From: Spirosoma fluviale
GTDB lineage: Bacteria; Bacteroidota; Bacteroidia; Cytophagales; Spirosomataceae
Assembly: GCA_945885545.1 (NCBI GenBank)
Contig: CAMCYZ010000010.1
Span: 1-38,551, forward strand
DNA: 38,551 bases
Reading direction: 5' to 3'
Positions 1 through 38,551 of the stretch are shown in pieces; position 1 is the stretch's first letter; every line of letters begins with the position of its first letter. The notes beneath the pieces were generated by a model that worked only from the letters and a program-made list of their open reading frames with translations, made no database searches and was not told the origin of the DNA. A program made the position numbers and the translations under genes.

Positions 1-595
1 CCAATTTCACACCTGTGTGGTAGAAAGGACCGTTACCGAACATGTTCGATAGAGAATAGTTAAAGTTTACAGGAGCATCAATCACCTCATAACCAACGTT
101 AGTACCATACTGACCGCCTGTCAATGATACCTTGTCTGACATTTTCCATGTCAAATAGGCTTGTTTGATGGCAAAACCTGTACTTCCAAACTCAGCACCG
201 AGAGGACTGATTGGATTTCCATAATTTCCTAAATCTCCATGATTACCAAAGGTGAGATCAATTACACCCGTTACTTTCTCTGTTGAGTAAGTAGTTTTCA
301 GTTGAGCCAAACCAACCTGGAAGTTGTTGGCTTTTTGATCAAAAATTCTTTCAAAACCAGATGCACCCAAGTTAGATTGCACTCCATTGAAGTTTGCGAA
401 GTAATACGTATCTACGTATCCACTAAATGTTAGTGGGCTCTGGGCTTCCTCTACGACAGCTTTTGGAGCCTCTACTACTACTTCCTCCTTTTTACTTGGT
501 TTTTTATCACCTTTGCTTGGTTTTGTTGGGTTTTCGGTTGCCGATGCTGCAAGAGCTGAAACAAGACCGAAAATTGCAAAATACACTTTTTTCAT
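1..595 (-). CDS. Outer-membrane beta-barrel porin (BBP2-like), partial
   Basis: The first 198 codons of a protein that runs off the left edge. It starts MKKVYFAIFGLVSALAAS, a Sec signal peptide, followed by a Lys/Pro/Glu-rich linker (about residues 20-50) and then alternating amphipathic strands opening with TFSGYVDTYYFANF. A short N-terminal strand in the form SGYVDxYY, then strands ending in aromatic residues, is typical of the BBP2/OmpL-like putative porins of Bacteroidota. The expected role is passage of small solutes through the outer membrane; the substrate cannot be read from this part. It is transcribed leftwards from a probable promoter just upstream. Family assignment is by pattern recognition, because the barrel is incomplete here. 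Confidence 0.75.
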   Translation of the reverse strand, partial: MKKVYFAIFGLVSALAASATENPTKPSKGDKKPSKKEEVVVEAPKAVVEEAQSPLTFSGYVDTYYFANFNGVQSNLGASGFERIFDQKANNFQVGLAQLKTTYSTEKVTGVIDLTFGNHGDLGNYGNPISPLGAEFGSTGFAIKQAYLTWKMSDKVSLTGGQYGTNVGYEVIDAPVNFNYSLSNMFGNGPFYHTGVKL

Positions 596-614
596 AATTT
601 TCTTTGGTTTGATT

Positions 615-645
615 AAAAAATAGGTATGTTATATTTTTTAACAAA
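615..645 (-). promoter_or_regulatory. Probable Bacteroidota promoter of the porin gene
   Basis: On the minus strand TTTG (642-645) is followed by exactly 19 bases and TATTTTTT (615-622). This matches TTTG-N19-TAnnTTTG except for the last base. Its position, about 20 bases before the porin start codon, suits a short leader. Confidence 0.45.
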
Positions 646-1130
646 CTTCTTTCAAAAAAATACCAAAATCAAATTTTTAAGTGTAAATTTTAATACATTT
701 ATTTAAAAAATATATAAATTCTTGAAAAAATGATATAAAAATTGATGACATTTTAAGATTTTATTACTTTTTATCCAAAAATACATTTATTCGGCAATTT
801 GTAATATTTGCAAAATATTATTTTGAAATGCAGTATTCAATAGAATTATATAGAGGAATTCTCGAGTTTGTTCTAAACTCAAAATCGTAACCATTTGATT
901 ATTGGGCAATAATGGCCAAGTGGGTAATTGAAATAAGTCTTTTGTGTATTTTAGACTTCTACTTGTGTATTATTGACGGAAGATTTGGACTTATAATAAA
1001 ATGAGAGGAACAAAAAATTAAGTAGAATTGGCTATTCCCAAACCAATTGGTGGGAATTAAAGCGAAGAAGGGAATTTATAGAGTTAGTAATTTTATTTTT
1101 TCAAGAATAACTGATTCAAAAACCCTAAAA
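646..1130. other. Gene-free AT-rich gap with dyad symmetries
   Basis: About 485 bases with no convincing reading frame; the longest ATG-started frames I followed are about 20 codons. It holds three inverted repeats: TAATATTT/AAATATTA around a 3-base centre (802-820), GAGTTT/AAACTC around 5 bases (864-880), and the palindrome ACCAATTGGT flanked by TTCCC and GGGAA (1035-1056). These could be operators or RNA hairpins. No function can be assigned. Confidence 0.4.
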
Positions 1131-1158
1131 AAAAGCCGCAAATAAATTTGCGGCTTTT
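1131..1158 (-). terminator. Rho-independent terminator of the ferredoxin gene
   Basis: A perfect inverted repeat with arms AAAAGCCGCAAAT and ATTTGCGGCTTTT and a 2-base centre; in practice this is a GC-core stem with a larger loop. On the minus strand it lies 6 bases past the ferredoxin stop codon and runs into a U-rich tract. Confidence 0.85.
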
Positions 1159-1164
1159 CATATT

Positions 1165-1512
1165 TTACTCTCCGTGAAGCCAAGCCTTTTTGGCTTGAAG
1201 TGTTTCGAGGTCTTCCACATTATCGGGGTCAGGTACACAACAGTCAACTGGACACACGGCCGCACATTGTGGTTCTTCGTGAAAACCTGTGCATTCCGTA
1301 CATTTATCACTTACTATATAATAAAACTCATCAGAAACAGGTTTCATGGTAGCCGCACCTTTAATAATGGTACCATCCCCAAAGTCAACTTCTGAGAGTT
1401 TTGTGCCACCTCCATAGGTCCACTCAATGCCGCCTTCATAAATAGCGGTATTGGGGCATTCGGGTTCACAAGCTCCACAGTTTATACATTCGTCCGTTAT
1501 AATAATTGCCAT
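1165..1512 (-). CDS. 2x[4Fe-4S] ferredoxin
   Basis: A 115-residue dicluster ferredoxin, an electron carrier in the cytoplasm. The first cluster motif is [12 protein letters not shown] near the N-terminus. The second is [22 protein letters not shown], in which the spacing between its second and third cysteines is widened to eight residues, as in the YfhL/Alvin-type ferredoxins. The start MAIIITDEC was chosen over a start 21 codons upstream for two reasons: it fits the family N-terminus exactly, and a -7 promoter element (1549-1556) lies downstream of the longer start. The gene diverges from an acyl-CoA reductase gene, a pairing I recall from other Bacteroidota, which suggests that it supplies or accepts electrons in a linked reaction (inference). 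A strong terminator follows it. Confidence 0.93.
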
Positions 1513-1548
1513 CGCGATTGAATTTCTTTTTGATTTCAAACTAAATAA

Positions 1549-1556
1549 CAAATATA
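1549..1556 (-). promoter_or_regulatory. -7 element (TATATTTG) before the ferredoxin gene
   Basis: TATATTTG on the minus strand fits TAnnTTTG. Transcription would begin near 1542, about 30 bases before the chosen start codon. No TTTG box at the ideal spacing was found. Confidence 0.4.
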
Positions 1557-1628
1557 ATTCTTCAAAGTTTAGCATCCTTTGTATTTTTACATTGATTTTA
1601 GAAAAGAGGTATTTTTTTATAAAAAAAA

Positions 1629-2660
1629 ATGAAATTAGAAGAAAGAATAGTACTATTTAGGGACTTAGGAAAATCGCTTAGTCAAAAAATAGAAACAGAG
1701 GAGTTTAATGAGCTCTTGGCCTTTGCTAAGTCAAAAAATAGCTGGTTTACGATAGATAATTTAAAAAAATCTATCCAGACAATCGTAGATAAATATTTAA
1801 ATGAAAGTGAGTTAAGAAATTTTGTAGCACTTTATCCTAAAGAATACTTCGAACCTAAAGAATCTAAAAAGGTGGGTATAGTTGCCGCTGGAAATATCCC
1901 GTTGGTGGGTTTTCAAGATATTATACACGTCATAATGACTGGCCACGTGGCAGTTTACAAAGCCAGTTCACAAGACGAAATCTTGATTCAATACATCCTT
2001 AAAGACTTAAAATCTATCAATCCTGATATTGAAAAGGCTTTAGTCTTGGCCGATAGACTAAACAACCTGGATGCCTACGTCGCTACCGGAAGCGGCAATA
2101 CTTCAAGATATTTTGATTATTATTTTGGCAGCAAGCCCAATATCATTCGTAAAAATAGAACTTCTGTGGCTGTTTTAACCGGTGAAGAAAACAAAATAGA
2201 GCTGTCTGACCTTGGCAACGACATTTTCTCCTATTTTGGACTAGGCTGCAGGAATATTGCCAAATTGTTTGTTCCCGAAGGTTATGACTTCACTCCTTTT
2301 TTTGAAGCCATTGAATATTGGAATACCATTTCGATGCACTCCAAATACAACAATAACTATGACTACATGAAGTCCATATATTTAGTAAATGGAGTTCAAC
2401 ATTTAGACAACGGCTTTTTGTTAATTAAAAATGACGAAAACCTGGCCTCTCCTATTTCTACGCTTTTCTACGAAAATTATACAGACTTGGACAGCCTTAG
2501 AAAAAGATTGGAATCTCAAAAGGAAGAAATTCAAGTAGTGGTTAGTAAATTGCCTATTACAGAAAATAGCTATCGTTTCGGAGATAGTCAGTCTCCAGGT
2601 TTAGCTGACTATGCTGACAATGTGGATACTATTAAGTTTTTAGCCACAATTGCACCTTAA
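1629..2660 (+). CDS. Acyl-CoA reductase (LuxC-like)
   Basis: A 343-residue protein of the acyl-CoA reductase / LuxC family, related to aldehyde dehydrogenases; members reduce acyl-CoA to aldehyde with NAD(P)[18 protein letters not shown] (82-98) and the GSGNTSRYF segment (154-162) look like the nucleotide-binding region. Cys207 in [15 protein letters not shown] is the expected nucleophile that forms the thioester. The length is shorter than LuxC (about 480) but usual for the Bacteroidota version. It is divergent from the ferredoxin gene across 116 bases, which may hold both promoters. The in vivo substrate is unknown: a fatty acyl-CoA is only one possibility. Confidence 0.82.
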
Positions 2661-2692
2661 CCTTCAAAGGGAAAAACATTAACATTATGCTT

Positions 2693-3496
2693 TTATTTTA
2701 AACTAAAAACCCATTCTAAGAAATCAGGAAAAGCGTTTTTCCATGTATTGAAGTTGTGTTCTCCTCCTTCAATTTCTACATATTCTATGTCGTTTTCGGT
2801 GTAGCCTTTGGTTTTAAGTTCTGTGATAATATCCAAAGTATCTTCTATTGAATCTATGATGCCGTTGTTATTCCTATCGGCAGTTTCGTCAGCAGTACCA
2901 CATTCAAGCCAAAACTTAAGTCCTGATTTATAATTAGAATTTCGGATTTTTTTGTGCATGATTCGGTCTAGGTCGTCTGTATAGCCTTCCTCATAACTTT
3001 TATCTCTCCACCAGAATGAACCGCTAAAAACTCCTACTTTCGAAAAAAGGTGGGGATTTTCCCACACTATGTCCATTGCGGATAATCCTCCAAGCGAAAA
3101 ACCACAAAAAATATTCTCAGAAGCTATTGATGAGCTGTCGGTTTCTTTTCTGATGTGCGGTAACAATTCAGAAACAACAAAATTCATATAATCCGTGGCC
3201 TTTTCTCCTCTTTTTTTATAGTCAGGCTGAAAAGCTGTTCCATATTCCGACAATCGCCTTTCGTTGGCGTGGATTCCTACGAAAATAAACGCTTGTCCGC
3301 CGCTTTGATAGTGATGGCCAATAGTTTTTAGAGCCTGCAATTGTTCGAAATCTTGCCCATCGTTCATGTAAATGGTTGGATAAAGCGTGTCTTTATCCAT
3401 ATTTCTTGGTAAAACAAGGTCAAAAATCACACTTCGATTCAGAAAAGCCGAATTAATGATTTTGTTTCTAAATACTTCAAATAGTTGCTCTTTCAA
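2693..3496 (-). CDS. Esterase (Fes/esterase D-like alpha/beta hydrolase)
   Basis: A 267-residue alpha/beta hydrolase of the enterochelin-esterase-like family, with no signal peptide, so probably cytoplasmic. The nucleophile elbow is GFSLGG with Ser134, the acid is probably Asp203 in CGTADE, and the histidine is His247 in EGGEHNFNTW. Directly after the acid lies DRNNNGIIDSIED, a textbook EF-hand-type loop (D207, N209, N211, G212, I214, D215, E218), so calcium binding is likely. The first in-frame start is TTG at 3494-3496, preceded by an in-frame stop two codons upstream; the next ATG (residue 33) would remove core strands. It diverges from a second esterase that heads the amidoligase operon and may belong to that pathway. 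The substrate is unknown. Confidence 0.8.
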   Translation of the reverse strand: MKEQLFEVFRNKIINSAFLNRSVIFDLVLPRNMDKDTLYPTIYMNDGQDFEQLQALKTIGHHYQSGGQAFIFVGIHANERRLSEYGTAFQPDYKKRGEKATDYMNFVVSELLPHIRKETDSSSIASENIFCGFSLGGLSAMDIVWENPHLFSKVGVFSGSFWWRDKSYEEGYTDDLDRIMHKKIRNSNYKSGLKFWLECGTADETADRNNNGIIDSIEDTLDIITELKTKGYTENDIEYVEIEGGEHNFNTWKNAFPDFLEWVFSLK

Positions 3497-3601
3497 ATTC
3501 TAGCATTTTGCTCATTTCTAAAAAAAAATGAATGTTTATTTTGATTAGTAGAAAATTATTGAGATTTTAATTTTTCAAACTAAATACAAATTTAAGAAAC
3601 A

Positions 3602-4315
3602 ATGCAAGAACGACATATAAATTTTTATTCCCATACAATTGGAAAGTCGCTCGATTTGTTTGTAACGGGCCATTGGGGTCAACCAATTTTGATGTTTCCG
3701 ACTTCGATGGGAAGTGCTCATCAAAACCGTGACATGGGCCTTTTGGGCAGTGTTCAAAATTATATAAATCATGGAAAAGTTAAAACTTACAATATTAGCA
3801 ACATTGATTTTGAAACTTTTTACGGAAAAAATATTTCACCACAAGACAGGGCCTACAACTATGAACTTTACACCAGATTTCTTGCTGATGAGCTCATACC
3901 CGAAATTCAGAAAGAAAATAGTGTCCATAGAATTGGTTTAGCGGGTTGTAGTTTTGGTGCCTATCACGCCATGAATCTGGCATTTAAGAAGCCCGATTTG
4001 GTAGATTTTGTAATAGGAATGAGCGGTTCTTATGATATTAGGACATTTATGGAGGGCTATTTTGACGACAATGTCTATTTTAATAATCCAGTGGATTATG
4101 TACCGAATGCCGAATCATGGACGTTTGACCACATGAAAGTCATTTTGGGCACCTCCGATTGGGATATTTGCAGAAACGAAACTTTTAGGTTTTCTCAAAT
4201 TTTGAATAATAAAAATGTAAACCATTGGTATGATGAAAAAAAATGGGCCAGTCACGATTGGCCACTTTGGAATCAGGCCTTCCCAGAATATTTATCAGCA
4301 ATACTTAATCACTAA
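3602..4315 (+). CDS. Esterase (alpha/beta hydrolase), first gene of amidoligase operon
   Basis: A 237-residue alpha/beta hydrolase without signal peptide. The nucleophile elbow GCSFGAYHA gives Ser117, His218 in WASHDWPLW is the likely base, and Asp186 or Asp188 in GTSDWD the acid. MFPTSMG early in the protein marks the strand before the oxyanion loop. It belongs to the putative esterase family that is often found beside ATP-grasp genes. The stop codon lies 4 bases before the start of the next gene, so the two are very probably co-translated. The role may be to release or trim an ester or amide product of the ligases downstream; that is inference. An A8 run in its coding region (the DEKKW segment) is read correctly. 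Confidence 0.82.
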   Translation: MQERHINFYSHTIGKSLDLFVTGHWGQPILMFPTSMGSAHQNRDMGLLGSVQNYINHGKVKTYNISNIDFETFYGKNISPQDRAYNYELYTRFLADELIPEIQKENSVHRIGLAGCSFGAYHAMNLAFKKPDLVDFVIGMSGSYDIRTFMEGYFDDNVYFNNPVDYVPNAESWTFDHMKVILGTSDWDICRNETFRFSQILNNKNVNHWYDEKKWASHDWPLWNQAFPEYLSAILNH

Positions 4316-4319
4316 CATC

Positions 4320-5330
4320 ATGAAAAAAATAGGAATATTATTTGGAATGGAAAATACATTTCCATGGGCATTTATAGATAGAGTAAATCAAAAAACGGGT
4401 GGCAGAAGAATTATTGCAGAACCTGTTTTGATTGACAAAGCCGAACAAGGCGTGGCATCGGAATATGCGGTAATTATTGACAGAATAAGTCAAGACGTGC
4501 CGTTTTATAGGTCTTTTCTGAAAAACGCGGCATTGTGTGGAACGGCGGTAATAAATAATCCATTTTGGTTTAGTGCCGACGAAAAATATTTCAACAATTG
4601 CTTGGCCGTAAAACTCGGTGTACCAGTTCCCAACACCGTCCTTTTGCCGTCAAAAGAAAAACCAGATGACACTGGAGATCAATCATTTAGAAACCTCAAA
4701 ATGCCTTTAGATTGGCAATATATGTTTGACAAGATTAAATTTCCGGCATATATGAAACCACACTCTGGCGGTGGTTGGAAAAGTGTTTACAGAGTTGATA
4801 ATGCTGATGATCTTTGGCAAAAACATGGTGAAACAGGTCAATTGGTGATGATGCTACAAGAAGAAATTGTTTTTACAGATTATTATAGATGTTATTGTAT
4901 TGGTGGCAAATATGTCCATGTAATGCCTTACGAACCACGTAATCCGCATCATTTGAGATATGCCACGCAGCCCAAAACTCAGGGTGAGGAACACAAAAAA
5001 CTGATGGCCACCATAACAGACTATGTTTTAAAACTAAACCAAGCTCTTGGCTATGATTTTAATACCGTGGAGTTTGCTGTTAGAGATGGAATTCCTTACG
5101 CCATAGATTTCTGCAATCCAGCACCAGATGCAGACGTAAACTCTGTGGGCCAAGAGAACTTTGAGTGGGTGGTTGAAAACGTGGCAAATTTTGCTATCGA
5201 GAAAGCCGAAACTCAGGTATTTGGTCAAAACAATTGTACTTGGGGTACATTTGTTATAAATTCAGCTGTACCGCACATTGAAACTCCAAAACCAAAGAAA
5301 ACCGAAACCATAAAGAAAACTAAGAAATAA
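4320..5330 (+). CDS. ATP-grasp carboxylate-amine ligase (RimK-like)
   Basis: A 336-residue ATP-grasp enzyme, which would form an acyl phosphate and then an amide bond. After an N-terminal pre-ATP-grasp domain (1-90) comes the ATP-binding lysine in FPAYMKPHSGGGWKS (Lys146 with its glycine-rich loop), the hinge region MMLQEEIVF (177-185), and the metal ligands Glu251, Asp263 and Asn266 in the NTVEF and AIDFCNPAPD segments. The C-terminus is a Lys/Thr/Pro-rich tail. The start at 4320 was preferred to an in-frame ATG at 4230 because the latter lies inside the esterase gene and adds 30 residues with no family resemblance. It overlaps the next gene by one base (TAATG). The substrates are unknown. 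Confidence 0.85.
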   Translation: MKKIGILFGMENTFPWAFIDRVNQKTGGRRIIAEPVLIDKAEQGVASEYAVIIDRISQDVPFYRSFLKNAALCGTAVINNPFWFSADEKYFNNCLAVKLGVPVPNTVLLPSKEKPDDTGDQSFRNLKMPLDWQYMFDKIKFPAYMKPHSGGGWKSVYRVDNADDLWQKHGETGQLVMMLQEEIVFTDYYRCYCIGGKYVHVMPYEPRNPHHLRYATQPKTQGEEHKKLMATITDYVLKLNQALGYDFNTVEFAVRDGIPYAIDFCNPAPDADVNSVGQENFEWVVENVANFAIEKAETQVFGQNNCTWGTFVINSAVPHIETPKPKKTETIKKTKK

Positions 5331-6427
5331 TGGGATTATTTACGCTTGGAATTGAGGAAGAATTCCAAACTATTGACCCTGAAACAAGAGAGCTGAAATC
5401 GCACATGTCAAAAATAGTTGAAGGAGGCAAAACTATTTTGCAGGAGCGTATCAAGCAAGAAATGCATCAGGCGGTTGTAGAAGTCGGAACCAATATTTGT
5501 GAAAATATTCAAGAAGCACGAGAAGAAGTTACTTATCTCAGGAAAATGCTCTTGGATTTGGCACAAAAGCAGAATCTGCATATTGCGGCCGCTGGCACTC
5601 ATCCATTTTCTGATTGGCAGCATCAGCTCATTACGGAGGATGACCGCTATGATAAGTTGATTGATGAAATGCGAGATGTGGCTCGTGGTAACTTGATCTT
5701 CGGTCTGCATGTGCATGTAGGCATAGAAGACCGCGACGATGCGATCAATATCATGAATCAGGCGAGATACTTTTTACCCCATATTTTTGCTTTGTCCGTA
5801 AATTCGCCATTTTGGCGTGGAAGAAATACTGGTTTTCATTCTTATCGTGCCAAGGTTTTTGATAAATTTCCTCGCACCGGCATTCCCGAGCATTTCAAAT
5901 CGGCAGCAGAATACGATTCCTACCTTAATTTACTTATTAAAACGGGCTGTATAGATAATGGAAAGAAGATTTGGTGGGATTTGAGACTTCATCCGTTTTT
6001 CCCTACAATAGAATTTCGAATCTGTGACGTTCCGATGCGGGTAGATGAGACCATTTGTTTAGCCGCCATTATGCAGGCCTTAATTGCCAAACTTTACAAA
6101 CTTCGGCAACAAAATCTTAGTTTTAGAACCTACCCAAGACATCTCATCAACGAAAACAAATGGCGATCTGGGCGGTATGGTATCAACTCGAAATTGATAG
6201 ACTTTGGAAAAGAATCAGAAGTGCCGTATGATGAACTGGTAGATGAGTTGTTAGATTTCATAAAAGACTCGGCAGAGGAATTGGGCTCTACGCAGGAAGT
6301 AAATTACGTACACCAGATACTAAAAAATGGAACTGGAGCAGACAGGCAGCTGAAAGTATTTGAAGAAACAAACGACTTAAATGCTGTGGTAGATTACATA
6401 GTAAATGAAACAAAATTCGGACTTTAA
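5330..6427 (+). CDS. Carboxylate-amine ligase, YbdK / GCS2 family
   Basis: A 365-residue member of the glutamate-cysteine ligase family 2, glutamine-synthetase fold. The start MGLFTLGIEEEFQTIDP is the diagnostic N-terminal motif, where the GIEEEF glutamates bind Mg-ATP. HVHVGIEDRD (126-135) and the FRICDVPMR segment are the other active-site blocks. Family members join a carboxylate, usually the gamma-carboxyl of glutamate, to an amine at the cost of ATP. It is the third gene of the operon, with its ATG sharing one base with the stop codon of the ATP-grasp gene; a 41-base gap follows. Two amide-forming enzymes side by side suggest stepwise assembly of a peptide-like metabolite. Confidence 0.9.
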   Translation: MGLFTLGIEEEFQTIDPETRELKSHMSKIVEGGKTILQERIKQEMHQAVVEVGTNICENIQEAREEVTYLRKMLLDLAQKQNLHIAAAGTHPFSDWQHQLITEDDRYDKLIDEMRDVARGNLIFGLHVHVGIEDRDDAINIMNQARYFLPHIFALSVNSPFWRGRNTGFHSYRAKVFDKFPRTGIPEHFKSAAEYDSYLNLLIKTGCIDNGKKIWWDLRLHPFFPTIEFRICDVPMRVDETICLAAIMQALIAKLYKLRQQNLSFRTYPRHLINENKWRSGRYGINSKLIDFGKESEVPYDELVDELLDFIKDSAEELGSTQEVNYVHQILKNGTGADRQLKVFEETNDLNAVVDYIVNETKFGL

Positions 6428-6468
6428 GAGTAATTTGACGAAATTTGCGATCATCTTCAAACAAACGT

Positions 6469-7299
6469 ATGTCAGATTTTAAAATAGCCATATTGGATAT
6501 GTATGACGACGCACCTAACGAAGGGATGCGTTGTATAAAAACGCTGGTCGAAGGTTTTCTTCAATCCAAAGGTATAGATGAATCAAGCTATTCAATATTT
6601 AATGTTAGAAAAGGAGTTCCATTGCCTTCAATCGCTAATTTTGACGCTTTTATATCAACTGGCGGACCCGGAAGCCCGATTTTAGAAAATATAGATTGGG
6701 AAAAGAACTATCTTCAACTTATTGAAGAGCTTTTGGAACATAATAAAAAGTCTGAAATAAAAAAGGAACTATTTGCCATTTGCCACTCATTTCAGTTGCT
6801 TTACCAATACTTTGAATTGGGAATTATTACCAAAAGGAAATCGACATCCTTCGGTGTTATGCCGATTCATAAACTTGAGCCCGCACTACACGAAAATGTA
6901 TTTTATGGCCTAGAAGAGCCGTTTTGGGCAGTGGATTCTCGTGATTTTCAAGCTATTATGCCAAATAAAAAGAGATTTAAAGAAATAGGGGCAAAAATTC
7001 TTTGTATTGAAAAAAACAGGCCGCACGTGCCTTTGGAAAGAGCGATAATGGCGATTAGATTTACGCCAGAGATAATAGGAACCCAGTTTCACCCTGAGGC
7101 CGATGCTGAAGGTATGCACCGGTACTTTAGAACTGAAGAAAAAAAACAAGCCGTGATAACCAATTTTGGCGAAAAAAAATACCACAGCATGATAGAACAC
7201 TTGGAAGATCCCGACAAAATTATGCTCACAGAATCTGTCATTTTACCCAACTTCTTGGAGCATGCCTTCCAGCAAAAATATGAAATCATTCTAAACTGA
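6469..7299 (+). CDS. Class I glutamine amidotransferase
   Basis: A 276-residue stand-alone GATase I domain. The nucleophile is Cys105 in FAICHSFQLL, and His208 and Glu210 in GTQFHPEAD complete the triad; STGGPGSP (63-70) forms the oxyanion loop. The triad is intact, so it should hydrolyse glutamine or a gamma-glutamyl amide, as PuuD-type enzymes do. About 60 residues after the HPE motif are specific to this protein. ATG 6469 was chosen over an upstream TTG at 6445 because MSDFKIAILDMYDD fits the first beta strand. The next gene follows after 4 bases. It may feed ammonia to a neighbour or remove a gamma-glutamyl protecting group; the context does not decide. Confidence 0.86.
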   Translation: MSDFKIAILDMYDDAPNEGMRCIKTLVEGFLQSKGIDESSYSIFNVRKGVPLPSIANFDAFISTGGPGSPILENIDWEKNYLQLIEELLEHNKKSEIKKELFAICHSFQLLYQYFELGIITKRKSTSFGVMPIHKLEPALHENVFYGLEEPFWAVDSRDFQAIMPNKKRFKEIGAKILCIEKNRPHVPLERAIMAIRFTPEIIGTQFHPEADAEGMHRYFRTEEKKQAVITNFGEKKYHSMIEHLEDPDKIMLTESVILPNFLEHAFQQKYEIILN

Positions 7300-7303
7300 A
7301 ACT

Positions 7304-8503
7304 ATGGTAAACAAGCCAAGACAATATTATAACGATTCTTTTTCAATTGAAAAATACAAAGCCATGTTGGCTGAGATTGAAAATGAATTTCCGAATACGC
7401 TAGATTTTCGCATAGCCGAATCACCAATATTTGTAAATAAAGAGCTTAAAATAAAGATTCTAAGTGCGTGTGGCTCCATCATCGATGAAATAAAGAAAGA
7501 AGGTTTCAAAGAAAAAACCAATCGAGCCATACCTGCAGAACATTTTGTGCCAAACGAAAACCAGAGGCCAGATTGCTTAGCAATAGATTTTGCGATTACA
7601 AAAAATGCCGAAGGCGAGTTTGAACCACAATTAATAGAACTACAAGGATTTCCTTCTTTGTTTGCCTATCAAAGTTATCTTTCTAGCAAATACAAAAAGC
7701 ATTTTAGTGTTCAAAAAGGATACAGCGAGTTTTTCAATAGATTGAATACCATGACCTACATGCAAGAAATGCAGCAGTTTTTTTTGAATGGAAGTCATCC
7801 GAAAAATACGATTTTGCTTGAGGTATTTCCAGAAAAACAAAAAACACGATTAGATTTTTCTTTAACGAAGAAGTTCTGGGGAATAGAACCTGTTTGCGTA
7901 ACGAAGCTACGTAAATCAGGTGAGGACCTGTATTATGAAAAAGACGGAAAGAAAATAACTATTGAAAGAATTTACAACAGATTGATTTTTGATGATTTAG
8001 ATAGAAATTTTTCAGACATAAAACTGGATGTAGATTTAAAAGAACCACATTCTGCCAAGTGGATTTCACATCCCAATTGGTTCTACAGAGTTTCGAAATT
8101 CAGTCTGCCATTATTCAAATCTAAGTATATACCAGAATCAAATTACTTATCTGAGTTTGTAAAAGCACCAGATGATTTGGAAAATTATGTATTAAAACCT
8201 CTTTTTTCTTTTGCCGGAGCAGGAGTTAAAATTGATGTAACCAAAGAAGACCTCGACAAAATCAAAGACCCTGAAAATTATCTCTTGCAAAGAAAAATAG
8301 CCTATGAGCCTTGCATAAAAGACTTGAATGGTGAAGGTGTAAAATGCGAGATAAGAATGCTTTACATTTGGCCCGAAAACGCAAGTCATCCTAAATTGGT
8401 TACTAATTTGGCACGTTTGAGCAGAGGAAAAATGATAGGTGTAGATTACAACAAAAACTTTGACTGGGTGGGTGGAAGTAGTGCTTTTTTTGAAACAAAT
8501 TGA
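7304..8503 (+). CDS. Diverged ATP-grasp-like ligase (glutathionylspermidine-synthase-like C-terminus)
   Basis: A 399-residue protein that I do not recognise as a named enzyme. The C-terminal third carries ATP-grasp hallmarks: ENYVLKPLFSFAGAGV with Lys298 and a glycine-rich loop (302-308), the LLQRKI hinge (327-332), CEIRMLYIW with Glu349 and Arg351, and VTNLARLSRG with Asn368. VLKP-LFS-x-G followed by a late N-x-x-x-x-SR motif resembles glutathionylspermidine-synthase-type ligases. The N-terminal two thirds, with the LIELQGFPSLFAYQSY segment, are a probable substrate domain. It is fifth in the operon, with 4- and 6-base gaps on either side, which binds it to the pathway. It is likely a second amide ligase with a different substrate from the first. 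Confidence 0.68.
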   Translation: MVNKPRQYYNDSFSIEKYKAMLAEIENEFPNTLDFRIAESPIFVNKELKIKILSACGSIIDEIKKEGFKEKTNRAIPAEHFVPNENQRPDCLAIDFAITKNAEGEFEPQLIELQGFPSLFAYQSYLSSKYKKHFSVQKGYSEFFNRLNTMTYMQEMQQFFLNGSHPKNTILLEVFPEKQKTRLDFSLTKKFWGIEPVCVTKLRKSGEDLYYEKDGKKITIERIYNRLIFDDLDRNFSDIKLDVDLKEPHSAKWISHPNWFYRVSKFSLPLFKSKYIPESNYLSEFVKAPDDLENYVLKPLFSFAGAGVKIDVTKEDLDKIKDPENYLLQRKIAYEPCIKDLNGEGVKCEIRMLYIWPENASHPKLVTNLARLSRGKMIGVDYNKNFDWVGGSSAFFETN

Positions 8504-8509
8504 TAATCA

Positions 8510-9697
8510 GTGGACAACAGACAGTTATTCCTAAATAATCTTGCTCAAACTTCAGACTTTCCATTGGCTTTAGAATTTACCTATGCCGAAGGAAGCTTTC
8601 TTTTTGATAAAAATAATAAAGCTTATCTGGACCTCATTTCCGGCATTTCAGTAAGCAATGTTGGGCATCGGCATCCGAAAGTTGTAAAAGCCATCAAAAA
8701 ACAAGTGGATTCTTACTTGCACCAGATGGTTTATGGCGAATATATACAAAGCCCGCAGGTTCAGCTTGCTCATGCTTTGGTAAAGACATTGGCTGGTTTT
8801 GGCACTTTGGCTGGTGAAGAGATAGACAATGTATACTTTACAAATTCTGGCACAGAAGCGGTCGAAGGTGCCTTGAAATTGGCCAAAAGATACACTAAAA
8901 AAAGTGAAATCATCGCTATCAAAAATTCTTATCATGGTTCTACGCATGGAGCATTATCTTTGGGAGAAGAGCACTTCAAAAGAGGTTTTAGGCCTCTGCT
9001 GCCGGGTATAAAAAAGATTGAAAGGAATAATTTAGAAGATTTAGAACTCATTACAAATCGAACAGCTTGTGTAATCATTGAGCCAATTGGAGCTGAAAGT
9101 GGGATTATTGAAACAGAACTTGTTTTCATGCAAAAACTGGCCAAAAGATGCCACGAGATGGGTTGTATTTTGATTTTTGATGAAATACAGACAGGTTTTG
9201 GACGCACTGGTACGTTTTGGGCTTTAGAACAATTTGGCTTTGCACCTGATATTTTACTTTCGGCAAAAGGTATGGGTGGCGGAATGCCCATAGGAGCATT
9301 TATGGCACCTCAAAAAATAATGGGCGTTTTGAAAGACAATCCAATCCTCGGTCATATTACCACCTTCGGCGGTCATCCGGTGAGTTGTGTGGCTTCTTTG
9401 GCTACGCTCCAGATAATTCAGGAGGAGATAAATTACATGGATCTGCTGCAAAAATCTGAAAGAATAAAATCCATTTTCTTGAAACATCCTTTAGTGAAAT
9501 CTATCAGAGGAAGAGGGTTTATGCTTGCTGCCGAATTTGAGAATTTTGAAATTCTCAAAAAGACTATTGACGGATTTATAGAAAATGGACTGATCACCGA
9601 TTGGTTTTTATATTGCGACAATGCCATGAGAATTTCCCCACCCCTAAATATCTCAAAAACTGAATTGGATTTAGTAGAACAAATTGTACTTAACTAA
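8510..9697 (+). CDS. Class III PLP aminotransferase (ornithine/acetylornithine type)
   Basis: A 395-residue class III aminotransferase. Key sites are TNSGTEAVEGALKLA (111-125, phosphate binding), LIFDEIQTGFGRTG with Asp224 (pyridine nitrogen), and LLSAKGMGGGMP with the PLP lysine Lys253. Such enzymes move the terminal amino group of omega-amino acids or diamines. The start is GTG at 8510, fixed by an in-frame stop 6 bases upstream and the lack of an ATG before conserved strands. It closes the six-gene operon and is followed by a hairpin. There are no arginine-biosynthesis genes nearby, so a role in making or using an amine for the neighbouring ligases is more likely than arginine synthesis (inference). 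Confidence 0.88.
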   Translation: MDNRQLFLNNLAQTSDFPLALEFTYAEGSFLFDKNNKAYLDLISGISVSNVGHRHPKVVKAIKKQVDSYLHQMVYGEYIQSPQVQLAHALVKTLAGFGTLAGEEIDNVYFTNSGTEAVEGALKLAKRYTKKSEIIAIKNSYHGSTHGALSLGEEHFKRGFRPLLPGIKKIERNNLEDLELITNRTACVIIEPIGAESGIIETELVFMQKLAKRCHEMGCILIFDEIQTGFGRTGTFWALEQFGFAPDILLSAKGMGGGMPIGAFMAPQKIMGVLKDNPILGHITTFGGHPVSCVASLATLQIIQEEINYMDLLQKSERIKSIFLKHPLVKSIRGRGFMLAAEFENFEILKKTIDGFIENGLITDWFLYCDNAMRISPPLNISKTELDLVEQIVLN

Positions 9698-9733
9698 AAA
9701 AGACCTTAAAGTTTTAACCTTAAAGCCTTTTTT
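9696..9733. terminator. Probable bidirectional terminator between convergent genes
   Basis: An imperfect stem with A6 on one side and T6 on the other, enclosing the near-repeat ACCTTAAAG. It lies in the 56 bases between the stops of the aminotransferase gene and of trxA, and could serve both strands. Confidence 0.5.
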
Positions 9734-9753
9734 ATCAATATTATACGATTAAA

Positions 9754-10077
9754 TTAGAGTGCTGCCTCAAGCTTTTGAGCCAAAACGTGTTTTGGCACTG
9801 CACCTACAATTTTATCTACCATTTCACCATTTTTAAAAATCATCAAAGTAGGTATAGAACGAATACCTAGACTTGACGGAGTAACACTATTTGCATCTAC
9901 GTCCATTTTGCCAACAATGGCTTTCTCTAAATATTCACCTGCCAATTCTTCTACAGTTGGTCCAATCATTTTACAAGGTCCACACCATTCTGCCCAAAAA
10001 TCAATCAAAACTGGCTTATCCGATTTTATTAATTCTTGAAAATTGGCATCATTAACTTCTATTGCATTCGCTCCCAT
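9754..10077 (-). CDS. trxA: Thioredoxin
   Basis: A 107-residue cytoplasmic thioredoxin, which reduces protein disulfides. The active site is WCGPC at 31-35, the cis-proline loop is RSIPTL, and FKNGEMVDKIVGA is the conserved C-terminal turn. Full length for the family, with no signal peptide. It stands alone on the minus strand, converging on the aminotransferase gene. Nothing unusual. Confidence 0.96.
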   Translation of the reverse strand: MGANAIEVNDANFQELIKSDKPVLIDFWAEWCGPCKMIGPTVEELAGEYLEKAIVGKMDVDANSVTPSSLGIRSIPTLMIFKNGEMVDKIVGAVPKHVLAQKLEAAL

Positions 10078-10198
10078 TTACTTATTTTTTAGATTATAAA
10101 TTACAAACATTCCTTTGGTTTTAAATAGTTCCTAATCGTGGTTCATTTTTTAATTTTTTGCCATCACAATTAAAAACAATTTCGCCTAATAGTAAAAA

Positions 10199-10226
10199 AG
10201 CCGTCTTGAAAGTATCAAGAACGGCT
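10199..10226 (-). terminator. Rho-independent terminator of the OmpA-type gene
   Basis: AGCCGTCTTGA and TCAAGAACGGCT pair with a one-base bulge around a 5-base loop. On the minus strand it lies 25 bases after the stop codon and is followed by a run of five U. Confidence 0.82.
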
Positions 10227-10251
10227 CTTTCTGAAAATAACATTAATAAAA

Positions 10252-11163
10252 TTATTTTGCGTTATCAGGATTCAACAAATCATAAAATTGATCCAATTTA
10301 GGCATCAAAATGATTCTTGTTCTTCTGTTGATAGAACGTCCTTCTTGGGTATCGTTAGATGTCAAGGCATTGTTCTCACCCCTACCTGCTGCAATAAGTT
10401 TGTTAGGATCTACCCCAAACTTGGTTTGAAGCGTTCTAACTACTGAAGTTGCTCTTTTCACACTCAAATCCCAGTTGTCATCAATACAATCTGTGTTGAT
10501 TTTAACATTGTCGGTGTATCCTTCCACCATCATTTCAAGATCTGGTCTTGCTAACAACATTTTGGCTACTTTCTCTAAAACAATGTATGCTTTTGGAGAG
10601 ATTTTATAACTTCCAGATGTGAACAACATTTTATCTGAAAGATTTACCATCACTACTGTTTTGTCAACCTTTACTTCTATGTCAGTATCATCTAAGCCAT
10701 CGTTAAGAGAAGATTTTAGATTTACAGCGAGAGCTAGGTTCATTGAGTCTGCTTTTGATTTGGCGGCTTGCAAAAGACCAATGTATTTGTCTTTTTTCTC
10801 TAATTGTGCTAAAGTACGATTGATGTTCTCACTTGCAGTTTGATTCAAAACAGTTAAACCACCTACTTGTTGCATTTGAGTATCTCTAACTTTTTGCAAG
10901 TCAGTGATTTGAGCACGCATATCTCTCATTTGCTCTTCTTTGGCTGCCTGAGCCGCTTTTGCAGCATCTTCAGCTCTTTGTTTCTCTTGTTCACAAGTAA
11001 CTAGCTTGTTTTTAAAATCGTTAACCATTTCGCCACGACGCTCAAGGTCGGTTTTTGTACTGGCTAGTTCTGTTTGCAAGCCTGCAAATTTTTTCTTCGA
11101 AACGCATGAAGAAAATGCAACCGCTACCGCAACAGAAAAGATAATTTTTTTGGCATTCGTCAT
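10252..11163 (-). CDS. OmpA-family lipoprotein (peptidoglycan-binding)
   Basis: A 303-residue outer-membrane lipoprotein. The signal peptide ends in AFSSC with the lipidated Cys20. Residues about 25-145 form a long Ala/Glu/Lys-rich coiled coil (NAAK... and EKQRAEDAAKAA-type heptads). The C-terminal OmpA-like domain follows (about 170-290), with MVEGYTDN, NWDLSVKRATSVV and SINRRTRII, the segments that contact diaminopimelate in this family. It should tether the outer membrane to peptidoglycan, with the coiled coil as spacer. It has its own promoter-like element and terminator, so it is probably monocistronic. Confidence 0.9.
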   Translation of the reverse strand: MTNAKKIIFSVAVAVAFSSCVSKKKFAGLQTELASTKTDLERRGEMVNDFKNKLVTCEQEKQRAEDAAKAAQAAKEEQMRDMRAQITDLQKVRDTQMQQVGGLTVLNQTASENINRTLAQLEKKDKYIGLLQAAKSKADSMNLALAVNLKSSLNDGLDDTDIEVKVDKTVVMVNLSDKMLFTSGSYKISPKAYIVLEKVAKMLLARPDLEMMVEGYTDNVKINTDCIDDNWDLSVKRATSVVRTLQTKFGVDPNKLIAAGRGENNALTSNDTQEGRSINRRTRIILMPKLDQFYDLLNPDNAK

Positions 11164-11203
11164 AATAATTAGAAATTGATGTTTAAGGTCCTAAATGAAT
11201 ATA

Positions 11204-11211
11204 CAAAAGTA
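11204..11211 (-). promoter_or_regulatory. -7 element (TACTTTTG) before the OmpA-type gene
   Basis: The minus strand reads TACTTTTG, a full match to TAnnTTTG. Transcription would start near 11197 and give a leader of about 34 bases. The -33 position is T-rich but lacks a clear TTTG. Confidence 0.5.
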
Positions 11212-11245
11212 AGCTTTTTAATAAAATATTAAAACACTTATTAAT

Positions 11246-11647
11246 TTAACTTAAAAAAAAATGGCCATCTCTTAAAAAAATCAAGTTCTTCACGCTTTTA
11301 TTGTAGAAATAAGCATTGCATTTGACGGATTCTTTGTTACCGATCAGAAAACACTCCGTTAATTTTCTAATATAGAGTGAGTGAATTACATTTTCTGGAA
11401 AATAATCTTCGTATTCATCTAATTGCTCCAAAAGGTCGGTGTTATTTTCTATTCTAACAACTTCACCATAAACCTTATGATTTTCAAGAGCTGAATTTGA
11501 CACTAATGCAGGGTAATAATCGACCAAAAAAAGTTTTCCATAAGTGTAGGCCTCCCCAACATAGCTAGTATTTCTTTCCAAAAGTAACCTGAATGGATTT
11601 TCTGGAAAATTCCTCATTAAAGTGCCATAAAGAAAAAGATATTCCAT
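11246..11647 (-). CDS. Gamma-glutamylcyclotransferase-like (AIG2/GGACT) protein
   Basis: A 133-residue protein of the gamma-glutamylcyclotransferase fold. The opening LFLYGTLM is the YGTL substrate-binding loop, and LDEYEDYFPEN supplies the expected acidic catalytic residue (Glu80). Family members open gamma-glutamyl compounds to 5-oxoproline plus an amine. It is the last gene of the minus-strand group that begins with ispG, lying 4 bases after the YjbR-like gene. The presence of a gamma-glutamyl enzyme 1.5 kb from the amidoligase operon may be coincidence. The substrate is not known. Confidence 0.8.
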   Translation of the reverse strand: MEYLFLYGTLMRNFPENPFRLLLERNTSYVGEAYTYGKLFLVDYYPALVSNSALENHKVYGEVVRIENNTDLLEQLDEYEDYFPENVIHSLYIRKLTECFLIGNKESVKCNAYFYNKSVKNLIFLRDGHFFLS

Positions 11648-11651
11648 TGGA

Positions 11652-12014
11652 TTAAATATTCAACTGAGAAAGTTCCAAATGTAGTTTTTTGGTTAATCCT
11701 TTTACTACCAAATCGTAAGACTCGCTGATGAGTTGCCTAATCAAATCTTTTTTAGTGCTAAAATCGATAATCAGGTTGTTCCAATGCGTTTTGTTCATGT
11801 GAAAAGCTCCCACAATATTGGGATATTCGCCCCTAAGTTCGATGTTTTTTTCTGGGGTGTTTTTGATACTAATTCTAACATCTTCAACATCTAAAGGCAA
11901 CAACAGAAATATTTTTCCCATGACTTTAAAGACTACAGTATCCGGCCCAAATGGCATTTCTTCTGTGACACCTTTGAATTTTAGGCAAAAATCTCTGATT
12001 TCCTCTAGATTCAT
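11652..12014 (-). CDS. MmcQ/YjbR family protein
   Basis: A 120-residue member of the MmcQ/YjbR family, which has a double-wing DNA-binding-like fold but no settled function. The family pattern is visible as CLKFKGVTEEMPFGPDTVVFKV near the start (with MPFG typical), a central KIFLLLPLD strand, and MNKTHWNNLII in the second half. Its ATG overlaps the stop of the small membrane protein by 4 bases (ATGA), so translation is coupled. It is cytoplasmic. Confidence 0.86.
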   Translation of the reverse strand: MNLEEIRDFCLKFKGVTEEMPFGPDTVVFKVMGKIFLLLPLDVEDVRISIKNTPEKNIELRGEYPNIVGAFHMNKTHWNNLIIDFSTKKDLIRQLISESYDLVVKGLTKKLHLELSQLNI

Positions 12015-12205
12015 TCTCTAGTAATTGCTCTAAAAATCATGACGATGACCGCTATTAAAAACAAAACAATGGAAATTTTATTAATTCCATGCATCATTTT
12101 AAGATTGGTGCTTGCCGGATATTTTCCGTCTTTATCTTTTCTAAAAACCCTACCGAAATAATTAAAAACTGGCCCAACTTTGAGCATTTCTTGTAATTTT
12201 CCCAT
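12011..12205 (-). CDS. Small single-pass membrane protein
   Basis: A 64-residue protein with a soluble N-terminal half (LKVGPVFNYFGRVFRKDKDG) and a C-terminal helix (ISIVLFLIAVIVMIFRA) ending in a short basic tail. Small proteins of this layout beside ispG are familiar to me from other Bacteroidota (DUF6728-like, from memory). The start lies one base after the ispG stop and the end overlaps the next gene by 4 bases, so it is a real co-translated gene. Its function is unknown. Confidence 0.75.
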   Translation of the reverse strand: MGKLQEMLKVGPVFNYFGRVFRKDKDGKYPASTNLKMMHGINKISIVLFLIAVIVMIFRAITRE

Positions 12206-12206
12206 T

Positions 12207-14150
12207 TTATTCTTCTATTGTTTCTGGTTCGTTCCAGTTACCGTCTTCTTTTATTAAATTAATCAATTCGTCAACAGCATTTTGGGAGGCAACAGATCGC
12301 TTTACCACTTCCTGACCACGATAAAGCGAAATCTTGTCTTTGCCTATGCCTACATAGCCGTAGTCCGCGTCGGCCATTTCGCCAGGCCCATTTACGATAC
12401 AACCCATTATGCCAATCTTTACGCCTTTGAGATGATCTGTCCTTTTTCTAATTAGAGCTGTCGTTTCTTGAAGGTCAAAAAGTGTACGACCGCAAGATGG
12501 GCATGAGATATACTCTGTCTTTGAAATTCTTGTTCGGGCCGCTTGTAAAACCCCAAAAGCCAAACTATTGATTTCCTTTGGATTATCATTAACCGAGAGC
12601 ATTATTCCATCTCCAAAACCATCTAAAAAAGCACCGCCAATATCTGTTGCAGCGTGAAGTTGAATTTCTTCTAAACTCAAATCTCCGTAGGCTTTTCTGA
12701 AAATAACTGGATTTTTAATTCCTTGGTTATCAAATTCTAATAAAACTTTTCTGAAATCTACATAAGCATTCGCTCTATCCGAATTTAAAATTATGGAAAC
12801 CTTGTCATTTATTTTAAGTTTCTCTAACACTGCCTCGTTCAATTCTTGCGTACTTGTATTCAGAAAATTTAGATTTTCTGATAATGTAGCATCGGAAAGA
12901 AACTCTATTTTGTTAATTAAAGGGAAAGTATGGGTTTTGTTCTCCAAGGTTTTCCAAACCTCATAATCTAAAATTTCTTTTAGGCCGTTTGGAAGCATAA
13001 ATGAGATTGGTTTTTTGCCGGAATAGACAAAATCAACGCCTAAATCATTCATTTTCCATTTGTCAGGAAGTGGCAAATAGAAATGTCCGATACTTTTTAA
13101 ATCCTCAATTTCTATGTTATCTCTGTTTGAAAAATCGGCCATAACCCTGGGCACATTTTGAAAACCAATATTTGCCACCTCGAACGATTTTCTTTTTTTG
13201 TAAGAAAACGGCTCAAAGCCGGTAGTTTCTATAGGTTTTATTTCAAAATTGCTCGGATTCGGCAAATATCTATCAATGAGTTTACGAGCCACTGGAGATT
13301 CAAATTCAGGGTCTTCGGTAAGACTGACCCTAACCGTATCGCCTAATCCATCTTCTAACAATGTCCCAATTCCCATTGAGGATTTGATACGACCATCTTC
13401 CCCTTCTCCGGCTTCGGTAACTCCTAAATGTAGCGGATATGGCTTCATTTGTTCGTCATTTAGTCTTTTGACCAAAAGCCTGTAGGCATGCACCATCACT
13501 TGTGGGTTGGAAGATTTCATGGAAATAACCACATTGAAGTAGTTTTCATCTTCGCAAATCTTTAAAAACTCTAATGCAGACTCCACCATTCCGGCCGGTG
13601 TATCGCCGTATCTGCTCAGAATTCTGTCTGAGAGCGAACCATGGTTGGTACCAATTCGCATGGCAGTGCCATATTCTTTGCATATTTTAACCAATGGCAG
13701 AAACCGCTCTCTAATCCGTTCTAATTCAAGGGCATAAGATGCATCGGAATAATCAATGACCTCAAAACGCTTTTTATCGGCATAGTTGCCCGGATTTACC
13801 CTCACTTTTTCAACAATTCTTGCTGCTAGTTCGGCTGCATTTGGTGTGAAATGGATATCGGCCACCAAAGGAGTATTGTAACCCAGCAATCTCAATCCTT
13901 TTTTGATATTCTCCAGATTTTGAGCCTCTTTGACACTCGGAGCAGTGATTCTTACTATCTCACAACCGCTCTCAATCATCCTAATGCATTGTTCAATAGA
14001 GCCTTGCGTATCCATGGTATCTACAGTGGTCATAGACTGAACTCTAATGGGGAAATCTGAACCTAGACCCAAACCACCAATATTTATTTGATTGGTAATG
14101 CGTCGTGCATACGAGGTCAAAGAAGGACAATACAGCGGAATATAGGCCAT
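12207..14150 (-). CDS. ispG: 4-hydroxy-3-methylbut-2-enyl diphosphate synthase, long form
   Basis: A 647-residue IspG/GcpE, the MEP-pathway enzyme that reduces the cyclic diphosphate made by IspF to HMBPP, using a [4Fe-4S] cluster. The N-terminal TIM barrel is recognisable from FPIRVQSMTTVDT, VADIHFTP and VRVNPGNYADKK. A long insert (about 270-530) makes this the plant/Chlamydia/Bacteroidota form. The C-terminal cluster domain has CPSCGRTLFDLQ and IGIMGCIVNGPGEMADADYG with the three cluster cysteines and the family glutamate. The start MAYIPLYCPSL was chosen over an upstream ATG that adds 20 unconserved residues; a -7 element sits between the two. It heads the minus-strand operon. Confidence 0.96.
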   Translation of the reverse strand: MAYIPLYCPSLTSYARRITNQINIGGLGLGSDFPIRVQSMTTVDTMDTQGSIEQCIRMIESGCEIVRITAPSVKEAQNLENIKKGLRLLGYNTPLVADIHFTPNAAELAARIVEKVRVNPGNYADKKRFEVIDYSDASYALELERIRERFLPLVKICKEYGTAMRIGTNHGSLSDRILSRYGDTPAGMVESALEFLKICEDENYFNVVISMKSSNPQVMVHAYRLLVKRLNDEQMKPYPLHLGVTEAGEGEDGRIKSSMGIGTLLEDGLGDTVRVSLTEDPEFESPVARKLIDRYLPNPSNFEIKPIETTGFEPFSYKKRKSFEVANIGFQNVPRVMADFSNRDNIEIEDLKSIGHFYLPLPDKWKMNDLGVDFVYSGKKPISFMLPNGLKEILDYEVWKTLENKTHTFPLINKIEFLSDATLSENLNFLNTSTQELNEAVLEKLKINDKVSIILNSDRANAYVDFRKVLLEFDNQGIKNPVIFRKAYGDLSLEEIQLHAATDIGGAFLDGFGDGIMLSVNDNPKEINSLAFGVLQAARTRISKTEYISCPSCGRTLFDLQETTALIRKRTDHLKGVKIGIMGCIVNGPGEMADADYGYVGIGKDKISLYRGQEVVKRSVASQNAVDELINLIKEDGNWNEPETIEE

Positions 14151-14168
14151 GAAAATGCTTTTTTTATG

Positions 14169-14176
14169 CAAAAGTA
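14169..14176 (-). promoter_or_regulatory. -7 element (TACTTTTG) before ispG
   Basis: The minus strand has TACTTTTG, matching TAnnTTTG, 18 bases before the chosen ispG start and downstream of the longer alternative start. This supports the shorter protein. No TTTG at 19 bases. Confidence 0.42.
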
Positions 14177-14251
14177 ATTCGAAAAATTCTTTTGTGAGCG
14201 TGAAAAACAAAATTGCTTACAGTAGATAACACTAAACACTAATTTTCTGTT

Positions 14252-14259
14252 TAATTTTG
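14252..14259 (+). promoter_or_regulatory. -7 element (TAATTTTG) before queE
   Basis: TAATTTTG fits TAnnTTTG and would start transcription near 14266. That leaves about 16 bases of leader before ATG 14282, but none before ATG 14267. Confidence 0.42.
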
Positions 14260-14281
14260 TATTGAAATGCAAGAAATAAAA

Positions 14282-14890
14282 ATGGATTTATCAGAAAAGC
14301 TGCCTATCATGGAGGCTTTTTATACCTTACAGGGTGAGGGTTTTCACAGTGGAAAGGCCGCTTACTTTATCAGGTTGGGCGGCTGTGATGTGGGCTGCGT
14401 TTGGTGCGATGTGAAAGATTCTTGGGATGCAAATGCCCATCCAAAAGTAGCTGTGGGTGAGCTTTTGAATAATGCCAAAGATAATCCTGGTGCTTTAATA
14501 GTCATTACAGGTGGTGAACCTTTGATGTATAATTTGGACAATCTCACAGCTGTTTTACAAAAAGAGAATTTCAAGACGAATATAGAAACTTCGGGTGCTC
14601 ATCCTTTGTCGGGAAGTTGGGATTGGATATGTTTTTCGCCAAAAAAATTCAAAGAACCTTTGCCCGAATTTTATGAAGCTGCTCATGAATTGAAAATTAT
14701 TGTTTTCAATAAATCTGACTTTGATTTTGCAGAAAAACACGCCGAGAAAGTCAATAAAGATTGTATTTTGTATTTACAACCCGAGTGGGACAAACGCGAG
14801 CAAATGATGCCTTTGATTGTAGACTATATCAAAGAAAACCCGAAATGGCGGATGAGTATTCAGACACACAAATATTTAGATATTCCTTAA
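14282..14890 (+). CDS. queE: 7-carboxy-7-deazaguanine synthase (radical SAM)
   Basis: A protein of about 202 residues, the QueE enzyme that contracts the ring of carboxytetrahydropterin on the way to queuosine. The radical-SAM cluster motif is GGCDVGCVWCDVK (CxxxCxxC, all three cysteines present); AFYTLQGEGFHSG binds substrate, and VITGGEPLMY is the GGE motif for SAM. An ATG five codons upstream (14267) is possible, but the -7 element ends 8 bases before it and family proteins start close to the LPIMEAFYT segment. The acetyltransferase gene follows after 19 bases and probably shares the transcript. No other queuosine gene is in the window. Confidence 0.92.
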   Translation: MDLSEKLPIMEAFYTLQGEGFHSGKAAYFIRLGGCDVGCVWCDVKDSWDANAHPKVAVGELLNNAKDNPGALIVITGGEPLMYNLDNLTAVLQKENFKTNIETSGAHPLSGSWDWICFSPKKFKEPLPEFYEAAHELKIIVFNKSDFDFAEKHAEKVNKDCILYLQPEWDKREQMMPLIVDYIKENPKWRMSIQTHKYLDIP

Positions 14891-14909
14891 AAGACTTATT
14901 TTCAATACC

Positions 14910-15419
14910 ATGGAAATCAGAAAAGCCCAAACAAAAGACATTCCGAGCATTCAGAAGATTGCTTTTGACACTTGGCCGAGTGCTTATGGCGATATTTTGG
15001 AGCAGTCGCAGATAGATTATATGTTGGATTTGATGTACAACAAGGCTGTTTTGGAGCAACAAATGAATGAGTCCCAAACGTTTCTGATTATCCAAGATGA
15101 CGACCAAGATTTGGCTTTTGTGTCTTTCCAAACAGACTACGATGGGCAAGCACAGACCAAAATTCATAAAATATATATCATGCCAGATGCTCAAGGCAAA
15201 GGCCTAGGCAAAATATTAATAGAAGAAACCGAAAGTCAAGCCATTAAAAGAAGAAATAGTAAGCTATCACTCCACATAAACCGTCAAAACAAGGCGAGAT
15301 TTTTCTACGAAAAACTCGGATTCAAAATTGCCTACACGGAAGATATAGATATAGGAAATGGATATTTGATGAAGGACTATGTAATGGTGAAGGAAATTGA
15401 GAGAGGTGGTGGGAGGTGA
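14910..15419 (+). CDS. GNAT family N-acetyltransferase
   Basis: A 169-residue GNAT enzyme. The acetyl-CoA pyrophosphate loop is MPDAQGKGLGKIL (motif A, about 91-103), followed by SLHINRQNKARFFYEKLGF, the usual motif B region with the RFYEKLGF-like turn. It would transfer an acetyl group to an unknown amine. It lies directly after queE, but there is no known link between the two functions. The last residues (ERGGGR) are a short basic tail. Confidence 0.88.
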   Translation: MEIRKAQTKDIPSIQKIAFDTWPSAYGDILEQSQIDYMLDLMYNKAVLEQQMNESQTFLIIQDDDQDLAFVSFQTDYDGQAQTKIHKIYIMPDAQGKGLGKILIEETESQAIKRRNSKLSLHINRQNKARFFYEKLGFKIAYTEDIDIGNGYLMKDYVMVKEIERGGGR

Positions 15420-15432
15420 ATTAAAAAGTAGT

Positions 15433-16365
15433 TTACAACCCCAAAAACCTACCAATTTTGTCCTTCAAAACCGTATTTATTCTATTGTAAGATTCAAAAG
15501 TCCAGCCGGCAATGTGTGGCGTGATGATAACGTTGGGATGATTTATGAGATAGTCGAAACTTTGCTGTTGGCTTGTTGAAAGCTTATTTATTTTCTCATT
15601 TTCTAAAACATCCAAGCAAGCCCCTTTTACTTTTCCGGTCTTCAATGCATCCACCAAATCGTCTTGAACCACTAATTCTCCACGGGCTACGTTGCAGAAG
15701 TAAATGTTTTTTGAGAACTTATCAAAAAACGCTTTATCTACCATTTTGTTGGTTTCGATTGTAAGTGGAATATGTAAACTTAGAATATCGGCTTCTCGGA
15801 ATATTTCATCCAGTGTTGATTCGGTAACAAATTGATTACCAAAACCATATCTGTATTTATCGTAGGCCAATATTTTACAACCAAACGCCACTAAGCGAGA
15901 GGCAGTAGCTTCACCGTTATTTCCAAAACCTATGATGCCAACCGTCTTTCCAAATAGCTCTTCTCCCCTATTTTCTTCCCGTTTCCATTGGCCGTTTTTG
16001 ATTTCTAAATGCGATTTTTCTATTTTATTGAAAAGACTTAAAATCATACCGATAAGATGTTCAGCCACCGCAATTCGGTTTCCTTCATTGGCCGCAAAAA
16101 TCTCAATATTGCGTCTTTTACAGGCATCAATGTCAATCAAATCCAAGCCTGCTCCTGCCCTACCTATAAATCTTAGTTTGGGTGCATTCTCAAGAAAGTT
16201 TTCGTCTATAAAAAACTTGCTTCTTATAATAAGCCCTTCATAATCAGCTACTTTATCCAAAACTTCAGACAATGCAATGTTCGGAAAATAATCTACTTCC
16301 AGACCCAATTCCTCAGGCATGTGGACTATAGACTCATGCATTTCGTCAACGATTAGTACTTTCAT
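15433..16365 (-). CDS. D-2-hydroxyacid dehydrogenase (phosphoglycerate-dehydrogenase-like)
   Basis: A 310-residue NAD-dependent D-isomer 2-hydroxyacid dehydrogenase. The nucleotide-binding loop is GFGNNG (146-151), and the catalytic set is Arg228 (VARGEL), Glu255 (DVLENEK) and His284 (TPHIAG). It lacks the C-terminal ACT domain of long SerA proteins, so it resembles the short form. It may convert 3-phosphoglycerate or another 2-hydroxyacid; the sequence alone does not settle which. A repeat-like element lies 13 bases upstream of its start. Confidence 0.87.
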   Translation of the reverse strand: MKVLIVDEMHESIVHMPEELGLEVDYFPNIALSEVLDKVADYEGLIIRSKFFIDENFLENAPKLRFIGRAGAGLDLIDIDACKRRNIEIFAANEGNRIAVAEHLIGMILSLFNKIEKSHLEIKNGQWKREENRGEELFGKTVGIIGFGNNGEATASRLVAFGCKILAYDKYRYGFGNQFVTESTLDEIFREADILSLHIPLTIETNKMVDKAFFDKFSKNIYFCNVARGELVVQDDLVDALKTGKVKGACLDVLENEKINKLSTSQQQSFDYLINHPNVIITPHIAGWTFESYNRINTVLKDKIGRFLGL

Positions 16366-16377
16366 ACGCTTAATTTT

Positions 16378-16402
16378 ACCGCAAAGGCACTAGATCGCAA
16401 AG
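16378..16402. repeat. GCAAAG-type intergenic repeat, copy 1
   Basis: Reads ACCGCAAAGGCACTAGATCGCAAAG here. A related 25-base stretch at 26632-26656 begins ACCGCTAGGACGCC and also ends TCGCAAAG. Both lie 12-15 bases before the start codon of a minus-strand gene. It resembles a short repeat I recall being scattered in Bacteroidota intergenic DNA. Confidence 0.45.
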
Positions 16403-16491
16403 GATATCTTTTTTCCTTTGTCAAATGCCATTCCTACCTATTTTATTCAGTTAAATATAAAAAAAAGATTATTCAAATAGTGAACCCATCT

Positions 16492-17709
16492 TTAGTTCTT
16501 CCCAATTAGAGCCATATAAAACCCATCAAAACCACTTTTGGCTGGAGAAACTTTGTTTTCTTTTATCAGAAAATAGTCTGGATTATTGGCCAAAAACTTC
16601 TCCACCTGTTTTTCGTTTTCAGACGGAAGGATGGAACAAGTGGCATACACCATTTTTCCTCCCGATTTTAGAATTTTAGAATAATCTTGCAAAATAGTCG
16701 CCTGAACTTGCTTGATTTCGTCTAAAAACTCTGGTTTCAGTTTCCATTTGGCATCGGGATTTCGTTTTAAAACTCCTAAACCTGAACAAGGTACATCCAA
16801 TAAAAGCCTATCTGCTGTATCTCTCAAACGTTTGATAGTTTTTGACTCTATCAGTTTCGGTTCTATGTTGCTTAAGCCATTTCTTTTGGCTCTACTTTTG
16901 AGTTCTACAAGTTTGTGTTCTTCTACGTCAAGTGCAATAATTCTACCCTTGTTTTTCATGATGTTGGCCATGTGGAGGGTTTTGCCTCCTGCTCCAGCAC
17001 ACGCATCTATTACACGTTGTTCAGGCTGAATATCTAGTAGCTCAGAAATCATCTGACTACCAGCGTCTTGCACTTCAAAATAACCTTTCCTGAACTCTTC
17101 CAAAGAGAAAACATTCATGCGTTTTTTTAACAAAAGTGCAGATTCAACACCTTCAACCTCAGAGACTTCCACATCTTTTTCGTTTAAGGTTTTTATAAGC
17201 TCTTCTTTAGAGATTTTGGTGGTATTTACTCTTAAAAAAACCTCAGCTTGGTGGCTCAAGGCTTTCAATTCTACTGGCCAATCCTCTCCTATTTCTTCCG
17301 AAATTTTTTCGTCCATCCAGTCGGCTACCGAATATTTTATTCTTCTGTCTTTTTCAGCCTCTTGTTTTCTTTCATTGATTTTTTTAATGTCAATTTTTCC
17401 AAAAATCGAACTATCCGACAAGTCATATCCTTTGAAAATCAACCAGATACCTATTAGTTCTCTATAAGTGCCAGTCAGTTTATTATTGACATCGTCTTTG
17501 CCGTAACAATAATTTATTAGACGCCAGTTTCTGACCATATCGTAGGTGTTTTCAGCAATAAATCCCCTATCTCTAGAGCCCCATTTCGGATTTGACTTTA
17601 ATATTCCTGAAATTGCTTTATCTGCTTTTCTATTTTCAACAAAAATCTCTACCAAAGCCTTTTCGATGGCCTCTATTAAAGGTGGAAATAATTTTATAAC
17701 TTTACTCAT
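16492..17709 (-). CDS. RNA (cytosine-5) methyltransferase, RsmB/NOP2 family
   Basis: A 405-residue SAM-dependent m5C methyltransferase. The N-terminal third is helical, like the NusB-type RNA-binding domain of RsmB. The methyltransferase domain has VIDACAGAGGKTLHMA (SAM site, 233-248), LLLDVPCSGLGVLKRNPDAKW (motif IV with Cys308) and YATCSILPSENE (motif VI with the nucleophile Cys358). Both catalytic cysteines are present. It probably modifies 16S rRNA, but a tRNA target cannot be excluded. It is divergent from the Rrf2 regulator gene. Confidence 0.9.
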   Translation of the reverse strand: MSKVIKLFPPLIEAIEKALVEIFVENRKADKAISGILKSNPKWGSRDRGFIAENTYDMVRNWRLINYCYGKDDVNNKLTGTYRELIGIWLIFKGYDLSDSSIFGKIDIKKINERKQEAEKDRRIKYSVADWMDEKISEEIGEDWPVELKALSHQAEVFLRVNTTKISKEELIKTLNEKDVEVSEVEGVESALLLKKRMNVFSLEEFRKGYFEVQDAGSQMISELLDIQPEQRVIDACAGAGGKTLHMANIMKNKGRIIALDVEEHKLVELKSRAKRNGLSNIEPKLIESKTIKRLRDTADRLLLDVPCSGLGVLKRNPDAKWKLKPEFLDEIKQVQATILQDYSKILKSGGKMVYATCSILPSENEKQVEKFLANNPDYFLIKENKVSPAKSGFDGFYMALIGKN

Positions 17710-17724
17710 TATCTAAATTTTGTG

Positions 17725-17732
17725 CAAATTTA
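17725..17732 (-). promoter_or_regulatory. -7 element (TAAATTTG) before the RNA methyltransferase gene
   Basis: The minus strand reads TAAATTTG, an exact TAnnTTTG, 15 bases before the start codon. The nearest TTTG upstream is 26 bases away, wider than ideal. Confidence 0.42.
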
Positions 17733-17774
17733 CCAATAATAAGCTGTTTTATTCCTCTCAAATCTCAAAATGAT

Positions 17775-17805
17775 TTTGTTTGGTATCGATTCAAAACTAA
17801 ATTTG
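17775..17805 (+). promoter_or_regulatory. Bacteroidota sigma-70 promoter (TTTG-N19-TAAATTTG)
   Basis: TTTG at 17775-17778, exactly 19 bases, then TAAATTTG at 17798-17805. This is the full consensus and the clearest promoter in the window. Transcription would begin near 17812, giving a leader of about 11 bases before the Rrf2 gene. Confidence 0.75.
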
Positions 17806-17822
17806 CTAAAACATCAACCTCT

Positions 17823-18242
17823 ATGATTTCTAAAAAAGCCAAATACGCACTGAAAGCACTCACCCGACTTGCTGATGGGTTTGAAGCTCATAAACCCTTG
17901 TTAATTAGCGAAATATCAGAAAAAGAAAATATTCCAAAGAAGTTTTTGGAGGCGATACTTCTTGAGCTGCGAAACAACGGAATTCTGCAAAGTCAGAAAG
18001 GGAAAGGAGGCGGCTATTTGCTTAGAATTCCTCCTGAAGAGGTGACACTCTCGAAAGTCATTAGAATAATTGATGGCCCCATTGCACCTGTATTGTGTGT
18101 ATCATTGAATTTCTATGGGAAATGTGACGACTGTAGCGACGAGGAGAAATGCAAAATAAGACCTGTTATGGCCAGAATTAGAGATGCCAATTTATCTGTT
18201 TACGACAATGTGACTTTAAAAGATATGCTGAATGACGTTTAA
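17823..18242 (+). CDS. Rrf2 family transcriptional regulator
   Basis: A 139-residue winged-helix regulator. The start MISKKAKYALKALTRLAD is the family signature, and GKGGGYLL (60-67) is the wing. Cys92, Cys101, Cys104 and Cys110 cluster in the region where IscR- and NsrR-type members hold an Fe-S cluster, so redox, iron or nitric-oxide sensing is possible. The stop codon overlaps the start of the aldehyde dehydrogenase gene by 11 bases, so the two are co-transcribed and the regulator probably controls its own operon. Its target genes cannot be read from the window. Confidence 0.9.
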   Translation: MISKKAKYALKALTRLADGFEAHKPLLISEISEKENIPKKFLEAILLELRNNGILQSQKGKGGGYLLRIPPEEVTLSKVIRIIDGPIAPVLCVSLNFYGKCDDCSDEEKCKIRPVMARIRDANLSVYDNVTLKDMLNDV

Positions 18243-19584
18243 AAGTATAAATCCTTCAAATGGTGAGGTTATAGCGAGTTTTGAGGAAGATGCAGATTAC
18301 GCTTTAAAGATAAGATTGGGAGAAAAGGCTTTCGGACGGTGGAAAAACACAGTAATTCAGGAAAGAATAAAGTTGATGCTGAATCTCGCTGAAATATTAG
18401 AAGCCCGAAAGGTAGAATTGGCGAAAGAAATAAGCCTAGAAATGGGCAAAACTTTGAAATCGGCCACTGCCGAAATAGAAAAATGTGCCATCACGGCGAT
18501 GTATTATTGCCAAATAGCGGAGGAACAACTGAGAAGTATAGAAGTCAGTAACTACGCTCAAAAGGCGTATTATAAATATGAACCGCAAGGTGGTATTCTG
18601 GCCGTAATGCCATGGAATTTCCCTTATTGGCAGGTACTTAGGTTTGCTATCCCGACTATATTGGCAGGAAACGTGGTTTTGCTAAAACATGCTCCGAACG
18701 TATTTATGTCGGCCTCGAAATTGGAAGAACTCTTCACCGAAGCTGGATTTGAGAAAGGTATTTTTCAAAATCTTTTTGTGGATATTGACAAAATAGAATC
18801 TATTCTGGCCGACCATTTCATCAAAGGCGTAACCTTGACCGGAAGCAATTTGGCGGGTTCGTCATTGGCTAGCTTGGCAGGTAAATATTTGAAAAAATCA
18901 GTTTTGGAACTGGGAGGATCTGATCCTTTTGTGGTATTGGCAGATGCAAATATCGAAAATGCCGCCACTTTTGCCATAAAGTCTCGTTTTCAAAATGCAG
19001 GACAAACTTGCATTGCAGCCAAAAGGTGGATTGTTGCAGAAGAGGTTTATAAGGAATTTCTAATTAATATTTCCGACAAAATAAACAAACTTAAAGCTGG
19101 TGATCCGTTTGATACAGAAACCGACTTTGGGCCAGTGGCAAGACTGGATTTGGCCGAAAAAATAGAAGGACAAATTAATTTTTTGGTAAAAAAAGGAGCA
19201 AAAAAACTAATTTCTGGTGAAAGGAAGGGTTGTTTAATTCCGGCAACACTTTTAGAAATAAGCAGGGAATTGAGTTATTCATTCACTGAGGAACTATTTG
19301 GACCTGTGGCTTGTATAATCAAAGCCAAGGACACCGCAGAAGCCATTGAAATAGCCAATGAGACCAGTTTTGGACTTGGAGCGAGCCTTTGGACACAAGA
19401 TTTAGAAAACGGAGAAAAGCTACTACAAAAACTCAATGCCGGCAATGTCTATCTCAACTCAATGGTAAAATCCGATGCTTCCATGCCATTTGGTGGCATT
19501 AATCAGTCGGGATATGGCCGTGAACTTGGCGTTTATGGGCTGCTTGAGTTCTGCAATGTAAAATCATATATTCTAGAAAAATAA
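18232..19584 (+). CDS. NAD(P)-dependent aldehyde dehydrogenase (succinate-semialdehyde type)
   Basis: A 450-residue aldehyde dehydrogenase. LAVMPWNFPYWQ (123-134) is the cofactor-binding WNFP block, VLELGGSDPF holds the general base Glu226, and FQNAGQTCIAAKR the nucleophile Cys260. ELFGPVACI is the C-terminal catalytic-tunnel motif. The length and the opening KSINPSNGEVIAS fit the short succinate-semialdehyde dehydrogenase (GabD/Sad-like) branch, though the substrate is not certain. Its start lies inside the end of the Rrf2 gene. Confidence 0.9.
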   Translation: MTFKSINPSNGEVIASFEEDADYALKIRLGEKAFGRWKNTVIQERIKLMLNLAEILEARKVELAKEISLEMGKTLKSATAEIEKCAITAMYYCQIAEEQLRSIEVSNYAQKAYYKYEPQGGILAVMPWNFPYWQVLRFAIPTILAGNVVLLKHAPNVFMSASKLEELFTEAGFEKGIFQNLFVDIDKIESILADHFIKGVTLTGSNLAGSSLASLAGKYLKKSVLELGGSDPFVVLADANIENAATFAIKSRFQNAGQTCIAAKRWIVAEEVYKEFLINISDKINKLKAGDPFDTETDFGPVARLDLAEKIEGQINFLVKKGAKKLISGERKGCLIPATLLEISRELSYSFTEELFGPVACIIKAKDTAEAIEIANETSFGLGASLWTQDLENGEKLLQKLNAGNVYLNSMVKSDASMPFGGINQSGYGRELGVYGLLEFCNVKSYILEK

Positions 19585-19589
19585 AATCT

Positions 19590-19621
19590 TTTGGTGATTA
19601 CTAAACTTATACCTAATTTTA
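19590..19621 (+). promoter_or_regulatory. Possible promoter (TTTG-N20-TAATTTTA)
   Basis: TTTG at 19590-19593, 20 bases, then TAATTTTA at 19614-19621, one base off TAnnTTTG. It lies in the 65-base gap before the membrane protein gene and would leave a leader of about 22 bases. Confidence 0.38.
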
Positions 19622-19649
19622 ATTTTCATAACTTAAACCTTATCAAAAT

Positions 19650-20129
19650 ATGGAAAACATTAGACCTACATTCCTTACTGTTTTATGTGTTCTGACCTTC
19701 TTGGGTAGTGCATTTGGTATTTATAATGCCATTACTACATATTCTGCGGCTGGTATGACCACCGGCCTTACACAAGAAGCCATGGAAAATGCCAAAGATC
19801 AAATTGACGAGCAAGCCCAAGATGAAAAATCAGCTGAAATAGTAAACAAAATAATGGACTCGGTAAGCAATGATCTATCTGAAGAAAAAGTCAGGAACGG
19901 AGCTTTGGCAAGTGGTATAGCCAATATTCTGACCTTAATAGGGGCAGTTTTGATGTGGGGATTGAACAAAAAAGGCTTTTTCATTTATATAGCTGGAACA
20001 TTGGTAGCTATAATAGCTCCATTAGTTATTTATGATGGATTCTTGGGCTTTATTGGTAGTGGAATGATAGCTTTTGTAGGTATTATTTTTTGCGTACTTT
20101 ACTTCTTGAATATTAAGTATATGGCATAA
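19650..20129 (+). CDS. Four-helix integral membrane protein of unknown function
   Basis: A 159-residue protein with four predicted membrane helices: about 8-30, 88-106, 108-126 and 133-156. Between the first and second is an acidic, hydrophilic stretch (KDQIDEQAQDEKSAEI region). The order suggests a hairpin-type bundle with the long loop on one side. I do not recognise a family. It has its own promoter-like sequence and a strong terminator, so it appears to be a single-gene transcript. Confidence 0.7.
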   Translation: MENIRPTFLTVLCVLTFLGSAFGIYNAITTYSAAGMTTGLTQEAMENAKDQIDEQAQDEKSAEIVNKIMDSVSNDLSEEKVRNGALASGIANILTLIGAVLMWGLNKKGFFIYIAGTLVAIIAPLVIYDGFLGFIGSGMIAFVGIIFCVLYFLNIKYMA

Positions 20130-20152
20130 ATTATTAATAGATTTTTTCTTTT

Positions 20153-20177
20153 AAAGCCTACTAGTTAGGCTTTTTTT
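20153..20177 (+). terminator. Rho-independent terminator
   Basis: AAAGCCTA and TAGGCTTT pair around CTAGT, followed by seven T (20171-20177). It ends the membrane protein transcript and lies only 11 bases before the helicase start, so some read-through may matter. Confidence 0.85.
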
Positions 20178-20188
20178 ATTTTTTCAAA

Positions 20189-21610
20189 ATGGCTAAAATA
20201 CTTTCTTTCTCCGAATTACTCGCCGAAAACTTTAAGCACACGCCGACCCCAGGTCAAGCGAAGCTTTTTAGTTTGCTTGAAAAATTCATTGTTGACGATG
20301 AAGAGAGGACAGCCTTTGTATTGAAGGGTTTTGCGGGTACAGGTAAAACTACCATTTTAGGTTCGTTCATCAAAAGTTTACCCAGTCATGGCTGGAAATA
20401 CGCCCTGTTGGCACCTACAGGCCGTGCGGCCAAAGTTATGGCCAATTACACAGGCGGTAAGGCACAAACCATCCACCGAAAAATATATAAACAAAAAGAA
20501 GACGGAAATTCTGGAAACCTGGTTTTCGAACTACAACAAAACAAAGACGAAGGCACGATTTATATAGTCGATGAGGCCTCAATGATAGCCGACACTCGGG
20601 AATTCGGAAGCCATGGACTCTTGCATGATTTGATAAACTTCGTATTTAGTGGTACCGAAAACAAAATTATGCTCATTGGTGATGAGGCTCAGTTGCCACC
20701 AGTCTCTATGCCGCTCAGTCCGGCCTTGGATGTAGCTCATATTCAGGACTTTTACTTTACCAAAGTCTACACCACTACACTTCGGGACGTTATGCGGCAA
20801 GAGGCTAATTCTGGTATATTGACCAATGCTACGCTACTTCGTGAGCAGCTAGGTCGAGAAAAACCAGAAATTCAGCTGATAACCAGAGGTTTCAAGGACA
20901 TATTTAAGATGACAGGTGAAAAATTGGAAGATGGAATCCGATATGCTTACGACAAATATGGCGTAGAGAATACCATCATTCTGACACGTTCGAACAGGAA
21001 TGCTGTGCAATATAACCGACTGATTAGAAATCAGATAAACTACTCAGACTCCGAGCTGGACAATGGTGATATACTAATGGTAGTGAAAAACAACTACACG
21101 GTTTTGGGCGATGACTCTGAGGCTGGTTTTGTGGCGAATGGTGAGTTTGCGATAGTTAGGCGGATTGGTCGAGAGGAAGAAATACACGGTTTTCGTTTTC
21201 AAAATGTCACGCTCCAATTATTGGATTACCCCGAAGAACCTACTTTTGAGACCTTGATAATTTTAGATACTTTGTATTCGAACTCGCCTAGTTTGACACA
21301 GGAAGAGAATAAAAAACTCTATGAAAGTGTAGCCAAAGATTATTTTTGGGTGAAATCGAGAAGAGAAAAAAGCAAAATGATAAAGGAGGACAAATATATG
21401 AGTGCCCTACAAGTGAAATTTGCATACGCTCTCACCTGTCATAAAGCACAGGGCGGACAGTGGAACGCTGTATTTATAGATCAAATATATCTTCCAAACG
21501 AAGAAATAGACATTGAAATAGTACGGTGGCTTTACACCGCCATTACTAGAGGTATAAGTGAGGTATTTTTTGTAAATTTCCAGTCGGCTTTCTTTTTGGA
21601 AAACAAATAA
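20189..21610 (+). CDS. RecD-like superfamily 1 DNA helicase
   Basis: A 473-residue SF1B (RecD/Dda-like) helicase. Walker A is GFAGTGKTT (47-55), Walker B is YIVDEAS, motif III is MLIGDEAQLPPV, and the C-terminal UvrD_C_2 block is FAYALTCHKAQGGQW followed by WLYTAITRG. It has no nuclease domain and no RecB or RecC partner nearby, so it is a free-standing 5'-3' helicase for repair or replication-fork work; the exact role is unknown. Full-length and intact. It follows a terminator closely, so its promoter must lie within or before that element, or it depends on read-through. Confidence 0.9.
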   Translation: MAKILSFSELLAENFKHTPTPGQAKLFSLLEKFIVDDEERTAFVLKGFAGTGKTTILGSFIKSLPSHGWKYALLAPTGRAAKVMANYTGGKAQTIHRKIYKQKEDGNSGNLVFELQQNKDEGTIYIVDEASMIADTREFGSHGLLHDLINFVFSGTENKIMLIGDEAQLPPVSMPLSPALDVAHIQDFYFTKVYTTTLRDVMRQEANSGILTNATLLREQLGREKPEIQLITRGFKDIFKMTGEKLEDGIRYAYDKYGVENTIILTRSNRNAVQYNRLIRNQINYSDSELDNGDILMVVKNNYTVLGDDSEAGFVANGEFAIVRRIGREEEIHGFRFQNVTLQLLDYPEEPTFETLIILDTLYSNSPSLTQEENKKLYESVAKDYFWVKSRREKSKMIKEDKYMSALQVKFAYALTCHKAQGGQWNAVFIDQIYLPNEEIDIEIVRWLYTAITRGISEVFFVNFQSAFFLENK

Positions 21611-21742
21611 GTCGCCTAAATTCTAAAGAAAACTCCTAAGTGTTTTAAATGCGTTTGAATTAATTAATTTCCTAAATTCCTGTTTATTGTGTTTTGATAT
21701 ATGCTGTTTAAGATTCTTACAGAATCGTTTTAAAAAAATCCT

Positions 21743-21750
21743 TATTTTTG
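21743..21750 (+). promoter_or_regulatory. -7 element (TATTTTTG) before dapA
   Basis: TATTTTTG fits TAnnTTTG and lies 16 bases before the dapA start. No TTTG occurs at the ideal distance upstream. Confidence 0.4.
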
Positions 21751-21766
21751 TAAAAAAATATAATAG

Positions 21767-22654
21767 ATGGAACATCGCCTTAAAGGAGTTGGGGTGGCAT
21801 TGATAACCCCATTTAATGAAGACAACACGGTAGATTTCGCTGGTTTGAAGAAACTTATCGATTTTAATGCGGAAAATGGTACGGATTATTTGGTTGTAAA
21901 TGGCACAACCGGCGAGTCTGCCACTACCACAAATGAGGAAAAAAACGCCATTCTAGACTTTGTAAAAAAGAACAACTCCCAGCATTTGCCCATAGTGTAT
22001 GGCATAGGCTCTAACAATACGGCAGAAGTGATAAACAAGCTAAAAATAACTGACCTTTCGGATGTTGACGCTATTTTGTCGGTTTGTCCTTATTACGTTA
22101 AACCTTCTCAAGCGGGCATTATTGCCCATTTTACTGCCATTGCCGATGCTTCACCGCTTCCAATAATACTTTACAATGTGCCCGGAAGAACTGTTACCTC
22201 GATGCAAGTAAGTACGGTGATGGAGCTTTCAAAACATCCCAACATCATTGGTTTGAAAGACGCATCGTGTAGCATGGAGATAGCCTTGGAACTCTCCAAA
22301 AAGCTGCCATCAAACTTCTATTTGGTTTCAGGAGATGACAACTTGGTCACTCCACAAATCAGTTTGGGTTACAGAGGTGTTATTTCGGTGATTGCCAATG
22401 GTTTTCCAAAGGAATTTGCAGAAATGGTTCATTCTGCCTTAGAAGGTGACTTCAAAAAAGCATCGAAAATACAAGAGCGTTTTCTAGATTTTGATACACT
22501 TCTATACGTGGAATCTAACCCAGTGGGTATAAAAATGGTTTGTGAAATTCGTGGAATTTGTGATGGCAGAGTGCGACTACCACTCGTAAAAGCCACCGAT
22601 GGGCTAAAAACACAGCTCATAGATTCTATGAAAAAAGAAGGATTTTTAAATTGA
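21767..22654 (+). CDS. dapA: 4-hydroxy-tetrahydrodipicolinate synthase
   Basis: A 295-residue DapA, which condenses pyruvate with aspartate semialdehyde in lysine and diaminopimelate synthesis. VNGTTGES (44-51) binds the pyruvate carboxylate, Tyr136 in LYNVPGRT is the proton relay, and Lys164 in IGLKDAS forms the Schiff base. The allosteric-site region is not obvious. Length is normal. The stop overlaps the PAP2 gene start by one base (TGATG), so the two are translationally coupled. Confidence 0.96.
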   Translation: MEHRLKGVGVALITPFNEDNTVDFAGLKKLIDFNAENGTDYLVVNGTTGESATTTNEEKNAILDFVKKNNSQHLPIVYGIGSNNTAEVINKLKITDLSDVDAILSVCPYYVKPSQAGIIAHFTAIADASPLPIILYNVPGRTVTSMQVSTVMELSKHPNIIGLKDASCSMEIALELSKKLPSNFYLVSGDDNLVTPQISLGYRGVISVIANGFPKEFAEMVHSALEGDFKKASKIQERFLDFDTLLYVESNPVGIKMVCEIRGICDGRVRLPLVKATDGLKTQLIDSMKKEGFLN

Positions 22655-23268
22655 TGAAGAGAACACTTACATTCCTATCCATGCTGTTGTGTTCCCAAGT
22701 TTTTGGACAAAATGTCGATATAAACATTTTGAAAGAAATCAATTTAAACAGGTACAAAGGTGCAGATGATGGAATGAATTTCTTAACCAATACCTCTGAT
22801 TTTGTGGCAGTTGGTACACCAGTGGCGTTATTAGCAATAGGTTTTATAAAAGATGATGCAGCCTTAAAAAAAGATGGTTTCAATGCAGCAGTGGCAGTAG
22901 TTGGCACCTATGCCGTAGGGTATGCTCTCAAGAAATCTATAGATAGGAATCGTCCTTATGTCACATACCCTTTCCTACAAAACTACAAAGTAGAGAACGA
23001 TAGTTCATTTCCGTCTGGAAGCACTGCCGTTGCATTCTCGGCAGCAACCTCATTATCCTTGAGTTATCCAAAATGGTACGTTATAGTACCTGCAGCAATT
23101 TATGCTACCGGGGTCGGTTATTCTAGGCTACATTTAGGTGTTCATTATCCATCAGATGTGGTTGCAGGAGCTGTTATGGGAGCTGGCTCTGCTTTAATAT
23201 CACGTAAGTTGAACAAAATTTTGATAAACGAGTTTAGAAAAAGAAAAGTAAAAAAGTCAACTTTCTGA
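22654..23268 (+). CDS. Secreted PAP2-family phosphatase with altered second motif
   Basis: A 204-residue PAP2-superfamily protein. The signal peptide is MKRTLTFLSMLLCSQVFG, probably cut before Gln. The three phosphatase motifs are KKSIDRNRP, then PSGS where the family normally has PSGH, and SRLHLGVHYPSDVVAG, which keeps the nucleophile His and the Asp. The loss of the proton-donor His in motif 2 could weaken or change the activity. It may act on lipid phosphates such as undecaprenyl pyrophosphate or phosphatidic acid in the envelope. It overlaps dapA by one base. Confidence 0.82.
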   Translation: MKRTLTFLSMLLCSQVFGQNVDINILKEINLNRYKGADDGMNFLTNTSDFVAVGTPVALLAIGFIKDDAALKKDGFNAAVAVVGTYAVGYALKKSIDRNRPYVTYPFLQNYKVENDSSFPSGSTAVAFSAATSLSLSYPKWYVIVPAAIYATGVGYSRLHLGVHYPSDVVAGAVMGAGSALISRKLNKILINEFRKRKVKKSTF

Positions 23269-23295
23269 AAGAAGAATATTGTTGAATCTATATAA

Positions 23296-23433
23296 ATGGT
23301 AAAAAGAGCTAAAATAGTAGCATATCTTAAAAAACTAGGTTGGGCTGGTTTTTTCTTTTTCTTAATAAAAGGACTTACGCTATATGTCCTATTGCCATTT
23401 CTTATAACCAAGGGTTTAATTAACTGTGAATAA
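23296..23433 (+). CDS. Small membrane peptide (45 aa), hypothetical
   Basis: A short frame of 45 codons: basic N-terminus (MVKRAKIVAYLKKLG), then a continuous hydrophobic stretch with FFFFLIKGLTLYVLLPFL. The helix-like pattern of basic head, hydrophobic core and polar tail resembles the small KKLG...FFLIKG proteins that I recall from Bacteroidota next to larger membrane genes. It starts 27 bases after the PAP2 gene and ends 21 bases before the copper ATPase gene, on the same strand. No ribosome-binding-site signal was assessed beyond position. It may be a real small membrane protein; its function is unknown. Confidence 0.55.
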   Translation: MVKRAKIVAYLKKLGWAGFFFFLIKGLTLYVLLPFLITKGLINCE

Positions 23434-23454
23434 AAGCCTTACAAGCTTTGAGAT

Positions 23455-25785
23455 ATGACAAAGCATGAAATATTCTTTTCGACAGGCATCAAAGAAAATC
23501 TTCTTGAAACTTTAGATAAGCAAATACCTTTTCCTCATCAGCTAGGGCATAAATCCCTGATTATTGAGACCGATGAGCTCAGTGATTATCTGGCAGAAGC
23601 CGTTAAAATTCTTAAAACGAATAAAGTAGGCTTAGAAACAAAAAAACAGAGTTTCAAAGTTTTGGGATATAGCTGTGCATCCTGTGCCCATAGTGCCGAA
23701 ACTGTCCTGAAATACGTTGATGGTGTTTATGGTTCATCTGCAAATTATGCCAATCACTCAGTCACTGTTGAATATCTACCTCAGCTCACCAATCCAGATA
23801 TTTTCAAAAGCAACCTCAAAGAAATTGGCTTTGATTTGGTTCTTGATGATAACTTTGAAAGTGCCAACCAACAAAGATTCGAAACTCAGAAAAGGAATTT
23901 GATTTTTGCGGGATTTTTTGCCATTCCGTTGTTTATAATGGGCATGTTTTTGATGGATTGGGCTATAGGTCAATATATTATGTGGGCTTTGAGTACACCT
24001 TTGGTATTTTATTTTGGGAGACATTTTTTTATAAATGCCTGGAATAAAGCCAAAAGATTGGAAAGCAATATGGATACTTTGGTGGCTCTCAGCACGGGTG
24101 TAGCATATATTTTCAGTGTTGTCAATTTACTCTTTCCACACGTTTTTCATCAACAACATCATGCTCAAATCTACTTTGAATCAGCGGGAATTGTTATATT
24201 TTTCGTGTTACTGGGTAAATATCTAGAGGATTCAGCCAAAAATAGAGCTTCAGATTCAATAAAGAAACTGATGGAATTGGATGAGAAAAATGTAAAAATC
24301 TTGGTAAATCAGCAGATTGTTGAAAAACATATTGATGAAGTTAATCACGGTGACACCGTAAGGGTTTTGCCGGGACAAAAAATACCATTAGACGGGAAAG
24401 TGATTGGCGGCACTTCGAGCGTCAATGAAAGCATGATTACGGGAGAGCCACTTCCGAAAACCAAAAACCTAGACGACATGGTTTTTGCTGGCACCATAAA
24501 CGTAGAAGGGGTTCTTGATTTTGAAGTAACAAAAGTACATTCAGAAACCTATTTGGCATCCATTATTACTAAAGTGGAAGAGGCACTTTCATCAAAAGCA
24601 CCTATTCAAAAGAAAGTTGACAAGTTTTCTAGCATTTTTGTGCCTATTGTCATTTCTGCCTCGATTTTGAGTTTTATAGTTTGGTTTTTTGTTTTTAACA
24701 AATCAGAGATGGCCTTATTGAGCTTCATAACGATATTGGTGGTAGCATGTCCTTGTGCTATGGGTCTCGCAACACCCACCGCCTTGATGGTGGGCATAGG
24801 CAAAGGTGCTCAAAATGGCATTTTGATAAAGAATGCAGAATCGCTCGAAAAAACTGGTAAAATAACCGACTTGGTTCTTGACAAGACAGGAACAATCACT
24901 ACAGGTAAACCCAAAGTGTTAAAAGTATTTTGGAATGATGATTCAAAAAAATCTATATTAGCTGCGTTGGAAGCGAATTCAAGTCATCCTTTGGCTAAGG
25001 CAATAGTTGATTTTTTACCACAAAAAGAATTTATAAATATTCAGAATTTTCAAAATATTCCCGGCAAAGGAATAAAGGGCATACTTGAAGGCAATCTTTA
25101 TTTGGCTGGAAATAAGCAATTTGTATTACAGAATAACATTGAAATATTCAAAAACGATTTTGAAGATTCCGAAAATTCCATGGTGTATTTTGCGAATGAA
25201 AAAGAATTATTGGGAATATTAGAAATTGGAGATGAGCTCAAGCCTGACATTGCAAAACACTTGAAAGTCATTAAAAATCAAGGCATTAAGATACATCTGC
25301 TTTCTGGAGATAATATTTTCGCTGTAAAGAAAATAGCTAAGAAACTAGGAATTGAAAACTTTAAAGGAGAAGTTTTGCCGGAGCAAAAAGCAGACTACAT
25401 CAATTCTCTTAAATCAGATAAAGCCGTGATTGCGATGGTTGGTGATGGAATAAACGATACTTTGGCCTTTACGCAAGCTGATGTTTCCATAGCTATGAGC
25501 GACGGTGCCGATGTTGCTAAAGAGGTTGCCGACATTACTATTCTTGGGCACGATTTGTCAAGGGTTAAAAAGGCTATAACTTTGTCGAAGAATACATCAG
25601 CCACCATCAATCAAAACTTGTTTTGGGCATTTTTCTATAATGTTCTTGCCATTCCGGTGGCTGCTGGAGTATTGTTTCCAAGTACAGGTTTTCTGATGCA
25701 ACCCATGTATGCCAGTGCCGCCATGGCCATGAGTTCGATAAGTGTGGTGGCCAATAGTTTGAGATTAAAAATGAAGAATATATAA
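23455..25785 (+). CDS. copA: Cu(I)-exporting P1B-type ATPase
   Basis: A 776-residue heavy-metal P-type ATPase in the inner membrane that pumps Cu(I) (or Ag(I)) out of the cytoplasm. An N-terminal extension of about 65 residues precedes an HMA domain with GYSCASC (Cys74, Cys77). The transport site is ACPCAMG (Cys432, Cys434), the phosphorylated Asp is Asp476 in DKTGT, and the nucleotide domain has SSHPLAKA and GDGIND. FYNVL and MAMSSISVV in the last two helices are the residues that mark the copper subtype (P1B-1). There are eight expected membrane segments. It is followed by a small HMA protein likely to serve as chaperone. Confidence 0.95.
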   Translation: MTKHEIFFSTGIKENLLETLDKQIPFPHQLGHKSLIIETDELSDYLAEAVKILKTNKVGLETKKQSFKVLGYSCASCAHSAETVLKYVDGVYGSSANYANHSVTVEYLPQLTNPDIFKSNLKEIGFDLVLDDNFESANQQRFETQKRNLIFAGFFAIPLFIMGMFLMDWAIGQYIMWALSTPLVFYFGRHFFINAWNKAKRLESNMDTLVALSTGVAYIFSVVNLLFPHVFHQQHHAQIYFESAGIVIFFVLLGKYLEDSAKNRASDSIKKLMELDEKNVKILVNQQIVEKHIDEVNHGDTVRVLPGQKIPLDGKVIGGTSSVNESMITGEPLPKTKNLDDMVFAGTINVEGVLDFEVTKVHSETYLASIITKVEEALSSKAPIQKKVDKFSSIFVPIVISASILSFIVWFFVFNKSEMALLSFITILVVACPCAMGLATPTALMVGIGKGAQNGILIKNAESLEKTGKITDLVLDKTGTITTGKPKVLKVFWNDDSKKSILAALEANSSHPLAKAIVDFLPQKEFINIQNFQNIPGKGIKGILEGNLYLAGNKQFVLQNNIEIFKNDFEDSENSMVYFANEKELLGILEIGDELKPDIAKHLKVIKNQGIKIHLLSGDNIFAVKKIAKKLGIENFKGEVLPEQKADYINSLKSDKAVIAMVGDGINDTLAFTQADVSIAMSDGADVAKEVADITILGHDLSRVKKAITLSKNTSATINQNLFWAFFYNVLAIPVAAGVLFPSTGFLMQPMYASAAMAMSSISVVANSLRLKMKNI

Positions 25786-25793
25786 ATTGATTA

Positions 25794-25902
25794 GAACACA
25801 GATGACACGGATTAAACTGATATGCACGGATTTTTAAATAAAATTTTTTCTACGGTCTTCTTAAACAAACAATCCGTGTCAAATCCATGCAATCCGTGTT
25901 CC
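25794..25902. repeat. Inverted-repeat element with CACGGATT units
   Basis: In the copA-HMA gap, GAACACAGATGACACGGATT and GCACGGATT on the left face AATCCGTGTC and CAATCCGTGTTCC on the right, an imperfect inverted repeat of about 109 bases with an AT-rich centre. The unit CACGGATT occurs four times counting both strands. It is reminiscent of a dispersed repeat known to me from Bacteroidota intergenic DNA (from memory). The HMA gene start lies 19 bases past the right arm. Confidence 0.5.
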
Positions 25903-25921
25903 AATAAAACAAACAAACAAA

Positions 25922-26125
25922 ATGAAATTCAAATCAAATATCAATTGCCAAAACTGCGTAGCAAAAGTAAAAAATACACTTGACACGCTGGTAGGTACCG
26001 ACGCTTGGAAAGTGGACACTGAAAATCCTGCTAAGATTTTGGACATTACGAATCCAGATATTTCAGCTACTGAAGTGGTAAATAAACTTAAAAGAATTGG
26101 TTTTACGGCCGAATTGATAGACTGA
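25922..26125 (+). CDS. Small heavy-metal-associated (CopZ-like) protein
   Basis: A 67-residue single HMA domain with the metal-binding pair in NCQNC (Cys9, Cys12) near the N-terminus. Its second half runs through a strand and helix to the conserved KRIGFTAEL C-terminal strand. It would bind Cu(I) and deliver it to the ATPase, cytoplasmic. It is downstream of copA, across the inverted-repeat element, and converges on ispF with 12 bases between them. The methionine that usually precedes the first cysteine in a GMTC motif is absent (NINCQNC), so its affinity may differ. Confidence 0.85.
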   Translation: MKFKSNINCQNCVAKVKNTLDTLVGTDAWKVDTENPAKILDITNPDISATEVVNKLKRIGFTAELID

Positions 26126-26144
26126 AATCGATAAAAATCAGTCT
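26119..26144. terminator. Hairpin over the convergent stop codons of the HMA gene and ispF
   Basis: AGACTGA and TCAGTCT form a perfect 7-base stem around 12 bases. The left arm ends with the HMA stop codon and the right arm begins with the ispF stop codon, so one hairpin may end both transcripts. Flanking U-runs are short. Confidence 0.38.
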
Positions 26145-26617
26145 TTATAAAGCAAACAAACGGCGTGGGCTTCCAAGCCTTCTTTCTTGCCAACAAAACC
26201 CATGGTTTCGGAGGTGGTGGCTTTTATAGAAACGTCATCTGCCTCAATGTTGCAGCATTGAGCTATGGCAACTTTCATTTCGGGTATATACTTGCCTATT
26301 TTGGGTTCTTCCAAAATCAAGGTACTGTCTATATTCCCAACTTTGTAGCCTTTCTCCGCTATCATTTCGGTTACTTTAGTCAGAAAAACCTTGCTGTCCA
26401 TACCTCGCCACTGCGGATCCGTATTTTTAAAATGTTTGCCAATATCACCCAAAGACAAAGCCCCCAAAAGAGCGTCACAAATGGCATGTAGCAACACGTC
26501 GGCATCAGAATGCCCCATAGAACCTACCGAATGCGGTATTTTGATTCCACCCAAACTTAACTCATACCCTTCTGCCAACTGATGCACATCGTAACCGTGC
26601 CCTATTCTGAATTTCAT
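26138..26617 (-). CDS. ispF: 2-C-methyl-D-erythritol 2,4-cyclodiphosphate synthase
   Basis: A 159-residue IspF, which makes the cyclic diphosphate used by IspG in the MEP pathway. The start RIGHGYDVHQL supplies the metal ligands Asp10 and His12; MGHSDADVLLHAICDALLG is the central block with the third metal His. SIKATTSETMGFVGKKEG is the substrate-binding C-terminal segment. Length is normal. It works as a trimer in the cytoplasm. It is encoded 12 kb from ispG. A repeat-like element lies 15 bases before its start. Confidence 0.96.
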   Translation of the reverse strand: MKFRIGHGYDVHQLAEGYELSLGGIKIPHSVGSMGHSDADVLLHAICDALLGALSLGDIGKHFKNTDPQWRGMDSKVFLTKVTEMIAEKGYKVGNIDSTLILEEPKIGKYIPEMKVAIAQCCNIEADDVSIKATTSETMGFVGKKEGLEAHAVCLLYKD

Positions 26618-26631
26618 ATTTTCTTGTTTTA

Positions 26632-26656
26632 ACCGCTAGGACGCCATGTCGCAAAG
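26632..26656. repeat. GCAAAG-type intergenic repeat, copy 2
   Basis: A 25-base stretch that begins ACCGCTAGGACGCC and ends TCGCAAAG, similar in layout to 16378-16402. On the minus strand it lies 14 bases before the ispF start, so it sits in the leader or promoter of that gene. Confidence 0.42.
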
Positions 26657-26749
26657 TTTTTTTACGTTTAACGAAATGCTCCTGAGTAGTTTCTTTTTAT
26701 TTTTTTATCACAAAATTAGCCATAAATTTACACCAAATTAAAGTATTTG

Positions 26750-27985
26750 ATGATTCAATTCCAACATTTCGAACTCAACAACGGCCTAAAAGTTTACGTT
26801 CACGAAGATCCAACCAGCCCAATAGCCGCATTTAACATCTGCTATAATGTTGGCTCTAGAGACGAAGACCCTGATAAAACAGGCTTTGCACACTTGTTTG
26901 AGCATCTGATGTTTGGAGGTTCTAAAAATATTCCTTCATACGACGAACCCCTCCAAAGAGTTGGTGGAGAAAACAATGCTTTTACCTCTCCTGATATAAC
27001 AAACTATTACATCACTCTTCCAGTTGAAAATCTGGAAACGGCATTTTGGCTTGAATCTGACAGAATGATGAGTTTATCTTTTGACCCAAAAGTGCTTGAG
27101 GTTCAGCGAAGTGTGGTGATTGAAGAATTCAAACAACGCTACTTAAACCAGCCTTATGGTGATGTATGGCTAAAACTAAGGCCTTTGGCTTATCAAGTGC
27201 ATCCATACAAATGGGCCACCATAGGTAAAGAAATTAGCCATATTGAAAATGCCACTATGGACGATGTCAAGTCGTTTTTCTATTCGCATTATTTGCCAAA
27301 CAACGCGACTTTGGTGGTGGGCGGAAAGGTGACGGTAAGCCAAATAGAGAAGCTAGCCAAGAAATGGTTTGGAGATATTCCATCTGCTGTAATAGAACCA
27401 AGAAACTTGCCAATGGAACCTTTACAAGCAGAGGTAAGAAGACTTGAAACCACTGCTAAGGTACCTTTAACTGCTATTTATAAGACCTACCATACACCAG
27501 GCAGATACCATGACAACTATTATGCGGTAGATTTATTGAGTGACGTACTGGGAAGGGGGAAGTCTGCTAGACTTCATCAAAAATTGGTAAAAGAAACCAA
27601 ACTTTTCAATAATATCTCCGCCTACAGCACAGGTTCTTTAGACCCAGGAATGTTTGTTGTCAGCGGTAATCTTAACCAAGGAGTTGACTTAAGAATTGCA
27701 GAAGATGCTCTAAATGAAGAACTTGAAAATATTAAGAACGCTAACATTACAGAAATAGAACTTGACAAAGTAAAGCACCAAGCACTAGCCACAGTAGCAT
27801 TTGGAGAGGTAGAGCTTCTTAACAGGGTGATGAACATCGCTTTTGCGGCCAATGCAGGTGATGTGAATTACTGTAATCAAGACAAAGACAAAATTGAAGC
27901 CATCACTGCCGAAATGATGCACAAAGAGGCTATTGAAGTTTTAAGAAGTGATAATTGCAGTACTTTGATTTATGGAGCGGAGTAG
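26750..27985 (+). CDS. M16 family zinc metallopeptidase
   Basis: A 411-residue single-unit M16 (pitrilysin/insulinase-like) peptidase. The zinc site is HLFEH (His48, Glu51, His52), with the third ligand glutamate in RSVVIEEFKQRY (about 125), so the site is complete. There is no clear signal peptide, although one could be overlooked. M16 members of this length usually work with a second, inactive half; none is encoded next to it here. ATG 26750 was preferred to a TTG one codon upstream. Confidence 0.9.
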   Translation: MIQFQHFELNNGLKVYVHEDPTSPIAAFNICYNVGSRDEDPDKTGFAHLFEHLMFGGSKNIPSYDEPLQRVGGENNAFTSPDITNYYITLPVENLETAFWLESDRMMSLSFDPKVLEVQRSVVIEEFKQRYLNQPYGDVWLKLRPLAYQVHPYKWATIGKEISHIENATMDDVKSFFYSHYLPNNATLVVGGKVTVSQIEKLAKKWFGDIPSAVIEPRNLPMEPLQAEVRRLETTAKVPLTAIYKTYHTPGRYHDNYYAVDLLSDVLGRGKSARLHQKLVKETKLFNNISAYSTGSLDPGMFVVSGNLNQGVDLRIAEDALNEELENIKNANITEIELDKVKHQALATVAFGEVELLNRVMNIAFAANAGDVNYCNQDKDKIEAITAEMMHKEAIEVLRSDNCSTLIYGAE

Positions 27986-28174
27986 AATCCAGTGACTAAT
28001 CAGTTTGAATCATTTACTCAAATTCAATATTTCAAAAAAATAGAGACACTTATTAATTCAAAAACGTACTGAAATACCAGTTGTGAGAATTTCATAATTC
28101 TTAAACTTAATTCTGCAACAGTTTTACCTCCGCCAAGCCCGACCTTTGATTCAAAACTTAAACTAACCAACTCT

Positions 28175-28711
28175 ATGTTTAAATATCAATCAATTAGTGT
28201 TTACGGATTTTTGATTATTTTGTCGGGCGTTTCTTTATTGATAAAATCGGGTTCAGACATCAAAATTCACGCTCTCGTACTCTCATTAACTCTGATTTTA
28301 AGTGCAATTATAGCGGGCGTTGCCGCTTTAAAAACGTTGACCAATAAAGTGCAAAGTCGTTATCATACTCTTCATGCAGTCGGTTTACTTTTTTATGGTA
28401 TTTTTCTATTTTTCTACCCCAAAACTGTTTCTGAATTCTCAGATATCACCGCACTATTTATCATCTTTTATGGTTTTTCGGAGATTATATTTTGCTTTTG
28501 GTTATTCAATTTAGAGGCTAAAATCAGCATATTCCAATTGGTTCTGAGACTTGCCTTGGGGTTTGTTTTTTTTCTCAGCTCAATACTCATGATTGGCTTA
28601 AGACATCCCTATCAGGCTGCTGAATTAATAAGTGCGGGAGTGATTTTTATCATAATTGGTACACAAGTGGTTCTCACGGTTCCGATTGTTACAAAATTAA
28701 GTACGGTTTAA
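28175..28711 (+). CDS. HdeD/DUF308-like six-helix membrane protein
   Basis: A 178-residue protein with about six hydrophobic segments separated by short loops, in three pairs, resembling the DUF308/HdeD family. Conserved-looking features include FYPKTVSEF and an ALFIIFYGFSEIIF segment. The family is named after an acid-stress locus, but its molecular role is not known. The gene stands alone between the M16 peptidase and a decayed gene. Family assignment is moderate. Confidence 0.6.
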   Translation: MFKYQSISVYGFLIILSGVSLLIKSGSDIKIHALVLSLTLILSAIIAGVAALKTLTNKVQSRYHTLHAVGLLFYGIFLFFYPKTVSEFSDITALFIIFYGFSEIIFCFWLFNLEAKISIFQLVLRLALGFVFFLSSILMIGLRHPYQAAELISAGVIFIIIGTQVVLTVPIVTKLSTV

Positions 28712-28882
28712 AATTCACTATTTTCAAATTTCACCAAAGCAACGAACATATATTCCAGCATTTTTTTGCCATAATAACCTCAAAATTTGGAGTTAAAAAA
28801 ATAAATCTGCGAATAAATAAAAAGTCTGAGGTAAAGATTCAAAAAACGCCAAATTTGGTTTAACAAACAAACCCTAAATTTT

Positions 28883-29100
28883 ATGAATACTAAAAATTTC
28901 TTCACACTTTAGATTATCAACTGTATAGTGTTCGGTATCGCTCTATTCTTTTTCCAAGATTTCCTTGTTAAAGAATACCATTCAAATGCTGATTGGAGAA
29001 ACGAAACCTCAAAATTGGTTATAAAAGGTTATGTCTCCTTCTTCTACAGCAGAAGCTATTTCCGATATCACTGTTCGGAAAGAAAAAAGTATTTTGAAAC
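28883..29100 (+). pseudogene. Remnant of a small membrane protein gene
   Basis: ATG 28883 opens MNTKNFFTL, then an in-frame TAG (28910-28912) interrupts, and the same frame continues with IINCIVFGIALFFFQDFLV, a membrane-helix-like stretch, to about 29040. After that the frame loses hydrophobicity while a different frame carries LLLLQQKLFPISLFGKKKVF and ends at a stop near 29097. A nonsense change (possibly CAG to TAG) plus a frameshift would explain this. I do not recognise the family. It may instead be a chance pattern. Confidence 0.35.
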
Positions 29101-29130
29101 CCCTCATTTTCAAACCATTGAGAATGAGGG
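29101..29130 (-). terminator. Hairpin downstream of the glycosylasparaginase gene
   Basis: CCCTCATTTTC and GAGAATGAGGG pair with one G-U around an 8-base loop. On the minus strand it follows the asparaginase stop by 10 bases. The trailing U-run is weak, so it may end the sulfatase operon only in part. Confidence 0.38.
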
Positions 29131-29140
29131 ATTAGATTAT

Positions 29141-30181
29141 TTAAGAAAAATGGCTTTTTGCCTTTATCACTTTACCATTTCCTGGAGCTGTAGTTACCGA
29201 AAACACAAAACCGGGATTGACGGCATAAGCACCATATTCTCCATTTTTGTTCAATGCTATCAGCCCTACTTGAAAATCTCTGGCTTTTTTCGGATTAATT
29301 TTTACCAATCTGTCCACTGCCATTTTACAGGCCGCTTCAGGTGATTTGCCTTGTCGCATAAATTCTACCACCATGGCAGCTCCTGCTATCCGTATCACTT
29401 CTTCGCCTTGACCAGAACCTGTGCAGGCACCCACTTCGTTGTCCACATAAAGACCAGCTCCAATAATTGGAGAGTCGCCTACCCTACCTCGCATTTTGAA
29501 TCCCATCCCCGAGGTAGTACAAGCACCCGAAAGGTTTCCGGAATAATCCAAAGCCAGCAAGGCCATGGTGTCGTGGTTAAATTCACCGTTTTCCAACATC
29601 TGTGGTGCAAATGGGCCTTTGCCTTTTTGCATGGCTTTATTTTGCTCCAATTCTATGTTCTTAATGGGTTTATATTCCGATTTTTGAAGCCAATTTTTAT
29701 AAGCATTCTCGGCATCTTTGGATAGTTTGTCTTCTTCTACCTTAAAACCTTTTTCTATCGCAAACTGTCTTGCACCATCGCCTACCAAAAGCACGTGAGG
29801 CGTATCTTCCATCACTTTTCTAGCTACCGAAATGGGGTGCTTGATATTCTCCATGAATGCAACACCACCGCAATTCATTTTTTCGTCCATTATGCAGGCA
29901 TCTAGGGTCACTTTACCTTCCCTGTCGGGATTCCCGCCCAAGCCAACACAGCAGTTGATGGTATCTTCAATATTGTTCGCTCCTTTTTCAACGGCATCTA
30001 ATGCTCTACCATTTGGTTTTTTCAAAACCTCCATAGCGGCTTCGTTTACGGGTATTCCGCTATCCCAAGTAGAAATTACAATGGGCTTTTCCCTCACCAT
30101 TGGTGCTGCAAAACTCTTCGGAAATGACATTGTAACTATGCCTAATAGGCTTCTATTCAAGAACTTTCTTCTGTTATTCAT
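29141..30181 (-). CDS. Glycosylasparaginase (aspartylglucosaminidase), exported
   Basis: A 346-residue Ntn-hydrolase of the asparaginase-2 / glycosylasparaginase family, which cuts the link between N-acetylglucosamine and asparagine in glycoproteins. The N-terminus NNRRKFLNRSLL is a twin-arginine-like signal, so export is likely. The autocleavage site is FNHDTMALLALD with the catalytic Thr205; VGLGGNPDREGKVTLDA (79-95) and GDSPIIGAGLYVDNEVGA are further family blocks. It lies 6 bases after a sulfatase gene and two sulfatases share the operon, which fits degradation of sulfated glycoproteins. Confidence 0.9.
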   Translation of the reverse strand: MNNRRKFLNRSLLGIVTMSFPKSFAAPMVREKPIVISTWDSGIPVNEAAMEVLKKPNGRALDAVEKGANNIEDTINCCVGLGGNPDREGKVTLDACIMDEKMNCGGVAFMENIKHPISVARKVMEDTPHVLLVGDGARQFAIEKGFKVEEDKLSKDAENAYKNWLQKSEYKPIKNIELEQNKAMQKGKGPFAPQMLENGEFNHDTMALLALDYSGNLSGACTTSGMGFKMRGRVGDSPIIGAGLYVDNEVGACTGSGQGEEVIRIAGAAMVVEFMRQGKSPEAACKMAVDRLVKINPKKARDFQVGLIALNKNGEYGAYAVNPGFVFSVTTAPGNGKVIKAKSHFS

Positions 30182-30187
30182 GTTTAA

Positions 30188-31609
30188 TTAATTATCAATT
30201 CTACCAATTTCTCTTCTATTTTTTCCTTCTTTTTGCGTCAAAGCATCACCCAAATCTTCTCTTGCATTGTCCGCAATCTCGTTCAATTGTTTGGTAATTT
30301 CAGGATAATCAAACATTAGATTATACCTCTCGCCTGGGTCTCTTCTCAAATCATACAATCCTCCTGAAAAATTATGATTTTCATTGGCTCCTCCCGGCAT
30401 TCCGTCTTTTCCTGGTGAAAATCCTTCATAAGTTCTGCCGGGATGAGGAAATACTAATTTCCAATTTCCATACCTTACTGCCTCAAGATTATTTCTTCTG
30501 TAGTAATACAAAAAAGTTTCACGAGGCTCAGCATCTGTTTTACCATTTAATACTTCCATCAAACTTAGGCCATCTATTCTTCTTTTTGGCATTTTGGCAC
30601 CTGTAGCCTCAACTATCGTAGGCAAAATATCTATGGCTGAAGATAAACTACTACTCACCAATCCGCTAGGAATTTTTCCTTTCCAAGACATCAAACAAGG
30701 TACTTTTTGTCCTCCATCATACGTTGAGCCTTTTCCTTCTCTCAAGCCGCCTGTAGAGCCAGCGTGGTTGCCGTAATTAAACCACGGCCCGTTGTCGCTG
30801 GTAACTATCACCAAAGTATTATCATCTAATTTAAGTTTTTTCAATGTTTCTCTTACTTGGCCAAGGCTCCAATCTAGCTCCATTACTACATCTCCATAGA
30901 GGCCTTGTTTGGACTTCCCTTTAAATTTGGATGAAACTCCCAAAGGTACATGGGGCATTGGATGAGCCAAATAAACAAAAAATGGTTTATCTTTTTTTCT
31001 AGTAATAAAATCAAGGGCTTTCTCTGTAAACCAGGTCGTAAACTGGGTATTATCAGGATTGGTTTCTATGGTTTCATCATTTTTAATCAAAGGTAAAGCT
31101 GGATAATAATTCTTTGTTACAGGATGATTGGGCCACATATCATGAGAATATGGGATACCAAAAAATTCATCGAAACCGTGGTTTCTAGGAAGGAATTTGG
31201 GTACATGACCTAAATGCCATTTTCCGAAAGCTGCTGTTTCATATCCTTGGTCCTTCAATAATTCAGCGATGGTTTCTTCGTCGGGATTTAAACCAATTTT
31301 GGCTGTATGGTCTATGGCTCCGCTAAAACCCAATCTATTTGGGTAGCAACCCGTTAAAAGTCCGGCCCTTGAAGCAGTACAAACTGCCTGCGGGGAGTAA
31401 AACTGCGTGAAAGAGATGCCCTCAGCTGCCATTTGGTCAAAATTTGGCGTGGTGTAACCCTGTGCTCCATATCTTGCAATATCTCCATAGCCCATGTCGT
31501 CTATATAAATCAGAACTATATTGGGTTTATCAACTTTAGATTTTTTAAAACTCATTGCTAAAACCCCAAAAAGTGCTATTGCTAGAACTAGAAAATGTTT
31601 GTTTTTCAT
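30188..31609 (-). CDS. Secreted type I sulfatase
   Basis: A 473-residue sulfatase. The signal peptide is at 1-20. The metal-binding start is IVLIYIDDMGYGD with Asp38 and Asp39. The formylglycine site is Cys77 in CTASRAGLLTG, matching C-x-[PA]-x-R, so it must be matured by a formylglycine-generating enzyme encoded elsewhere. GKWHLGHVP and TSDNGPW carry other catalytic residues. It would remove sulfate groups from sugars outside the cytoplasm. Its start overlaps the stop of the preceding sulfatase by 4 bases and the asparaginase gene follows after 6 bases, so all three are one operon. The substrate is unknown. Confidence 0.92.
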   Translation of the reverse strand: MKNKHFLVLAIALFGVLAMSFKKSKVDKPNIVLIYIDDMGYGDIARYGAQGYTTPNFDQMAAEGISFTQFYSPQAVCTASRAGLLTGCYPNRLGFSGAIDHTAKIGLNPDEETIAELLKDQGYETAAFGKWHLGHVPKFLPRNHGFDEFFGIPYSHDMWPNHPVTKNYYPALPLIKNDETIETNPDNTQFTTWFTEKALDFITRKKDKPFFVYLAHPMPHVPLGVSSKFKGKSKQGLYGDVVMELDWSLGQVRETLKKLKLDDNTLVIVTSDNGPWFNYGNHAGSTGGLREGKGSTYDGGQKVPCLMSWKGKIPSGLVSSSLSSAIDILPTIVEATGAKMPKRRIDGLSLMEVLNGKTDAEPRETFLYYYRRNNLEAVRYGNWKLVFPHPGRTYEGFSPGKDGMPGGANENHNFSGGLYDLRRDPGERYNLMFDYPEITKQLNEIADNAREDLGDALTQKEGKNRREIGRIDN

Positions 31610-33159
31610 ATTTCAATTCCGTTTTCTTTTAAAATATTTTTTATTTCAGGTTGATTATCAAAGTCTTGGTAAAACTCTTTTTGGTTTATTAATTCCTTTT
31701 TTAAAATCTCAATTCTCTTTTTGTATTTCTTGTTCGAGATTAAGTTATTGTTCTCCTTCGGGTCATTTTTTAAATCATAAAATTCCCAACCTGGAGGATA
31801 TTTCATTTTACTTCGCTCTGTATCAAGTCTATTTTGACCGTAAAACAAAACTAATTTATATCTGTCTGTTCTAATACCCAAATGTGCCGGACGTTCAGGT
31901 TCATTACTCCAATATCTATAATAAATAGTTTTCCTCCAATTTTCTGTGCTAGAATCCTTCAAATTTTCTCTAAAACTTTTGCCTTGAAAATTCTCTGGAG
32001 CCTTTATTCCTGCAAAATCCAAAAATGTTGAAGCAAAATCAATATTCATAATTAAATCAAAATTGCTGCTGCCTGCTTTTATTTCTTTTGGATATGAAAT
32101 AACAAATGGCATTCTGAGCGATTCTTCATAAATAAATCTTTTATCAAAGAAACCATGTTCACCCAAAAAATAGCCTTGGTCGCTGGTATAAACTACAATG
32201 GTGTTTTCGGTTAGATTATTTTGGTCTAAATAATCTAAAATCTTACCGATGTTTTCATCAATAGTTGCTGCTGCCCGCAAATAATCTTTAAGAAATTCTT
32301 GATAAATTTTTATCCGAGATTCCTCTTGATTTAATCCAGATAAATTAAATTTTTCTCCAGGATAAGAATCTCCTTTTGATTTTTCGTATCGTTTTCCCAA
32401 AATTTCTAAGGGCCATCCATCATGGGTTCTTCCAGAATTTGCAGCAGAAAAATCCATTAAATTTTGAGGAATTGGTAAAACATCATCTTTTAAAAAGTCC
32501 CTTTGTCTTTCGGGATAATCAAAAGGCTCATGCGTAGCTTTAAATTGCGTACATAGAAAAAACGGTTTTGATTTATCTCTCTTGTCTAACCATTCTAAAG
32601 ACATCTCCGTAATTGCATCATCACAGTATCCTTTGATAACTTTTTCACCTTCTTTTTCAAGACTATATTCACCTTTTTTTATCATTAAAGGGTTGTGATA
32701 CCTGCCTTGTCCTGGCAATATGGTGTAATCCCCAAAACCCATAGGCTCTGCATTAAGATGCCATTTGCCGAAAAGAGCCGTTTTATAGCCATTTTCTTGT
32801 AATTTTATGGCTACTGTTACTTTTTCAGTCTCAAGTGAGCCACTTAAATCATAAACATTGTTTTTATGGCTCATTTCACCGGTGAGAATAGAAGCTCGGC
32901 TTGGCGTGCAGATTGAATTGGTGCAAAAAACATTTTGGAGCAAAGCCCCATTTTTCGCCAAACGCTTTATATTATCGTTTTTTACATAGTCTTTCAAAAT
33001 TCCGCCGTATAAGCCCCATGCTTGGGAAGTATGATCGTCAGACAAAATGAAAAGTATATTGGGCTTTTTTTGACCAAAAACACCCATATTTATTAAATAA
33101 AGTAAAATGAAATACTTGAATTTTAATTTCTCAAATTCTAGAAAGTTTATTGCTTTCAT
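31606..33159 (-). CDS. Secreted type I sulfatase, second copy
   Basis: A 517-residue sulfatase, only distantly like its neighbour. The signal peptide runs to about residue 29 (YLINMGVFG), the metal site opens with NILFILSDDHTSQAWG, and the formylglycine cysteine is Cys84 in CTPSRASILTG. GKWHLNAEP and YTSDQGYFLGEHG are the remaining catalytic blocks; the EHGFFDKRFIYEESLRMPF stretch is typical of the iduronate-sulfatase-like and mucin-active groups. It is the first gene of the operon, preceded by about 140 bases of very AT-rich DNA without a clear promoter. It should act in the periplasm or outside the cell on sulfated glycans. Confidence 0.92.
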   Translation of the reverse strand: MKAINFLEFEKLKFKYFILLYLINMGVFGQKKPNILFILSDDHTSQAWGLYGGILKDYVKNDNIKRLAKNGALLQNVFCTNSICTPSRASILTGEMSHKNNVYDLSGSLETEKVTVAIKLQENGYKTALFGKWHLNAEPMGFGDYTILPGQGRYHNPLMIKKGEYSLEKEGEKVIKGYCDDAITEMSLEWLDKRDKSKPFFLCTQFKATHEPFDYPERQRDFLKDDVLPIPQNLMDFSAANSGRTHDGWPLEILGKRYEKSKGDSYPGEKFNLSGLNQEESRIKIYQEFLKDYLRAAATIDENIGKILDYLDQNNLTENTIVVYTSDQGYFLGEHGFFDKRFIYEESLRMPFVISYPKEIKAGSSNFDLIMNIDFASTFLDFAGIKAPENFQGKSFRENLKDSSTENWRKTIYYRYWSNEPERPAHLGIRTDRYKLVLFYGQNRLDTERSKMKYPPGWEFYDLKNDPKENNNLISNKKYKKRIEILKKELINQKEFYQDFDNQPEIKNILKENGIEI

Positions 33160-33292
33160 TTTTTTTAATTTTTTTAAAATAAAAAACCCAAATTAATGAT
33201 TTTTTTTATTAAAGTAAATTATTCTTTCCCCATAATTGCTTTTAAATAGAATTAAACAAGAATGAATGCTGAACCAAGCATAATATTTTTTG

Positions 33293-33300
33293 TAATTTTG
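33293..33300 (+). promoter_or_regulatory. -7 element (TAATTTTG) before gpmI
   Basis: TAATTTTG is an exact TAnnTTTG. Transcription from about 33307 would start after the possible GTG start (33304) and before the TTG start (33331), so it supports the latter. No clear TTTG box lies upstream. Confidence 0.45.
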
Positions 33301-33330
33301 TAAGTGATTTTAACCAAAAATATTAATATT

Positions 33331-34866
33331 TTGAACAAGAAAGTAATTTTAGCGATACTAGATGGTTGGGGCATACCAAAACCAGGAGAAGAATGGAGGT
33401 CGGCCATTGAAGCCGCAAATGTGCCATTTTTTAAACATTTAATGGCTACCTACCCCAATAGCACACTTGAAGCATGCGGCAGAGCAGTAGGCCTACCCAA
33501 TGGACAAATGGGCAACTCTGAGGTGGGTCATACCAATTTAGGTGCAGGTAGGGTGGTTTATCAAGAACTTGAAAAAATAAACGTAGCGGTAGAGGAAGGA
33601 AAAATTGCCAAGGAGCCCGTTATGGTAGATGCTTTGGCTTATGCCAAAACCAACCATAAAAAAGTACATTTTATAGGATTATGCTCGGATGGTGGCGTAC
33701 ACTCGCACATCGAGCATGTGAAAGGTCTTTGCAAAATAGCTTCCGAAGCAGGGGTGAAGGATGTTCTTGTCCATGCTTTTATGGATGGCCGTGACTGCGA
33801 CCCGAAATCCGGAAAAGCTTTTATAGCTGATTTGCAAAATACTTTAGACCAAACGGGTGGCAAAATAGCTTCCTTGACCGGCAGATACTTTGCGATGGAC
33901 AGAGACAAACGTTGGGACAGGGTAAAACTAGCCTATGATGCCATGGTAAATGGGATTGGAGAACTGCAGGTTTCGAAAGATGAAATATTAGACAGTATTC
34001 AAAAGTCCTACGATGCAGATATAACAGACGAATTTTTGAAACCAATTGTGGTAGTTGAAAACGGCCAACCTATTGGAAACATTAAGGCTGGAGATGTGGT
34101 AATGTGTTTCAATTTCAGAACGGATAGAGGTCGTGAAATAACGGAGGTTTTAACTCAAAAGGATTTTCCCGAACAAGACATGCAGGCACTTGACTTGTAT
34201 TACATCACGATGACCAATTATGATGAAACTTACAAAAATGTGAAGGTAATTTATGACAAAGACAATCTGAATAATACGCTGGGAGAGGTTTTGGAAAAAG
34301 CTGGTAAAAAACAAATACGCTCGGCTGAAACTGAAAAATATCCGCACGTAACCTTCTTTTTCTCGGGTGGAAGAGAGGAACCTTTTGTGGGTGAAACCAG
34401 GTTATTGTCGCCATCACCAAAGGATGTGGCTACCTATGACTTGAAGCCTGAAATGTCTGCAAAAGATCTGGCCAATAATTTAGTTCCTCAACTTCAGAAA
34501 GGCGAAGTTGATTTTGTTTGTTTAAATTTTGCAAATCCTGATATGGTAGGTCATACTGGTGTTTTTTCGGCAGTTGTAAAGGCCGTTGAAACAGTGGATG
34601 AGTGTTTGAAACAAGTGGTAGAAGCTGGTTCGGCCAATGGCTACACCACCTTGGTGATAGCCGATCACGGCAATGCAGACTTTATGCTCAACGACGATAA
34701 ATCGGTAAATACGGCCCATTCATTAAATCTTGTGCCGTTTATTGTAGTGGATGATACTTACAAAGGTCAGCCTAGAAGTGGTAAACTTGGCGACGTGGCC
34801 CCTACTATTTTGAGTATTATGGGACTAGACATTCCGAAAGAAATGGATGGGAATGTATTGGTCTAA
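33331..34866 (+). CDS. gpmI: 2,3-bisphosphoglycerate-independent phosphoglycerate mutase
   Basis: A 511-residue GpmI, a manganese-dependent glycolytic enzyme. The start is read as TTG, giving MNKKVILAILDGWG, the usual family N-terminus; a GTG nine codons upstream would lie before the predicted transcript start. The phosphoserine is Ser63 in GQMGNSEVGH. Metal-binding blocks are VHAFMDGRDCDP, FNFRTDRGRE, NFANPDMVGHTG and IADHGNAD followed by NTAHSLNLVPF. Length fits the family. It stands alone and is closed by a terminator. Confidence 0.95.
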   Translation: MNKKVILAILDGWGIPKPGEEWRSAIEAANVPFFKHLMATYPNSTLEACGRAVGLPNGQMGNSEVGHTNLGAGRVVYQELEKINVAVEEGKIAKEPVMVDALAYAKTNHKKVHFIGLCSDGGVHSHIEHVKGLCKIASEAGVKDVLVHAFMDGRDCDPKSGKAFIADLQNTLDQTGGKIASLTGRYFAMDRDKRWDRVKLAYDAMVNGIGELQVSKDEILDSIQKSYDADITDEFLKPIVVVENGQPIGNIKAGDVVMCFNFRTDRGREITEVLTQKDFPEQDMQALDLYYITMTNYDETYKNVKVIYDKDNLNNTLGEVLEKAGKKQIRSAETEKYPHVTFFFSGGREEPFVGETRLLSPSPKDVATYDLKPEMSAKDLANNLVPQLQKGEVDFVCLNFANPDMVGHTGVFSAVVKAVETVDECLKQVVEAGSANGYTTLVIADHGNADFMLNDDKSVNTAHSLNLVPFIVVDDTYKGQPRSGKLGDVAPTILSIMGLDIPKEMDGNVLV

Positions 34867-34889
34867 AATAGTTTAAACTATATAAACGA

Positions 34890-34920
34890 AAAAACTCTTG
34901 ATTGCTCGGGAGTTTTTTTT
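34890..34920 (+). terminator. Rho-independent terminator of gpmI
   Basis: AAAAACTC and GAGTTTTT pair around a 12-base loop, with eight T at the end (34913-34920). It begins 23 bases past the gpmI stop. Confidence 0.78.
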
Positions 34921-34950
34921 ATGGCTTTCACTTTAGGTTAAATATTATAA

Positions 34951-35711
34951 CTACAAATTAGAATCAATACCATTAATATGTCGAACGATTTTAATAAGGT
35001 CAGAAGGATTTTGCAGGCTCAGGTTATTCTTCTCGGCAAATGCTTTTGCCTTGCCTTCGTTTTTGTCAAAAATCTTGAATTTCTTACCTACACGCTGCAT
35101 TTTGTTTTGATAGTTAATAAAAAAAGTAGTTTCTTTCACAAAATATCCTTCAAAACCATCCCTAGTTTGCTCGTAGCCATTTTTATCGCCCTCCGTGGCA
35201 GGAACATATTTACATATAATATTTTTAAAGAGTTCTAATTCACCTTCCACTAGCTTTTGATAATATAAAATACCTGCACCTGCGTATTTATTTCGATAGT
35301 TTCGAAACGTAATACAATTGATAGTAAACTCTAGTGGCCTCAACTCCATGGCTTCTTTGTCTGGTCCAATCGAAAAAACAATGAATTTGTGACCAAATTA
35401 AAGGCCATATAACCCTTTGAAATTCCACCACCAGCCAATGAAACCGACCCATTAAACCATCCATTATTGAAAAAAGGAGTCCCTTTGTAAACTCTAGCAA
35501 AATCATTTCTGCTTTGAAGTTTGATGTTGGGATTCTTATATTCTGAAACCAATACGGTATCATTTCCAATTATTTCAATTTTACAATCAGATGCCAAGAT
35601 AGAAAGCTGGTCAAAGAAAAACAAGGGAGCATTACTCTGACCAAAAGTATCCAATTGCGTAAACGCAATCAAAAAGGCTGAAATTAGGTAATTCTTCATC
35701 AGACTTTTCAT
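34951..35711 (-). pseudogene. Secreted hypothetical protein gene, split by a one-base frameshift
   Basis: Two frames on the minus strand fit end to end as one protein. The first (35711 to about 35376) has a signal peptide ending TQLDTFGQ and a globular start containing GTPFFNNGWFNGS. The second (to 34951) continues with GPDKEAMELRPLEFTI and a long basic C-terminal half. The join is a T6 run in the mRNA sense (A6 at 35373-35378 on the given strand): one extra T restores NSLFF-SIGPDKEAMEL and a product of about 253 residues. As read, the first frame ends 12 codons later and the second lacks a signal peptide. The family is not recognised. This may be sequencing error, real decay or recoding. Confidence 0.6.
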
Positions 35712-35837
35712 TTTGTGCTAAATCCCCATTACTACCTAAAATAAGTATATTTATTTCAATCTTATTCAGATTTCTGCAAATAAAAACACAATTTTATTTT
35801 CTCTTTGCGATTTTATGAAATTAAAAAGAGTATCAAA

Positions 35838-36741
35838 TCAATTTGTGTTTAACAATACTTGTGAACCTTTGCTATTTCCCATGATAACAATTTTGGTATT
35901 TGGAGAAGCCGCCAAGTCTTTCTGAGCCTTTATTTGTTCATATTGCAGCTGTTTGTCTGTTAAAGTAGAAGTTATAATTGGCTGATAATCGGCAATACCT
36001 TGTGCTTCCACCCGCTTTCTCTCGGCCTCTTGCTTTTCTTTTTGAAGTACAAATTGCATCTTTTGAGCATCTTGCTCTGCATTAATTTTAGACTTTATGG
36101 TCTTCTTAACAGATTCTGGCAAGGCTATATTTCTCACTAAGAGTTGTTCTAAAACCAAACATCTGTCCTTAAAATCCTCTTCAATAGAATTAAATATACG
36201 TTTTTGGAATTCATCTCTTTTGGTCGAATATAAGGCAATAGCATCATAGTTGGCTGAAATATCTCTGATGCGGGTTCTAGAAAGTGGCCTCACGACAACG
36301 TCCACGTAGTTTAAACCAATCTGTTTGTAAATATCTGGTGCTTTTGCTGAAACTATCCTAAAAAAACCGTAAAGTCAATAGTAACTTCAAGGCCATCAGC
36401 TGACAAAACCTTTATAGCATCATCGCCAGACTTTGAACCCTCATCATTCACGCCAGACATGGTATAATTCTGGGTTTTCAAATCTAATTCTTTTATATCA
36501 GCCATCGGATTTACGAAATTCAAACCACTGAGAGCGTTTCTTTTTTTACATTTCCAAAAATCAACTGAACACCTACCTTACCCGCATCTATTTGCACCAC
36601 ACATTTGGAAAGAACACCAAAAACAACTACAACAATACCAATAATCCGAATTAAACCTGCTCGCCCTGAAAGTGGGCTATTCACTTTTTTAAGGTTATGT
36701 GCCAACAACAAAAATGCTATACCTACAATAGCAATACTCAT
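35838..36741 (-). pseudogene. Prohibitin/SPFH-family membrane protein gene, two one-base frameshifts
   Basis: Three consecutive frames rebuild one prohibitin-like protein of about 300 residues: a membrane anchor (IRIIGIVVVVFGVL), the SPFH start VQIDAGKVGVQLIFGNV, then ALSGLNFVNPMADIKELDL, the middle VLSADGLEVTIDFTVF, and a long coiled coil ending KIVIMGNSKG. The first join needs an A8 where A7 is present (T7 at 36541-36547 on the given strand). The second needs T8 where T7 is present (A7 at 36360-36366). Without correction the product stops soon after KKETLSVV. Both joins equal a -1 frame change at A-AAA-AAA and T-TTT-TTA. Intact members form membrane rings that guard FtsH-type proteases. Confidence 0.78.
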
Positions 36742-36861
36742 TCGTTTTTGAGTTTATTAGAACAAATGTATGCCTAGTTTATGTCATTTCTAACAAATAT
36801 TTATGAATGGGATATTGGACTACAAATACGTCCTAAAATTTATTTGGTGTAAAGGCAAAAA

Positions 36862-36888
36862 AATGCCCGAACAATCTGCTCGGGCATT
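36862..36888 (-). terminator. Rho-independent terminator of the SusD-like gene
   Basis: AATGCCCGA and TCGGGCATT form a 9-base GC-rich stem around ACAATCTGC. On the minus strand it follows the stop codon by 20 bases and is followed by a run of seven U. Confidence 0.88.
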
Positions 36889-36908
36889 CTACATACTGTG
36901 ATCATTTT

Positions 36909-38551
36909 TTAATACCCAGGATTTTGCTTTAACGTTTCTTTACCTGCAAGCTTACTATTTAAAATCTCTTGCAAAGGAATTGGATAATATTCGTGTCTTC
37001 CTTTGATAAATGAAACTCCATTAAAATAAGCTCTTTTTTCCTTTTCTTTGGCATAATAGGCATTCAAAGTGACATCAGCAATGCCCCAACGAACCAAGTC
37101 AAAATAACGATGACCTTCCATAGCAAGCTCAATTCTTGTTTCAAACCTTGTAGTTTCTCTTGCAGCCACCTTGTCTGTCCATGGAGCAGAATATTCTTTG
37201 ACAACATAATTGGCTGCAGGTTTACCGTCCGATGCCATAACAAAACCATCAGGATTTGCCGCACGTCTTCTTATCTGATTAACTAACTCACGTGCTTTTT
37301 CTAATGAGCCCACCTCAATCTCACATTCAGCCAACATAAGCAGGACATGAGAGTAGCGAATCAATCTATAATTATTGGCATTCAAACGTGGATTAGGTCC
37401 CGTATTGATACCAATATCTGAGCGATATGGCAAGTGTTTCTTCGGTGAATAAGGGCCTGCATACGCTTGATCACGAATATAACCCGCTCCTGTATGAACA
37501 CCCCAATCCAAAAATGTAATTCCTCTACGTCCAACTGTCCAGTCTAAACGAGGGTCAAAAGTACCTGCATCAGGAGTGTATGCATCGGTTACCTTTAGCC
37601 CTTGGTCATTCTTAACATCTACATCATTAAATGTTTTTAGGAGAGGAAGTCCATCGGCATCGGTTTTAAATGAATTTACCAAATTTTGGGAAGGTTGGTA
37701 AAAACCACAGCATGTGGTTACACCTCCAAACGACGGATAATTTAATGTTGCACCTGTATTTCCATTCTCATTGCCCGGTGCACCGTCGTTTACAGAAAAT
37801 TGAATAGAAAATACTGATTCTGCATTGTTGTTAGTTACAGCTCTAAAATTATCATGATACTTTGGCATTAATGAATACTTCTTACTATCCACAATAGCCT
37901 GGAGGATAGGCATGGCCAAGGCAAATTTTTGTTGGAACATATAAGCTTTGGCTAACATAGCACCTGCTGCCCATTTGGTAGGACGACCCGGTTGAGCCTG
38001 ATTAACGGGAAGTACATCATAAGCAGCTTTTAAATCAGCTTCTATATTTGGCCAAATATCCTTATCATTTGGTAGTTTTGTACTTGCAAAATCATCAGGA
38101 TTATAGGTTTTTTCATCGATGTAAGGTACCATATTAAACATTTTCTTTAATTCAAAATGATAATGACCTCTTAGAAACCTAACTTGAGCATTTACTTGTG
38201 CTTTCTCAGCCTCTGTCATATCCGTGGCTTTTGCCATAACCAATAGAACGTCATTTGACCTAGCTATTCCATCGTAACAAGCCGACCATTTTCCCCTGAA
38301 ATGATTATTGTCTGGTAAAATATTCTTTTGTTCTATAAAAGATATTTCGGGTTGGTCACCTGAGGTGGTTCCTTTGTAAGCATTGTCAGCTGAAACCTCA
38401 CCATAAATCCAGTTATCTGCCGAACCATGCCAAGACGAAAACCCAGCAACGTTGTTAGTACCTGTTCCATCGATTAATGAATATGCACCTACCAACAAAA
38501 AATTAACTCCAGCCTTATTGGATAATGTGGCTAAAGATTGTACGCCTTTTG
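36909..38551 (-). CDS. SusD/RagB family nutrient-binding outer-membrane protein, partial
   Basis: The last 547 residues of a SusD-type protein that runs off the right edge; the signal peptide and lipidated cysteine lie outside. Reading begins KGVQSLATLSNKAG, the helix that follows the mature N-terminus. The four TPR-like helices are visible (QVNAQVRFLRGHYHFELKKMF, WAAGAMLAKAYMFQ, YSHVLLMLAECEIEVG), and the C-terminal block has RFETRIELAMEGHRYFDLVRWG, the signature of the SusD_RagB family, ending with KQNPGY. It caps a SusC-type TonB-dependent transporter and captures glycans or peptides; the susC partner should lie upstream, just outside the window. Confidence 0.96.
   Translation of the reverse strand, partial: KGVQSLATLSNKAGVNFLLVGAYSLIDGTGTNNVAGFSSWHGSADNWIYGEVSADNAYKGTTSGDQPEISFIEQKNILPDNNHFRGKWSACYDGIARSNDVLLVMAKATDMTEAEKAQVNAQVRFLRGHYHFELKKMFNMVPYIDEKTYNPDDFASTKLPNDKDIWPNIEADLKAAYDVLPVNQAQPGRPTKWAAGAMLAKAYMFQQKFALAMPILQAIVDSKKYSLMPKYHDNFRAVTNNNAESVFSIQFSVNDGAPGNENGNTGATLNYPSFGGVTTCCGFYQPSQNLVNSFKTDADGLPLLKTFNDVDVKNDQGLKVTDAYTPDAGTFDPRLDWTVGRRGITFLDWGVHTGAGYIRDQAYAGPYSPKKHLPYRSDIGINTGPNPRLNANNYRLIRYSHVLLMLAECEIEVGSLEKARELVNQIRRRAANPDGFVMASDGKPAANYVVKEYSAPWTDKVAARETTRFETRIELAMEGHRYFDLVRWGIADVTLNAYYAKEKEKRAYFNGVSFIKGRHEYYPIPLQEILNSKLAGKETLKQNPGY

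Follow-up and report, generated by a model that had tools for sequence, protein, structure and literature searches.

Gene content and layout of the locus

In the window, that is, the whole analysed stretch of 38,551 nucleotides, the list of open reading frames (ORFs) places six genes, A–F, in a row on the plus strand at 3602–9697, with an esterase gene, estX, facing away from them:

2693–3496, minus strand: estX, α/β-hydrolase of PF00756 (93.9 bits), divergent from A–F
3602–4315, plus strand: A, α/β-hydrolase of PF00756 with a GxSxG motif
4320–5330, plus strand: B, ATP-grasp ligase of predicted RimK fold
5330–6427, plus strand: C, carboxylate-amine ligase of the YbdK/GCS2 type
6445 (TTG) or 6469 (ATG) to 7299, plus strand: D, protein of class I GATase fold
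7304–8503, plus strand: E, ATP-grasp ligase of predicted GSS/GspS/YgiC fold
8510–9697, plus strand: F, class III aminotransferase (PF00202)

The start of B at 4320 is consistent with the Lacihabitans orthologues, the longest ORF beginning at 4230. With the start of D taken at 6469, the successive gaps from A to F are 4, −1, 41, 4 and 6 bases, and 105 bases separate estX from A. These coordinates confirm the six-gene row, its gaps and the opposing esterase that a preliminary description of this DNA had reported. A scan for terminator-like sites detected none on the plus strand within 3602–9697; its totals, 7 versus 5.6 expected, were near the shuffle level. A family search of the genes from 2693 to 10077, among which B and E had no Pfam match at all, gave no transporter or regulator family, in agreement with what had been described. 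Elsewhere in the window, an aldehyde dehydrogenase gene lies at 18232–19584, unlinked to the operon, and an Aig2-like gene lies at 11246, which among the loci examined is confined to close relatives of the window.

Three ligases of amide-forming families

The ligase E has no Pfam or NCBIfam match at an E-value of 0.001. Its predicted structure (pLDDT 93.8, model range 1–398) reached the highest Z with the folds of YjfC and YgiC, GspS following about one Z unit below: Z was 25.7 to YjfC over 342 aligned residues, 24.5 to GspS and 23.2 to human GSS, versus 8.7 and lower to ATP-grasps of the RimK/LysX type, in searches that do not list every fold, so that absence from them is no proof. In this model, the glutathione synthetase/GspS/YgiC fold spans E over its whole length, which bears out the earlier naming of E as a GSS-like ATP-grasp. 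By sequence, a search of solved structures with E returned a weak match to YgiC (E-value 0.18 alone and 0.033 with a profile), and the E profile aligned with a YgiC/YjfC/Gss profile over 59 columns at 73% probability.

E would share with YgiC, YjfC, GspS and the eukaryotic-type GSS a whole-length fold (Z of about 19 to 26) and the ATP-site Lys, Asp and Glu. No variation occurs in the residues at the ATP/Mg positions. Unlike these enzymes, to which its identity in structural alignments is 7–14%, E falls outside all Pfam and NCBIfam models, has different neighbouring genes and departs on the substrate side. There, according to a low-identity sequence alignment of very distant proteins, the Arg of the Arg-x-Asp motif of YgiC, YjfC and Gss is replaced (Ala in 19, Gln in 15, Val in 10, Thr in 3 and Cys in 1; n=48), the Asn of their Glu-x-Asn motif is Gln in 48/48, and the ADTP loop is shortened, whereas Asp95 and Glu112 of these motifs are kept in 48/48. 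On its predicted structure, E would add to the glutathione synthetase fold a family whose substrate-side residues differ.

For B, no Pfam match was found, and the match to the RimK family TIGR00768 was weak (28.9 bits against a cut-off of 143.4). The best Z of its model was 22.8, to RimK, with 259 residues aligned, and Lys146, Glu251, Asp263 and Asn266 are kept in 28/28 sequences. B thus resembles the RimK/LysX/ArgX ATP-grasp ligases in predicted fold (Z 20–23) and metal-site residues, but it scores far under the RimK-family cut-off and other ATP-grasp families follow at Z 18–19. Mean pairwise identities over 14 loci were 66% for B, 64% for C and 48% for E.

C belongs to the GCS2/YbdK family (NF010039, 558.8 bits, cut-off 371; PF04107, 212.9 bits, cut-off 21) and is homologous to Escherichia coli YbdK (1r8g) across most of its length (profile positions 4–338 of 369, 7e-66), from which it differs in the association of its gene with E, B and D. 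Our literature searches retrieved no characterised substrate for the C branch of YbdK. Together, B, C and E bear out the earlier claim that three amide-forming families, RimK-like, GCS2/YbdK and GSS-like, are linked here.

Putative hydrolases of the gene row

D matches PF00117 (GATase) at 38 bits (cut-off 22.8), and this is its sole Pfam match at an E-value of 0.001. The triad Cys113-His216-Glu218 is present in 33/33 sequences. The nucleophile elbow of a typical class I GATase reads G-x-C-x-G-x-Q; although D has the Cys-His-Glu triad, it lacks this elbow and carries one of the CHSFQ type (C-H/Y-S-F/Y-Q), with Ser115 replacing Gly in 33/33. With PF00117 as the only Pfam match and such an elbow, the previous labelling of D as PuuD-type was not upheld. 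In two relatives whose genomes have no D, a gene of one other cluster lies between C and E; it was scanned in L067, where it is an M29-family peptidase, and the second relative is L086. Since this gene takes the place of D there, a thiol hydrolase is the more probable reading of D, ahead of a glutaminase. A profile search of solved structures with D gave a single match, to homoserine O-succinyltransferase (1.4e-4), and D could alternatively be a glutaminase or an acyltransferase.

In A, Ser117 and His218 are each conserved in 18/20 and Asp188 in 20/20 sequences, and these three residues are putatively catalytic. In both Peptoclostridium and Pararhizobium, an ATP-grasp_4 gene forms a pair with a distant relative of A. 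Homologues of A were found in 14 of 72,556 plasmid records, the same 72,556 holding no B or E homologue at an E-value of 1e-5. Four of the 14 were inspected: in two the A homologue adjoins an ATP-grasp_4 gene, which is of another subfamily, in a third it has no such neighbour, and the fourth lacks gene annotation.

Conservation and co-occurrence in Bacteroidota

The evolutionary unit is the five genes A-B-C-D-E, often with the divergent estX, and this set is linked, or at least shares genomes, across many Bacteroidota. The gene order of the window recurs in other genomes of the phylum: of 60 loci examined, 19 hold A–E together in a single stretch, 4 of the 19 being Lacihabitans. These loci were picked for carrying E, and the linkage counts therefore describe a non-random sample: 20 of 21 named loci were used, L051 being excluded because its E is incomplete where the contig ends, and 40 were fetched out of 59 further E-positive genomes. 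E stood without any other gene of the system in its stretch in 10 of the 60. The gene estX was present in 17/60 and adjoins B-C in four more stretches (L101–L104), with E elsewhere in the genome, which does not support setting the divergent esterase apart from the operon, as the preliminary description had done.

Among 198 sampled Bacteroidota species genomes, 60 (~30%) were E-positive, not counting a 25-residue fragment in G047. E was present in 56/56 genomes having a strong C match, or in 56 of 62 when six divergent C matches of 303–493 bits (G004, G022, G104, G112, G123 and G167) are included. Conversely, C was found in 56 of the 60 E-positive genomes, the four others being family f8, and B in 58, the B count excluding six genomes with weak matches (G007 and G087, 238–240 bits; G047, G053, G176 and G180, <30 bits). 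D was missing from 21/60, weak matches in G050, G127, G133, G167 and G188 not being counted; C and D are thus not indispensable in all lineages. Across the 11 families mixed for E, C presence equalled E presence in 10 (product of chances, 1.1e-13). Judged by eye from gene positions, C is linked to E in 34 of the 56 genomes and unlinked in 22, so these genes are not unlinked in most relatives, and co-occurrence extends to genomes in which they lie apart. The joint presence of A–E in 19/60 loci and the co-occurrence in 198 genomes indicate that the gene row is not due to chance.

Eleven genomes carry B and D while lacking both E and a strong C match. Five of the 11 were inspected, and in the single locus in which the middle gene was scanned, a circularly permuted ATP-grasp lies between B and D. 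The product may therefore vary.

The aminotransferase gene F behaves differently from A–E. Strong F relatives occur in 86/198 genomes, in 27/60 E-positive versus 59/138 E-negative ones (Fisher P=0.88), and F was found at the operon only in the bacterial family of the window. Six F loci were examined in other families of the order, and in 6/6 the stretch around F, which is the region covered, contained no system gene. F, which had been described as a pathway member, was accordingly rejected as a core gene; it is probably an aminotransferase of general function, added to the gene row in the window's family.

A candidate pathway and its alternatives

We consider it on balance likely that A–E, often with estX, form a biosynthetic module for a small amide-linked metabolite made without ribosome or NRPS, the product probably being a small peptide-like or γ-glutamyl compound. 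C, as a YbdK-type enzyme, would link an amine or amino acid to the side-chain carboxylate of glutamate. E and B, with their GSS/GspS and RimK folds, would activate a carboxylate with ATP as an acyl phosphate, each adding one more amine or amino acid. D, through its Cys-His-Glu residues, would take off a γ-glutamyl or other acyl group in trimming or deprotection, and the serine hydrolases A and estX may cleave an ester or amide in the substrate or product. Of this scheme, the analysis shows the gene set, the predicted folds of B and E, the retained ATP-site residues, the conserved triad and a co-occurrence that persists in unlinked genes; the substrates, the order of steps and the hydrolase role of D we infer. 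Stepwise amide-forming assembly, as proposed in the preliminary description, thus stands insofar as B, C, E, D and the esterases behave as one pathway, but not with F as a member.

Among the alternatives, a peptidyl-polyamine or γ-glutamyl-polyamine metabolism, in which C γ-glutamylates, E, like YgiC/YjfC, couples a peptide carboxylate with a polyamine and D reverses the reaction, is unlikely, and would itself be a special case of the biosynthetic module or its reverse. The top-Z folds of E, YjfC and YgiC, are annotated as peptide–spermidine ligases and, in PMC12568646, cited as peptidylpolyamine synthetases; against this, the Arg two residues ahead of Asp in YgiC, YjfC and Gss is one of five other residues in all 48 E and the ADTP loop is shortened. 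The carboxynorspermidine decarboxylase gene nspC scored above cut-off in the window's own genome, but in only 9/198 genomes overall, five of them E-positive, leaving 55/60 E-positive genomes without such a match for the nspC route alone; with so few matches nspC is uninformative as a polyamine marker. A glutathione-type low-molecular-weight thiol, for which C would make γ-Glu-Cys and E or B supply the third residue, agrees with a YbdK-like C, with the predicted GSS fold of E and with the failure to find a GshF-type gene (TIGR01435) in the own genome, yet we hold it to be improbable. BshC, of bacillithiol synthesis, is present in 196/198 genomes, the own genome included, so that nearly all sampled genomes already have a thiol route and replacement of bacillithiol allows no contrast. 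In addition, E lacks the Arg at position 93 of YgiC, YjfC and Gss, which in human GSS binds the γ-Glu-Cys carboxylate.

Just as improbable is the tagging of a protein or ribosomal precursor peptide by a RimK-like B. The RimK fold and strong conservation of B (66% versus 48% for E) would suit a fixed macromolecular partner, but C is nearly equally conserved, the genes with which B co-occurs, C and E, have characterised relatives that form small amides or peptide amides, and gaps of −1 to 41 bases, with 105 bases to estX, leave little space in the operon for the precursor gene of a graspetide or other RiPP, ORFs of at least 80 aa being considered. A GCS2-type ligase, a GATase-fold enzyme and a class III aminotransferase also recall PuuA/PuuD/PuuE, in which a ligase, a hydrolase and a transaminase act with the PuuB oxidase and the PuuC dehydrogenase. 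A Puu-like catabolic or salvage module, using γ-glutamyl ligation to take up and degrade an amine with F as transaminase, would fit the fusion of E to a sodium:solute symporter in one genome (G125, L069) and the symporter gene abutting E in another (G133, L133). We nevertheless give it little chance, since amine oxidase and aldehyde dehydrogenase are absent from the unit (no PuuB oxidase or PuuC dehydrogenase among genes 1165–10077), F does not track E, and two extra ATP-consuming ligases are hard to explain.

Returning to the biosynthetic module, B, C and E may possibly, though at less than even chances, represent an undescribed Bacteroidota-wide pathway in which three different ATP-dependent ligases build a conserved small molecule, such as an osmolyte, a signal or a cofactor-like compound. 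The strongly conserved B and C would make its head and E a more variable part, a GATase-fold enzyme or metallo-peptidase would serve for deprotection, and E would be a functional class not previously described within the glutathione synthetase fold. If one conserved compound is made, a common environmental phylum would harbour a metabolite that has so far gone unrecognised, and B, C and E would offer direct targets in the search for it.

Precedents and recurring neighbours

Operons combining ATP-grasp and GS-fold ligases with peptidases were reportedly surveyed by Iyer and colleagues in 2009, and the present operon is of that general kind. Our searches of titles and abstract openings, with subscription papers mostly outside their reach, found no publication on the A–E operon, nor did we find a known product for it. 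In Iyer et al. (2008, PMC2588565), a GCS2-size ligase of another family adjoins a GATase-like thiol peptidase or an Aig2 γ-glutamyl cyclotransferase, which is read as synthesis of a peptide metabolite. That system likewise pairs a GS-fold ligase with a GATase-like hydrolase, but its ligase is of another family, from proteobacteria and firmicutes, and the main text of that paper never uses the word ATP-grasp.

Several neighbours of E or B, namely MiaE, beta-helix, M90, M42, tRNA synthetase, class I/II aminotransferase, Fic, ScpB, GFO/IDH, Phenol_MetA_deg, DUF3078, aromatic lyase and AMP-binding genes, were set aside since each lies beside E or B in one or two loci only. An amidohydrolase_3 gene, scanned in L090, precedes E there; L089 and L091 have a gene of its cluster before E, and in L064 it is present near D. 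A protein of 322–337 aa follows E in L036, L039, L049 and L054, with a weak CHAD match below cut-off.

Gene content of the operon

The preliminary description of six open reading frames in a row on one strand (3602-9697; gaps of 4, −1, 41, 4 and 6 bases), with an esterase gene facing away from them, was confirmed in the window, which is a single contig of 38,551 bases:

2693-3496, minus strand: estX, esterase (PF00756 match)
3602-4315, plus strand: A, esterase (PF00756 match)
4320-5330, plus strand: B, RimK-fold ATP-grasp protein (weak RimK match)
5330-6427, plus strand: C, GCS2/YbdK family match
6445/6469-7299, plus strand: D, GATase-fold protein (PF00117 match)
7304-8503, plus strand: E, ATP-grasp protein of the GSS/GspS/YgiC fold
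8510-9697, plus strand: F, class III aminotransferase (PF00202 match)

No Pfam or NCBIfam model matched E. The window genome is a near relative of Lacihabitans: its E is matched by the named Lacihabitans loci at 78-92%.

Fold and substrate side of E

The AlphaFold model of E (pLDDT 93.8, pTM 0.92) gave 33 Foldseek matches at E ≤0.001, exclusively to glutathione synthetases and relatives, a putative glutathionylspermidine synthase, YgiC/YjfC and Cp1B. In VIA-align the model reached Z 25.7 with YjfC (rmsd 3.7, 342 aligned), 25.4 with YgiC, 24.5 with GspS, 23.2 with human GSS and 21.6 with Cp1B, as against 12.7 with one putative gamma-glutamylcysteine synthetase and ≤8.7 with LysX and other ATP-grasps. 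Both YgiC and YjfC carry the annotation peptide--spermidine ligase; PMC12568646 terms them peptidylpolyamine synthetases and describes Cp1B, of the same fold, as coupling a dicarboxylic acid to an amino acid. In the sequence alignment, Asp95, Glu112, Lys298 and Gly305 of E match YgiC, YjfC and Gss and are invariant in 48/48 E sequences, whereas the Arg two before Asp95 is missing and Gln114 replaces Asn in all 48, and the loop after the Gln114 position is shortened. The model fold and the residue comparison therefore indicate that E probably works like the ligases of the glutathione synthetase/GspS/YgiC fold, with an altered substrate side.

Co-occurrence of B, C, D and E

The same 198 Bacteroidota genomes were searched for every gene and only strong matches were counted, which gave E in 60, B in 70, D in 50 and C in 56 genomes. 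E was present in 56/56 C-positive genomes (56/62 when six divergent C matches, omitted from the C count, are included), and B in 58 of the 60 E-positive ones. The presence patterns were BCDE (34), BCE (20), BD (11), BDE (4), CDE (1), CE (1) and B alone (1). Linkage does not explain the co-occurrence of C and E, since the two were unlinked, on separate contigs or far apart, in 22/56 genomes. Kinship was allowed for by comparison inside the 11 families having both E-positive and E-negative members: the presence of C coincided with that of E in 10 of these (the exception, f8, has E and no C) and the presence of B with that of E in 9, and the product of the within-family chances for C and E was 1.1e-13.

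Gene content was scored by tblastn in 60 loci, all picked for having E (20 of 21 named loci and 40 stretches of other sampled genomes). A-B-C-D-E stood together in 19 (10/20 named and 9/40 other; four are Lacihabitans). A further 4 loci lacked only A (B-C-D-E), 12 had B-C-E but not D (A present in 7), 3 had B-D-E but not C (A present in 2), 1 had C-D-E and 11 had D-E only; E had no further system gene in its stretch in 10. For 8 of the 12 genomes whose B-C-E stretch is without D, D lay elsewhere in the genome. estX was found in 17/60 E loci and also adjoins B-C in four loci (L101-L104) whose genomes carry E elsewhere.

Over 14 loci that carry the whole A-E set (17 from the ORF caller minus three near-identical Lacihabitans), mean pairwise identities were 66% for B, 64% for C, 49% for D and A, and 48% for E; having the highest values, B and C form a constrained pair. 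C resembles YbdK, and the B model (pLDDT 86.9) gave Z 22.8 with RimK (259 aligned, 14% identity), 20-21 with ArgX/LysX and 18-19 with other ATP-grasps.

Function of D and the proposed pathway

The catalytic triad of D is invariant, although its elbow reads C-H/Y-S-F/Y-Q in 33/33 sequences, and a D profile run against solved structures had one match, homoserine O-succinyltransferase. D's place is taken by an M29-type metallopeptidase ORF in G093 (L067) and by another member of that ORF's cluster in G055 (L086), the scan covering the L067 protein; genome search found D in neither. These replacements therefore favour hydrolysis as the function of D. PMC2588565 places another GCS2-size ligase family next to a GATase-like thiol peptidase or an Aig2 cyclotransferase.

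In our preferred reading, C, E and B would form amide bonds stepwise, and D, A and estX would trim the product, with putative substrates and order. Operons of ATP-grasp/GS-fold ligases for peptide metabolites are of an already known kind; no publication on the gene set A-E was found among titles and abstract openings of the open-access literature.

F is probably incidental

F showed no association with E (strong F in 27/60 E-positive vs 59/138 E-negative genomes, p 0.88) and is probably incidental to the pathway. It comes after E in 9/9 window-genus genomes having strong F, and strong F was not found in the tenth (G199, 77% complete). It also follows E in three genomes of the same family (G207, G208 and G209; gaps ~0.3, 1.4 and <0.1 kb) and lies ~5 kb away in G190; six loci from other families of the order have F without system genes in the stretch. 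F fell under the cut-off of all 25 NCBIfam models listed, the best being the argD subfamily (322 vs 410 bits).

Variants and neighbouring genes

B and D occurred without E in 11 genomes (families f17, f20, f24, f28 and f30). L097 has a 471-aa ORF for a circularly permuted ATP-grasp protein (PF14403, 37.3 bits) between B and D, where L096 has a 474-aa ORF; in both loci the next gene past D encodes a PF00756 esterase. An amidohydrolase_3-cluster gene precedes E in three genomes (f23 and f26). In one genome, G125, E is fused in frame behind a sodium:solute symporter (L069:7637-10240), and in G133 (L133) a gene of this kind is directly adjacent to E.

Directly after B, an f23 relative with a small genome carries a histidine/aromatic ammonia-lyase gene (L120:4703-7185; PF00221, 654 bits). 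A 322-337-aa protein of one cluster, with CHAD as its sole match, weak and under the cut-off, follows E in four Chitinophagaceae-like loci (L036, 11360-12358; L039; L049; L054). A YfhL-type ferredoxin gene, mostly faced by a LuxC-like acyl-CoA reductase gene, lies near the system in distant families (window 1165-2660; L105; L038, L041, L046, L047, L050; L089-L091), at ~3-9 kb in Chitinophaga; in L089-L091 it is the immediate upstream neighbour of the amidohydrolase-E pair. Peptoclostridium and Pararhizobium, which lie outside Bacteroidota, pair an A-type esterase gene with one for an ATP-grasp_4 ligase (L092:3788-5753; L093:3825-5753), possibly a second ligase/esterase system.

In the window, 1.5 kb past F, lies an AIG2-like gamma-glutamyl cyclotransferase gene (11246-11647, minus strand; PF06094, 66 bits), found near the operon only in the window's close relatives among the loci examined. 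The stretch 29141-33159 holds a row of genes, two for sulfatases and one for an asparaginase_2; together with the SusD gene at 36909 it resembles a glycan-use locus.
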